Below are positions 1-64,000 of a DNA stretch of 64,000 nt, piece by piece. A program made the translations under genes and the position numbers. Under the pieces are notes generated by a model. It worked only from the letters and a program-made list of their open reading frames with translations, searched no databases and was not told the DNA's origin. Within the stretch, counting starts at the first letter, position 1; each line of letters begins with the position of its first letter. Source of the stretch: Amphibalanus amphitrite (taxonomy: Eukaryota > Arthropoda > Thecostraca > Balanomorpha > Balanidae); the NCBI RefSeq assembly GCF_019059575.1, contig NW_024881858.1:134501-198500 (forward strand). Reading direction: 5' to 3'.

Positions 1-790
1 GCTGCGGGCCAAAATAAGCGCTGGACAATTCCACCACTGGTCTATTACCGGGGTTACATGAGCGATCCGTTCCAAATACGCACTACCTACGCTAATGCGC
101 ATCAGCTCCCCACAAACGTATCTACGGCACCGGTTACATGAGACTAATTCGTTTTATCTACGTCAAACGGATCTTGTTTGGCTCACCCGGGCTGACTCCT
201 CGACGGCCGGTAATTCGCATCACAAACGGAATAGGATTAGCGTACAGTCATGGCGCAGTCCGTGTTATTATACTTGTCTCAACTGAAATACAAAAGCCAG
301 GGTGTTCGATGCCTTCCTACTGACTGATGTTGCTGACCTGTTTTTCCCATGACAGTTTGCTGTCGATGTCAAGGCCTAGGTATTTCGCCGAAAGGTCGCG
401 GAAAACCGACCGAAAACAGCCGTGCTCAACGTTAATTTGGGCGTGTAGACTCTGAGAAACTCGGATTGGGCGGATAGAGTTTACCAGGTATTGGCACCAA
501 AACAACGTAATCGACTCCCAAATGCGTCAGTGATCCGCCTCGTTCCTAGGTAAGCTCGAATTAGATCAAGTGACCCATAAGAAGCGAAAAAACGACAAAA
601 AACATGAATTTCCCTATGGCGGCGGGCTGCCGGGACGCCGCGAGGCGCACCGGCTGTTTCTGACAGTTAATCACAGTTCTTTTACAGGCACACAGGTACA
701 GTAATGGCTTGTGCCATGATTATTTCCAATTTTCCATATAAAACTTCTAAGAATCAGGTAGGTTAAGCCTAAAACAAGCACAACTAATGC
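1..790. other. No recognisable gene
   Basis: Only short unrelated reading frames occur on either strand. I see no domain, terminal repeat or tandem structure. Confidence 0.5.
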
Positions 791-883
791 TTGATAGGAG
801 GTGCGCCAGACATGCAAAAATGCGCAAAATATCCGTATTTTTTCGGGCTGCCGGCGTAAAGGTAATCAAGGGCGCACACAAGG

Positions 884-983
884 GGGGGGGGCACACGGGC
901 CCGTGCCCCCCCATTCGAGTTGGGGGGCCCAACTCGAAGGAAGGGGCCCATTTGAGGCGGCCGAAGGCCGCCTCAAATGGGCC
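884..983. repeat. Cluster of perfect hairpins and G/C tracts
   Basis: A G-run is followed by three back-to-back inverted repeats. The first is CACGGGCCCGTG. The second is TTCGAGTTGGG and its complement (914-924 and 928-938, 3-nt loop). The third is an 18-bp perfect stem, 945-962 with 966-983, around GAA. A related diverged G-tract plus GGGGGGCCC stretch lies at about 8262-8330, so this is probably one end of a dispersed palindromic repeat. Confidence 0.7.
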
Positions 984-1024
984 TCTAACTAATCCTTAGA
1001 CCACCGAAGACCGTGTACAACGGG

Positions 1025-1771
1025 CCCTCAAATGGCCTTAAAGGGCCCTCAGATCAGATGGTCTCAAAATGCCCTCAGATGGCCTCGAAGGGCCCTCAGT
1101 TAGCGTCATAGGGCCCTCATCTGGTGTCAAAGGGCCCTTAGATGGTGTCAAAGGGCCCTCAGATGGCCTTAAGGAGCCCTCAGATGACCTCAAATGACTC
1201 TCAGATGGCCTTAAAGGGCCCTCAGATAGCCTCAAGTCAAAGGGCCCTCAGCTAACGTCAAACGGACGGCAGAAGGCCTTAAAGGGTGTCAAAGGTCCCT
1301 GAGCTGGCGTCAGAGGGCCGTGCCCTTGCGTCAAATGGCTCTCCGAAGGCTCTAAAGGGTCCTTAGCTGGTGACAGAGGGCCCCCAGCTGGCGCCAAATG
1401 GCCATCAGAAGGCCTCAAACGGTCCTCAGTTGGCGTCAAGCGGCCCACAAAAAGCCTCAAGGGGCCCTTAGAAGACCTCAAGGGGCCCTCAGAAGGCCTT
1501 AAAGAGCGTCAAAGGGCCTTGAGCTAGCGTCAGAGGGCCCCCCAGCTAATGTCAGAGGGCCCCCCAGCTAATGTCAAAGGGCCCCCCAGCTAATGTCAGA
1601 GGGCCCTGGGCTAGCGTCAAACTTAAAGTGCCCTTAGCTGGTGTCAGAGGGCCCCAGTTGGTGTCAGAGGGTCATCCATTGGCGTCTAATGGCCATCAGA
1701 AGGCCCAAAAACGATCCTCAGCTGGCGTCCAACGGTCCTCAGCTGACGTCAAGAGACCCTCAAAAGGCCTC
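1025..1771. repeat. 21-bp minisatellite, left part
   Basis: Tandem diverged units of about 21 bp have the core TCAAAGGGCCCTCAGATGGC. Because 21 bp equals seven codons, spurious reading frames (for example 1038-1235 and 1248-1481, minus) read as a heptapeptide repeat rich in Pro, Ser and Glu. They are not credible genes. The array is interrupted at 1771 by an LTR retrotransposon and resumes at 6990. Confidence 0.85.
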
Positions 1772-1969
1772 TGTCACGCTCTGTGTAACCTATATTGGTG
1801 AAAGATCTCAAGCGGCATGTCACGTGATGTATAACTGTGTCGCGAGAGATTTAGACCAGAGAAAATCGGGAAGGAGAGGGATGTTGGCTTGGGGGAGTTT
1901 TTGGAAGAACAGTGTTAGGTGCTTGATAATTGCCGAGTATTGGTAAAAATACATAGAAAACCCGTGACA
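1772..1969 (+). repeat. 5' LTR of the Gmr1-type element
   Basis: The repeat starts TGTCACGCT and ends CCCGTGACA, and it is repeated without visible difference at 6792-6989. The terminal TGTCAC/GTGACA form short inverted repeats. At 198 bp it is short for an LTR. Confidence 0.95.
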
Positions 1970-1970
1970 C

Positions 1971-1988
1971 TGGGGGCTCGTCCGGGAT
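1971..1988 (+). promoter_or_regulatory. Primer-binding site, tRNA-Pro type
   Basis: TGGGGGCTCGTCCGGGAT begins 1 nt after the 5' LTR. It has the TGG start expected of complementarity to a tRNA CCA tail, and the 18 nt match the well-known proline-tRNA type of site. It would prime minus-strand DNA synthesis. Confidence 0.85.
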
Positions 1989-2065
1989 ATGAAAGATGAG
2001 TAATTTTGCTGGGTAAGTAACGTAACGCAACCAAACTGAACGATTAGCCGACAAAGATAATTAAT

Positions 2066-5000
2066 ATGGATCTTCCTAATTTCGAACGATTGCTGGAAGC
2101 AGGACAGAAGCTCGGCTTAGAAGGAGAGAAGTTACAGCAGTTCATTCAAAAGGCGGTAGAAAGAGAAGAGAGGATGCAGGAAAGGGAAGAAGCGAGACGA
2201 AGGACAGAGATGGAAGAAGCAAGACGGAGGGAAGAGATGGAGTGGGAACGCGAAAGAGAAGAGCGTGAAAGAGAAGAACGAGAGAGAATGAGAGCACACG
2301 AATTGGAGATGAAAAACATCGAGCTGCAGGCTGCACATATAGCGGAAAATCAAAGGCAAGGGGGTGCAGCACCCGAAGTAGTGTCCGTTCCGAAACTACC
2401 GACATATGTGGACGGAAAAGACGACATCGATTGCTACCTACAGCGCTTCGAGCGATTCGCCAAGAGCTCATGTTGGCCAACAGAAAGCTGGGCCACACGG
2501 TTGAGCGCACTGCTGACTGGAAGAGCGCTGGAAGTGTATTCCAGGATATCCGATGAGGACGCTGAGGACTACGGTGCCCTGAAACAAGCGCTGTTGACAC
2601 GCTATGCTATGACCGAAAATGGATTCCGGGAGAAATTCCGCTCATCAAAGCCTGAGACGGGCGAATGCCCAAAACAGTTCATCTCGAGACTGACTGGATA
2701 CCTTAACAGATGGATAGAACTGTCAGACACAGCAAAGACTTTTGCTGGCATTCGAGACTTGATGATAAGAGAACAGTACTTGAACAGCTGTCCCCGTGAC
2801 CTTGCCGTGCATCTCCGAGAGCGAACGCCGACGGATCTTCCCCAAGTGGTAGAAATATCGGACAAATATCTCGCTGCTCACGACCGGTCACTCGCATCTT
2901 CGCAGCCAAGGGGGGACGAGTCTACCACTCAAGCAGGAAGTGCAGGACGTAGCGGCGGACCATACGGTACCGTGTATAATCGGCGGGACCAGAGCCGTAT
3001 ACGATGTTACAACTGCAACCGGCTGGGGCACCGCGCTGTAGAGTGCCGCCAGCGTGATTCTCAAATGGCTCAGCGGTACAATAATGGGACCGTCCCGAGA
3101 GGTACCAATGGACCGGGCAACACAGATTCCGATCGCAGGGGCTGGGTGCCAAGGGGAGCTGCAGCTGAAGCTCTGCCGTCAGAAACAGAGGACAATGAAG
3201 GCAATCGGGGCGACGGGGCGCTCGAAGGTGGTCCGCACGAGGCGGCCGCCGCCTTAACATCATCCCCACGGTCACCCACGCCGGTCATTGCCCGTGGAAA
3301 TAAGGCGACAGAAGAAGACATACTTGAGTGTTTGAGCGATAATGAGCTCAAATTAGCCAATGGAAGGTCGATTCCCATCGTGAATGGCGCAAGTTTGAGT
3401 CGTCGAACGGACGCACGTACCAATATGCCCGTTGTGAAGGGTCAGGTTGGCGACGTCATGGTGAACACCCTGCGAGACACCGGGTGCAGTACCGTAGTGG
3501 TGAAACGGGAGTTCGTCAAGGACGAGGAGCTGACGGGAGAAACATCGCTTATGCTCCTGATTGACAACACCGTGCGCCGCGTACCAGTGGCCATGATATG
3601 CGTAAACACGCCATTCCTGATAGGAAAAGTCAAGGCTCTGTGCTTGCCCGACGCCGTATACGACCTCATCATCGGCCAAGTTCCTGGAGCTCGCGCTCCG
3701 AACGACCCGGATCCCGAGTGGCGCGCGACAGAGCCGGCAAGCCAGACGGGAGGCGCCGCGATCACCCGGGCTCAGTCACAAAAGGGACGCGGGGTGCTCA
3801 GACAAAGTGACCTCATCGGCGGTACCACTGTGACCCGAGACGAGCTCATTAAACTCCAACAAGAGGGCGAAACTCTGAAGAAACTCACTGATGGGTGGGA
3901 GGCAAGGAAAAGAGAGGGAAAGATGGTGAGGTACGAAAAAAGTCGGGGCATTCTCTACCGTGTCTTCGATGATTCGGGGTGCAGCGCCAAGAAAAGTACC
4001 CGACAGGTAGTTTTACCAACAGGGCTACGCGAGCACGTCATGAAAGTCGCCCATGAATCACTGCTAGCCGGCCACGTCGGCGCTAAGAAGACGGCTGAGA
4101 GAATTCTATCCAGCTTCTACTGGCCAGGTCTTGGAGCAGACGTGCGCCGATTCTGCCATTCGTGCGATGTGTGCCAGCGGACTGTACCAAAGGGATCAGT
4201 TGGTAAGGCGCCGTTGGGTAAGATGCCGCTGATCGACCGCCCGTTTCAGAGAGTGGCCCTGGACCTGATCGGACCGATTCACCCGCCCAGCGAAGAGGGA
4301 CATCGGTACATCCTGACCCTCGTTGACTACGCAACTCGGTATCCCGAAGCAGTCCCTCTGAAGACCTGCACTGCCGAAGCTGTAGCTGAAGCTCTGATCG
4401 ACTTGTATAGCAGGCTCGGTGTTCCCGATGAAATGCTCACCGATCTGGGACGACAGTTCGTATCCAACTGCATGGAAGAGGTCTCTGAGCTACTCAATAT
4501 ACGCCATTTAACAACCACACCATACCACCCCATGTGTAATGGCTTAGTGGAAAAGTTCAACGGCACGCTACAGATGATGCTGAAACGTCTCAGTAGCGAG
4601 CAGCCAAGACTGTGGCACCGCTACATCAATGCACTGCTGTTCGCGTACAGGGAGGTCCCACAAGAATCCACTGGGTTCTCGCCTTTCGAGCTGTTGTACG
4701 GCAGAACGGTGCGCGGACCGATGAGGATATTACGAGAGCTCTGGACCAGCGAAAGCGAGACGGCTGAGGTGAAGACGAGCTACCAGTATGTATTTGAGCT
4801 CCGTGAGCGGCTAGAGGATACGATGGCACTGGCGCAAAAGGAGTTGGGGAAGGCCCAGTCACGATACAAGTACAACTACGATCGCAAAGCGAGGAACAGA
4901 AAGCTGGAAGCCGGTGATAAAGTCCTAATTCTTCTCCCATCAACCAGCAACAAGCTTCTCATGCAATGGCAAGGTCCGTACAGCGTGCAGGAAAAAACAA

Positions 5001-6640
5001 ATGAGTGTGACTACCGAATCATTGTCAATGGAAAGGTGAAAACCTACCACATCAACATGTTGAAACGCTACATGGACCGCACCGTTCAGGAGAACAGGTC
5101 AGACGTCAGTGCCAGTGTCAGCGGGGCACTCATGGAAGTGGTGGCAGTGGCTGTGATCGAGAGAAGCGAGGCAGCCCCAGAAGAAGCCATCGAGGATGAC
5201 GACCTACTGGAATTTGTGGTTCCAGGAGGCAACGAATCTTTGGCAGACGTACAAATCGGGGAGGGATTGTCAAGGAAGGAGCGACTGCAAGCGCAAGAGG
5301 TGATCAAAACCTACCATGCAGTGTTCTCAGACAAACCCGGACGCACCAAACTCATTGAGCACAGGATCGAGGTGACGTCCCCACAGCCGATCCGATGCAA
5401 GCCCTACCCCTTGCCATATAGCATGAGGGAGTCCCTCCGCGAGGACATCAGGAACATGCTCGATATGGGAGTGATACGCCAGTCTCGGTCACCTTACGCG
5501 GCCCCCGTGGTACTGGTGAGGAAAAAGGATGGCAGTAACCGCGTGTGTGTCGACTATCGTAAGCTAAATCAAGTAACGATAGTAGACCCTGAGCCGATGA
5601 TCAAGATCGAAGACGTGTTCCAGGACCTAGGCAAAGATCGATACTTCAGCAAGATCGATCTCAGCCGGGGGTACTGGCAGTTCCCTGTCAGGGAAGAAGA
5701 CGTGCAGAAGACAGGATTCGTCACACCTGATGGAGAATATGAGTTTCTCCGCATGCCATTTGGAATGGTCAACTCGGGAGCAACACTAGTCAGGGGGGTC
5801 AGGAAGCTGTTGGAAGGTCTACCCAACATAACTGCGTACATCGATGACATACTGGTGCATACCAAGACCTGGGAGGAACACGTGTCCACTCTGAATGTCC
5901 TACTTCACCGCATGCAAGAAGCAGAACTGACGGCGAGACCGTCAAAGTGTGTCATAGGAATGGCGTGCGTGGAGTTCGTCGGACATCGTATCGGGCGGGG
6001 GGTCGTCACTGCCATTGAAGACAACGTCTCCAGGATCCTGGAAGCGCCGAAGCCGAGGACTAAGACTGAGCTGAGGTCTTTCCTCGGGCTGGCCAACTTC
6101 TACCGCAACTACATCCCCGACTTCGCTGCAGTGGCGGTGCCATTAACAGACCTGACGCGGAAGGGGTCACCAAGGGTGCTGCAGTGGGGAGCGGCTCAGG
6201 ACAAGGCCTTCGATGGTCTAAAGGGACTGCTAGCATCGAGGCCGATCCTAAGACTGCCAGAAATGGACAAGCAGTTCGTCTTACGGACGGACGCCTCTGA
6301 TAAGGGCATCGGCGCCGTTCTGCTACAGAGTCATGACGGTGATCTCTTCCCGGTGTCTTACGCAAGTAAGAAGTTATCAGAACGTGAGAGGAAGTACTCT
6401 ACGATGGAGCGAGAGTGTTTGGCGGTGGTCTGGGGCGTGAGGAAGTTCCAGTTATATTTGTACGGGAGGCCATTTGTCTTACAGACTGATCACCAGCCGT
6501 TGGTCTTCCTCAACAAGGCAAAACTGCTGAACGATCGGATTATGCGGTGGGCCCTGTTCCTGCAGAGCTACCGCATGCATATCATGGCCATCAAGGGAGC
6601 GGACAACGTGGAGGCCGACTACATGAGTCGCGCCGTCTGA
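2066..6640 (+). CDS. Gag-pol polyprotein, order Gag-PR-IN-RT-RH
   Basis: This 1524-residue single frame supplies all retrotransposition functions. Residues ~25-95 are a charged Glu/Arg coiled coil, followed by a capsid-like region (~105-290). A CX2CX4HX4C zinc knuckle sits at C314, C317, H322, C327. The protease DTG is at D471. Integrase has an HHCC finger (H663, H670, C700, C703) and D733, D793, E829 (DX59DX35E), then a GPY/F-like module near 970. Reverse transcriptase follows, with D1198 and YIDD at 1258-1261, then RNase H with TDAS, ERE and TDH motifs to the C-terminus. All catalytic residues I looked for are present. Integrase preceding RT defines the Gmr1 arrangement. The ATG at 2066 lies 77 bp after the primer site and no gag/pol frameshift is needed. 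Function is inferred from motifs. Confidence 0.95.
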   Translation: MDLPNFERLLEAGQKLGLEGEKLQQFIQKAVEREERMQEREEARRRTEMEEARRREEMEWEREREEREREERERMRAHELEMKNIELQAAHIAENQRQGGAAPEVVSVPKLPTYVDGKDDIDCYLQRFERFAKSSCWPTESWATRLSALLTGRALEVYSRISDEDAEDYGALKQALLTRYAMTENGFREKFRSSKPETGECPKQFISRLTGYLNRWIELSDTAKTFAGIRDLMIREQYLNSCPRDLAVHLRERTPTDLPQVVEISDKYLAAHDRSLASSQPRGDESTTQAGSAGRSGGPYGTVYNRRDQSRIRCYNCNRLGHRAVECRQRDSQMAQRYNNGTVPRGTNGPGNTDSDRRGWVPRGAAAEALPSETEDNEGNRGDGALEGGPHEAAAALTSSPRSPTPVIARGNKATEEDILECLSDNELKLANGRSIPIVNGASLSRRTDARTNMPVVKGQVGDVMVNTLRDTGCSTVVVKREFVKDEELTGETSLMLLIDNTVRRVPVAMICVNTPFLIGKVKALCLPDAVYDLIIGQVPGARAPNDPDPEWRATEPASQTGGAAITRAQSQKGRGVLRQSDLIGGTTVTRDELIKLQQEGETLKKLTDGWEARKREGKMVRYEKSRGILYRVFDDSGCSAKKSTRQVVLPTGLREHVMKVAHESLLAGHVGAKKTAERILSSFYWPGLGADVRRFCHSCDVCQRTVPKGSVGKAPLGKMPLIDRPFQRVALDLIGPIHPPSEEGHRYILTLVDYATRYPEAVPLKTCTAEAVAEALIDLYSRLGVPDEMLTDLGRQFVSNCMEEVSELLNIRHLTTTPYHPMCNGLVEKFNGTLQMMLKRLSSEQPRLWHRYINALLFAYREVPQESTGFSPFELLYGRTVRGPMRILRELWTSESETAEVKTSYQYVFELRERLEDTMALAQKELGKAQSRYKYNYDRKARNRKLEAGDKVLILLPSTSNKLLMQWQGPYSVQEKTNECDYRIIVNGKVKTYHINMLKRYMDRTVQENRSDVSASVSGALMEVVAVAVIERSEAAPEEAIEDDDLLEFVVPGGNESLADVQIGEGLSRKERLQAQEVIKTYHAVFSDKPGRTKLIEHRIEVTSPQPIRCKPYPLPYSMRESLREDIRNMLDMGVIRQSRSPYAAPVVLVRKKDGSNRVCVDYRKLNQVTIVDPEPMIKIEDVFQDLGKDRYFSKIDLSRGYWQFPVREEDVQKTGFVTPDGEYEFLRMPFGMVNSGATLVRGVRKLLEGLPNITAYIDDILVHTKTWEEHVSTLNVLLHRMQEAELTARPSKCVIGMACVEFVGHRIGRGVVTAIEDNVSRILEAPKPRTKTELRSFLGLANFYRNYIPDFAAVAVPLTDLTRKGSPRVLQWGAAQDKAFDGLKGLLASRPILRLPEMDKQFVLRTDASDKGIGAVLLQSHDGDLFPVSYASKKLSERERKYSTMERECLAVVWGVRKFQLYLYGRPFVLQTDHQPLVFLNKAKLLNDRIMRWALFLQSYRMHIMAIKGADNVEADYMSRAV

Positions 6641-6776
6641 AGCATGGTCGAGTCGGGTAGATGAAGAAATGAAGAACGCACCGTCTTATCTCCGCGTTAC
6701 GGGTCATGGCGGTGGTGGTTATGAGCATGTCGACAAAGATTGGTGATGATGGGTATAAAAAAACAAGTTTTTTTCT

Positions 6777-6791
6777 GGAAAGGGGGAGTGA
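6777..6791 (+). promoter_or_regulatory. Polypurine tract
   Basis: The purine run GGAAAGGGGGAGTGA ends directly against the 3' LTR. This is where the plus-strand primer of an LTR retrotransposon is expected. Confidence 0.8.
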
Positions 6792-6989
6792 TGTCACGCT
6801 CTGTGTAACCTATATTGGTGAAAGATCTCAAGCGGCATGTCACGTGATGTATAACTGTGTCGCGAGAGATTTAGACCAGAGAAAATCGGGAAGGAGAGGG
6901 ATGTTGGCTTGGGGGAGTTTTTGGAAGAACAGTGTTAGGTGCTTGATAATTGCCGAGTATTGGTAAAAATACATAGAAAACCCGTGACA
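6792..6989 (+). repeat. 3' LTR of the Gmr1-type element
   Basis: Reads as identical to 1772-1969. It is followed by the second GCCTC target copy, which is itself part of a minisatellite unit. Confidence 0.95.
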
Positions 6990-7360
6990 GCCTCAAAGGC
7001 CCCTCGACTGCTCAAAGGGCCCTTAGAAGGCCTCAATGGGAACTCAAGAGACGTTAAACGGCCCTCAAAAGGCTTGAAAGGGCCCTCTGCTGATGGCCAA
7101 AGGCTCGCACCTGAGTCAATAAGAGCCTTGTCAAAAAACGGACCTGAGAAACCTTGCCGGCCCTGGTTATCTGCGGGACTCCTACACTTACCTGAGTGGC
7201 CCCCGTTTACTGAGGGGCCCTGGTTATTGATGGGGTCCCTGGTTACTTAAGGGGCGCCTGGTTACCAGAGGGGCCCATGGTCACCTGGTGGGCCCCTGAT
7301 CAATTGAAAACCCCTGGTCATCTGAAACGCCCCTGATTACCTAAAGGGTCCCATCACTTG
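6990..7360. repeat. Minisatellite, right part
   Basis: The GGGCCC-rich units resume after the retrotransposon (GCCTCAAAGG...). They degrade into a related GGGGCCC / CTGGTTA pattern from about 7150. Confidence 0.7.
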
Positions 7361-9127
7361 GATTCAGTGACATAGCAAGGGGGCGAGGGGGTACGTGCCC
7401 GTTCTCGGGTTTAGGGTTCCTTCGAAACCGAGGGGCCCTGCGGCGCCAGTTGGTAGCAGAGGGTTCGCTCGCTCGTAAAATACCATGTAAATTAGGCATT
7501 AGTGTACATTAGGCACACTTGACACTCCTCGGGCATAAATGATACTTTTGCTTGCCAATTTTCCACATTTTCTCATGCAGAGACCGTTTTAAAGAGACCC
7601 GTCTGCCAGTGAGACTGGACCCACCGTGCCTCCCTCCTCCCATCGAAAGGTCCTGGGTACATCCTTGCCTGAGCTGACCCCGGGCGCCCGGGTGACTCGC
7701 GGGCCCGGGGTCAGGTGACCAGCAGGTGACCCGCTCTTGGGCGAAATTCTGGGTACGTGTCCGACATGCATCGTACATAGTCCTGTTGATTTGATTCATT
7801 GGTTAAGCATTAAATATAAGTTATAAGCTGGATCTCTAGTCTGTGATCCCGCATCGTATCAGATATAATGACATTTCATGTCCATGTGCCTAAAAAAATA
7901 TGCGAATATACGTGAAAAAGGAGTGCTGCTCCCGCTCCTACACATCTGGGCCAAACAGTGACCGGCCCCTGCTTCTAGCCACCCGGGGCCGGTCGGCCGG
8001 CCGGCAGTCAGTCGCTGCCCGGGGCTGATTTCTGAGGGACCTGCAAAAATGTTTATTAATGAAATGTTTTACGTAATAAATTAGATGATTAGGTATATGT
8101 ACCGGCTCTGAGTCGCATTTGAGAAAAAAACAGCCTAGCGTAAAAATATATATGTTTTGAAAACTAAGCTGGTACCGAAATAATTGTTTTACCATGCATT
8201 GACAAACCAATTGCTCAAGCTTCAAACCAACCGAAATATAGCCCCGTGGGCCGTATTTTTTTTTGGGGGGGGGGGGGGCCCTTCGGCATGGGGGGCCCAG
8301 TTCGAAGGTCGTGCCCCCCCCCATTCAAAAATCCTGTGTGCGCGCCTGAAGGTAATTATCCATTCCTGAACGGATTTTTCCGATAAGGCCGCCGCGCTGC
8401 TCATGTATACGGGGACACCGAATCGCATTTTTCCGTTCCCTGGCTAATCGGATATTTCCGTTTAGGCTGAATGACTCATGTAAACAGGGTAAGACAGTCT
8501 ATCTACAAAGCTACGTAGTATACCCAGGTAGCTCCACAACGGGCTGCGAACAGGCCATCGAGAGGGCGCGAAAACCGAAGGAGAGGCTTGGATTGACCGT
8601 GACATACCCGACCAACTCCCAACGGGACATCTCACTCACCATTCGTCCTTAGTTGACCTTCCTGTGTCGGCGGGAGGATAGAGAACACGGTCAGCTCACA
8701 GAAAATGCTGTGCGACAGTGACATACGCCCGCAAATCACCGTAAATACTTTATATTGGTTGACGGGCATCATCTACCGCAGCGCATCTACCGGAGCGTTA
8801 AGACCCGAGCGTTGGAAACTGAATTGCATGTATAGTCGACTACAGAATGATGTTCCATTCCTCAGAAGCTATCAGTTGACCGGAGCGCTAAGTTGTGCCG
8901 TTTATCACGCAATTAATTAAGCGTGTCGATTGTGAGCATAGGGACAAAGCTATAATTTGTGAACTCAGCCCGTGTGATGCGGCACAGCCTACCACTCCAG
9001 GCAAATAATTGCATGTGAAAAAAGGAACATCATTTTGTAGTCAACTATACTTACGTACTGAGTAAGTTTTCACATTCACATTAGGTTGGGTATTCGCAGA
9101 CTAATTGGTAAAGGGATATTCAATACT
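7361..9127. other. No gene recognised; G-tract repeat inside
   Basis: No domain is seen on either strand. At about 8262-8330 a run of G is followed by GGGGGGCCCAGTTCGAAGG and a C-run, resembling the hairpin cluster at 884-940. Short GC-rich inverted repeats occur near 7680-7720. Confidence 0.45.
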
Positions 9128-9251
9128 TTAACCCTCGCTCGTATAGGGGGGGGGGGGTCGAACGGTTTTCTCTCGGTTTTCCGCGAAAAACTCGCGTAAA
9201 AAGCGGCTGATCGCGACCAAACTTTCACTACCCTCGCGTTTATCAATTTAA
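9128..9251 (+). mobile_element. Left end of a TTAA-target element (family A)
   Basis: TTAA at 9128-9131 is followed by CCCTCGCTCG, a G-run and a stretch that matches the left end of the copy at 43157-44015. Homology stops where a second TTAA element starts at 9248. That suggests the second element used a TTAA inside this one. Confidence 0.6.
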
Positions 9252-10187
9252 CCCTCGCCCTGGCAGGGGGTGATGCAACCCCCTAAGGTTTTTCAAAGAT
9301 AGTGAAAAAAACGCAAAATTTGGCACAGCCTATGGGGCAGCCTTCTTACATCTGACCTAAAAAATTTCAGGTCCCGGAGACCTTGGGTCAGGTCACCAGG
9401 TCAGAAAACCCGGTACAAGGTCATGATCAAATTTCATTTTTCTTTATGCACCTGTCCAACTCACAGTTTTGGACTGATTTCCTTCAAACTTTCAGGATGT
9501 GCTAAGTTCACCGAGTTGTGTAACATATAGTTCGTTTTTTATGTCACTGACCTGAGGTCAGTTAGAGGTCATTACGTCGTAATGTTAATGAGGTCATTTC
9601 GCCGAATGATTGGAGTGGGGATGAACCAATGTGATGAACCAACCTATTGTGATGATTGATGAACCAATGTTTGACGTGCAACACCGAAAAGCCACGTTTC
9701 ACTGTGGATGTGTTGTAAATACGTCTATCTAATCTATCTAAGCCTATGGGAAAATATTCAATTCGGAAAATATTGGAGATATCCGCTTCGTTCTACCACT
9801 TTTGTGCTTTGAAACCACAGTACTTAACAGCATGTCACTTGGTCCTTCTTTATTTGGTGTACTTATCCATGGGTCAGGTCAAATGAGGTCAACTGAGGTC
9901 AAATGACGTTTTTGCCAATAACGTGGCACACAGTGACGCTAAAGCTTAAAAATGGTGTCATTGTGTTCCTGGTGATCAGCCGAATCCAATGCTATGCGAT
10001 ATGATGCAATTTGGTTAACTTGAACTTAATTAATTAAAGTTTACTTAATAATTAGGGAAATTTTCAGTACAAGTAAGTAAGCAAAAAGTATATCATTCGA
10101 CGCGCCTTGACGTGCTGAGCTCACTGGTGCTTTTCTTTTTGCTCTATCTTAATTAGATCAAAAGTTATAAGCGAAAAACTTTTAACA
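9248..10187 (+). mobile_element. TTAA-target element, family B, right-truncated
   Basis: After TTAA (9248-9251) the sequence CCCTCGCCCTGGCAGGGGG begins a copy collinear with the complete element at 34244-35282. The match runs to about 10187 and the right terminus is missing. It is non-coding and contains many AGGTCA half-sites, plus the motif TATATCATTCGACGCGCC near 10090. Confidence 0.75.
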
Positions 10188-11730
10188 GTAGTAGTCGCTT
10201 CTCACTTCAGAGTACGCCTCAAGTTCCGCTTGAAGACGTCCGTGCTGAGCGTAGTCAGCCGTTCCGGCACACATAGCTGTGGGGCTCGGTACGCAAACTG
10301 ACGCCGTCCTGCCTCTGACCTGACACGAGGTAGATAAAAATGGCTGTCTTGTCGCGTGGGTCGGTCACGTAAACTAGACACTCTTCTAAAAAGTGAAACA
10401 AGTGTAGACATGTGTAAAAAGTGAATTTGTGCAGTGAATAGTGAAATCTGTGAACTGCGGTGTTCGTGCTGTGAGTGAGGCCCCCTCTGGCCTGCGGGAC
10501 GCACTAATCGTGCCTATACCCGCGGTCGAGACGCCTCCCTTCCCCTGCGCGCGCAATGTAAGTGGGCCAGACCTGTGCATGCACATTGCACATGTGAGCA
10601 GATGTTTTGCGGTCGGTGTTTTTTTTTATATAAATACATTTATTTGCCTTTAATTCAACTCTTTGTATTTTTAACCTAACTGATGGACATATAGGTATGG
10701 GCTGTAAAAGCTAATCTGGTTGGCGATCATGATTTATTCGAATTATCTGCGTGATCGTGCAACTGCCATGATTGTTATGGTAAATGTTCAGGAAATATTC
10801 GTCATACGGGCATGTTATACTTCTGGCTTGATGCGGTGCACAAAACCATGTTCCTACATGCCGGGGTATGTCTTAAGCACAGCACGAGCCGGGCAGTAAA
10901 ACTATGACCAAGAAACTGTCGGTGTCAAAATGCCATGTTATTTGATAGGCCGGGCAGGAAACAAAAGTTTACTGCCCGAGTTTACTGCCCAGGGCAATGA
11001 CCTCTAAACTACAGTTTATCGCATTAGTCCAGAGGTATAATTGACAGGGAATGTAGGTATAATTGACATCATTATTGCATGATATTTGCCGCGTAAAATT
11101 AGAAAACTAACATTTTTTGGTAAATATCTGCTCTGCTTATCAAGGGTTTTGAAATATTTTGTATTGGTTACAAAGCCGAAATTATGGTAAGATATAGGTA
11201 CGCCTATTAATCGAAATCCGTTATCGCTTGTTGTCTTATCTTCGTTTGATATGTCCACTGATACCTTGGGCCTAAGTTAATGCGTTTTTATTTGGCAGTT
11301 GTAGTCCTTTCCTCGAAACAAACATGTAAAATATGGAAAATATTATGTATTTAACGAACGTTTAGCCATAGGGCATATCAACAAAGTACGATTACATAAA
11401 TGAAGCAAAGATTCTTGCAAGAGCACTGGGAAAATTCACGTTTAATCACTAGGAATATCATACCTTCTTCTTGTTCTTATGTCGTGGCAAATCATTCAAG
11501 TATTATGTTCCTTGGATATCTAATTGTTGTGCCATTCTGAGTTGATATTTTCAGACACGATTCTTTTTGAAGTGAGGTATTTTGATGCATTTTCTTCTAT
11601 AAATTTCCTTTAAGGCTTTATCCACAGCAGTAGCGCAATCACTGTTAGGAAAATATGGACAAAACAATTGTATAAAAGTGTCACCAAAACCTGTCGAAAC
11701 TAACCTAGCTATGAGGCATGTAGGAAAAAT
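10188..11730. other. No convincing gene
   Basis: A GC-rich stretch at 10200-10580 with a good splice-donor-like GTAAGT near 10558 could be an exon, but it has no recognisable protein. The rest is AT-rich with no feature seen. Confidence 0.35.
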
Positions 11731-11733
11731 CTT

Positions 11734-11871
11734 ACTGACCTCAGCCGTACGAAATTATTTGGAAACTCGGCTTGCAAAATTTGACTCCGGCCCTCGTGCT
11801 TCGCACTCGGGCCTACGTCAATTTTGCAAACCTCGTTTCCAAATAATTTCGTCGGCCCGGTCAGTAATATA
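11734..11871. repeat. Fold-back repeat
   Basis: Imperfect inverted arms (CGAAATTATTTGGAAAC against GTTTCCAAATAATTTCG) flank a smaller hairpin, GCCCTCGTGCTTCGCACTCGGGC-like, at the centre. ACTGACC/GGTCAGT lies outside. It could be a fold-back MITE; no target duplication is evident. Confidence 0.6.
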
Positions 11872-12461
11872 TATTCTTCCACATGCGCATCATTTCTTGC
11901 TTCAAAGACTTTTATGCTGACGGTGCACGATAGGTATACCTACTGGGTATACCTACCTCATGCATTTACCACATCCATTCGAAAATATGCGCTCGGAACT
12001 GTCTCCAGTCAATAGTATTAATTACGTGACCGTAATAAATACTAATGATTCCAAAAACTTCCGAATGGATGTGGTGTACCTATGCATTCATTGATTATAC
12101 CGGGTGGCCCAAAAAAAACGTTCCCAACTTTGAAGATCTATATCTGTGGTTCTAACTCAGATAAGGGGCTGAAACTTTCACCACGCGTGCGTCATTTCAT
12201 TGCGCATCGGTATGCCAAATTATTTATCCGTACCGTCCTTCGCGTGGCAGCACTGCCATGTTGAACGAAATGCCACCTTTTTACTTTTTTTGCCGGATCT
12301 TAAAACATGATGAAATTTGGGTTGAACATACTAGGATGACAGTATCATTAATTTTTACTCGTGTAAGCGAAACCAGCACGTGCGTTACAAAATTCAAACA
12401 TTTTCCCCCTCATTTATGCCAATTGTTCAAATATTTCGCCAAGCTGGTGCTGACGGATGAG

Positions 12462-14025
12462 ATGCGTTTCACCATCAAGGCCTGTTTCGAACAGAAGGGA
12501 TGGCGCGGCGCTCGACTTGTTTCTGAGTTCCCCCACTTCAAGTGGACTAAACAGTCCATCAACCGGGTGATAAAAAAACTGGAACAGACTGGTTCTTGCG
12601 GAAGAAAACGAGGGAGTGGCCGTCCGAAAACAGCCCTGTCCGCAGATGAAAAGGGTAAAGTGGAAGCACTAGCTTGCTCGCAAGAAGAAAGGCCGGGACA
12701 ACATTTGAGCCAACGGAAGATAGCCAGAACTTTAGGAAAGTCGCGATCTTCTGTTCAACGTCACCTGAAGTCAAAAAACATGAAGGCGTTTAAGCGACTC
12801 ATCGTTCCACCTATGCCTGACAAAGTCAAACAAAAGCGCAAGTCTCGGGCAAGGCACCTGTACCAGAAGATAGGCAACGTTGAAGTTCAGAGCGTCGTGT
12901 TCACGGACGAAAAAGACTTCACCCTTGAAGTGCCCATCAACCCCCAAAACAATCGCGTTTACGGGAGCGGCAAGAAGAGTGAGGTGCCACCAACAAGACT
13001 GTACCATGAGAAGTCCAGGTTCTCGAAGAAAGTGATGGTAAGCGCTGGCGTGTCTTAAGGCCGTGTTACACTGCCGAATTTTGGTCACGACCCTGTCGCC
13101 GAATCACGTCGTGTAGGAAATCGGCGAACAGTTCAACGACAGAGGCGAACAGTTCGCCGACAGAGCCCGATTTGCAGAAAACGGGTGGGGGCCCCCCTAA
13201 TCGTGCGCGGGTCAAAGCTGATCCATGATTCGGCGAACATCGCGAATGAATGGCGAATCTGTTGCGAATAGTCGGCGATACCTTGGCAACAAGTCGGCGC
13301 ACGCAGCGACATGTCGGCGGCGACTCGGCAACTGTTTGGCGATCATGTTCGTTTATTATAAGTTCGGCGAACGGCCACGAAATTTTCATTTTTCATGAAA
13401 TATTCGTGGTGGTCGTGACGAACCGTAAAAGTCGCGCGGTGGACACCGACTGGTCTGCGAAATGCCAAGACATTGGAGGAAAGATCCCGAATCGGTCCGC
13501 GACATAGGATGACTTGCATATTCGTGCACATTCGTGTACCAAAATTCGGCAGTGTAACACGGGCTTTACAGTGGTAAAACGAAAATCTTCTTCTTAGAAA
13601 CCGAGAACGCCAAAGTGAACTCGGCTGCCTACATCCGCCTTCTGCAGGAAAATCTACTACCGGCCTGCAAGAAACTTCATCCATCGGGATTCATCCTTCA
13701 GCAGGACGGAGCCCCGTCACACACGAGCAAGGCAACGCAAGAGTGTCTGGCCAGACACTGCCGATTCATAACCAAGAGCGAGTGGCCACCGAACTCGCCG
13801 GATCTGAGTCCGCTCGAGTACCATGTCTGGGACGCGCTCTCCGAGCCGGTGTACCGTCAGCGGCGTGAGAAGTTCGCGACCATCGCCGAACTGAAGGCAG
13901 CTATCGTGGCTGCCTGGGAGGAGGTGTCGCTGACCACGATGAAGAAAAGCACCCGCCAGTGGAAGCCAAGGCTAAGGGCTGTGGTGCAGGCTGACGGTGG
14001 TCCCATCGCTCACCTTTTCAAATAA
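12462..14025 (+). pseudogene. Mariner-type transposase, split by a MITE (DD36E pattern)
   Basis: The enzyme would cut and paste the element. The N-terminal part (12462-13057; the frame is open from 12258) has a helix-turn-helix region with GRPKT-like linker, KSRSSVQRHL and the first catalytic Asp in FTDEKDF. The C-terminal part (13569-14025) has QQDGAPSH with the second Asp and PNSPDLSPLEYHVW with the acidic third residue. I count 36 residues between second Asp and Glu, the DD36E spacing reported for the Incomer group. The frame stops just after 13058 only because a Harbinger-like MITE sits at 13058-13565. Across the single TTA target the two halves join in frame, so the gene was open when hit. 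I chose the Met at 12462 because family-like sequence starts there. Confidence 0.9.
13058..13565. mobile_element. Harbinger-like MITE in the transposase
   Basis: TIRs of 28 bp begin AGGCCGTGTTACACTGCCGA (left) and AGCCCGTGTTACACTGCCGA (right, complemented), with one mismatch. The 3-bp target TTA is duplicated at 13055-13057 and 13566-13568. A 3-bp TWA target with GGCC-type ends fits PIF/Harbinger. There is no coding capacity. Confidence 0.85.
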
Positions 14026-14820
14026 ACACCAAGGCAAAAAAAGCATTTTGACATGACATGATGAAAACACGAATTATACGAAAAGTTATCGACTCACTTA
14101 CTAAAAAATCACACCATATAATGCTAATAAACCACCCATCAATAATATAAAGATTCAAAGGCTGTACCTATACAAGTTTTTAAGAAATATCGCTTTAAAG
14201 TTGGGAACGTTTTTTTTTTGGGCCACCCGGTATAACCCATCAGTATTTCGTTTCTTGTCAGCGCAAGCCTTTGAGCAATAACTGATGCCAGTCATGCCAG
14301 ATGCCCAATTTTAAGGTCCTTCCTAGGTCATTGGTTGACAAGTCAAAAGTCTAAAATGACAAAGTTGTCAAAATTGACAGGTCAATAACTCAAAAGTCGG
14401 GAAATGGGGACCTGTTAGAGCTTCTTAAAGTGAGGCTGTTATAAGGTTTTGCGAGGGTGCTGATCACGAATTTCAAGTTAACTTTTATCACAGATGATGT
14501 TTTCGTGCATTTAGTCCAGGTCGGGTCAGGTCAGGTCAGGTCACATGTTACGAGGGAACCAAAACTACTTCGTAAATTTGAAATTGTTTTAACGGACTTT
14601 CACTGGGTAGTGGGTAAAAGTTATTATTGGTCCCGGTACTCCGACTTGTATTGAAAAGTCTTCGATGGGGCACACATAGGTTTAAAACAGACAAAAATCA
14701 GGTAGCCATTTTTCGCAACACATCAATCGAATTTCTAAATATCCAGCACGTGATGCACAACTTGCCTATTCTCATATGTAAAACACAGCCAATAGGTACA
14801 CTTCCTCTTCCAAAGAAAAA

Positions 14821-15291
14821 CTACTGTTTTAGAGCACTGTCCCATATGGGGCTAAGCGAGAATTTACCCACGCCCTGGTTTAAAGACGGATTGCACACTC
14901 GAATTTCGATCGCTTCTCTAACCACACGGCGACCCCATGTCGGCTCCACAGCTGCAGTGCTGGCCTGCCTCGGGTCGAACTGCCGCCCACACTGTAGCCA
15001 GTGTTCGGCCAAGGGGGAACTGTCAGTCCTGCAATGCCTTAGATCCGCGGCGTGCTCCTTGAGCCGTACGTTCTTGGGGCGCCCTGTTTCACCAACGTAC
15101 GTTGCACCACACTCGCACGAGGTCTTGTACACCACCCCTTTCCTTAGCTCTTTGGGGACAGCATCCTTCGCCTTCACCAACCTCTCCCGCAGGGTCGGCC
15201 TCGAGCTATGTCCTATCCGGATGTTATGCGGCGCTAAAATCCGGCCTATTCTCTCGCTGGTACCCTTGACGTATGGAACACTGATATACAT
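14821..15291 (-). pseudogene. GIY-YIG endonuclease domain of a Penelope-like element, left arm
   Basis: The 157-codon frame ends the Penelope polyprotein. It shows GVVYKTSCECG then TYVGETGRP (the GIY-YIG core), RLKEHAADLRH, LAEHWLQCGRQFD, a conserved Glu in VVREAIEIRV, and the tail LSPIW. In this family the domain nicks target DNA for reverse-transcription priming. The RT domain is absent because the copy is 5'-truncated, so it cannot act alone. It mirrors 15361-15831 exactly at protein level. Confidence 0.9.
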
Positions 15292-15360
15292 GGGTCGCTG
15301 TCGTTCGATCATTCCGATCATACCGATCATTCCCAGCCGACCACCGAACGACAGCGACCC

Positions 15361-15831
15361 ATGTATATCAGTGTTCCATACGTCAAGGGTACCAGCGAGA
15401 GAATAGGCCGGATTTTAGCGCCGCATAACATCCGGATAGGACATAGCTCGAGGCCGACCCTGCGGGAGAGGTTGGTGAAGGCGAAGGATGCTGTCCCCAA
15501 AGAGCTAAGGAAAGGGGTGGTGTACAAGACCTCGTGCGAGTGTGGTGCAACGTACGTTGGTGAAACAGGGCGCCCCAAGAACGTACGGCTCAAGGAGCAC
15601 GCCGCGGATCTAAGGCATTGCAGGACTGACAGTTCCCCCTTGGCCGAACACTGGCTACAGTGTGGGCGGCAGTTCGACCCGAGGCAGGCCAGCACTGCAG
15701 CTGTGGAGCCGACATGGGGTCGCCGTGTGGTTAGAGAAGCGATCGAAATTCGAGTGTGCAATCCGTCTTTAAACCAGGGCGTGGGTAAATTCTCGCTTAG
15801 CCCCATATGGGACAGTGCTCTAAAACAGTAG
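15361..15831 (+). pseudogene. GIY-YIG endonuclease domain of a Penelope-like element, right arm
   Basis: Same protein as the left arm, read outward on the other strand: GVVYKTSCECG, TYVGETGRP, RLKEHAADL, LAEHWLQCG, VVREAIEI and LSPIW. The two copies start at the central spacer and diverge outward. Their identity argues for one recent event or for active gene conversion between palindrome arms. Truncated; no RT domain. Confidence 0.9.
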
Positions 15832-16957
15832 TTTTTCTTTGGAAGAGGAAGTGTACCTATTGGCTGTGTTTTACATATGAGAATAGGCAAGTTGTGCATC
15901 ACGTGCTGGATATTTAGAAATTCGATTGATGTGTTGCGAAAAATGGCTACCTGATTTTTGTCTGTTTTAAACCTATGTGTGCCCCATCGAAGACTTTTCA
16001 ATACAAGTCGGAGTACCGGGACCAATAATAACTTTTACCCACTACCCAGTGAAAGTCCGTTAAAACAATTTCAAATAAGCATTTACCTGGGTATTAACTA
16101 TTAAGACATGACTCTTCAGTCTTACTTCGTAAATGTTCAAACAGTTTGTAAATGCGAAATCAACTCCAAAATCTACCCTAGAAACATGTAGAACTCGAAG
16201 CAGTAAACTAAGGTCATCAAAGGTCAGTAACCTGACTGACCTTCACGTGACCTTGACACCCACTAGAATCCATGGGATCAACATCCTTTCACATGTTTGA
16301 TCGCTTAAAGCCACAAAAAAAGACAATAAACGCGCTCATAATGTGAGCCAAAATACGCTAAATCGCGATTCCAACCAAACATGGTCTCGGAAAACAGGTC
16401 ACAAGTCAAAGGCCTTTTTTGGGTCAGGGTCATAAAAATTTTAAGGGTAGGCGTAATATTGATAGTAACTCGAGGGTACTGAAAGTTTCGTCGCGAACAG
16501 CCGCTTTTTGCGCCCGTTATTTGCGAAAAAAAAAACTGAGAGTGGGGCGTCTGTTCGACACCCTCTTACAAGTGCGAAGGTTAAGGTCAGGCCGTTGACC
16601 AATGACGTCAAAAGTGAACCTCTGCAAGGTCCCAAAATGTCGCATGCCATGGGACCTTTCACTGGGTAATGAAGCTTATATGATCTACATAGTACTTTCT
16701 CCCAGCCCCCGTTCACGAGCTTCATAATTCCTTTACCGTGACGTCATCACGGCGCATTAATTTTCCTTCACCCATAGAAATGCATGCAAAGCATGGTGTG
16801 TTTCAGGCGGGCTAAGGAGAAATCTAAGGCCTACATGTGTTCAAAAGACGTACCACTAAGCCAATGGATTCTTCTCATTACGATAAATGGGGTTGAAATC
16901 GAAACATTCGGCCTATATTTATCTAAAATGGGCCAATCAAATGGTCCCTGCAACTCA

Positions 16958-17035
16958 TAATGAAGGATTTCCTCTGCGTTGAAAAATTTGTTTCAAGTGT
17001 TTTTTATCAGCGACAGGGGAAATCCTTCATAATTG
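16958..17035. repeat. Short inverted repeat
   Basis: ATAATGAAGGATTTCC near 16958 is complemented by GGAAATCCTTCAT near 17020. The flanking sequence has no gene. Confidence 0.5.
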
Positions 17036-17283
17036 CTACCAGATTACTACCATATTCCCTCGCATTTCTGTTGCGCATTGCCACACAAATAAGAGTTTTG
17101 TGAAGTTTATATTAATTTAATTGTCATATTTTGACTGATTTTGGCGATTTTCAATTATTTCAACGCAGCATGGATCAGATAGCCCTCATTGTTTGCTGAA
17201 GAATGTGGCTTTTGCTTGGTTATTTTCAAGTTATCTGTGATTTGGTGCGCCGTGATCGTAGCATTATACAAATTATATCAACT

Positions 17284-18291
17284 TTAACCCGCGCACCGAC
17301 GGGGGGGGGCGGATATCCGCCCCCCCCTGAGGTTTTTCGCGAATAGCGGGAAAACCGCGGCGCGTAGCGCCGCGAAATTTGGTATGACTATAACCTCATC
17401 AATTTTACACATGGTGTGCAAGTTTGAACCTCCTAACTTTTAAGGTCAGGTCACCAGGTCACTTTGAATGACCCAACCTCAAGTCACTTTTTTGCAACTT
17501 TGTCACCGTGCCAGAGCTACAGTAGATGTCGGAGGCCTTTGATAGTCGCAGGATATTATAAGGTCATTAGTAGCTACAATTTGTATATCTCGGAATTTTG
17601 ATGTCGGTGACCTAAGGTCAGGTCAATTTCGCGACCTCCCCATTGTAAGTCAATGGGGGAAAAATCAACTCCCTGTTTTTACCACTAAAACGGGTCGGAA
17701 TGTCCCCATATACCATATATGACTTCATATACGATCAACCTTCACTACCTTGAGGTCTGTTTTGCTGTTGGGCAGCTGTGAGGTCATGTGACGTCATCAA
17801 AGGTCACCAAAGGTTTTTGGCCAATAACTCCGTACAGGAACAAGATACAGACGCGTGGATGGTCTCATTGTGTTCAGCTCGTCAAGACGCGTCGAATGAT
17901 ATACATGATGACCTCGAGGTCACGTGACCTGAGGTCAACCTTTGACCTTGACCTTTCGAGGTCATCATATATATCATTCGATGCGGATTGACGAGAGGAT
18001 CACGATGATGCCCTTAGTTTGTTCCTATCTTGACTAATTCGAAAGTTATTCGAGAAAAACTCTCTCCATATCTAGCGCCGCCATTTTGACTTTTTCGACC
18101 CCTGTGACGTCATCTTTGACCTGACCTGAAAATGATCTTAGTAAAAATTGTAGATCTTGGCCGTGCGTATCCGATGCCGTTTACCGCTTGTCGCTATCTT
18201 GCTTCGTTCTCGAGATCTCAGGGGGGGGCGGTCATCCGCCCCCCCCCGTCGGTGCGAAGTTGGCGCAGACCCCCGTCGGTGCGCGGGTTAA
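17284..18291. mobile_element. Complete 1.0-kb TTAA-target element (family D)
   Basis: TTAA is duplicated at 17284-17287 and 18288-18291. The ends are CCCGCGCACCGACGGGGG and its complement, with a G-run just inside each. TTAA targets and CC-ends fit a non-autonomous piggyBac-like element (other TTAA-users such as Kolobok are possible). It is non-coding. By hand count about 18 AGGTCA/TGACCT half-sites occur, seven of them between 17908 and 17965. That cluster lies in a long imperfect hairpin (17889-17987) whose stem contains GAATGATATA / TATATCATTC. Confidence 0.88.
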
Positions 18292-19849
18292 AAATTGAAT
18301 CAACTTTTGAAGTGAAGTTCACATGAAAAACCAAAAGTTCAAGCATAATAATTGTTTAAACATAATGATGCAACATTTGTCTCCCAGATGGAACTTATAA
18401 TTCAATTGAAAACTGAAAATGGAAAAACAGAAGATGGATCTGCGGAGTTACTGAGATCACAAGGTGCTCTTGATTGTTGGTAATTGAAGATGTTGAGAGA
18501 ACTTGTGAATCTGCATACCAGTCCTGACTTGCTTGATTGTTTAAAACTATTTTAATTCTCATTATTGTGTAATGTGTAGTGACTGTGCACATTGCGCAGC
18601 ACATGTGCGCAGAAATGTGCAGGTGGCTGGTAGGTGGGTTAAACTTCGGAGATGCGAATTTGGATATCAGTTATAAAATTAATGGTTATGCCTTGTCGAG
18701 TAAGCTCTGCTGTTTTTTTTTTTTGTAATTGTTTTTTTTATAATTGTAACCTAGGTACAATGCTGTTAGTTCATTTTTAATAAAATGCCCGACCAGAATT
18801 TGCACTTGTTCATGTCCGACCAGAATTTGCACAATGGCTAAGTTTGGGGTATTTATTCAACCCTGACTGCTCAAGTTTTTCAAAGGCACATGACACAGCA
18901 TGGCTAGATCAGCTGGTACCTACTTGTTGACTATTTTTGTTTTTGGTGGTGATGTGTTTGCTGTTTGTCTTTTGCAAGGTGGTCAATGAAATAAAATAAT
19001 GCATTATTTTGGAATGTTTCCTTGACAGAAGCCAGGAGCCGGATTGATGTGTGCTGGTGAATGAGATGGTTCAAAAGCATTATCTGATGTTTTTCAATGT
19101 GGATAAGCCATAACATCCCTTTCATACGCTGAAGTTTTAATAGCTTCTCAGTCTCATTTTCATTCTCATTTTCAGTCTCAGTCTCATTCTCAGTCATTTT
19201 CCTGAAATATTGGTGTAGATAAGAGATATCAGTACCTTCTCAGAGGTACCTGCCTTCTGCTGGATGAATATTTAATTGGTTGGACGAAATGGACAGGTAG
19301 CCTTATGATAATGTAATGTGAAATCTTATTTCTATAAAACTTTGAAAATGAAGTTCTAATTATTCATATGTGCATACATTTTTGATGACTAAGAAAGTTT
19401 TCCACAAGAGTAGAAAATGTGGGAAAGTCTATCAAATGACACATTCTGAAGGCTCAATGCTGACAGAGTGCTGCCTCAAAGAATAACTGACTTGCTGGGT
19501 TACGAATATTTCTTTATTTTAATTTTCAAATGTAATGTACAATGCATTGCAGTGAAATAACAAAATAGTGCAGTAAAATAGTATTGGCGACGATCAAACA
19601 ACACGTGCGCCATTGATGTCTGCAAAAATTGCTACCAGGTTGCTACCAAATTCGTGACGTAACTACGGCGCCTTTATTTCCCTAGTGAACCAACCTGAGT
19701 AGTAAAGTAATCTTGCTATCTCCTACCTAGAGGCCTCACAACTTGTATGTAGTTATCTCGTATTTTCCTGAAGGTTGCGGTCACGCAACCTCACGATTAT
19801 TAATCAATGGGGAACTATGAAAACTGTTATTTTGGCGCCGGGAGCCGTC
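18292..19849. other. No gene recognised; microsatellite inside
   Basis: AT-rich sequence with a (CTCATTTT/CAGTCT) simple repeat at about 19146-19197. No domain or terminal repeat is seen. Confidence 0.5.
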
Positions 19850-19852
19850 TAA

Positions 19853-20280
19853 AGGCCGCCCCACACTGGAACTCGCATGCGGGTTGCGAGTTTGCGGGTT
19901 TTGAGTTTGCGGACATAATGCTAATTCATAGAGTGATTAGATCGCTCCCTTATGGTAACTTCATGAATGCAGTGAAGCCAGTGCACCTTCAGAAACTTAC
20001 ATATAGTCGCAATAGGCAACGCAACGAACCAAAATTCGACTCTAACGAAAAACCCGCAAACCTCGCAGAACTCGCAGACCTCGCAGCGAGGAAATTCGAA
20101 AGTTGACTCAAAACCAACTTTTGGAACGCGATGCAAGGTCGCTCGCAAGCTAAAAACATGCACACTCGCCTGTTAGATGGTAGTGTGGGTCACTCAGCTT
20201 AGATTGTATTGTTTGATTTTGAAGAAACCCGAAAACCCAAAATTCGCAACCCGCATGCGAGGTCCAGTGTGGGGCGGCCT
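19853..20280. mobile_element. Harbinger-like MITE
   Basis: TIRs of about 38 bp begin AGGCCGCCCCACACTGGA, continuing to CATGCGGGTTGCGA. The 3-bp target TAA is duplicated at 19850-19852 and 20281-20283. The internal sequence contains additional CGCAAACTCGCAGA-type repeats. The AGGCC start and TWA target are shared with the MITE at 13058-13565, but the rest of the TIR differs. Confidence 0.85.
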
Positions 20281-20329
20281 TAAAGCTGTCTCAAGCGCAT
20301 TAATTCGTGATATTATACAATCTTTGCGA

Positions 20330-20892
20330 GCCCCAGCATTTCCTTTTGCATTCTTGATCTTAGGCGACTTCATTTATGACGTCACTAAAGTCACAGGAGT
20401 TTTCACCAAAAAGTCCCGATCAAATTGAGCTAGCGAGTCGGGAAGCCACCAAAGGACTTGTGAGGACCTACCGAATCGAATAAGCGATATGACCTCCTTG
20501 GGCCAGCTTCGTGGACTGAGTGGCTCTGCCCTGATCATGACCTGAAGTGAACACCTTAAATTGACCTCAACAAAAACAAAGCGTATATTATTCGATGCGC
20601 TTGAGCATGCAAAACTCGATGGTGCCATTACCTTGGCTCTGTATCCACTACGGTGAAGTTGTTTACCAAAAACCGATCCCGCGACTTGGAGCACTTATAC
20701 TGACCTCAGAGTTTGGTTGACCTGAGACATTCAACTCGGGCACCAGCTGCTGCATCTCATACGATGCACGCGCTCAGTTTTATCCGCAAGGCGCTAGCTC
20801 AATTAGGGGCGAAAAGACGGAGAGGGGTCGTAATCGCCCCCCCCCCTCGGCCGGGGTATATGCAGAAAACCCAAAAGTCCGTTGAGGGTTAA
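20330..20892. mobile_element. TTAA-element remnant, right end
   Basis: The right end reads a run of C, then CGGCCGGGG and a terminal TTAA at 20889-20892. The interior has GGTCA/TGACC motifs and GTATATTATTCGATGCGC near 20582, close to the shared core of the other TTAA families. No left terminus was identified. Confidence 0.55.
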
Positions 20893-22625
20893 GCATTGAA
20901 GTGATATATTATGATATGAGAAGATATAGGTCAAAACAACTATGCACACGAGCGGGTGTGAGTAAAATTGTATTTGAGGTATGCCTTTTTAATTAAACGT
21001 TCGATTTGCTTTAGTTATTGGTAAGAACAGAGGCAACCAGGAAGAGCGCCCCTGAAGAAAAGGTGACGCACTTGACGGGTGCGATTTTAAGGTCTAAGGT
21101 CAGTCAGGGACCTCTACGTTCGGGTCAAGCGCTCCATTTTAGGGGTAAAAGAATGGGGGCAAAAAAAAGCATCCCGATTTTGGCAGCACCGTCTTCGTCA
21201 TGCTGTGTCACGGCACCCATCCACTCCCTCGCCCGAAATATAGTTCCCTTTTTGTATCAGTTCTGGTATACTCCCGCACATTATGCTGCATGTTGTTTGT
21301 CATGAAAAACAATGCATGTTCAGCTACGTTCTACGCAGTACGCACTAACCTAACCACCATCCCACCATCCACCACTAACCACTATCCCGTTCTGTGCTCC
21401 CTTCCACCCCACACGAATCAGCCGAGATACTAGTCAGTCGGGCTAGCGCTATCCTCCCCTCCCTTCCTGACTGCACAGCGCTAAAACCCAGAGCCGAGAC
21501 TTCCCGAGCGCGACCTCTGACCCCACGCGGTCCCAAGGGTCAGCCGATGCCTAAGGGCGCGCCGCCCGCCGGCCACCCGGATAGCCTCTGCTGAGTTTCC
21601 CTTTCATACACCGTTTACTACGCGCTCGATTCATTCATGATTCTGTGTTTCCGCGTTCCTCTCGTTAGATGTATCTACTGATGTTATAGGCGATCCCAGG
21701 CAGATTGCGGCCAGAATACCCCAAACGGCAGAAAATGAAGTTTTTGGTGAATATCTCGGAAAGTATTTGGCATACAACGATGCAATTTTACAGTCTAGTG
21801 GTAAATGTGCATACACAAAATTCGGGTTCATACTTATGCATTTGAAAATTATATAGGACCATATATATCCAAAAAAAGCCAAACCAACAAGACTTTTACT
21901 GGAGAACCGTACCTATATATATGTATGTACTGTGCAACCATTTATTAGTTATTTATTACTATCTAAATCTAGAATTAGATCGACGCCTATCTTGGAAGCG
22001 CATGCAAAATATCTGTGAGTGATTTGATTCAAAATATTGTATTTTGCCTATGTGTGTCACATACGTCTCTCTTGTTTTATTGTGATCTTGTACCACTGAA
22101 GAAGGGCCACGCCCGAATAGGGGAAGTTGGGGCAATGCCGGAGTTGGGGCAAAGCCGAAATTCGAGATATTTCGAAAACCGTACGACATGAATGCCACCT
22201 GTCAGCGATGCTCTGAAGCTTAAGTGACTACCAATTATCGCATGTTTGTTACGAGTCGTCATTCGGAATGCTTCGGCTGTGAGTGCGCCAAGAGCGTTTT
22301 CAAGGTACGTTTCCCTTGTACATACTACATGCGCCTTTGAAGCTGCATTTCTTACTCATTATGCTACCGTTTGTCTGGCCAATTCGGTCAAGTAATCTTC
22401 AGCATGTCTTTGCATAAGTGTGCTGCCTATTTGAAATTTATACAGCACGTTGAAAAGTTATGGGCCTGCAAATGAAAGTATGGCTGGCTAGGGTAATGCC
22501 GAAAACGTGCAATTACGCACGTTAAAGCACGCTACGTGGACTTATATGCTGTTGAATAGCAACGCGTATTTTTAGTCACACAAATCACACTTTTAACCGA
22601 CACAATGGCCTGTTACCTATAAGGA
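20893..22625. other. No convincing gene
   Basis: A GC-rich stretch lies at 21480-21590 and several GGGGCAAWGCCG motifs near 22130-22155. No domain is recognised. Confidence 0.4.
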
Positions 22626-22633
22626 ATGATTTA

Positions 22634-25024
22634 CCTGGCCATAGATAACATGAATCTGGATTGGACACGAAATCAGTCTGATGCAGAATGGGGCCGAAAT
22701 TTTCGGAATGGGGAATCGACTATTTTTCTGTCAAAACAAGTCAAACAAAACAAGTTCAAGTGCCGTTTGGGCTGCCGCTTGAATGGCAATACCTTTGCTC
22801 CGACGTTTTGATGTTTTTTCGCTCATATTTCTTTAGAAATAAATAAAAACGAGTTTTATTAGAACCGTATATTGCAACATTGACAAGTGGTTCATTAGCT
22901 ATGCAGTGGTTACAAGACGCCACAACGAGTGGAGATAGGGCGAAATACGCAGACAACACAAAACATTAATGACAAATGAGCATGTTCGCCTCACGCCTGA
23001 AAGGGTACGCTCGCCGTTTTCCACCCCCTCCAAACTGTGACACGTCGAGTACGTGCATAGCAGCGCCGAGCAACGCAAGTGGGCTTGAATCCTCCCGACA
23101 GACGGGGCCGGGCGCTGCTCTGCAGTGGCGGTCGTTGCACTGCTCGCACTCCACCATTGACCGGTTCGGAGCTGGTGGACGTCAACCGCAGGAACCGTCC
23201 TGTCGCTGTCAGTGATAGCTGGTGATAGCAGTGATCCCATCAGCTGTCTGTGCCTTCCGACCAGCCATGCCTGGATGGTGCGGGCCCTCGTGTGCGGCTG
23301 CGTCTCCGTGGGCCGTCTAGAGGTCCACCGGGACTCGATTCTGGTCGACATCGCTCGTTTTCCTGGCAATGACATCGACTCTCACATCGCACTCCAGGCC
23401 GCAGCGCGAGGACACCCATGCTGAGGTGGCCGGCTGACAGTCCTCGGAGAATCCTTCAGCTCAGCAGGGGGCTCTGGACGGCTGATCTGTAGCGGAGAGG
23501 CGGCGAAGGCGGATTGGGAGTCGTTTAGGCAGAAGGCTGTTTAGAGAACAGTTGTCTTTGGTTCATGCTACATGTCGAAGGAGCAATGAACAGGATAGTC
23601 TGTTTTTCGTCCTTGGGCTTCCTACCTTACCACCATACAGGCGTCCCAGCCGCCCTAGCCACTCCACGAAGCTGTTCGCTTCGGGTCCTCTGAAATCACC
23701 TCTACCGTTGAATCTAGTCAGTCGTATAAACAATCCTCTTTCTCGATACCACTGGGCAGTGGGCGGGCAACTGAGCAGCCGACCAGCCAGTAGTGGGTGA
23801 CGGTCTTCCCTCGTCCGAGTCCTCGCACTCTGGGCACGCGTCGTCTTCCTACAGCTCGATGCAGTGATTGTAAGCTCCTAGCAGCGTCCAGTAGCCGTTG
23901 GAAAGTCTAGCAGCTCCGACGTTCTTCTGGCGTAGAGGGCAAGAAGTTCACCCGGCGTGAGCCATTTTAGCAACGGGTCTTCTGTAGAGCCGTTTATACC
24001 AGTGCCTATGAGCGTGCGCCTGAGTCTGTATCTCGCCGACCGCAAAGCGAAAAAGCCTAACTCTGTACATGGCTCACTCTGGCGCTCGCTCGTTTGTTGC
24101 CCCAAAGGGCGTCTTGGTGTTACTATGGTTCCAGGAACCCTGTAGCTGTATCGGTGAACTTGCAGTGCTGACGACCCATGGTGCCTCGGCTCGCTGATTA
24201 GTACTGTATCCAATTTACGGCGCCAAAATTTCATCAGTTTTCTTGAAATTGTTAACTTTCGTTTCAAAGCATAGTTACTAGGTACCAAAGTAAGTCTTCC
24301 TCAAATTGACGGCCTCAGCTGGGCACCATGGAGTGGACGCTTGGCTACGATTATGTGAGCATTATGCATTTTTGTGTGACTGTGGCCTTTCCGAAGAGAC
24401 GAGATTTTCAGCATTACAAGGCCAAGGGCACTGCAGCTCCTCTCTTGAACGAGAAGAGGGCAAAAAACATTTTAAGTCCGTCTATGCAACTTGGCTGCCC
24501 CGGAACGCTCCTGGTTGAGGTCTCGATCCTGTGTGGTAGGGTTTTCATCGGAATGGAGTCTTTTTTTGTCAGAAAAAAACGCGCTTGTCGCTTGTTGTTC
24601 GTCTTCTCCGCAGTAGCGCTTCTTATTCCTTGCTTTGCTGTTTGAAAGGCTCTCCAGTCACCATTCCTTTACCGTGTTTCCTTTTGTAATGTAAGCCATA
24701 AGCTAAAAAGCGTGAAATTGTAAACGAAGCGCATATGCCTAAGTATCAATCACTTGAATTAATTGGAAAATATGTTGAATCGATTATGATCACAAAGTAA
24801 AAGTAAAGCACAAATACTTGTGCCCTGATTTAATACTTTGCGAAATAATACAGTTTGAAATGTTTAAATAATGCATCATCCATCCAATGCAAGTTATGGT
24901 AAATTTTAGCAGATCGATCGCGCGGACAACAAACAAAGGATCCTACTGATAAATTTTCGGCCCCATTCTGCATTTATCGGATTTCGTGTCCAATCCAGAT
25001 TCATGTTATCTATGACCTGGCCTT
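22634..25024. repeat. Region bounded by ~72-bp inverted repeats
   Basis: 22634-22705 (GGCCATAGATAACATGAATC, GAATGGGGCCGAAA) is complemented at 24952-25024. GGGGCAACGCCGAAAA-type motifs lie outside both arms. The arms could be subterminal repeats of a decayed DNA element of roughly 3 kb. No target duplication was found. Confidence 0.5.
23440..24288 (-). pseudogene. Decayed LINE C-terminal zinc-finger region
   Basis: On the minus strand, broken frames read DPLLKWLTPGELLALYARR, then ARLSNGYWTLLGAYNHCI, DDACPEC and, after a frameshift, THYWLVGCSVARP. A Cys-X2-Cys followed by His and Cys after a short helical segment is the arrangement found at the C-terminus of many non-LTR retrotransposon polyproteins. 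No reverse transcriptase domain is visible. The assignment is tentative. Confidence 0.35.
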
Positions 25025-25245
25025 TTCTTATTATATCATACAATTATAACTTCCAGTGTGCACCAAGCGTCCTTAAGCTCTTAAAACGTGTGTCAGCTTT
25101 GATGAATTGTGGATAAAGTTTGAGATAAAATGGCAAAACATCAATTTCGACATTCCCCGTAGATCATTTCTCCCATTTTCGGCTTTCTCCGCAGTCCGGG
25201 GCAACGCCGAAAAAGTCACTTCTTTGACATTTTTAGTTTGTGCGC

Positions 25246-25721
25246 TTAAATGGACCCTCCCACCTTAACATTAGATTTGAGTTGAGATAGCCAAAATGGG
25301 GTCCCTGGCTCACAATTACCGGTTTCGGCACTCACAACATCGAGAAATGCCTTCAATCGGAAATATTGAATTTCAAAATTGCAGCATTTTGATTCAGAGG
25401 GGCTAATGCATAGGAATACCCCTCTGAATGTGTGACGTCAGCGCAGATATCTAACGATTTTTAAATGTTTGACTAAAACGTTTTGTAGCACGCGGTGGTA
25501 TTTGCTGCTTTGCGCGCAATAAATGCCGCACTTTCAAATAAAGTCGCTAGGAACAGTGGAGATCCCAAAAAGTAAACAAAAGTAAAAGTCTAATATCTTG
25601 AAAACCGGTGAATATTTTTCGATGAAATTTGGTAGATATTCGTTTTGGCTCTTTCTGAACCGAGCGACATCACTTCCATGCCAATTCATTAACTTTTTTG
25701 AAGGTGGGAGGGTCCCTTTAA
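25246..25721. mobile_element. 468-bp TTAA MITE
   Basis: TTAA at 25246-25249 and 25718-25721 bound an element with ends ATGGACCCTCCCACCTT (left) and AGGGACCCTCCCACCTTC (right, complemented). It has no coding capacity. A fragment of the same family, beginning AGGGACCCTCCCACC, lies at 63600-63705. Confidence 0.82.
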
Positions 25722-26246
25722 CGGTATGCGAATTCATCAAATGCGCCTGGTGTGTTTGAAAGGCAAAAGACTGGCCTCTCGAATGACGCCAACAAGAATA
25801 GCTTCTGTTGTCTACCTTGCGTGCTACGGGCGTCAGAAAAAAAGTATTCGGCGTTCCCCCAACTTCCCCTATATATTGGTTTATTTTTTTTCTATTTCTG
25901 ATAGAAATGAGCAACAGGTTATTCTTCATGCTTTTAATAATCACACACCCCCCCCCCCACACACACAAAACGTTTATTAAGGAACAAAAGATACACGAGA
26001 AATAAAGCATGATCAATGAAACATATGGCACAATGTAGCAACATAAAAATGATAGCAGAGTGGTGCAAAAGCGCATTCGCTTAACTCGAGGCACCACTCT
26101 GGAACAAAAATAAAACATGTGAAACAACCGCCGCCGCCGCTGACCAGTCGCTCATGAGCGGTAAATTTTGGTGTTCATCAGCCGCTCAGCTCTCGGGATT
26201 GCAAATTTTGAAAACTTTGAATGAACTAATTTGTTACTACGAAAAT

Positions 26247-29204
26247 CTATTTGTTTTTGTCAAAAACTTTTGAAAGGCGTAAGCCATTTCTCGACTGCCC
26301 TCGCCACTCAAGCGATCTCCGTGGATAAGAATGTTCAATTTTTGGTCGGGTGAGTATGTAATTTGCAAAATTTTCTCCCAGTATACGAGAAGCGTTATCA
26401 GATAGTGTTTTCCTTTGGGCATCATAATTTCGACAGAATATTACGTAGTGGCGGACATCTTCCTTGAAGTGGCCGCAATAACATTCAGGCGAATCTGCTT
26501 TGTTGATTTGAAAACGATGAGAATTTAGACAAGACATTTCAGTTCTTAATCGGGTATGCAGAATATTTCCAGTTTTTGAGCCAATTTTGTAGTAGTCTGG
26601 GGGTTTGGGCATCCCTAGTCGCTGGAGAAGGATGTATGGGGCAAGGATCTTAACCCGCGCACCGACGGGGGGGGGGCGGATATCCGCCCCCCTGAGGTTT
26701 TTCGCGAATAGCGCGAAATTTGGTATGACTATTCCCTTATCAATTTTACACATGGTGTGCAAGTTTGAACCTCCTACCTTTCAAGGTCAGGTCACCAGGT
26801 CACTTTGAATGACCCAACCTCAAGTCACTTTTTTGCAACTTTGTCACCGTGCCAGAGATACAGTAGATGTCGGAGGCCTTTGAAAGTCGCAGGATGTTAT
26901 TAGGTCATTAGTAGCTACAATTTGTATATCTCGGAATTTTGATATCGGTGACCTAAGGTCAGGTCAATTTCGCGACCTCCCCATTATAAGTCAATGGGGG
27001 AAAAATCAACTCCCTGTTTTTACCACTAAAACGGGTCGGAATGGCCCCATATACCATACATGACTTCATTTACGATCAACCTTCACTACCTTGAGGTCTG
27101 TTTTGCTGTTGGGCAGCTGTGAGGTCATGTGACGTCATCAAAGGTCACCAAAGGTTTTTGGCCAATAACTCCGTACAGGAACAAGATACAGACGCGTGGA
27201 TGGTCTCATTGTGTTCAGCTCGTCAAGACGCATCGAATGATATACATGATGACCTCGAGGTCACGTGACCTGAGGTCAACCTTTGACCTTGACCTTTCGA
27301 GGTCAACATATATATCATTCGATGCGGATTGACGAGAGGATCACGATGATGCCCTTAGTTTGTTCCTATCTTGACTAATTTGAAAGTTATTCGAGAAAAA
27401 CTCTCCATATTTAGCGCCGCCATTTTGACTTTTTCGACCCCTGTGACGTCATCTTTGACCTGACCTGAAAATGACCTCAGTAAAAATTGTAGATCTTGAC
27501 CGTGCGTATCCGATGCCGTTTACCGCTTGTCGCTATCTTGCTTCGTTCTCGAGATCTCAGGGGGGGGGCGGTCATCCGCCCCCCCCCCGTCGGTACTAAG
27601 TTGGCGCAGACCCCCGTCGGTGCGCGGGTTAATGATTCTGGGAGGTGGTTCCATAGTTTGGCTGTTGGTAGGAAGAACGATGACTGATAGGATGTGGTGC
27701 GATGTGGTTGGAGTGTGTGGTTCCTGTGATTTCGCAGGGTCCTTCCTGTTCTTTGTGAGCGGGTGTCCGGTATGATTGATTTGATGTAGTTGGGAGTTTT
27801 TTTTGTATGTGGCTATTGAGTGTATGATATAGTGTTATTTTGTGCATTTTCTTCTTGTTTTTAACTTGTTCCATCCTAGGTCTTTTAACAATTTGTTAGT
27901 TGGTGTTCTAAATAAAGTGCCAGTCACAAGCCGAGTCGCTCTGTTTTGTAAAACTTCAAGTCTCTGTGTGTCCTGGAGCGTAATATGTCCGTCATAAACA
28001 GTGTCGTAAAAGTCAAAATGTGGTCTCGTGTATGTTTTGTAAATTTGATCTAAAATTTCTCGGGGGATGTATGGAGCAATGGAGTACAATGGGCTCATGG
28101 TTCTGTTTACCTTTTTGCAAATTTCGTTAATGTGCTGATGAAACCGCAAGTCCTTTGAAAATGTCATTCCCAGATGAGCGTGGTTTTCGTGAATGGGTAT
28201 TATGTCGTCCCCAAATGTAAGAGCAGGTGGTGTGTTTTGTGGGCTGCGTGAAAATGTCTGTTGTATTGTTTTGCTTATGTTAAAAGTAATCGCCCATTCT
28301 TTACCGTATTTTTGTATTTCATTGAAATCATTTTGTAATGACGTCTGTGTTGTGTTCAAATTTTGTTTGTATGGGATGCATAAAGCGATACGTCGTCTGC
28401 GAAAAATAAAATGTCGTTTTGTGTTCTATTGAGGTAAATGAGGGCTATAAGAGGACCCAAAACCGAACCCTGTGGGCATCCGGCGTTGATAATTTCTGTT
28501 TTTGAAAAGGTATCGCCGATCTGAACTCGCTGTCGTCTATCAGACAAGTAAGATTTTAGCCAGTCGTAAAGTGAGTCAGTGATGCCAAATTCATGTCTAC
28601 CTTTGTACAAAAGTCCCTCGTGCCAAATTTTGTCAAAGTATTTTGAAATGTCCAGGTAAATAGCAGTAAAATCGCTTTCTGAGTCCAATGCTTTGTATAA
28701 ATTATGTGTCAAGTATAATAATTGTTGTTTTGCGTTATGGCCTCGCCGATACCCACTTTGTTTATCTGCCAAGAGGTTATGGTGGGAAAGATGTGCATAT
28801 ATGTGTTTGTGGACTATTTTTTCAAAAACTTTGGACAACGAAGAAAGAAGACTTATGGGGCGGTAGTTTGTGGGCTCAGATGGGGAGCCTTTGTTCTTAA
28901 ATATTGGTTTGATGTTGGCTTCTTTGAATTTGGAAGGGTAAATGCCTAGCGCTAGTGATTTGTTGAATAGTTTCGACAAAGGGGATGCAATTAAGATGGC
29001 AGTTAATTTTAAAAGTTTCACGGGGATGTTGTCTGGGCCGGTAGATTTGTTGGCGTCTAGGGAATTTAGAATTTGCAGAACTTCTCTTTCAGATGTGGTA
29101 ATTTTGTCCAGAGTGGGTACCGGCGAAGTGTCTGTTCTTCGAATAGCTGTCTGTAAGAGTGTCCCACGTTTCGTCAGTTTTGGTTGCAATAATCTTATTA
29201 ACAA
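26247..29204 (-). pseudogene. Non-LTR retrotransposon ORF2 (CR1/Jockey-like), split by a TTAA element
   Basis: Reading the minus strand from 29204, fragments give an RT fingers/palm region (STGPDNIPVKLLK, NYRPISLLSSLSK, DISKYFD, AGCPQGSVLGP, FADDVSLY) to about 28356. The thumb/connection follows (27835-28359, another frame, with AHLGMTF and LEVLQNRATRLVTG). A short segment runs to 27633, and after a 975-bp insertion comes a C-terminal region (26247-26649) with a CYCGHFKEDVRHYVIFC zinc motif. The endonuclease is missing at the 5' end, near 29210, next to the gypsy remnant. Frameshifts make it inactive. The exact clade is unresolved. Confidence 0.88.
26650..27632. mobile_element. TTAA element, family D, inside the LINE
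   Basis: TTAA at 26650-26653 and 27629-27632 flank a 975-bp copy nearly identical to 17288-18287, with the same CCCGCGCACCGACGGGG ends. LINE coding sequence continues on both sides, proving insertion into the LINE. The same AGGTCA cluster recurs at about 27249-27306. Confidence 0.9.
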
Positions 29205-29497
29205 TGCTCAGCACAACGTTCAAATACCTGGAATTATCGATATGCTATTTTATCTTGTTTAATTATTATTGATTAATTGCGCGTTGTATGATTCACTTTT
29301 GTTTTCCCGCCTGTAACCATTGGCAACCACGCACATTACTTTTTATGTCACGAATTTTATTTGCCTTGAAAATTGAGGTTGCTTTTGTTGTTAGTTTTTG
29401 AGTTGTCTGGCTATAATAGTATATGTCCGAGAACTTGCGGTGATCATAACTCTTACAATATATAATTTCTCATCATCAACAATTATTTTACCGACCC

Positions 29498-29947
29498 TTG
29501 CCTGCCACAATTGGTGACCCCGACCGGTTGGCATCTCTTCCCGCGGACGTGGTAGCTAGGGTCGATCCTTCTGTGATTGCTGGTCAGAACTTTTCTAACC
29601 TAAAATGTGTCGTGGTAGAGATGTTTGAGAAAACTAAGCCCGAACTCTTCGAAAAACTCATCTCCAAAAATGTCATGACCGGACGTCCTTCAGAGTTTTT
29701 GGGAGAGCTGAGGGAGATTGCTTCGAAGGTAGGAGTCGGAGATGACCTGGTCAGGCACAAATTCATTCAGTCTCTTCCTTCTGCCATGAGCACGGTCCTG
29801 GCTACTCAACGAGACCTTACCCCGTCACAGATGGGGAAGCTAGCCGACGAGCTCGTTCCTCTCGTTCAAAAGCAGAGGAGCCGCTCACCCGGTAGAATCT
29901 CACGGCAGTTCACGTTCCCCTCAAAGAGGCATCTCAACGGCTGCTAG
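29498..29947 (+). pseudogene. Gag fragment of a second Ty3/gypsy element
   Basis: A reading frame of about 150 codons with a helical, capsid-like pattern (VEMFEKTKPELFEKLI, EFLGELREIASKVGVGDDLVRHKFIQSLP) is followed by broken sequence. ATTGGTGACCCCGACC at about 29510-29525 looks like a primer-binding-site region, so the 5' LTR should end just before it, but no second LTR copy is present to confirm this. Confidence 0.65.
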
Positions 29948-30199
29948 GGGTCAACGACCCCGATCAGCTGATCGACGCGGCCAGGGAAGGGGTCTCGAGC
30001 CATACCATGACAGACAGCCACTTAAAGTGTGCCGGGCTCACATCTTTTACGGTCCCCATGCCCGCACGTGCCGCCCCTGGTGTACGTGGCCTGGTAAAAG
30101 TGTGAGGGGCAGGACGCCAGTTAGATATAGGGACTCTACCCCAGCGGCCGAACAATCAGAACCGGGAAACTGCCACGGCAGGCTGTAAATGCTGCGCAG

Positions 30200-30500
30200 G
30201 GTCTGCCACTACTCAAGGTCGCAGCCAATGTCGGGTCAACTAAGTTATCATTTCTTGTTGACACTGGCGCCGGCATTTCACTTCTACCACGCGACTTGGT
30301 AACTCGTAAGCATCTTTCTCCTTCAGCCGTACATGTATCGACTGCCACAGGACAGCCCCTTCGAATTTACGGTGAAATCCTTATCGATGTTGAAATACCC
30401 TCCTTGCGTCGAACTTTCCCTTGGACGTTCGTTGTCACTAATGTGACAGATCCTATCCTTGGGAACGATTTTCTCGCGACTGTGGGTCACAAACACTGAC
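30200..30500 (+). pseudogene. Aspartic protease remnant of the second gypsy element
   Basis: One frame reads FLVDTGAGISLLPRDL, then ATGQPLRIYGE and [13 protein letters not shown]. These are the DTG active-site region, flap and second ILG-type motif of a retropepsin. It lies between gag and RT, as expected, and flanking frameshifts disable it. Confidence 0.8.
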
Positions 30501-30559
30501 AGATTCAGTAACTTCGATTCGCTGCTCGGTCCTGACAGCGTCCAGCACGAGCGCGACTC

Positions 30560-32094
30560 TGATCGCAAATGATCTATCGCATTTAGCGGCGCCGGCCCAG
30601 GCGCTCTTTCACAAGTATCCCGCCGTCCTCAATCCGCAGAAGGCTGCTGATTTGCAGCAGACGCCTATTCATACCATGCACACTATAGACACGGGTAGTG
30701 TTCCGCCGACCCTTTCCAGTCCGCGTCCACTGCCTCCTGATAAACTGAAAGCAGCCAAGAAATATTTTTCAACACTTCTACAGGCTGGCATTATCCGGCC
30801 CTCCTACTCACCGTGGTCTTCTCCCTTGCACATGGTGCCGAAGAACAGTCCCGAACACTGGCGTGTGACAGGCGATTACCGAGCTCTTAATTCTTTGACG
30901 AAACCTGACAGGTACCCGTTACCACACATTCAGACCTTCTCCTCTAACCTACACGGTAAGGGCAGATTTTCAAAGATAGATTTGCTCCGCGCGTATCATC
31001 AAATACCCATGAACCAGGACGACATTCAGAAAACCGCCGTGACAACTCCCTTCGGCAAATATGAGTGGCTCTATATGCTGATGGGTCTCCGCAATAACGG
31101 CGCGAGTTTCCAGAGATTCATGGATAGTCTGTTTAGAGATTTAGATTGTGTTTTCAACTACTTGGACGATATCCTTGTCTTCTCACCTGACGACGAAACC
31201 CACCAGCGAGATCTCGATGCAGTATTCAAGATACTCCACGAGCATCAACTGAGGGTGTCGCTGGACAAATGCTCATTTTTCCAGACGGAGATCGATTTCC
31301 TGGGTCATCGATCACCGCTCAGGGAGTCCAGCCAGCCCCACACAAGGTGTCAGCAGTCGCTGAATTCGTGCAGCCGACTGATTCGAACGGACTTCGTCGA
31401 TTCCTGGACATGATCGGTTTTTATCGGCGGATGATACCTCACTTTGCCGAGCTTGTGTTCCCGCTGACGGAACTTATCAGACTTCATCCAAAAAACAAGC
31501 AACTTCCATGGGGAGATAAAGAAGCAGAGGTATTTGATAACGCAAAGACAGCGCTAGCAAATGTTAAAGCATCCGTTACCAGTCGGCCAGCCATATCATT
31601 TAGTTACCGACGCATCTCTAGTAGCGGTGGGAGCTGCTCTTCATCAGGTGGTTGATGGCCAGCCAGTACCAGTAGCATTCTTTTCCAAGAAGCTGAACAG
31701 CGCCCAACAGAAATACTCCACATACGATAGGGAATTGCTAGCAGCCTACCTGGCGACCTTACATTTCAAAAACATCATCGACGGGCGACATGTAATCTTA
31801 TTCACAGATCATAAGCCACTGACCACCGCTTTTCATAGTCAGAAACCAGCAAAGTCTGACAGACAGCAGCGCCACTGGTGCGTGATCACTGAATATGTTG
31901 CTGAAGTAGAATACGTCACAGGGGTGGACAATGTGGTAGCCGATTGTTTGTCTCGTCCAGTAAACGCTATTCGAGTCGATACGCATGACCTGACCTCTCT
32001 CGCCGAACAGCAAACGGCTGACCCCGAAGCAGCTGATTTCAGGCATCGGCTTAGAGGCATTTCCGCTCGGCGATGGTCGAGAGATTTGGTGTGA
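30560..32094 (+). pseudogene. Reverse transcriptase and RNase H of the second gypsy element
   Basis: The frame at 30652 carries RT motifs: [54 protein letters not shown] and YLDD (about 31157). It shifts frame near 31310 ([19 protein letters not shown]). RNase H continues in a third frame from 31561, with HLVTDASLVAVGAAL, YSTYDRELLAAY, LFTDHKPL and DCLSRP. All catalytic motifs can be read but at least two frameshifts break the gene. Order RT-RH before integrase is standard gypsy, unlike the Gmr1 element in the same window. A hAT-like insertion follows at 32167. Confidence 0.9.
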
Positions 32095-32173
32095 CTGCTC
32101 GACCGCTCATCCCAGGCCTTTTGTGCCGCGCGCGTCCCGTCGTGCCGTATTCGACAAACTGCATGGCAGGGGG

Positions 32174-33969
32174 CAGGGGGCGTCGAAGTCTAGTTCCTAC
32201 CAACCTGGCACTCCCATGCCTACGTCACCACGAGGACGCCCGAGGGCATTTACATGTTGAAGATAGGGAAAATGGCATAGTTTAGAGCCGCCTGAAGGGT
32301 AACCTTGAGATAGATGATAATGTAAATGTGTGCTAATATGATCATCAACATGTCATTTATCCAAATCCAGGGCCAATTAATCGATAACTTGTCACGTTTT
32401 CCAGTGGTGATGCGCTAACTTTCGTGGTTCTTGCAGCCAATAAGGGTGTTTCATAGTGCTATTCAGCCGCATTATCGACTTTAATGCCATAAACCGCAAC
32501 GGAACATACGATTTGCAGCTCCCTGGCGTTATAGCTGCCAGTAGGGCTCCGGAGTCGGAGTCATGAAGTCGGTCGGAGTTGACAGTTCTGACCTCAGTCG
32601 TCGAGTCGGAGTCAGAGTCGATTTTAAAAGCTGGAGTCTGAGTCAGTCACCGAAATTTGATCCCCTCCGCAGACCTTTCAGGGTTCTGTAGTCGGAGTTG
32701 TAGTCGGTCGGAGTCGACAGTTGTGACCAGAGTCAGAGTCATAGTCGATTTTGAAAGCCAGAGTCGGAGTCGGAGTCACCAAAAATTCATTGCCTCCGCA
32801 GACCTGCTATAGGGCTGTGGAGTCGGAGTCGGTCAGAGCCGACATTTGAAATCAAAGTCAGAGTTGATTTTTGAAAGTCTGAGAGTCGGAGTCATCAAGA
32901 AACCCATCGACGATCCGCAGTACCATGCAACGTAAGGGCGCTCCCGATCGATGCCCTGAATTGCTATGAATTGAATGCATAGATGACAATTAATTAGGTA
33001 CCTTCTATTAATAATTCATCCCTGCCACACTTACCTACTTTCAGTAGAAAAAGACGCATTATTTGTTTGTTTATTGTTTGTTTGTTTATTTATTGACAAA
33101 TATTTTTTAGCAGTTACGGATACAGACACAAAACACACGATAGCACCTCGCTGGTGCAAATCATTGCTAGATAGAGATTGAAATGGGTTGCCATTGAAGA
33201 ACCTACTGATTTTCCTGGTGGCTCTCGTTTTCAAGTAACTATTGGTCTTGTAAGGTCTCTTGATTGCTCACCGTCTGACGTCTTCGGCCAAGGTTATCTG
33301 AAAGCTGATCAAACGTTTCCATGGCTGCTCTTGATTGCATGGCGCTTGCTGGTTCTGGGTTCTTAATTTGTGGTTCTTGCGTCTGATCCTGTCGCTTCAT
33401 GTTCCATCACATCATATTATGGAACAGACACTTCTATCTTTCATTTCACTATCAGTCGACTTGCATTTACCCCTGTGGCCTGCTCGCCCTTTTATTTCCG
33501 CGCTAAAATCTACCAATTATTGAAAAAGCCTCGGATAAAAAAGCAAGAAAAGTATGTCAAGTTAAATAATTGAGACGGTCCTAGAAAACCAGAAAAAAAA
33601 TCAAAAAGCCTGTCCACCTCACGTCCCTCACTTCATAACAAGCAGCAAAACATGCGAAAGAGTCCTTAGCAACGCCCTAGCAACGCATTTGTCTGAAGTG
33701 CGCAATATGTGTCACATCTGGAAAATTTAGTAGCTACTTGATTATTCAACTAGAGTTGGACTATATAAGCTAGGCTTTTATATAAAAATGAGTGTTTGCT
33801 TATTGAATTTATAGAAACTGGTCCCTTAACTTCAGAATAATGATTAATTACAGAAAAAGCTTGTTTGCGACATATTTGTAAAGAAACAACGGAAATAGCT
33901 TTGACTCGTGCGCTATTCTAGTACATTTTTGGTAAAAAACTTCGTCCAACCTTATGTTTTAGGGCCTTG
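32174..33969. mobile_element. hAT-like element of the same family, nested in the end of the outer copy
   Basis: Starts CAGGGGGCGTCGAAGTCTAG and ends TTTAGGGCCTTG, like the outer copy. It is flanked by the 8-bp duplication GCAGGGGG (32166-32173 and 33970-33977), which is the terminal sequence of the outer element plus one host base. About 1.8 kb, non-coding. Confidence 0.82.
32540..32905. repeat. GTCGGAGTC-rich diverged tandem repeat
   Basis: Three diverged blocks begin near 32545, 32690 and 32813 with AGGGCT or GTTCTG followed by GTCGGAGTCGG and GTCGACAGT. GGGCTGTGGAGTCGGAGTC is a widespread hAT-type terminal motif, so this may be a fragment of a further hAT element inside the inner copy. 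Confidence 0.65.
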
Positions 33970-34239
33970 GCAGGGGGCGTCGAAGTCTAGTAGGAAAATC
34001 TGGCAATCCCCGGCGTGACGTAACGTCGGGGATGACCGACGGCACCTTGCACTGAAAGATACGGCAGAACGGCTATTTTTGAAAAATGATTAAAAATGCT
34101 TGGGTGCTGTTATGACACATTAAACGCTTATTAGCATGTTCCTCATCATGTGATAAAGCCATATCCATGGTCAAAAATAGCCGAGCCCCTCCCAATTTCC
34201 AAACATCGACCTTATAAGCAAAGGATGTAAGCGTAATCC

Positions 34240-35286
34240 TTAACCCTCGCCCTGGCAGGGGGGGGTCGATGCGACCCCCCCCCCCTATGGTTTTTCGAAG
34301 ATAGCGTAAAAACGGCGGCGCGCAGCGCCGCCAAATTTGGCACAGCCTATGGGGCAACCTTTTTACATATGACCTTGAAATTTCAAGTCCGGGTGACCTT
34401 GGGTCAGGTCACCAGGTCAGAAAAGCCGGTACAAGGTCATGTTCAAATTTCAATTTTCTTTTTGCACCTGTCCAACTCACAGTTATGGACTGATTTCCTT
34501 CAAACTTTCAGGATGTGCTAAGTTCACCGAGTTGTATAACATATAGTTCGTGTTTTTTGAGGTCACTGACCTGAGGTCAGTTAGAGGTCATTACGTCGTA
34601 ATGTTAAGCCTATGGGAAAATACTAAATTCCGAAAATACTGGAGATATCTACTTCTTTCTATCACTTTTGTGCTTTGAATCCATAGTAAATAACAGCAGG
34701 TCACTTGGTGCTTCGTTGTTTGGTGTACTTATCCATGGGTCAGGTCAAATGAGGTCAACTGAGGTCAAATGACGTTTTTGCCAATAACTTGGCACATAAT
34801 GACGCTAGAGCTTAAAAAATGGTATCATTGTGTTCCTGGTGATCAGCCGAATCGAATGATATGCGATATGATGCAATTTGGTTAACTTGAACTTAATTTA
34901 TAATTTAAAGTTTACTTAAAATTTAAGAAAAACTTTAAGTACACTTTAGCAAGCTAAAAAGTATATCATTCGACGCGCCGTGACGTGCTGAGTTCACTGG
35001 TGCTTTTCTTTTTGCTCTATCTTAATTAGATTAAAAGTTATAAGCGAAAAACTTTTGACCCGTTTTAAGCGAAATTTTTACATTTATGCCCCCCAAAACC
35101 CCCTAAATATTGACCTAGAGCAACCAAATTTGCACAGGGGCGAGAACTCCAGGGGGCCCACCTACCTACCAAATTTGGTGTTTCTAGGTGCCATAGGAGC
35201 CAATCGCGACGGGGGGGGGTCGCATCGACCCCCCCCCCCCCTGCCAGGCCGTGTTATGAAAAATGCCCTGCCAGGGCGAGGGTTAA
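34240..35286. mobile_element. Complete TTAA element, family B
   Basis: TTAA at 34240-34243 and 35283-35286 bound 1039 bp with ends CCCTCGCCCTGGCAGGGG and its complement. The terminal motif is repeated just inside the right end, around a short stretch (CTGCCAGG...CCTGCCAGGGCGAGGG). Long G-run and C-run lie inside the ends. It holds many AGGTCA/TGACCT sites and TATATCATTCGACGCGCC near 34963. Non-coding. Confidence 0.9.
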
Positions 35287-35643
35287 GGGCGACTTTCCCC
35301 TACATATCCGTACATATGCGTCCTTATGGAAATCGGTTGTGTGGCGATAAGCGACGCGCGCGACATCTGTGGGGCGACTGTGACGACACCTCGTGGCTGC
35401 TTTTCTGCTGTATGTAGGTATTGGGGTTTTGCCAGATATGGTTCCTACTGCTACACCACTATGTTGACCCAATACTAGAAAGTTATTTTGCCCATAAATG
35501 GCAAGAATATTAAAAGTATACTTATAAAATTGCTTATAAATGATTACGAGATAATAATGAAGAAGTTTTGATTGATTAATTATTTAAATATTCAACCGCG
35601 AAACTATATTTTGGTAGGTTTAGTAGAAATTAGTCCGTGCAAC

Positions 35644-36583
35644 CTTGTATTTAGGGCCTTGCTGCATGGTTTGTCACATCCCGGTCAGGGAGCGTCTCAG
35701 CGTCTCATAACTGCTCGCTATTTTTGGCCCGACATGAACAAACAGATCAAGGAGTGGGTGCGTGAGTGTACAGGTCTCGCGGGTTTTAGCGGTAGGTTTT
35801 GCACCTAGAAAATTTAGTGTACTTCAGGCTATATCTTCGTCGTCTTAAGCTTTTAAGTGTTGAAGATGCGATCGACTTGTTGGGTAACAAGCCGGCCATG
35901 ATCGTGTAAAATGGCTTCATGGTAGATCGATTAGTTTCTGAGATATAACCGGAAATGTAAAAGTGCAAAACCTACCGCTTCATCTCGCGAGACCCGTACA
36001 TCTTGCCAGGAAGCCAAGGTACACCGCCACACGAAGTCAGCAAACGGTCTTTTTGACGTTCCTTGTGGTCGTTTTGAAATCGTTCACATCGATATCATTA
36101 TCGTCGGTCCTCTCCTGCCGTCTTTCCAAAATGGCCAGCCCTTTTCGTCTCCGTACCGATACCTATTGACATGTATTGACAGGGCAACGCGCTGGATGGA
36201 GGCGACCTCGCTAACTGACATTTCAGCTGCGAGTATAGCCGCGGCGTTTCTTGACGTATGGATATCTCGTTTCGGCGTTCTATATGTGGTAACTGACAGA
36301 GGAAGTCAATTCGAGTCCGAGCTTTTCAGTCACCTTTCTTTTTGATAGGTTTCCATCGTTTGCGAACGACTGCATATACGCCACGCTCGAACGGGTTAGT
36401 CGAAAGGAGCGACAGAACGCTGAAGGCAGCAATAATGGCACGAAAACAGGAGTGGCTCCAGACTCTTCCGGTTGTAATGCTTGGGATTCGCGCCCTACCG
36501 AACGATTCGGGCTTGTCTTCTTTTACGGCCGTTACGGGTAGTCAGCTCCTGTTCCCCAGAGTCGCAGTGGACGGAGAATTGAG
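35644..36583 (+). pseudogene. Integrase of the second gypsy element
   Basis: After the hAT-like insertion the frame resumes with the end of the HHCC finger (LSHPGQGASQRLITARYFWPDM, VREC). A 200-bp TIR element interrupts it. Then come a core with IVHIDIIIVGPL-type first Asp, VVTDRGSQFES with the second Asp (36290-36320), and in another frame TTAYTPRSNGLVERSDRTLKAA with the Glu (36370-36410). Frameshifts between these blocks make it inactive. At 36584 a Mutator-like element cuts it, and the tail continues at 44262. Confidence 0.88.
35782..35982. mobile_element. Small TIR element in the integrase
   Basis: Inverted repeats AGCGGTAGGTTTTGCAC (35788-35804) and its complement (35963-35979) are flanked by TCTCGCG at 35775-35781 and 35983-35989. 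The 7-8-bp target and short TIRs could be hAT or P-like. The family is not identified. Confidence 0.65.
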
Positions 36584-36830
36584 GGGTGAGACTAAATGCT
36601 TACTTCGAAATTTAAGCTGTGTTGCGGCATTGGCGGTTATGTGCGGCGTGTATGCCGCATGATTAGTAAGCGGCGACCACTAAATTAAAGACTTAAACGC
36701 TCCAACCTGTTTTCAATGAATACCACTGCATACCAAAAATGCCAATGGCTCTCGTCATAAGATATTTAGATTTAAATAACTAATTTATCTGCATCACCAT
36801 TTTGAACCAAATTAATGCTTTCAACTTAGT
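36584..36830 (+). repeat. Left long TIR of the Mutator-like element
   Basis: Complementary to 44020-44261. It starts GGGTGAGACTAAATGCTTAC, continues through a GCCGCACATAACCGCC-type GC patch (on the complement) and ends near CTTAGTACTCAC. Confidence 0.85.
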
Positions 36831-37011
36831 ACTCACTCATTCCTTCCTTCGTTGGCTCCAAACAGTACTTCGATTGTCTGGAATTCGTGTGCCAAATCCC
36901 GCACCTGTATACGACTGGTGCATATAAAGGCCGATGTAAGAATTTCAATAGGCTCTCGCATGGGATTTCCTGGCTACCCAAAAAGTCTGTTTCAGTCATG
37001 CTATCAAAACA

Positions 37012-37090
37012 TGGCAGGCGCGGATACAAGGGGGGGCCATGGGGGCCATGGCCCCCCCTTGGCCGATTTTTTCAAAAATAAAATAAAAAG
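37012..37090. repeat. hAT-like terminal fragment with GGCCATGG palindromes
   Basis: GGCGCGGATACAAGGGGGGG followed by GGGGGCCATGGCCCCCC resembles the widespread CAGGGGCGGATCCAG hAT terminus. A related fragment in the other orientation lies at 42871-42985. No partner end was identified. Confidence 0.5.
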
Positions 37091-37253
37091 TTAAAAAGTT
37101 AAAAAGCTGAAAAGGGGGCCTCCTGAAAATAAAGTGGCCGAAATCCGATGAGTTTTTTTTTTAACCTACCCACTTAGTTATTTCTTAGAAGACTAGCTGA
37201 GAAGACTTCTTTGTTAGAAGATTGGTAAAGCTTTTCATAACTTGGAGGTCTCT

Positions 37254-37420
37254 TATGCGTGGTTCACACCGGATCCGTAATGACCGTTACGTGCCGTAAT
37301 GAATACGTCGCCGATTAAATAATATCTTGAAAGTGGAGGGCACAATGCAACGCGCATGCGTAGTTCGATTTTTGGCGACGTAACGCCGTATTCGTTACGG
37401 ATTCGGTGTGCACCGGGAAT
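37254..37420. mobile_element. ~165-bp palindromic MITE
   Basis: GGTTCACACCGGATCCGTAA at the left is complemented by TTACGGATTCGGTGTGCACC at the right, with TACG/CGTAAC-rich interiors. A further copy of this end lies at 42719-42773 in inverse orientation, extending the match to ATGCGT. The target duplication is unclear. Confidence 0.65.
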
Positions 37421-38214
37421 TGCCATGTTGAGCGCCGTCCTTCGAATCAAGTGCGTCAAAACTATTTTGCTCATAAACAATCGAAAAATGGGCTAAAGCT
37501 AAGAGCTGTTTCGTAATATCGGTGCGTCAGAATTTTAATTGGTTTTGCTCTCTTCTTTTTAAATTTATTCCTATCACTTTTGCATAGTGGTTTATAATTG
37601 TATGGAGGCATATCATTGTTAATTGACTACAATTGTGGGCATGATACTATACAGAGAATCTTTTATCCTTTTTTGGCATAAACAAGAAAACATGCCTATG
37701 CTGGTCAACGCTGAAGCTCATTTTCTACACTCGTGAATCGCTGCTATCCATGGGCAAGATCAACGTACGCATCGTACAGTTTGCTCAATTGGCTTGCGAA
37801 GAGGCCGTGCAGTGTCCGTCCAAGCATCAAGTCTAGCAGGGGCAATATGGGCAGCGAAGTTGACTCAGAACTGCATAAAAGACGTGGCACGAGAATCTAT
37901 GTATTTGAATTTATTTTGTGGACTTTGAACTTGACCTGATACCTAAAAGATAAGGGCTAGGCTAGGCCTACGAAGGAAATGTTATCTTTAAATAAACGAG
38001 TGAAATGTAATTACGGAAAATGAATTTTATGCACGTCACTCACGAGATACAAAGTAGGTTGTGACATACTGAAGGCATACCTACATGAAATAATGCCTAA
38101 AAATCAGTCGGCGAGTTGATACGATTTTATTTTATTTTCAAGTAGAAAGGTCCGCACTTGCACACGAGCAGACCGCTACCCGCTACCCAGACCAGCCCAA
38201 TTAATCGCAACATG

Positions 38215-38660
38215 TGAGAAGGGGTGGGCACGTGTGCAATTGCATGTGCCGACCAATACTCTCGCTGACCTTTGCAATCTGCATACTTTATATGCGTGGT
38301 GTCATTCACCATACCAAAGTCCAAATGTGAGCGCTATCGGCCCAACCGATCCCGAGATATGAAAAAGGGGTGCGCACGTGCGCACGTGCCGATCAATACC
38401 TTTGCCGACTTGTGAATTCTACATATAAGCATGTTATCATTCAGCATACTTGATATAAGCACTTTCGGCCCAGCCAATCCCCAGATATGAAAAAGGGGTG
38501 CGCACGTGCGCACGTGCAGATCAATGCTTTTGTCAACCTGTGCAATTTGCATATAAACATGATGTCATTCAGCATACCAAATATGGGCGCGATTGGCACA
38601 GCCAATCCCGAGATGTGAAAAAGGGGTGCGCACGTGCGCACGCGCTGAGGCAATTCGAAA
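38215..38660. repeat. 128-bp tandem repeat with GTGCGCACGTGCGCACGTGC core
   Basis: Three regular units have TGCGCACGTG starting at 38371, 38499 and 38627 (period 128), with a diverged unit before them near 38225. Units share CCCAGCCAATCCCGAGATATGAAAAAGGGG-type sequence. The monomer length and the CACGTGCGCACGTG core match, in inverse orientation, the arrays at 50.4-60.7 kb. Confidence 0.85.
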
Positions 38661-39009
38661 TCGTCCTAAGGTCACGGGATGTGTAGTGTGCACCCAGCCA
38701 AAACAACAAACAAATATTGAACCGTTTCCATTCAGCCGTTCCCGAGTTATGGTATGACGAGCTCTTTTGGAACCTCTCTCGTCGCACGTGACACGTGCTG
38801 TAACAGGCACTCATGAGTGATATCAATAGCACAGTTCAGGGTAGAAAGGATGCAGCCCCTCCCCAAAGAAGACCGCTCATCAAACAGTCAAACCGTTTTG
38901 GAGATACATGTCGATAAAAGTCATTACGGCGGCCGGTCGGGCCGAAAAGTTCAATTTTCCTAACTTCTGTTACGTTCCGTAACGAGTACGGTGGACGCTG
39001 CCAGTTTAC

Positions 39010-39508
39010 GGCGACTGGTTGCTCTAATGTCCGCCGTCTTAAGCTATGCAACACTCGAGCCAACATATCGTTTCGATCAATCCCTGGCGCTGCAACTGAG
39101 CATGTTGAACGTGTGGTTCAGGCGTCAACAGAAACCGTTGCTCCTAACGTAGTTCTCCACGTAGGTACAAATGACCTGACGCGTAACGGGTCGGAGCAGA
39201 TAGTCTCGAATTTGGTGAAACTAGCACAACAGACAAAGAAAAGATCAGGAGTCAGACAAGTATACATCTGCAGCGTAACGCCTAGAAAAGATATCGGTTC
39301 ATTTGTATACAGCAGGGCCGAGAGCGTAAACAACAGGCTTCATTCCCTCTGTCCCAAGCTAGCTGGCATAGAGTTCCTAGACTTGCGTCAGTGTCTTGAC
39401 AGATGTCCATTTACCGGCCTCGTAAGGGATGGTGTTCATTATAACAAAGCAGGTGCTACACAAGTTCTGAACACCATAATGGACTCAGCCGGCAGTTTTT
39501 TAGCATAA
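39010..39508 (+). pseudogene. ORF1 fragment with SGNH/GDSL esterase-like domain (CR1-type)
   Basis: The frame reads VRRL, then FRSIPGATAEHV, VVLHVGTNDL (the GxND block), VRQVYICSVTPRKD, and DGVHYNKAGATQVL (the catalytic Asp-X-X-His block). Esterase-bearing ORF1 proteins are typical of CR1/L2-type LINEs. The N-terminal GDS block with the serine nucleophile is not visible, so the copy is 5'-truncated. It lies 210 bp upstream of ORF2 on the same strand, the normal arrangement. Confidence 0.85.
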
Positions 39509-39630
39509 ATGAATGCAATAGTCCGAATGTTGAAGATTCAACATTCTTTAGCGCGAGTACCGAAAATGTGACCGGTCAAGCAAGCAATAAGAAATGTAAA
39601 TATAGGCAAGCTAATAGAACAAATAGGGAC

Positions 39631-42467
39631 TTGTCATTTGTACTCCTAAATTGCAGGAGTATAAGATCTGAAAACAAAGCAAGAAAACAAAACAAAATTA
39701 TATGCAGATGATGTTAAATTGTTTGTACGAGAACACAACCCTGATGTCATTATGGGTACCGAGTCATGGCTAACAAACGACATAAGTGATGCGGAAATAT
39801 TCCCACATAACTATGTAACATACCGAAAAGACCGTTGTGACAGGACGGGGGGAGGAGTTTTTATATGTATCAGAGAAAGTATAACTAGTTACAGGGAGGA
39901 TTGGAATAATACCGATGAATGTGAGGCGATTTGGTGTAGGGTCATTGATAAGGGAAAGAAACATTATATCATAGGGTGTCTTTATGACCCACCTAGTGAC
40001 TGTGAACTTCGGCTATCCGAATTCTTGTCTGTTCTCGAGCAAAAAGCACTATCCACAAATTCCAGAATCATTGTCGGTGGTGATTTTAATCTTCCAGATA
40101 TAGATTGGACCAACATGATCAGCTCGACTGGTGGAAGATACCGCAACAAAAACGATATTCTAGTAAATGTTGTGAATAGTTATGGATTGGAGCAAATGGT
40201 TAAGGTACCAACCAGGGTAACTGAACACGCTAGCAACATTCTGGACATAATTATAACTAACGTTCCTCAACTAGTTAACAACCTTCACACATGTTTGGGC
40301 ATTAGTGACCATTTAGCTGTGATATTCCAAACCCAGGATGTAGCACGACAACCAAAAGTAAAACGAAAGATAAAACAATATAATAGAGCCAATTTTGAAG
40401 ATATAAATCAGCGTCTTTATCAATATTTCATACAATTTCGTGAAGAAGCACTTTCACGGACCGTTGATGAAAACTGGATTATGTTCAAAGAGGCGATAAG
40501 TAATGTAGAAAGTAGCATACCTACCCGTGCCTTTACCATTAACGGAGATCCTCCGTGGTACAGTCTTAGACTTAAACGTCTCGAAGACAAACAGAGACGG
40601 TTTCATCGAGAAGCAAAATTTTACAAATCTGCTGTTTCTCTGCAAAGGTATAGAGAAATTCGGGCGGTTGTAAAACAGGCATACAAAGAAGCAGAGTCCA
40701 ATTACAAAAGTAGGCTTGGGTCGCTCTTGAAAGAAGACAATAGACATTTTTGGAAGTATGTTAAAGCAAAAAGGACTAAAAAAACGGGCATTACCTCTAT
40801 TGTATCCGAGAGTGGGAACATTGTCCACAACCCGGAGGATATAGCAAATATTCTTAACAATCAATACAAAGGGATATTTTGTGAGGAAGATGATACAGAT
40901 ACAACATCATTGAGCGATTGCACTCGCACGTCGGAGGTTATGCCGCCGGTTCTTATTAGTTATCATGGCATCGTAGGCCTCTTACAAAATATTAAGGTCC
41001 ACAAAGCGTGTGGCCCTGATGGCATTAGCGCGGCTATTCTAAAACATTGCGCAAAAGTGGTCGCAATGTACCTCAAAATGATTTTCGAACAGTCTCTTCA
41101 TATGAAAGACATTCCTCACGATTGGCGTCAAGCCACAGTGCACCCAGCTTTCAAAGGGGGCAGTACCAAACAACCTGTAAATTATCGTCCAATTTCGCTC
41201 ACATGTATATGTTGTAAAATGATGGAGCGTATTTTAGTTTCCCATATTGTGATGCACCTAGATGATTTTGACCTATTCTCTGATAGTCAGCATGGATTCA
41301 GAAGACATCTTTCTTGTGAGTCACAACTGTTACTGCTTTATCAGGATATTATGTCATCCATTGACAAGAAAAAGAGTGTTGATTTGGCATTCATTGACTT
41401 CAGTAAGGCGTTTGATAGGGTTCCACATAAACATCTCTTAACTAAACTAAAAATGTATAATTTAGATGATAACGTTCTTGGCTGGATTGAAGCCTTCTTA
41501 TATAATAGAACGCAGAGAGTTCTGGTTAATAATTGTTATTCTGATGTGATTAGAGTTACGTCCGGTGTCCCACAAGGGAGTGTATTGGGTCCAATATTAT
41601 TTCTTTTATATATTAACGATCTTCCGGATATGATTAATTGTCAGATAAAATTATATGCAGATGATGTTGTTCTTTACACAGACATCTTAAGCAATGAAGA
41701 ATGTAGTTTTTCGTTACAGGCAAATATAAATAGATTATCTCAATGGTGTTCCAAATGGAAAATGTCTATTAATGTTGGAAAGTGTGCTATCATGAGAATG
41801 ACAAAGCAAAAACTTGCTGCAATGCCTAGATACTATTTGAATGGAATAGAAGTTCAGGTTGTCAATGAGTTCAAATATTTAGGCGTGCATATTTCGAATA
41901 AATGTACCTGGCAAAATCATGTACAACATGTCACTGGTAAAGCGAATCAGATGCTACGATTTATTAAGCGAAATTTCAAGGATTGCCCACAGGCTGTAAA
42001 GGAAATCATGTATTTGTCCCTTGTTAGGCCACATCTAGACTATGCCAGCTCTGTTTGGGACCCATGGGGAGAGGGCATGAAGCATGAGCTGGAAATGGTT
42101 CAAAGGCGTGCTGCTAGATTTATACTTAATGACTACGACCGACATAGCAGTGTTACTGACATGCTGGCCACAATAGGATGGGTATCCCTAGAAAGCCGAC
42201 GTAGAGAGGCGAGATTATGCTTACTGTACAAATTACACCATGGCAACATGAAAGTAGATGTTAGTAGAATTATATGTGAACCTAGCTATATATCACGGAG
42301 TGATCACCCTAAAAAGATAGAGACTTCCGTCGAGATTACTTCAGTACCATAACTCGTTTTTCCCAAAAACCATAAGAGAGTGGAACCAACTTTTGCCCAG
42401 CATGGTGGAAGCCGAATCTGTGGAAGATTTTCGGAAAAACGTTCAAACACATGTAAATTCGGCGTAA
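39631..42467 (+). pseudogene. CR1-like LINE ORF2 (endonuclease and reverse transcriptase), disrupted
   Basis: An 877-codon open stretch (39719-42352) encodes an apurinic-type endonuclease (IMGTESWL, GGGVFICIRE, GGDFNLPDIDW, ISDHLAVIF) and a reverse transcriptase (GPDGISAAILK, NYRPISLTCICCK, IDFSKAFDRVPH, SGVPQGSVLGP, LYADD at residues 645-649 from 39719). The first endonuclease block, LLNCRSIR, is in another frame at 39646-39670 because a 22-nt insertion (39694-39715) breaks the frame. The last ~40 codons (to about 42467: REWNQLLPSMVEAESVEDFRKNVQ) are displaced by two more frameshifts. The element is therefore dead but little eroded, and there is no ATG at the start of the long frame. Confidence 0.92.
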
Positions 42468-42718
42468 ACGTGATTGTAATTGAAATTGCTCATGAGTAAT
42501 GCAGAATGAATCAATCTAAAATCAGTAGTAATGTGAGTAGGTATGTACTTGTGTGTATGTACTTGTGTGTATGTGCGATACTGATGTGTGCATGATGTGT
42601 GAACCAGATTTAACATCACCAGGGCCAACCGGCATTCGTGATTGTTGTAATACATGCCACATTTCAACTTCGTCTACAAAAGTCACAATGCTTGGGAAAT
42701 CTTGAGAAATTTCTAGCT

Positions 42719-42773
42719 CATTACGTCCGTAACGGTTACGGCGTCATTACGGATCCGGTGTGAACCACGCATT
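42719..42773 (-). repeat. Inverse copy of the MITE end found at 37254
   Basis: TCATTACGGATCCGGTGTGA followed by ACCACGCAT is the complement of 37254-37284. It lies just downstream of the LINE 3' region. Either a solo MITE end or the partner of 37254. Confidence 0.6.
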
Positions 42774-43152
42774 ATACTCACAGTGATGGCCACTTTTACA
42801 GGGCCTCCAAGCCTGCACAGATGTTGAGATGTTGCCTGAACAGCTAGATAAGCTCAATAGACGCAGTTTTTTTTTTGGGGGGGGGGCAACAAGTGGGAAG
42901 ATGGGGCCTCCAACAGGTGGGATTATGGGGGGGGCCTCCTGGTTTCTAATGGCCCCTCCCTTGGAGATTTTCTGGATCCGCCCCTGAAACATGGTATGTC
43001 AGCCCTCTCACCAGCTTGTAGTGCCCCTGACCGTCACCGACTCCCTTCCCTCCTTAAAAGCCAAGTTTCCCTCCATCATCTCTACTAGATTTAGGTGATG
43101 CTCCGACAAATTCACAAACAAGACCGAACTTGTTCGGAGTTCGGACTGTGAG

Positions 43153-44019
43153 TTAACCCTCGCCCTTTAGGGGGGGGGGGGGGGGGGTGGTCGAACGGAC
43201 TCCCCTCGGTTTTTCGCAAATAACTCGCGTAAAAAGCGGCCGATCACGACGTAACTTTTAGTACCCTCGCGTTGATCAATTTTACACCTACCCTGAAAAT
43301 TTCATGACCCCTGTGACCTACTTTTCGAGACCATGTTTGGCCGGAACCGCGATTCAGCGTATGTCGGCTCGCATTAGCAGCGCGTTTGCAGTCTTTTCGT
43401 GGTTTCAAGCGTTCAAACATGTGATATGATGTTGCCCCCATGCATTAGGGTGGGTGTCAAGGTCACCTGAAGGTCAGGTCAGGTCATTGACCTTTGGTGA
43501 CCTCGGTTCACTTTTTCGAGTTTGACATGTTTCTAGGCCAGTTTTTTCGAGCTGAATTCGAATTAAGCAACCACATGAACGTTTACAAAGTAGTTTTGGT
43601 GCCTTCGTAACATGTTACGAGGCTGTCAGAGGCGGTTGACACCTACTACAAATACCCGGCAGGACCTCTACTGGTTGACCTGACCTGACCTAACCCGACC
43701 TGGCCTAAATGAATGAAGACATCATCTGTGATCAAAACTAGCATGATATTCGTGATCAGCACCCCGAAAAACCCCATAGCAGCCACACTACGACGTTCTA
43801 ACAGGTCCCAATTTTCCCGCCTTTTGGGTCATTGACCTGACCTGGAAGGCCAACCGATGACCTAGGACCTTAAAATTGGATATCATCGGCTTTCTCTCGT
43901 CACGGGCAACACGCTCGTTTTTTTCCGCGAAGCTCTAGCTTGATCAGGAGCGAAACGGCAAGGGGTTATACCTTATACGTTCGCGGCTGGAAAAAAACAC
44001 CAATACGGGCGAGGGTCAA
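43153..44019. mobile_element. TTAA element, family A, inserted in the Mutator-like right TIR
   Basis: TTAA at 43153-43156 and TCAA (one change) at 44016-44019 flank 859 bp with ends CCCTCGCCC and its complement. A run of about 18 G follows the left end. The flanks (GTGAG before, GTTGAAAG after) match continuous sequence in the left TIR of the Mutator-like element, so this copy inserted later. Rich in GGTCAGGTCA. Confidence 0.85.
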
Positions 44020-44261
44020 GTTGAAAGTATTAATTTGGTTCAAAACAATGATGTAGATAAGTTAGTTATTTAAATCTAAATATCCTATGACGAGAGCGAT
44101 GGAAATTTTTGGTATGCAGTGTTATCCATTGACAACAGGTCAAAGCTATTGAGTTTTTAATTTAGTGGTCGCCGCTTACTAATCATGCGGCATACACGCC
44201 GCACATAACCGCCAATGCCGCAACGCAGCTTAGATTTCAAAGTAAGCATTTAGTCTCACCC
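44020..44261 (-). repeat. Right long TIR of the Mutator-like element
   Basis: Complement of 36584-36830, ending GTCTCACCC against the second AGAATTGAG. Confidence 0.85.
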
Positions 44262-44618
44262 AGAATTGAGTTCTTCCCGTCATGACTTTATCCGTGAATT
44301 GGCCAGACGAATGAATGAGATTAATTTTTGTACTATGTCGGAAGGACATTGCCACGGCAGCAGTGCAAAAGATGTATATATTCCGAAGGATCTAGCAAAT
44401 TTTTCGCATGTCTGGATACGTGTAGATAGAGTGCGTCGCCCCCTTGAGTCCCCCTACATAGGTCCACTGCGCGTTGTAAAACGGTTCACCAAGTTCTTCA
44501 TTGTCGAAGTAGCCTCTGGTGAAACTGATTCGGTGTTCATCAATCGCCTAAAGCCTGCACGACTGCCCTCTGCTGCCGAGTTCTCTGCCCGTGCCCACAG
44601 GGAAACTGCACGAGAGGA
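44262..44618 (+). pseudogene. C-terminal integrase/GPY-type tail of the second gypsy element
   Basis: The frame resumes directly after the TSD (SSRHDFIRELARRMNEI) and reads FSHVWIRVDRVRRPLESPYIGPLRVVKRF then VFINRLKPA. This is the GPY/F-like module that follows gypsy integrases. It shows that 36575 and 44270 were adjacent before the Mutator-like insertion. It is cut again at 44627. Confidence 0.88.
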
Positions 44619-44626
44619 GCCGACAG

Positions 44627-47025
44627 TAGGGGTACCCATTTTTGGGTCAATTTTCCAAATTTTAGGTGGGGGTGGATTTTCCCATTATTTGGTCTATTCT
44701 GATTCCATCTGTGCCAAAAATAGCGAAATCAAACGATTTCTAGGGGTCGCGAATTCAAAATGAAAATGCCAATTTTAGCGAAAAATTGACCAAAATAATG
44801 TTATTTTATTTTGGAACAAGGTTGCCATGCGAACAGGTTGGAGTCAATTTTCCCATTATTTGGTCTATTCTGATTCCATCTGTGCCAAATATAACGAAAC
44901 CAAACGATTTCTAGGGGTCACGAATTCAAAATGAAAATGTTAATTTTAGCGGAAAATCGACCAAATTAGCAATATTTTATGTTGGAACAAGGTTACCATG
45001 TCAACAGTTTGGGGTTGATGTTATTGCATTTTTTTGCTCCGTTCTGGATCTAGCAGTGACAGAAATAACGATATCAGACTACTTTTAGGGGTTGCGAGGT
45101 TGCATTGGAAGTTTTAATTTTACTTGGAAAAATGACTTCATTTTAACGACTATAAATATGCAAAGCCAATGTGTTGCAGTGGTATTGATGACTGTTGGAC
45201 ACCGTTCAACACTACTTCAGTTGTATATTTGACGTGCAGCGGTAAAAGAGCACCAAATATATCTACAAAGACATAAAAACAGCACTAAGCTATGCTGGTA
45301 TGCATGACCTTTTCCAATTCGCTAGACGACCTCCCCGAGTCCCGGAGTTGCAGAGACGGCAGAGGGAGGGGCGCAAGCTTTACACCACCGCGCCTTTGGG
45401 TGACCGCTGTGCTTGAGTGTAGCTTTGCCCCTCCCCCACAAACACCCACAACCACACACAGAATGCGATTGTGCATATGGAAAGACAGCTGGCAGAGAAC
45501 ATCACAGGAGGAGAGGAACAATGAACTTCATCCTCACCCCATTATGAAAGCAATATGTTTGCAATCTTGCTGATGACGGACAGCACTGGCCTGGCCGAAC
45601 GCGTGCACGACTGCTCGTGGCTCCAGTTCTGGGCATGTGCCACTACAAGCAGCTGTAGTAGTGCCTGGTGATGGCCGCTGCCAGCAGCATCCTTGCAAGA
45701 AATAGTAACGGATCTTACGCTGCACTCACAAGTCACAGGCCCAGTCCAAACCCTCAGATGGTGCTGAACTGAAGTCGAATGGCATTGCCTAAAGCTGAGA
45801 ATCAGGAAGGTACCAAGTCTAAACGACTCAGCCAACTCCGAGGCAGAACCGTTTACTGACTCTTGGCATTGCCTGGGGGCCGACACAGTGGGTGGGCCAC
45901 GGACCTTATGGTGGCGGACCTGATTCTCCTCCTCTTCAGCCTTTGCACGCACACTCCTCTATATGATGCGTCCTGGTGCCACCATACGGCCCATTCAGGA
46001 TGAAAATCTTCTGCTACATTATAGGTTCTTCAGATTCAGACGCTAATTACCTGAGATCACAAGTGATCTGTGCCAGAAGCTGTGAAAGTTCTTCGTCACA
46101 TGCCTATCAGCCGTGCACGTATCAGCGCATGGCTAGTCCCCCGTGTCGAATAATTAATATGAACTCGTAAATGATCGGATTGTATCGGAAACTCTTACAT
46201 GAACGGTGTGTATCTGTCCCCACTGAAGAAATGAAATGGTACATGGTTGGTGGGCATGGATAGAATCGACTCTTTGGAGTTTCTGTTTTTGGATCAGAAG
46301 TTGAATTTTTGGTATAGAACACCCATACCTAGGTATTTATCCTACCCTGTCTAAAGGTGTATTACATCGTAGCCGTGAGCGAACGCGACGGCGTTTCTTG
46401 TGGAAGTATACGGTCGAAATGGTTTGATCGTTTTTGAATTACATGGTTTGAAATACATTCGGAGCCATGATCTGCCAGATGAATCCTGAGCTAATTTGCA
46501 CAAACTTGAATTGTATAATGGACACAAAGAGCCTGTCATGAACTGAGATATGGCAACTGAAACTTCACATTTTAGTTTGACCTCAAAGGTCATCAAAGGT
46601 CACTAATGCAACACAAAAAGAAAATATCAAAAATGATTGCACGCTGACCAGAATGATACCAGCAACAGGAGCAAAACATCCCGGCGCTTTTCACCAAATG
46701 TTACAATATCGACATTGTAATGATCGCTAGTAAAGCATTGAACCGTAACCACGTGATGGAGCACATCAATCTGGATGAAAAGGGAGCGTTCAATGACCCC
46801 TCTACCCGACTCTCGAAACAAAAAGTTTGCCTTCGTTGCGATTTACTATCAGCGTAAAATAAGCATATTTCTAGGTAAATACGCAAATTTCAATCCCAAT
46901 TCGCGACCCCTAAACCACCTTTGATTTCAATATTTTTGGCACCATTGGAATCAGGAGCCGCGAAATAATGGGAAAAAACACCCCCACCCACAAATTTCCA
47001 AAATCGGGAAAAATGGGTACCCCTA
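44627..47025. mobile_element. hAT-like element, 2.4 kb, in the gypsy tail
   Basis: The 8-bp target GCCGACAG is duplicated at 44619-44626 and 47026-47033. TIRs start TAGGGGTACCCATTTTT at both ends, with diverged further matches (TTTCCAAATTTTAGGTGGGGG). Just inside the left end a ~185-bp unit (ATTTGGTCTATTCTGATTCC ... TCTAGGGGTCGCGAATTC) repeats at about 44690 and 44860, with a third weak copy to 45130; the right end contains one inverse copy. No transposase. Confidence 0.82.
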
Positions 47026-47033
47026 GCCGACAG

Positions 47034-47263
47034 CCGACTCGCGTAGCAGCCGAGCGACGATGACGACCGGGCCAGACAGCGGCAGTACCCCGACGCGAAC
47101 ACCAAGACGAGTGCGCTTTCGATTGCCACCATCTGCCTTGCTCCGCCCCAACTCCGTAGCGGTTCCGACCCGTCGAGGGGGCCTGCTGCGCGAGCCGCGG
47201 GGGCGGAACGGGGCGATCACGGTATATAGAGAACTAGGTAAAACCGGTTTGCCGCCACAACAC
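47034..47263 (+). pseudogene. End of the gypsy pol region
   Basis: After the hAT-like element, sequence reads on with TPTRTPRRVRFRLPP and VAVPTRRGGLLREPRG, the basic, Pro-rich tail usual at the end of gypsy pol. No 3' LTR similar to the sequence before 29510 follows, so the 3' end of this element is lost or unrecognisable. Confidence 0.55.
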
Positions 47264-48700
47264 TAAGGTATTTTAACCACTATTTTCAGCTGGCCTTCTC
47301 AGTCCAAAAAAAGAAACTAGGTCACGTATCTTTGTGTTTTATTATTTACATATAAATTGGCAATAAATGTGCACAGGGCAAGACCAGCGTAACTCTGTAA
47401 AGTAGTTGCGAGGATAATTTTTTGACCGACCACGCCATTTCGAAAATAATATATCTTTGGTTGTCGGAGTTTATTATTGATCAAATCATATTTTTATCCT
47501 TGAAAAATTAAAATTAATAGTAAAAAAGTATTATCAAATGCCAATACTGCTTCTTTCAATTTCGAAACCACCAAGCTCAGCAAATGGCTGGCCCACCTGA
47601 CCAACCAACGTTTTACCACAAATTCTCGAATAAAATCAGTTGTATAGGTTGTAAATCATGATTGAACAATATCAAAATTGAATAATCTTTCCGATTTTAT
47701 GTGTAATTTCATTTGTTAATGCTCGAAACTAGAATAAATCGATGTTGAATGCAAAACCACCTTTGGTGATCTTGGTCACAAGCTGTTTCACTAGATGTAA
47801 TGTTTTTCAAAAACAAGACCGAGTCGGCGTCTAAAACGTTCACCAAAATATGCAGAAATGCTGACATTATATGGTGTCAAAGTATCAAAGCTCATCTAAT
47901 GGGGGAACATTGTCAATTTCGCTTCCGAATCCGAAAGTTGGCATTTTGGGTACCAATCAACTCCGAACAAAAAACATTAATGCTCGTTAAACATGGTGGT
48001 GATGGGTTCCCAAAAGGTCTTAATCAAAATGAAAATTTTATTTTCTTCCCAAGTATGCATGTTTTATTGCATTTTCGGTGCTATAAGTTATATATTTTTG
48101 GTCTATAATGTATCAGCTTCCTTGCTGTTTGAGGTCACACTGTAACAGTTAGTGGCATATTACTAAAATATAAGACCGAGTCGGCATCTATTGAGGGTAC
48201 TATAAGTAACAGAATTTAATTTTCTATCTGATGTTATAAATTTCAAAACATGACTAATGGGGGAACATTACGAAATTCGATGTTAAAAACTGCTGACCAC
48301 GATTTTACACCCACAGCTGCGCACGGTTTCGTGTACTGCAAATGCTGCTAATATAGTTCTGACGCTAGCAGACGCACGTTTTTGCATTCAATTGCCTGCC
48401 ACGGCGTTCCATGTGCTGATAGAGAACATCCCTGGTTTTCGACTTTTCTGTGTTGTGTTTATTTGTTTATTAGGCACATTTCAATTCAAATTTGAATTTG
48501 GTTCTCACTTCTGTGGGTCTTGGAGTTGTGGATATATTTTGTGGAGCGCGGAGCATCAGAGATTTTTGTGGAGGATTGGATTGGCGTTTTCGTAGTCTCC
48601 TCTTTCTGGTGTCAGTGTTCTTTGGTGTTTTTTTTTTTAGATCTTTTCATAGGCTACTCGAGGGCAGCGCTTTTCGAGGAGCGCTGTGGCCCGAAGGTTT
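47264..48700. repeat. AT-rich region with a diverged ~355-bp duplication
   Basis: AAGACCGAGTCGGCGTCTA near 47815 recurs at about 48172, and CTAATGGGGGAACATT near 47897 recurs at about 48253, so two diverged copies lie about 355 bp apart. No protein domain is seen in the whole stretch. Confidence 0.55.
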
Positions 48701-48714
48701 GAACTTTGAATTGT

Positions 48715-49325
48715 GAAAAACGCCCACCCGCCGCAAAACGCAAACACCGCAAAACGCGCAAAACGCACGCCCGAAACGCCAACGCAAAGGTCGCAAAAAA
48801 TAAACAAACGCCCGCCGCAAACCGCAAATAAAAAAAAAAACGAAAAAACGCCGCAAAACAATAAAACCGCCCGCATCGCACGCCCGCTAACCGCCAACCG
48901 AAAACGCCTGAAAATCGCCCGCCCGCCGCCAAAAAAAAGCACCGCAAAAAAACGAAAAAGCGGCCGCCAACCGCAAACAAATTTAACACCGCAAACGACG
49001 CAAAAAAAAGAAAACCGCCCGCATCGCCCGCCCGCCCGCCCGCCGCCAAAGACAAACACCGCAAAAAACACAAAACGCCCGCCCGCCGCAAAACGTAAAC
49101 ACCGCAAAACGTGTAAAACGCACGCCCGAAAAGCCAACGCAAACGGCAACAAAATCGCCCGACCGCCGCAAACCACACAGAAAAAAAAACGCCGAAACGC
49201 CGAAAAAATAAAACCGCCCGGCGCCCGCACCGCACCGACGCTAACTGCTAACCGAAAACGACTAAAAGTCGCCCGCCAGCCGCCAAACGCAAACACCGCA
49301 AATAAGCGCCCGGCCGCAGCAAGAT
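48715..49325. repeat. T-poor A/C-rich low-complexity tract
   Basis: Built from CGCCCGCCGCAAAACGC and AAACACCGCAAAAA variants with very few T on the plus strand. It gives long open frames on both strands (up to 247 codons, Phe/Ala/Gly-rich on minus, Lys/Arg/Pro-rich on plus) that are compositional artefacts. The same tract type recurs at 55815-56520. Confidence 0.85.
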
Positions 49326-49384
49326 AATAATTTATCAACGGCTGGCATATCGCTATAGGCTGGTCATTTTCACAAATCAAAAAG

Positions 49385-49622
49385 ATATCTGCAAAAATCT
49401 CCTAGATGAAAGCGCCCGATTAAAAAACGGATGGCACGTGCGTGTTCCTCGCCCCCAACTTCCTTCAGGTCAATCGTCATTTGGGTCATCTAACGCATTG
49501 ACGTATCTGCAAAAATCTCCTAGATGAAAGCGCCCGATTAAAAAACGGATGGCACGTGCGTGTTCCTCGCCCCCAACTTCCTTCAGGTCAATCGTCATTT
49601 GGGTCATCTAACGCATTGACGA
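49385..49622 (+). repeat. Exact 119-bp tandem duplication
   Basis: Two abutting copies start TATCTGCAAAAATCTCC and end AACGCATTGACG, with no difference seen. It must be a very recent duplication or an assembly artefact. Confidence 0.9.
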
Positions 49623-50282
49623 CCGGCTGGGTGGAATGAACATTGCGCCAAGAAACGTAAGTATATTGTCAAAAAGAATCCCCAGAATGGTGGATCCCAA
49701 AAGTTTGAAACTACCACTTTGGCCCACTGGACGACACCTTAAACAGTTGCCGACCGGATGACACCCATTGTTTGGTCACCCACGCCATAGTATGCATCAT
49801 GGGTGCGCCGAAATGACCAAAAGTCCCAATTTCCGGTGTGCAGGGTCATTTTCAACGGCACGTGGCACGTGGTTCTGGACTTTTCCGGCCACTTTGCGAC
49901 ATACCCATGGGTAGTGCACCGAATGGTGGTTGATCTGCATGTAAGAAAATGGGGGGTCGTTTGGATCGTTTTCGAGCAATCTGCCGTGGAACGCATTTTT
50001 TCATTTTCCCCATTGGCTTAACACGGGAATGTTTAAAGTCACGTGGCACGTGCACCAGATGGTCCGCGGAGGGGAGACCCATACCAGAACGTAGATCACC
50101 TGGCCCACTAGAAATCCTGAAAAAATCAGAATTTTTGGACCAGCCGTTTTCAAGAGCATCAAGTTGTACTGATCTCAGGCAGCTTTTGCCAAATTGTCAG
50201 GGAACTCAGATTTGTTTTTCAATAGAAAAACACAATTCTAAAGAAAAGTGTTTTAACTATTGACAACAAACCTTCGGTTAGA
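49623..50282 (-). mobile_element. Diverged copy of the tandem (Helentron-like) family, 5' part
   Basis: Contains GGCACGTGGCACGTG-type motifs and GACCAGCCGTTTTCAAGAGC. It ends at about 50282 with a degraded version of the common end (AATAGAAAAACACAATTCTA ... AACAAACCTTCGGTTA). Confidence 0.5.
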
Positions 50283-52298
50283 CCAGCATCTGCGATGCTG
50301 GGCTCCGCATCGCGGGACCGCAGGTTGTTTGAGCAAGCACCTCTGTGAACGCAGCAAAAACGCCCGCCGCCAAACGAGAGGACGAGCATTGCACGTGCAG
50401 ACCGGGGTGGGTGTGCTACAAACTGACGTGCACGGCACCCTATTCGCCGGTCTATACCGGTGTGCCAAATTTGAGTCAGGTCAGGTCAGGTCAACCGGTA
50501 GGGGTCGTGACGGGTATTCGTAATATGAGCCTTGCACGTGCAGACCGAAGTCGGTGTGCTACGGCCTGACGTGCACGGCACCCTATTCGTCGGTCTATAG
50601 CGGTGTGCCAAATTTGAGTGCAATCGACCCGGCCGTTTTCGAGATCTGGAAGCGACACCCTGCACGTGCGCACGTGCATCCTAGGCCCCAATTGACTTGT
50701 GCACGGCACTCTATTCGCCGGTTTCTAGCGGTGTACCAAATTGGAGCTCAATCGGCCCCGTCAATTTCAAGATCTGGAAGCGACCCCTACACGTGCGCTC
50801 GTGGAGCTGCACCCCAACCGCGGCACATGAAAATACATACTAACTGACTTGTGCACGGCACCCTACCAACCAGTCTCTAGTGGTATGCCAAATTTGAGCA
50901 CAGTCGGTCCAGCCGTTCTTGAGATATGGAAGCGTCAGCCTGCACGTGCGCACGTGCAAACTGGGTCCCATCTGACTTGTGCACGACACCCTACTCGCCG
51001 AGCCCTAACGGTGTGCCAAGTTTGATCACAATCGGCCCAGCCGTTTTTGAGATCTGGAAGCGCCACCCTGCCCGTGCGCACGTGCAGCGGCACCCCAACC
51101 GTGACACATGGAAATGCATTGCGGGGCGTGTGCCTACATCCATGCCAAGGATCAGCGCAATCGGCAAAATAACTACAGAGTTATTACACTTGCTACCGAA
51201 CTGAAACCTCTTCGTTTTGCACGTGGCACGTGCATTAGGGGTCACCCATACGCATCGAGAGGAGCACAGTACGTTTGGGAAAGGAAGAAACTATCTCACT
51301 GAAAAGACCGCGAGTGAAGCGGTCAAGCAGTTGTGGAGATAGAAGCTTTGCAAGGCGCCCCCACGGCGGCCGACTGCCAATAATTAGCAATAATCAGTGT
51401 CGCATCCGCACACGGGAGGTATCCCCGTCACCTGTTCGTATATTCTAATGTGGTTGGGTTCAAGTCACAGTCGAGCCCTGATTTTTTACAACTTTTCTTA
51501 AAAACGGCACATCGTGCAGTGACGTCCTATGCATCAGTGGAAAGAGCATCAAAAGTTGTATATTATATTAACTTTTCACCTATGTATATTACTAACGGTT
51601 AAAGTTATAGAGGAATAAAGACGCTCCCATTGACTTTCCATGTTAAAAAATTTAAATTTCAAATAGACTTTATAAGAAAAAACGATTTCTGCCAGCTTAA
51701 CGAAGCATACCAGCATGTACTACGCTCTTTCCTCTACAAGATATCAGAGTTTGGGCGAAATCTATCTCTAAAATTTTGTACAAAGATCGAATGAAAATGT
51801 CTCTGCAAAGTCTCGACATAGCCGTCCATTGACATAACATGGGACACAGCAAAATTCCAACTTTGATCTCGTGCAAAGACACGTTCCGAGATTCTGAGGG
51901 GTATACGGCGCACACTAGCGTGTACCGGAACGTGTTTGCCATAAAATGCTGGGAAGAAAACCACCTCCTTCTTGGCTCGTTTTTCCGCCATTGGCGATCG
52001 CGCAAAAAGTGTCCAAAACCCCGTTGACTTAACATGGGGAAAATGGAACCGCACGTGCCACGTGCCACGAGGTTTTAAGCGAGTAGCGACCGGTGCCATC
52101 AGGTAGATCGCCTGCGGGAGCCCATACACTGAACTTTTTACGAAGATTGTACATTTCGTCTAGGCCCCGCTCAAGTTGTACTGATTCGCTGCCAGACTTG
52201 CAAAACATAGCCCGGAGAACGACCGCTCCGGTTGTTTTTCAATAGAAAAACACAATTCTAACGAATAGTGTTTGTCTTTTCAAACAACCTGCGGTTAC
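50283..52298 (-). mobile_element. Helentron/HINE-like copy 1 (complete ends)
   Basis: The left boundary (3' end if minus-oriented) is CCAGCATCTGCGATGCTGGG with the hairpin GCGATGC/GCATCGC (50292-50313), then ACCGCAGGTTGTTTG (50317-50331). The right boundary is its complement followed by TAC (52281-52298), preceded by CCGGAG...CTCCGG and the AATAGAAAAACACAATTCTA block. The interior has an array of GCACGTGCGCACGTGC units (50395-51090), then unique sequence shared with copy 4. Non-coding. Confidence 0.7.
50395..51090. repeat. Array of alternating 128/152-bp units, copy 1
   Basis: Palindromic cores start at about 50662, 50790, 50942 and 51070 (spacings 128, 152, 128). Each unit carries CGGTGTGCCAAATTTGAG, ATCGGCCCGGCCGTT, GAGATCTGGAAGCG and the CACGTGCGCACGTG palindrome. 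An earlier diverged unit with a single CACGTG lies near 50530. Confidence 0.85.
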
Positions 52299-53150
52299 CT
52301 GTCATACGCCTCTGACAGCTTCGTAACATGTTACGAAGGCACCAAAACTACTTCGTAAACTTTCAAATGGTTGCTAAATTCGAATTCAGCTCCAAAAACT
52401 AGTCTAGAAACATGTAAAACTCGAAAAAGTGAACCGAGGTCACCAAAGGTCAGTGACCTGACCTGACCTTCAGATGACCTTGACACCCACCCTAATAGAC
52501 ACCCCCTAGGAAGCAGCATCATATCACATGTTTGGACGTTTGAAACCACGAAAAGCTTGCAAACGCGCGGCTAATGCGAGCCGACATAGGACGCAGAATC
52601 GCGATTCCGGCCAAATATGGTCTCGGAAAAGAGGTCACAGGTCAAAGGTCATTTGGGTCAGGGTCATGAAATTTTAAGGGTAGGTGTAAAATTGATCAAT
52701 TCGTGGGTACTGAAAGCTTCGTCGCGATCGGCCGCTTTTTACGCGAGTTATTCGCGAAAAACCCTAGGGGGGTTGCATCAACCCCCCCGTTAAGGTCTAA
52801 TGTCAACTAGTGACCTCTGAGGTCACGACAATTGACCCAAGATACGGGCTTGGTTTCCGCTAAATGACTTCGCAAAAATTGCCACAGAGCCGCGATTTCT
52901 GCATCATCGTGCTTACCTTGCTAAGGCGCGTCGAATGGTATACTTTTTGTTTGGTTGAGGTCAACCTAAGGTTGACCTGACCTGCCCTTGACCTCGGGTC
53001 AAGGGCAGGTCAGAGCCCCTCATGTCATGAGGTTGGTCGAATGAGGTCATATCGCATATCAAGTTTCAGCACTTTGTCGCCGGCGTGACTCGAGCTATCA
53101 CGAAAAAACCATATGGGAGGAGGCGGGTGCTGCCCCCTCTGCGGCGAGGG
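52299..53150 (-). mobile_element. TTAA-family element, reverse, decayed
   Basis: 52303-52770 is the reverse complement of parts of 43157-43640 (CGTAACATGTTACG, AAACATGTAAAACTCG, GGTCACCAAAGGTCAGTGACC). From 52780 to 53150 a second TTAA-type end (CGGCGAGGG then TAAA) follows. GCGTCGAATGGTATAC near 52926 is the shared core motif. Probably a chimera of two copies. Confidence 0.6.
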
Positions 53151-53289
53151 TAAATCAATATTGACGCAATGGTGACGTCACGGTCGCCGTCGACGTCACC
53201 ATTCAAATCAGAGTCATTGACTTGTGCCGACTATCAAGTTTAATATTGATGCTTCAACGGATCTGATCTTATCAGCCGAAAACACATTA

Positions 53290-53630
53290 CATTCCTTTTT
53301 ACTCGCTAGATGGCAGAAGCGTCAAACGCCTGAATGTATGCTGTGCCGCAATGCCGGCTCCATTGTATATAACCGCCTAAATGAATGGCGGAGTAATGAG
53401 GGATCCGGGAAAACCACTACCTCTTTAGAACTGATGAGTGATGACTCTCACGAAACTGAAGCTTTTGAAGACGATTACCGAGTGTGGTAAATGAGTCTGG
53501 TATTTTTGATTTTAGCCAAGCATTTACTCGCTAGATGACGCAGACGTGTCAAACGCCTGAAAGCATGTTGCGCCGCAGTGCCACCTCTTCCGTATGTAGC
53601 CGCATGAATGAAGATTTAAGCGGAATTGGC
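53290..53630 (+). repeat. Diverged ~224-bp tandem pair
   Basis: TTTACTCGCTAGATGGC...GTCAAACGCCTGAATG at about 53300 recurs as TTTACTCGCTAGATGAC...GTCAAACGCCTGAAAG at about 53524. Short frames through it (53224-53490, 53535-53765) match no domain I know. Confidence 0.6.
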
Positions 53631-53864
53631 TCAGCCGTTGTCGCCTATGTGTACCTACATAGAGGTCCAACCATGCCGCTGAAATTGATCTATCATTCAA
53701 AGCTTCATAACAATGCGCGGAGTAATTTTTCTAACAAACGCAAAAAAACTAATAGGTGTGGTTAAAAACGCCCCTGCCCCACTCGGGCGGAGGTTAATGT
53801 GTTGTGGTAGCAAACTCATTAATTGTTTCCGTCTAGTCTTCTATTTGGATTCGCGGCCAAGTAT

Positions 53865-53967
53865 GCAAAACATAGCCCGGTGAAGGACTGCTCCGGCTGT
53901 TTTTTCAATAGAAAAACACAATTCTAACGAATAGTGTTTGTCTAATGAAGAAACAGCCTGCGGTTAC
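53865..53967 (-). mobile_element. Solo 5'-end fragment of the Helentron-like family
   Basis: Contains CATAGCCCGGTGAAGGACTG, AATAGAAAAACACAATTCTA and ends CAGCCTGCGGTTAC, diverged from the consensus. Confidence 0.65.
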
Positions 53968-55761
53968 CCACCGCCAAACGAGAGGATGAGCCTGGCACGT
54001 GCAGACCGGAGTGGGTGTGCTACGAGCTGACGAACAGGACACTCTACTAACCACTCTAGCGGTGTGCAAAATTTGAGTGCAATCGGTCCTGCCGTTTTCG
54101 AGATCTTGAAGCGGCACCCTTCACGTGCGCACGTGCAAGCTGGGTCCCAATTGTGTTGTGCACGGCACCCTAGTTGCCGGTCTCTAGCGGTGTACCGAAT
54201 TTGAGCTAAATCGGCCCAGTCAATTTCAAGATCTGGAAGCGACCCCTGCACGTGCGCACGTGCAGTTGCAATCCAACCGTGACACATACCAATACATACT
54301 AACTGACTTGTGCACGGCACCCTACTGATAAGTCTCTAGAAGTGTGCCGAATTTGAGTGCAATCGGCCCAGCCGTTCCTGAGATCTGGAAGCGTCACCCT
54401 GCACGTGCGCACGTGCAACCTGAATCCCATCTGACTTGTGCACGGCACCCTACTAACCGGTCTCTAGCGGTGTACCAAATTTGAGCTCAATCGGCCCGGC
54501 CGTTCTCGAGATCTGGAAGCGTCACCCTGCACGCGCGCACGTGCAGTTGCACCCCAGCCGTAGCACATGGAAAGGCATGGCCCGGTGTGTGCCTACATCC
54601 TTGTGTAGTTTCAGCAGAATCTCCTCAGGAATTACCGTGGTCTTGTCATTACAACAAAAGTGACACCTCTCTGTTTTACACGTGTCACGTGCAGTAGGGG
54701 TCACCCGCATGCATCGTCCATAGTAAAATACTTGTAAGAAGGGTGTACGCTACCCCATACAAAAAACCGCAAGTGTATCGGTCCAGTGGCTGCGGAGATA
54801 TAAGTCGTACAAAAACGTCCCCACGGCGGCCGGCCGCTAATATTTAGCATTAAATTCGTGTCGCATCCTTCTATGGGAGGTATCCCTGTCACCTGTTCGT
54901 ATACTGTCTGAGCCAAGGCCATAATAGGTGTGAGCTCAAATCTCGGTAAAGTCGTGCTTTTTTACTAAATTTCTCGAAAACGGCACAACGTGCAATGACG
55001 TTCTATATATCACTAGAAAGAGCATCAAAAGTTGTATATCCTATCAACTTTTCACTTAAATATATCTTCAACGTACAAAGTTATTAAGCACCAAAGACGC
55101 TCCCATTGACTTTCCATGTTAAAAATTTTCAATTTTAAACGAGGTTAAAAAGAACAAACGAATTCTGACATCTTAACGAAGCATAACAACATGTTCTATG
55201 GTCATTTTTTCAACAGGTCCTGAAAGTTTAAACAAAATCGTATCATATAATTTTGTGCAATGAACGAATGAAAATGTCTCTGCAAAAACGTCCATAGACA
55301 TAACATGGGGAACGAAAAATGTTCAACTTCAAAGTCGTACTACAAAAAATATCGACTTCTTACGGGTATACGGTACACAGGGGCGTGTACCTGAACGTGT
55401 CCGCCATAAAATGGTGTGCAGCAAACCATACCTTGACCTGCGATTTTTCCCGCTATTCGCGATCGCGCAAAAAGTGTCCAAAACCCCGTTGACTTAGCAT
55501 GGGGAAATGGAATCGCACGTGCCACGCGCAAAAGAATTCTGAGCGAGTAGCGACCGGTGCCATCAGGTAGATCGCCCCCGGGAGCCCATACCCTGAAATT
55601 TTTACGAAGATTGAGCGATTCGTCTAGGCCCCACCCAAGTTGCCCCAATCTCAGGCCGACTTTGCAAACATAGCCCGGAGACGGACCGCTCCGGTTGTTT
55701 TTCAATAGAAAAACACAATTCTAACGAATAGTGTTTGTCTTTTCAAACAACCTGCGGTTAC
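53968..55761 (-). mobile_element. Helentron/HINE-like copy 2 (hairpin end missing)
   Basis: Begins inside the tandem array (54000-54560, at least four CACGTG cores) and runs to a perfect CAAACAACCTGCGGTTAC end at 55744-55761. The interior (54840-55740) is shared with copy 5 outside its nested MITE. It abuts the hairpin end of copy 3 directly. Confidence 0.7.
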
Positions 55762-58276
55762 CCAGCATCTGCGATGCTGGGCTCCGCATCGCGGGACCGC
55801 AGGTTGTTTGAGCAAGCACCTTTGTAAACCCGCCGCAAAACGCAAAACCGCAAAACGCGCAAAACGCACGCCCAAAACGCCAACGCAATTTTCGCAAAAA
55901 AAACAAAGAAACAATCGTCCGCCCGCAGAAAAAAACAAAAAACGCTGCAAAAACGCGCGTCCGCGCAAAACGCACGCCCAAAACGCTAACGCAGGCCTCG
56001 CAAAAAAAACAATCGCCCGCCCGCCGAAAACCGCAGAAAAAAAGGCAAAAAAACGCCGCAAAAAACGCCCGTCCGCCGCAAAACGCAAACACCGCCGCCG
56101 CCGCAAAAAAAAAACGCGTCGCCCGCCGCCAACCGCGCAACGCCGCAAATAAACGGCCGCCCGCCGCAAACAGCAACACCGCAAATAATGGTCGGCCGCC
56201 GGCAACCGCAAAACGCCGCAAAAAACGGCCGGCCGCCGGCAACCGCAAATAGCCGCAAAAAAAAACGGCCGGCCGCCGCCCGCAGCCAAACGCAAACACC
56301 GCAAAAAACGCAAATACCGCCGCAAAAAAAACGCCCGCATCGCACGCACGCCCACCGCCAACCGCAAAACGCCGCAAAAAACGGCCGCCCGCCGCGAAAC
56401 GCAAACACCACAAAAAAACGCAAAATCGGCCGCCCGCCGCCAAACGCAAACACCGAAAAACGCAAACACTGCCGCAAAAAAAAAACGCACGCCGTCCGTT
56501 AAACGTAAACACTGACGCATTAAGACAAATATGGCGCCTTCCGGCAAGTGTGGTGTATTCATATCTGCCGTTTAAGCAGCCATCCCTCAATCAAAGCGCA
56601 TCCTAATCGTCCCATGTTCGATAAAGTTACGCACATTCTGTGATTTGCGGCAAAAATGGCACTTTGAGACAAACGTGGCGCACTGCGACAAACGTGGCGC
56701 ATTCGTTCCTGTCGCTTAACAATTTTATCCACCCACCAAAGTCTAGCCCAATTGGACTTAAACTGACAAAGTTATGTTCATTTGAATATTTCACTATAAA
56801 ATATCTCCGCAACGGAGGTGCCCAAATTTGCACGTGTGCCACGTGACCGCCGGTAGTGTAAGCAGGACTTGTCCCCTCACTAATTGCACCATTTCAGTGT
56901 TCCTGGCTTGTGCTGTTTTCGTGCTATAAGGCCACAAATCGGCAAACACACGATAATCTGGGAGGTACGCGACTCAAACACGTGGCCACGTGGCACGTGC
57001 CGGACCTCTGACAGCTTCACCGTTCACGCCACGTGATGACCCATCGACGTGGCCATCAGCATGTAAAAGATGACCCCGGCCGGTGTCACCGTCTCTGAAC
57101 AGTGGACGGCTAATCTCGAAAAACGGGAAAATTTAGGGAAATTTCACTTTTCGAACATATAATTTCCCCAGAATTTTAAATAATTCATTTTACAAAAAAT
57201 CCGAGATAGCAGTTTTTTAGCCCCCTGCATTCTGTGCCTAAACCCGTTTTCAGATCGACCCTATCATAAAAACTGACGGCCTGACGGCTATTTCCCCCAG
57301 TCCTTGCATTTCACAATGCTAGTATATTTAAGCACCAAAATTGACCCCGTGCCACGGCACGTGCCATAGCACGTGCGACACGTGACCACTAGTGCGACAA
57401 GCTGGACTTATCTGCTCACCGGCTGCACTGATTTGGTGTCGCTAGGTGGAGTGGTTTCCACGCCATAGGACCCCGAGTAGGCCAATGTCGGATTTTCCCG
57501 GAGGTTCCCCCATCGAACACGCTTGCACCACCGTCAGTTGGGGTGCCAGCCCGAGATCCGACCCTAAAAATATCAGCAAATATAATTGACGAAATTTTTC
57601 GCAAATCGCATTTTAATTTTTTCCCCATGTTAACCCTATGGGAAAATGCACGTGCCGATTACCCCAAAACGGGCCCATTATATTTCATAACGAAGCATAA
57701 CAACATGTTCTATGGTCGTTTCTCAACAGGTCCTGAAAGTTTAAACAAAATCGTATCATATAATTTTGTGCAATGAACGAATGAAAATGTCTCTGCAAAA
57801 ACGTCCATTGACTTAGCATGGGGAGCAAAAAAAGTTCAACTTCAAACTCGTGCAACTCAAGTTAACGAATTCTGACGGGTATACGGCGCACACGGGCGTG
57901 TACCTGAACGTGTCGGTCATAAAATGGTGTGCAGCAAACCATACCTTGATCGGCGATTTTTTCCGCTATTCGCGATCGCGCAAAAAGTGTCCAAAACCCC
58001 GTTGACTTAACATGGGGAAAATGGAATCGCACGTGCCACGCGCAAAAGAATTCTGAGCGAATAGCGACCGGTGCCATCAGGTAGATCGCCTGCGGGAGCC
58101 CATACCCTGAACTTTTTACGAAAATCGCAATGCACGTTTAGGCCCCACCCAAGTTGCCCCAATTCGCGGCCAGCCATGCTAAACATAGCCCGGAGAAGGA
58201 CCGCTCCGGTTGTTTTTCAATAGAAAAACACAATTCTAACGAATAGTGTTTGTCTTTTCAAACAACCTGCGGTTAC
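55762..58276 (-). mobile_element. Helentron/HINE-like copy 3
   Basis: Has a complete left hairpin end (GCGATGC/GCATCGC at 55771-55792), ACCGCAGGTTGTTTG at 55796-55810 and its complement at the right (58259-58276). In place of the CACGTG array it carries the T-poor A/C-rich tract (55815-56520), then CACGTGGCACGTGCC-rich sequence to 57400. Confidence 0.68.
55815..56520. repeat. T-poor A/C-rich low-complexity tract
   Basis: CGCCCGCCGCAAAACGCAAA-like units, very similar in style to 48715-49325. Long frames on the minus strand (up to 289 codons) are compositional artefacts. Confidence 0.85.
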
Positions 58277-58289
58277 CAAATTCCTCAAA

Positions 58290-58413
58290 AACGGTACTGA
58301 TTCGCTGCCAGACTTGCAAAACATAGCCCGGAGAAGGACCGCTCCGGTTGTTTTTCAATAGAAAAACACAATTCTAACGAATAGTGTTTGTCTTTTCAAA
58401 CAACCTGCGGTTA
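58290..58413 (-). mobile_element. Solo 5'-end fragment of the Helentron-like family
   Basis: An almost exact second copy of the terminal ~100 bp of copy 3 (CTGCCAGACTTGCAAAACAT ... CAACCTGCGGTTAC) follows it directly. Confidence 0.75.
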
Positions 58414-60000
58414 CTTGTGCCGGTCTCTAGCGGTGTACCAAATTTGAGCTCAATTGGTCCCGCCAATTTCAAGATCTGGAAGCGACCCCTGCACGTGCGC
58501 ACGTGCAGCTGCACCCCAACCGTGACACATGAAAATACATACTAACTGACTTGTTCACGGCACCCTACTACTCAGTCTCTAGCGATATGCCAAATTTGAG
58601 CACAGTCGGCCCGGCCGTTTTCGAGATCTGGAAGCGTCACCCTGCACGTGCGCACGTGCAAAATGAGTCCCATCTGACTTGTGCACGGCACCCTACTCGC
58701 CGATCCCTAACGGTGTGCCAACTTTGATCACAATCGGCCCAGCCGTTCTCGAGATCTGAAAGCGTCACCCTGCCCGTGCGCACGTGCAGCGGCAACCCAA
58801 CCGTGGCACATGGAAATGCATTGCGGGGCGGGTGCCTACATCCATACCAAGGATCAGCGCAATCGGCAAAATAACTACAGAGTTATTAGACTTGTTACCG
58901 AACTGACTTCTCTTCGTTTTGCACGTGGCACGTGCATTAGGGGTCACCCATACGCATCGAGAACAGCACACTACGTGTAAGAAGGGAAGAGGCTATCCCA
59001 CACAAAAGACCGCGAGTGAATCAGTCCAGTGGTTGCGGAGATATAAGCATTGCAAAGGCGCCCCCGCAACGGCCGACTGCTAATATTTAGCAATAATCAG
59101 TGTCACATCCGCACACGGGAGGTATCCCCGTCACCTGTTCGTATATTCTAATGTGGTTGGGTTCAAGTCACAGTCGAGCCCTGATTTTTTACAACTTTTC
59201 TTAAAAACGGCACATCGTGCAGTGACGTTCTATACATTGTTGGAAAGAGCATCGAAAGTTGTGTATCTTATTAACTTTTCATTTTGGTATATCTGCAACG
59301 TAAAAAGTTATTAAGCAACAAAGACGCTCCCATTGACTTTCCATGTTAAAAATTTTAAATTTCAAATGAACTTTATAAGAAAAAATGAGTTTTGCCAGCT
59401 TAACGAAGCATAACGGCATGTACTATGCTCTTTCCTCTACAAGATATAAGAGTTTGGGCGAAATCTATCTCTAAAATTTTGTACAAAGATCGAATGAAAA
59501 TGTCTCTGCAAAGTCACGACATCGCCGTCCATTGACTTAACATGGGACACAGCAAAATTTTAACTTTGACCTCGTGCAAAGACACGTTCCGAGATTCTGA
59601 GGGGTATACAGCGCACACTGGCGTGTACCCAAACGTGTTTGCCATAAAATGCTGGGAAGAAAACCACCTCCTTCTTGGCTCGTTTTCCCGCCATTCGCGA
59701 TCGCGCAAAAAGTGTCCAAAACCCCGTTGACTTAACATGGGGAAAATGGAATCGCACGTGCCACGTGCCACGAGGTTTTAAGCGAGTAGCGACCGGTGCC
59801 ATCAGGTAGATCGCCTCCGGGAGCCCATACACTGAACTTTTTACGAAGATTGTACATTTCGTCTAGGCCCCAATCAAGTTGCCCCAATTCGCTGCCAGAC
59901 TTGCAAAACATAGCCCGGACAACGACCGCTCCGGTTGTTTTTCAATAGAAAAACACAATTCTAACGAATAGTGTTTGTCTTTTCAAACAACCTGCGGTTA
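58414..60000 (-). mobile_element. Helentron/HINE-like copy 4 (hairpin end missing)
   Basis: Starts within the array (58414-58830, three CACGTG cores). The unique part (58840-59930) is close to 51100-52230 of copy 1, including GCACGTGCCACGTGCC near 59755. It ends at 60000 and abuts copy 5. Confidence 0.7.
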
Positions 60001-62720
60001 CCAGCATCTGCGATGCTGGGCTCCGCATCGCGGGACCGCAGGTTGTTTGAGCAAGCACCTCTGTAACGCCGCTAAAGGTGTGCCGAATTTGAATGCAATC
60101 AGCCCAGCCGTTTCTGAGATCTGAAAGCCTCACCCTGCACGTGCGCACGTGCAAGCTGGGTCCCAAATGACTTGTGGACGGCACCCTAGTTGCCGGTCTC
60201 TAGCGGTGTACCGAATTTAAGCTCAATCGGCCCAGCCGTTTTCAAGATCTGGAAGCGACCCATACACGTGCGCACGTGCAGTTGCACCCCAACCGAGACA
60301 CATGAGTATACATACTAACTGACTTGTGCACAGCACCCTACTAACCGGTCTCTAAAGGTGTGCCGAATTTGAATGCAATCGGCCCAGCCGTTCCTGAGAT
60401 CTGGAAGCGTCACCCTGCACGTGCGCACGTGCAACCTGGGGCCCAGCAGACCTGTGCAAGACACCCTACTACGCGATCTCTAGCGGTGTGCCAAATCTGA
60501 GCACAATTGGCCCGGCCGTTCTCGAGATCTGGAAGCGTCACCCTGCACGTGCGCACGTGCAGTTGCACCCCAATCGTGGCACATGGAAATACATACTAAA
60601 TGACTGCAACCTACTGATCGGTATCAAGCGTTATGCCAAATTTGAACACAATCGGTCCAGCCGTTCTCGAGATCTGGAAGCGTCACCCTGCACGTGCGCA
60701 CGTGCAGTTGCACCCCTACCAAGACACATGGAAATGCATCGCCTGGAAAGTGTCTACCTCCATGCCAAGTTTTAGCGCAATCGGCCCAGTAATTACCGCG
60801 AGCTATTGCGCTTATTACAAAACAGGCACCTCTTGGCTTTGCACGTGGAACGTGCGTTAGGGGTCACCCATAAGCATTGAGAGTAGCACACTATGTGAAA
60901 GAAGGGAAAAAGCTACCCCACACCATAAACCGCACGTGTATCAGCCCAGTGGTTGCCGAGATATAAGTCGTACAAAAACGTCCCCACGGCGGCCGGCCGC
61001 TATTTAGCAGTAAAATCGTGTCGCATCCTTCTATGGGAGGTATCCCCGTCACCTGTTCGTATACTGTCTGAGCAAAGGCCATACGTTACGGTCCAAACTC
61101 CATAGGTGAGGCGGACATACGAATTTACGAGAGTTTAGCGACGAAATGATTCACTTAATTGTTAAGTAATGGGTACCATTAGGTAGACCATAAATTTTAT
61201 CTAGCATCTCACCGTAGATGCAGTAAAAAGTGCTTTACTTTTCAATGTATATAAAGACTTGCTCAGCTCAATCAGTTCACTCTGTATTGGCTCAAGCCGT
61301 ATCATGCGAACGCAATACAAACTAGAGCACCGACAGCGCAGCGCTCCCCAACTCACTGCTCGCCCAGTCCACCCGGGCCGCCGCCACGACGGCCCCCCGC
61401 AAGTAGGCATCCCGCACTGCACCGACAGCCGCGGGCGACCAGCTGACCGGCCAGCTGACCGGCCAGCAGCCGGCGGGCGGCAAGCCGCGGATGGCCGACC
61501 CGCCGGCGCGGCGAGGGAGGGGAGGGACGCAGCTGAAAGACCCGACTACATATATATCAAAGAAACATTATATGTAATCATCGATGACGCGACATAAATC
61601 TGCTTTATTGGGGTTAGCGGTGTAGTCTGTGATGCCATCACAATGAAAATAGCCTAGTTTTGTAGAGCATCAAATTCTGATTCCATAACGACTCTCGCTA
61701 GTCCATTTTCAATTGTAAATAAGCCTTTTATTGCGATGCAAAGTCCCGAAATGGTGCCGACGGCGGCCGGTCCCCCGATGGTACCATACCATAGATGGTA
61801 AACAGGTTAGTTCACATTCCCGCCGCTATGCGGGCGGCGGCGGCGCCACCTGTCCTCGTGTCCGCCTGACACCGTAACGATATAGGTCTGAGCTCAAATC
61901 TCGGTAATGTCGTGCTTTTTTGCTATATTTCTCAAAAACGGCACCACGTGCAATAAAGTTGTATATATCATTGGAAAGAGCATCAAAAGTTGTATAAAAT
62001 ATCAACTTTTGACTTAAACATATCTTTAACGTAAAAAGTTATAAAGCAGCAAAGACGCTCCCATTGACTTTGCATGTTAAAAAATTTCTTCTTTAAACGA
62101 GCTCAAAAAGAACAAACGAATTCTGACAGCTTAACGAAGCATAACAACATATTCTATGGTCTTTTCTCAACAAGTCCTGAAAGTTTAAACAAAATCGTAT
62201 CATATAATTTTGTACAATGAGCGAATGAAAATGCCTCTGCAAAAACGCCCATTGACTTAACATGGGGAGCGAAAAAAGTTCAACTTCAAAGTCGTACTAC
62301 AAAAAGTATCGACTTCTTACGGGTATACGACGCACAGGGGCGTGTACCTGAACGTGTCGGCCATAAAATGGTGTGCAGCAAACCATACCTTGACCTGCGA
62401 TTTTTCCCGCTATTCGCGATCGCGCAAAAAGTGTCCAAAACCCCGTTGACTTAACATGGGGAAAATGGAATCGCACGTGCCACGTGCCACGAGGTTTTAA
62501 GCGAGTAGCGACCGGTGCCATCAGGTAGATCGCCCCCGAGAGCCCATACGCTGAACTTTTTACGAAAATCGCAATGCACGTTTAGGCCCCACCCAAAATG
62601 TCTCGATTCGCTGCCAGACTTGCAAAACATAGCCCGGAGAAGGACCGCTCCGGTTGTTTTTCAATAGAAAAACACAATTCTAACGAATAGTGTTTGTCTT
62701 TTCAAACAACCTGCGGTTAC
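60001..62720 (-). mobile_element. Helentron/HINE-like copy 5 (complete ends)
   Basis: Left end CCAGCATCTGCGATGCTGGG with hairpin 60010-60031, ACCGCAGGTTGTTTG at 60035-60049, and its complement plus TAC at 62703-62720. CACGTG array cores start at about 60137, 60264, 60417, 60545 and 60700 (spacings 127, 153, 128, 155). An 800-bp element is inserted at 61083-61883; otherwise it is collinear with copy 2. Confidence 0.72.
61083..61883. mobile_element. TIR element nested in copy 5
   Basis: Ends CGTTACGGTCC and complement CACCGTAACG share an 8-9-bp TIR, then GGCGGACA-type similarity. The host sequence GGCCATA|ATAGG is continuous in copy 2 near 54915, proving insertion. The target looks like ATA or TA. 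The interior has a GC-rich stretch with CCAGCTGACCGG repeats and a TATATAAAG near 61249. A 112-codon frame there has no known domain. Confidence 0.65.
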
Positions 62721-62968
62721 AATGCCACCAGGAAGACCAAGATAGTGCTCATGCCCGAATCATCGGCAACACAGGATGGCAAACTTCGCCTCCCCTGGCT
62801 TGTATGAAGCCTTGATTTCCATTTAAGGAAGTAAATCTGTGCCCAAATGGATGATGCAAGTGTTGGGCATTTTTGCAAAACAAAACAGTTGAAAGTGTTC
62901 ATTTGCCGAGACTTTGGATATATGACAAGTCATGTGACAAACTATGTGAAAGGCGCACAGTTCCAGCC
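62721..62968. other. No gene recognised
   Basis: Single-copy-looking sequence between the last tandem-family copy and a TTAA element. No domain. Confidence 0.4.
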
Positions 62969-63599
62969 TTAACCCACGAGCCGCTGGGGGGGGGGGCATA
63001 AAGTTGCCCCCCCTTTACGTTTTGTGAAATATCTCCGAAAACTGATGAGCTACGAACGTGAAACTTGGCATAGCTTCAAATGAATACCTAGGCAATGTTT
63101 GAGGAAGGTTTAATGGTTGTAGCACCTAAGATGACGTCACAGTGACGTCATAAAGTTTTGTCGTTTTCCGATATGGACCGTTTCTGATGACGCTGAGCAT
63201 GAAACTCGACTGTAAATGAACTAGACATGAACTAAATGAACTAGACAGCAGGTGCTGCTGTCATCCTAAAACATCTTACTACACTTCCATCTAGTTTCTG
63301 ACCAATAATCGGCCCTTTATATTCGGTCCCATATATGTGATGTATCGTGAGGAATATGAGAGTCGCAAAACTATAATTTCACTTATGACGTCACTGTGAC
63401 GTCATTTCAAATGGGATCGACACCAAATTTGGACACAACCTCGGCTAGGTATTCAGGAAGATGTGTGCAAAGTTTCGCTTCTCTATCTCTTCGCGTTGCG
63501 ACGATATCGTCGCAGAAGTAAAGGGGGGGGCAACTTTATGCCCCCCCCCCCCCCCAGCGGCCGGCGGGTGGCGCGGAGGCCCAGCGGCCGCCGGGTTAA
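62969..63599. mobile_element. TTAA element with paired CRE palindromes
   Basis: TTAA at 62969-62972 and 63596-63599. Ends CCCACGAGCCGCTGGGGG and CCCGGCGGCCGCTGGG (right, complemented), each followed by a G-run. ATGACGTCACAGTGACGTCA(T) at 63131-63151 and ATGACGTCACTGTGACGTCA(T) at 63385-63405 are double CRE-like sites. Non-coding. Confidence 0.82.
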
Positions 63600-63705
63600 A
63601 GGGACCCTCCCACCTTCAAAAAAGTTAATGAATTGGCATGAAAGTGATGTCCCTTGGTTCAGAAAGAGCGAAAACGAATATCTACCAAATTTCACCGAAA
63701 TGGTC
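63600..63705. mobile_element. Fragment of the 468-bp TTAA MITE family
   Basis: Starts AGGGACCCTCCCACCTTC immediately after the TTAA at 63596-63599 and matches the right end of 25246-25721 in inverse orientation, then breaks off near 63705. Confidence 0.75.
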
Positions 63706-64000
63706 TTTCAGGGGCCCTGGCACCTGGAAAGCATTTATCGGTCAGCCGTGCGGCAACGTAGTACAGTGCGATATATATTAACCGTACCGTAAAGTGAAAT
63801 CTACCGTACCGGAGACAGGCGTAGTTGGCGCATGCGCCGTACGAGCGCATCGCCTAGCCGCCATTGTCGCTTCAGAGCTCAACCGCAGCGGACACGAGTG
63901 GTTTCTGCGAGTGATTTCTTCTGTCGTGAGTACACATTACGGGCGTTATGAGCCACGCTTGAGAGCACAAGCAGCTATAGCCCGGTGAATTCCCTGTGTT
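63706..64000. other. No gene recognised
   Basis: GC-balanced sequence with GTACCGTAC-type short palindromes near 63780-63810. No domain seen. Confidence 0.4.

Follow-up and report, generated by a model that had tools for sequence, protein, structure and literature searches.

One-way arrays of non-coding elements with Helitron2-type ends in the genome of the barnacle Amphibalanus amphitrite

How do copies of a mobile element come to lie one behind another, all facing the same way? The question is raised by a locus of Amphibalanus amphitrite (assembly GCF_019059575.1, contig NW_024881858.1, positions 134,501-198,500, forward strand), a stretch of 64,000 nt that we call the window. A preliminary description had noted a head-to-tail cluster there starting at position 50283, assigned it to a Helentron/HINE-like family and ascribed the tandem chain to rolling-circle transposition. 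We examined the cluster in the window and counted its ends and junctions over the host genome (807.6 Mb).

Units of the cluster and their ends

The one-way cluster was borne out and proved larger than claimed. It spans 48657-62719 and comprises eight units in the same orientation, four full and four 3'-truncated, with an intact 5' end in all eight. Its real start lies before 50283, at a unit of a second family (unit A) with its own hairpin and its own repeat, CCGAAGGTTTG. The features are as follows (window coordinates).

48657-50280, minus strand: unit A, full, second family; runs from its 5' end at 50280 to a 3' end at 48657 that is deduced from this copy and its hairpin
48665-48686, minus strand: hairpin CAGCGCT/AGCGCTG of unit A, 7-bp stem, 8-nt loop
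50283-52297, minus strand: unit B, full, family 1; 5' end TAACCG at 52297, hairpin-bearing 3' end at 50283, core a 128-bp tandem repeat
52223-52297, minus strand: 5' hairpin region of B
53848-53966, minus strand: unit C, a 119-nt stub from the 5' end, with a compensated change in its 5' hairpin
53967-55760, minus strand: unit D, 3'-truncated, 5' end intact
55762-58275, minus strand: unit E, full, A/C-rich core adjoining the 3' end; an extra C at 55761 marks the D/E junction
58276-58413, minus strand: unit F, 3'-truncated stub of 138 nt
58414-60000, minus strand: unit G, 3'-truncated, 5' end intact, joined to H with no spacer
60001-62719, minus strand: unit H, full, with a passenger transposon inside
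61084-61879, no strand assigned: passenger DNA transposon in H, 796 bp, short inverted ends CGTTACGGT/ACCGTAACG, further copies elsewhere in the genome
50292-50313 (B), 55771-55792 (E), 60010-60031 (H), minus strand: 3' hairpin GCGATGC/GCATCGC
50317-50331 (B), 55796-55810 (E), 60035-60049 (H), minus strand: 3' subterminal repeat
52281-52295 (B), also at 53950, 55744, 58259, 58397, 59984, 62703 and, in A, 50264, minus strand: 5' subterminal repeat, 2 nt inside the 5' terminus

Between B and C, positions 52300-53847 hold older repeat DNA unrelated to the cluster units. A search of the window against Rfam at gathering scores gave no match.

The 15-bp inverted repeat ACCGCAGGTTGTTTG was found in the window as nine exact matches and one with two mismatches, all ten at unit ends. 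Allowing up to three mismatches, there were 13 matches against 2.1 expected, a number reached by none of 100 shuffles; of the three matches with three mismatches, one is the 5' end of unit A and two lie elsewhere. At the 5' end the repeat lies 2 nt from the terminus and forms part of a hairpin, and its inverted copy stands directly upstream of the 3' hairpin, the latter arrangement being shared by family 2 (unit A). The GCGATGC/GCATCGC hairpin, with its 8-nt loop, had been attributed to at least five copies; it is present in three (those starting at 50283, 55762 and 60001), four others being 3'-truncated.

The opposite end, previously called plain, is not so. A long hairpin is predicted there (z -3.6 and -4.8), with two compensated pairs among 16. 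In a test of this hairpin 97.9% of cells were paired, and the two compensated pairs compare with 0-1 in slid controls; the number of further pair types is a weak measure, reached by 92 of 500 shuffles. Across the five units compared, the terminal ~78 bp are nearly invariant, and only 3 of the terminal 80 columns vary, whereas the 520 columns that follow include 161 variable ones (p 1e-8). The 5' terminus reads TAACCG, and TA followed by ACCGCAGG recurs at 5' ends whose flanks differ. The 3' end, GATGCTGG, terminates in GATGCTG plus 0-2 extra G, usually followed by TA; behind the hairpin, ~34 nt from the terminus, comes the 3' repeat. As had been claimed, the copies carry no recognizable coding sequence: seven open reading frames in the cluster reach 150 aa, but each lies in an A/C-rich core and none has a Pfam match.

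Arrays across the genome and how they may grow

Two direct junctions of a 5' end with a hairpin end had been reported and are present, at 55760/55762 and 60000/60001, without target duplication; a third joins A and B at 50280/50283. Genome-wide we counted 3036 exact 5' ends (34 nt), 1772 3' ends at up to three mismatches and 926 exact 5'|3' junctions, with 0 in the control. Head-to-head and tail-to-tail joins within 30 nt each numbered zero genome-wide in a search by palindromic orientation pattern, run without a positive control. Among the matches listed, the densest array holds 27 5' ends in 69 kb, all in a single direction. Of 100 5' ends listed, all on contigs C1-C16, 99 lie in clusters, and the strand agrees in 88 of 88 neighbour pairs no more than 15 kb apart. 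Direct abutment on a 5' end was seen for 23 of the 30 3' ends fetched first, one of these 5' ends belonging to family 2. On 26 contigs there are 27 more exact junctions, in which the 3' end belongs to family 1 and the 5' end to family 2; this is a count of the family-1-upstream-of-family-2 order alone and no test of age order. Spacers and truncation points vary between junctions.

Exact, exclusively head-to-tail junctions with 3'-truncated inner copies are what might be left if each array were a rolling-circle concatemer, a circular intermediate copied several times and inserted once, and passages of two papers report Helitron circles with joined ends (PMC4778049, PMC5148889). The relationships between neighbours, however, make this very unlikely. 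Unit G has 95% similarity to B and about 80% to H, which it adjoins, when columns 80-590 are compared; units of different families also lie side by side, at A|B and at the 27 interfamily junctions. Among 23 full-length 5' regions, 12 have their nearest relative in another array (L011, one of the 12, had no sampled array mate). Since neighbours are often not closest relatives, a single concatemer is argued against, for the window and for the C6 array. The earlier rolling-circle explanation of the chain was thus half right: the ends are of rolling-circle type, and the chain combines different subfamilies, even families.

Neighbouring units of the C6 array resemble one another more than chance would give (p 0.005), a value that becomes 0.29 without three adjacent units. 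These three are equally spaced, at 1873 bp (twice), and duplication is locally possible there. A duplicated stretch of 6781 bp in C16 includes six 5' ends; such duplication builds arrays too, which means that not every one of the 926 junctions arose independently. Spacings of ~1.87 kb are repeated in C29, C42 and C50 among the matches listed. These observations would suit ordinary satellite-like arrays that began as a few dimers and expanded chiefly through segmental duplication or unequal crossing over. Against that reading stand the absence of any recurring exact spacing among the 27 5' ends listed for C6, the nearest relatives found about equally often in another array, and the variety of spacers and truncation points from junction to junction; the interfamily junctions on 26 contigs would still require an insertion mechanism. 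As the main origin of the arrays we regard satellite-like growth as unlikely.

Probable insertion before TA

The preliminary description held that insertion between two T residues would support a Helentron. Instead of T-T or T-rich sites we found mostly TA: of 28 distinct 3' flanks that do not abut a resident 5' end, 23 start with TA and five do not, where 7% is expected (p about 2e-22 if independent, some flanks being interrelated or element DNA). Within the 28, 12 flanks do not resemble units A, B, E and H of the window, and 10 of these 12 start with TA. The 3' flank of unit A, read in element orientation, also starts with TA. The bases flanking the 5' end are variable; a constant G before it, taken from the window alone as a possible part of the target, was dropped once more 5' ends showed a variable base.

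With TA usually on both sides, either TA is duplicated or the element itself starts with TA. A 34-kb array on C7 offers a candidate empty site. Joining its outer flanks yields one open reading frame with the probable target GAGAT^TATG, a join that would be in frame by chance one time in three and whose 3' part matches no family. This target implies no duplication for an element that starts TAACCG; for one that starts ACCG it amounts to duplication of TA. Simple empty sites were also sought through isolated 3' ends in five longer stretches: only L132 shows an intact 5' end, lying against another copy's core, and L129, L130, L131 and L133 show none.

TA on both sides could also be the mark of cut-and-paste elements with a Tc1/mariner-like target and asymmetric ends, stacking via the flanking TA, and fragments of DDE-type transposase do occur in the window (12165-14025). 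An ordinary element of this kind is nevertheless highly improbable, because opposite-orientation joins number zero against 926 head-to-tail ones. The 3' repeat, 34 nt inside the end and behind a hairpin, is out of keeping with it, and so is frequent 3' truncation in the window with 5' ends kept in eight of eight units.

The arrays are probably made of non-autonomous rolling-circle elements of Helitron2/Helentron type whose insertion takes place before TA, with a preference for resident 5' ends, some arrays growing by tandem duplication as well. A putative Rep/helicase would act in trans and would join incoming copies immediately before TA. The preferred target would be the first bases of a resident element, TAACCG, beside the nick site and hairpin; with the target at the resident 5' end, new copies, full or 3'-truncated, would therefore pile up behind one another in one direction, and tandem duplication could later extend the array. 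Very short 5' stubs occur, some repeated along with host flank (L094, L098); they may be traces of aborted replication begun at the 5' nick. 3' truncations followed by TAACCG sometimes fall, as read by eye, at sites with TA in intact relatives, and some truncations may for that reason be ordinary nested insertions.

As candidates for the partner, the genome gave 148 Rep matches, with two matches from one gene in some cases. No element ends were found in 17 kb around one locus or 11.7 kb around another; at 30 other Rep loci, ends were sought within 1.5 kb of the domain. The two candidates inspected, an 1847-aa Rep/PIF1 element (C1:1204348-1209889) and a tandem Rep element on C2217, were rejected, the ends being absent from the sequence covered around each.

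More tentatively, this lineage may use its own 5' initiation site as favoured landing site, directional self-targeting alone making large ordered arrays from a dispersed element and the short stubs recording aborted initiation. If so, self-targeting would be a route to satellite-like DNA, and the stubs would show the start point and direction of replication. In the parts of the literature drawn on, tandem Helitron-type copies have been explained, in few cases, by circles or self-insertion. The barnacle genome makes the two models separable: it has 926 exact junctions, a polarity that is strict in the part listed, arrays that mix subfamilies, and a site that is a candidate for the empty state.

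Comparison with known systems

The comparisons below draw on parts of the cited papers. The ends TAACCG and GATGCTGG are not those of a canonical Helitron (Helitron1; 5'-TC, CTRR-3', A-T target). The Helentron/HINE-like assignment of the preliminary description holds for the anatomy of the ends; strict Helentron membership does not follow, the site being mostly TA rather than T-T and no Rep partner with these ends having been found at the two loci inspected. The ends match the published description of Helitron2 especially well, and Helentrons share such ends.

In Helitron2 the 5' repeat lies 0-2 nt from the end with a 5' hairpin, and the 3' repeat directly precedes the 3' hairpin (Bao and Jurka 2013, PMC3627910). 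Both systems have inverted repeats that are short and asymmetric, with the 5' copy inside the 5' hairpin and the 3' copy before the 3' hairpin, T as the first 5' base, and compensated changes in the 5' hairpin. From the 3' repeat to the end there are about 20-30 nt in Helitron2 and about 34 nt in the barnacle elements. Helitron2 inserts between TTTT and T/C, the barnacle elements mostly before TA; unlike Helitron2, they lie mostly in one-way arrays (in the genome part listed) and no Rep has been linked to them.

Helentron/HINE/DINE-1 elements (Thomas et al. 2014, PMC4067079) are likewise non-coding, with subterminal repeats, a 3' palindrome, a tandem-repeat core and no obvious target duplication. 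The terminal base present in variable number is T in those elements and G in the barnacle. They use a T-rich or T-T target and have a Rep-helicase-endonuclease partner, whereas the barnacle elements mostly use TA, with no such partner found at the Rep loci inspected. The Pacific oyster element Cg_HINE (PMC7492417) is a HINE that also has satellite-like central repeats, and the same paper cites tandem copies of whole elements, 3'-truncated. Cg_HINE is dispersed, at oligo-T sites, and one-way element-to-element arrays are not described in the parts of the paper used; the barnacle has arrays at TA.

Our literature search, based on parts of the papers, brought up no description of one-way arrays at TA on this scale. 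The arrays add TA as a target for elements with Helitron2-type ends, and they may preserve a footprint of where replication starts. Parallels come from FoHeli of Fusarium oxysporum (PMC5148889), where one FoHeli4 had inserted 2 bp ahead of the 5' end of a second and one 3' terminus is combined with several 5' termini; the same paper gives three tandem copies in Metarhizium acridum. Those are isolated cases in the parts of the paper used, compared with 926 exact junctions, and 27 5' ends in a 69-kb array, in the barnacle.

Cluster layout and element ends

The element cluster spans 48657-62719 of the window in a single orientation, with its units read on the minus strand and their 5′ ends on the high-coordinate side.

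Units of the cluster, from left to right (A, family 2; B-H, family 1)
48657-50280, minus strand: unit A, second family, full
50283-52297, minus strand: unit B, full
Between units B and C: 1.55 kb of older repeats, unrelated to the elements
53848-53966, minus strand: unit C, 5′ stub of 119 nt
53967-55760, minus strand: unit D, 3′-truncated
55762-58275, minus strand: unit E, full
58276-58413, minus strand: unit F, stub of 138 nt
58414-60000, minus strand: unit G, 3′-truncated
60001-62719, minus strand: unit H, full, contains a passenger transposon

The 5′ end is intact in 8/8 units and the 3′ end in 4/8. Six of the eight 5′ ends directly adjoin the next unit, with a spacer of 0-2 nt at the three junctions where the adjoining 3′ end is complete. 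None of seven long ORFs within the cluster matched a Pfam family. Unit A contains a perfect internal 118-bp tandem duplication (49386-49621). Another repeat, of ~470 bp with an edge hairpin, has window copies at 52300-52773, 43199-43641, and 16123-16530; its hairpin-bearing edge lies only 2 bp from the 5′ end of unit B.

Family 1 starts with TAACCGCAGGTTGTTTG and terminates in CAAACAACCTGCGGTCC-CGCGATGCGGAGCCCAGCATCGC-AGATGCTGG, which puts a 15-mer 2 nt in from the 5′ terminus and its inverted copy 34 nt in from the 3′ terminus, immediately preceding a 7-bp hairpin. The repeat and hairpin of unit A differ from these, with identical geometry. On folding, the 5′ end forms a long hairpin, with z values of -3.6 (family 1) and -4.8 (family 2). 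The eight 5′ ends compared fall into six distinct rows; 97.9% of their cells were paired, a value reached by 14/500 shuffles. Both sides had changed in two pairs (reached by 14/500 shuffles; 0-1 such pairs in slid versions), and the number of further pair types was reached by 92/500. With five units aligned, 3 positions varied in the first 80 columns versus 161 in the next 520; the ends are thus conserved while the body (columns 80-590) diverges by up to ~23%.

Polarity and growth of the arrays

Across the 807.6-Mb assembly (2644 contigs), we found 3036 exact 34-nt family-1 5′ ends, 1772 40-nt 3′ ends with up to 3 mismatches, and 926 exact family-1 junctions of a 5′ end with a 3′ end, in addition to 27 junctions of a family-1 3′ end with a family-2 5′ end on 26 contigs; each control gave 0. 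Head-to-head and tail-to-tail joins within 30 nt both numbered 0 genome-wide, searched as exact patterns without a positive control. Among the matches listed for contigs C1-C16, 99/100 5′ ends were clustered, and neighbours ≤15 kb apart shared a strand in 88/88 cases. The densest cluster among the matches listed, on C6, holds 27 5′ ends in 69 kb with gaps ≤5.8 kb. On C29, likewise among the matches listed, 3′ ends run in one direction across 1537109-1677021 with gaps up to 41 kb, stopping 664 bases short of the contig end. Opposite-strand clusters sharing one contig lie ~28 kb apart on C1 and C32 (among the matches listed). At one C1 locus (81463-81863), an element 5′ end directly adjoins a stretch of (TTAGG)n, the telomere repeat in many arthropods.

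Each array might represent a single concatemer. Over columns 80-590, the window units form two subfamilies, {B,G} (95% alike) and {D,E,H} (89-90%), 77-81% alike between groups and intermixed along the chain. The nearest relative of a full-length 5′ region belonged to a different array in 12 of 23 cases and to its own array in the other 11. Such mixing of subfamilies, together with the between-family junctions, makes one concatemer per array unlikely. Tandem duplication does take part: at C16:241796-263898, six 5′ ends are repeated with a period of exactly 6781 bp by a tandem duplication of that length. On C6, neighbouring units were more similar than chance (p 0.005), a signal lost (p 0.29) once three adjacent same-subfamily units were removed; as these are 89-95% alike at an equal spacing of 1873 bp, an old local duplication is possible there. 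We conclude that new copies mostly joined resident copies in succession, at their 5′ ends; the polarity and number of junctions suggest that a resident 5′ end is a preferred target and not just a possible one.

Target site and 5′ stubs

The end sample comprised 90 loci (30 of 3.0 kb and 60 of 401 bases, 12 of the latter picked for 5′ ends) and yielded 78 hairpin cores, of which 46 lay in direct junctions (spacer ≤3 nt). Among the other 28 distinct 3′ flanks, a few of which are related to one another, TA came first in 23 after skipping any extra G (7% expected); the rest were three TT, one CT, and one TC. The flank pattern missed two 3′ ends with altered terminal bases (L084, L102). Compared with units A, B, E, and H, 16/28 flanks contained the element's own sequence, and 10/12 of those without it began with TA. 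The bases preceding the 5′-terminal TAACCG were variable.

On C7, element ends bound a 34-kb stretch, its interior sampled only (5′ end, L033/L094; 3′ end, L071). Its outer flanks joined read ...GAGATTATGCG..., a single open frame of about 291 codons (chance of an in-frame join, 1 in 3), possibly BEL/Pao-like; a reverse transcriptase domain was matched by its 5′ portion (E 1e-7), and no family by the remaining 56 codons at the 3′ side. If this join is correct, insertion took place at T^TA without loss of bases. With TA on either flank, a TA duplication is indistinguishable from an element whose first bases are TA.

The fetched loci contained 18 distinct segments <260 nt between successive 5′ ends. 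Some stubs restart exactly at TAACCG (74 and 45 nt at L097, 36 nt at L080); in L094 a segment made up of ~98 bp of host flank and the element's first 24 nt is repeated in tandem ahead of the element proper, and L098 has three segments of host flank plus element start. For Fusarium, PMC5148889 reports short duplicated 5′ termini and attributes them to self-insertion. Were replication to start at the 5′ nick from the 3′ end of the flank, abort and start again, such stubs would result; this is an alternative to self-insertion rather than proof.

Shared cores, partner search, and classification

Unit H contains a 796-bp transposon (61084-61879) with 9-bp inverted ends, inserted in a TATATA run that blurs any target duplication; its 28-nt marker recurred in 16/137 fetched loci, so it is carried along as a passenger. 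At three loci (L003, L004, L005), the A/C-rich core seen in unit E sits in elements whose 3′ end and repeat (CCGAAGGTTGGG) differ, indicating that families exchange cores and ends. At 38321-38939, ~620 bp are 57% homologous to the element core (128-bp units and the following region), directly upstream of a LINE (38918-42352; esterase-like ORF and reverse transcriptase); either the core derived from a LINE leader or a LINE inserted into an old element copy.

The genome holds at least 148 Helitron Rep matches (150/160 candidates scored). One 1847-aa protein combines Rep and PIF1 helicase; the parts scanned yielded no endonuclease domain. The preliminary description had suggested a search for a Rep/helicase element sharing the family's ends, and neither of the two loci inspected held one: these ends were absent from 17 kb around the 1847-aa Rep locus and 11.7 kb around the Rep locus on C2217. 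The C2217 unit carries two copies of the 128-bp core (~72% identity), which therefore circulates among several elements. On C173, C2217, and C2314, Rep-bearing Helitron elements are themselves repeated along a single strand, ~13.0 and 11.4 kb apart; on C64 and C575 the spacing is 13-17 kb.

Of the initial assignment to a Helentron/HINE-like family, the end anatomy holds and is of the Helitron2 type. The flanks did not show the T-T target of Helentron/HINE elements and no endonuclease-bearing partner was found at the Rep loci inspected, so we do not file the elements there. In mode of action they resemble rolling-circle elements whose ends are of that type; anatomically, they are a Helitron2-type non-autonomous element whose target is mostly TA.
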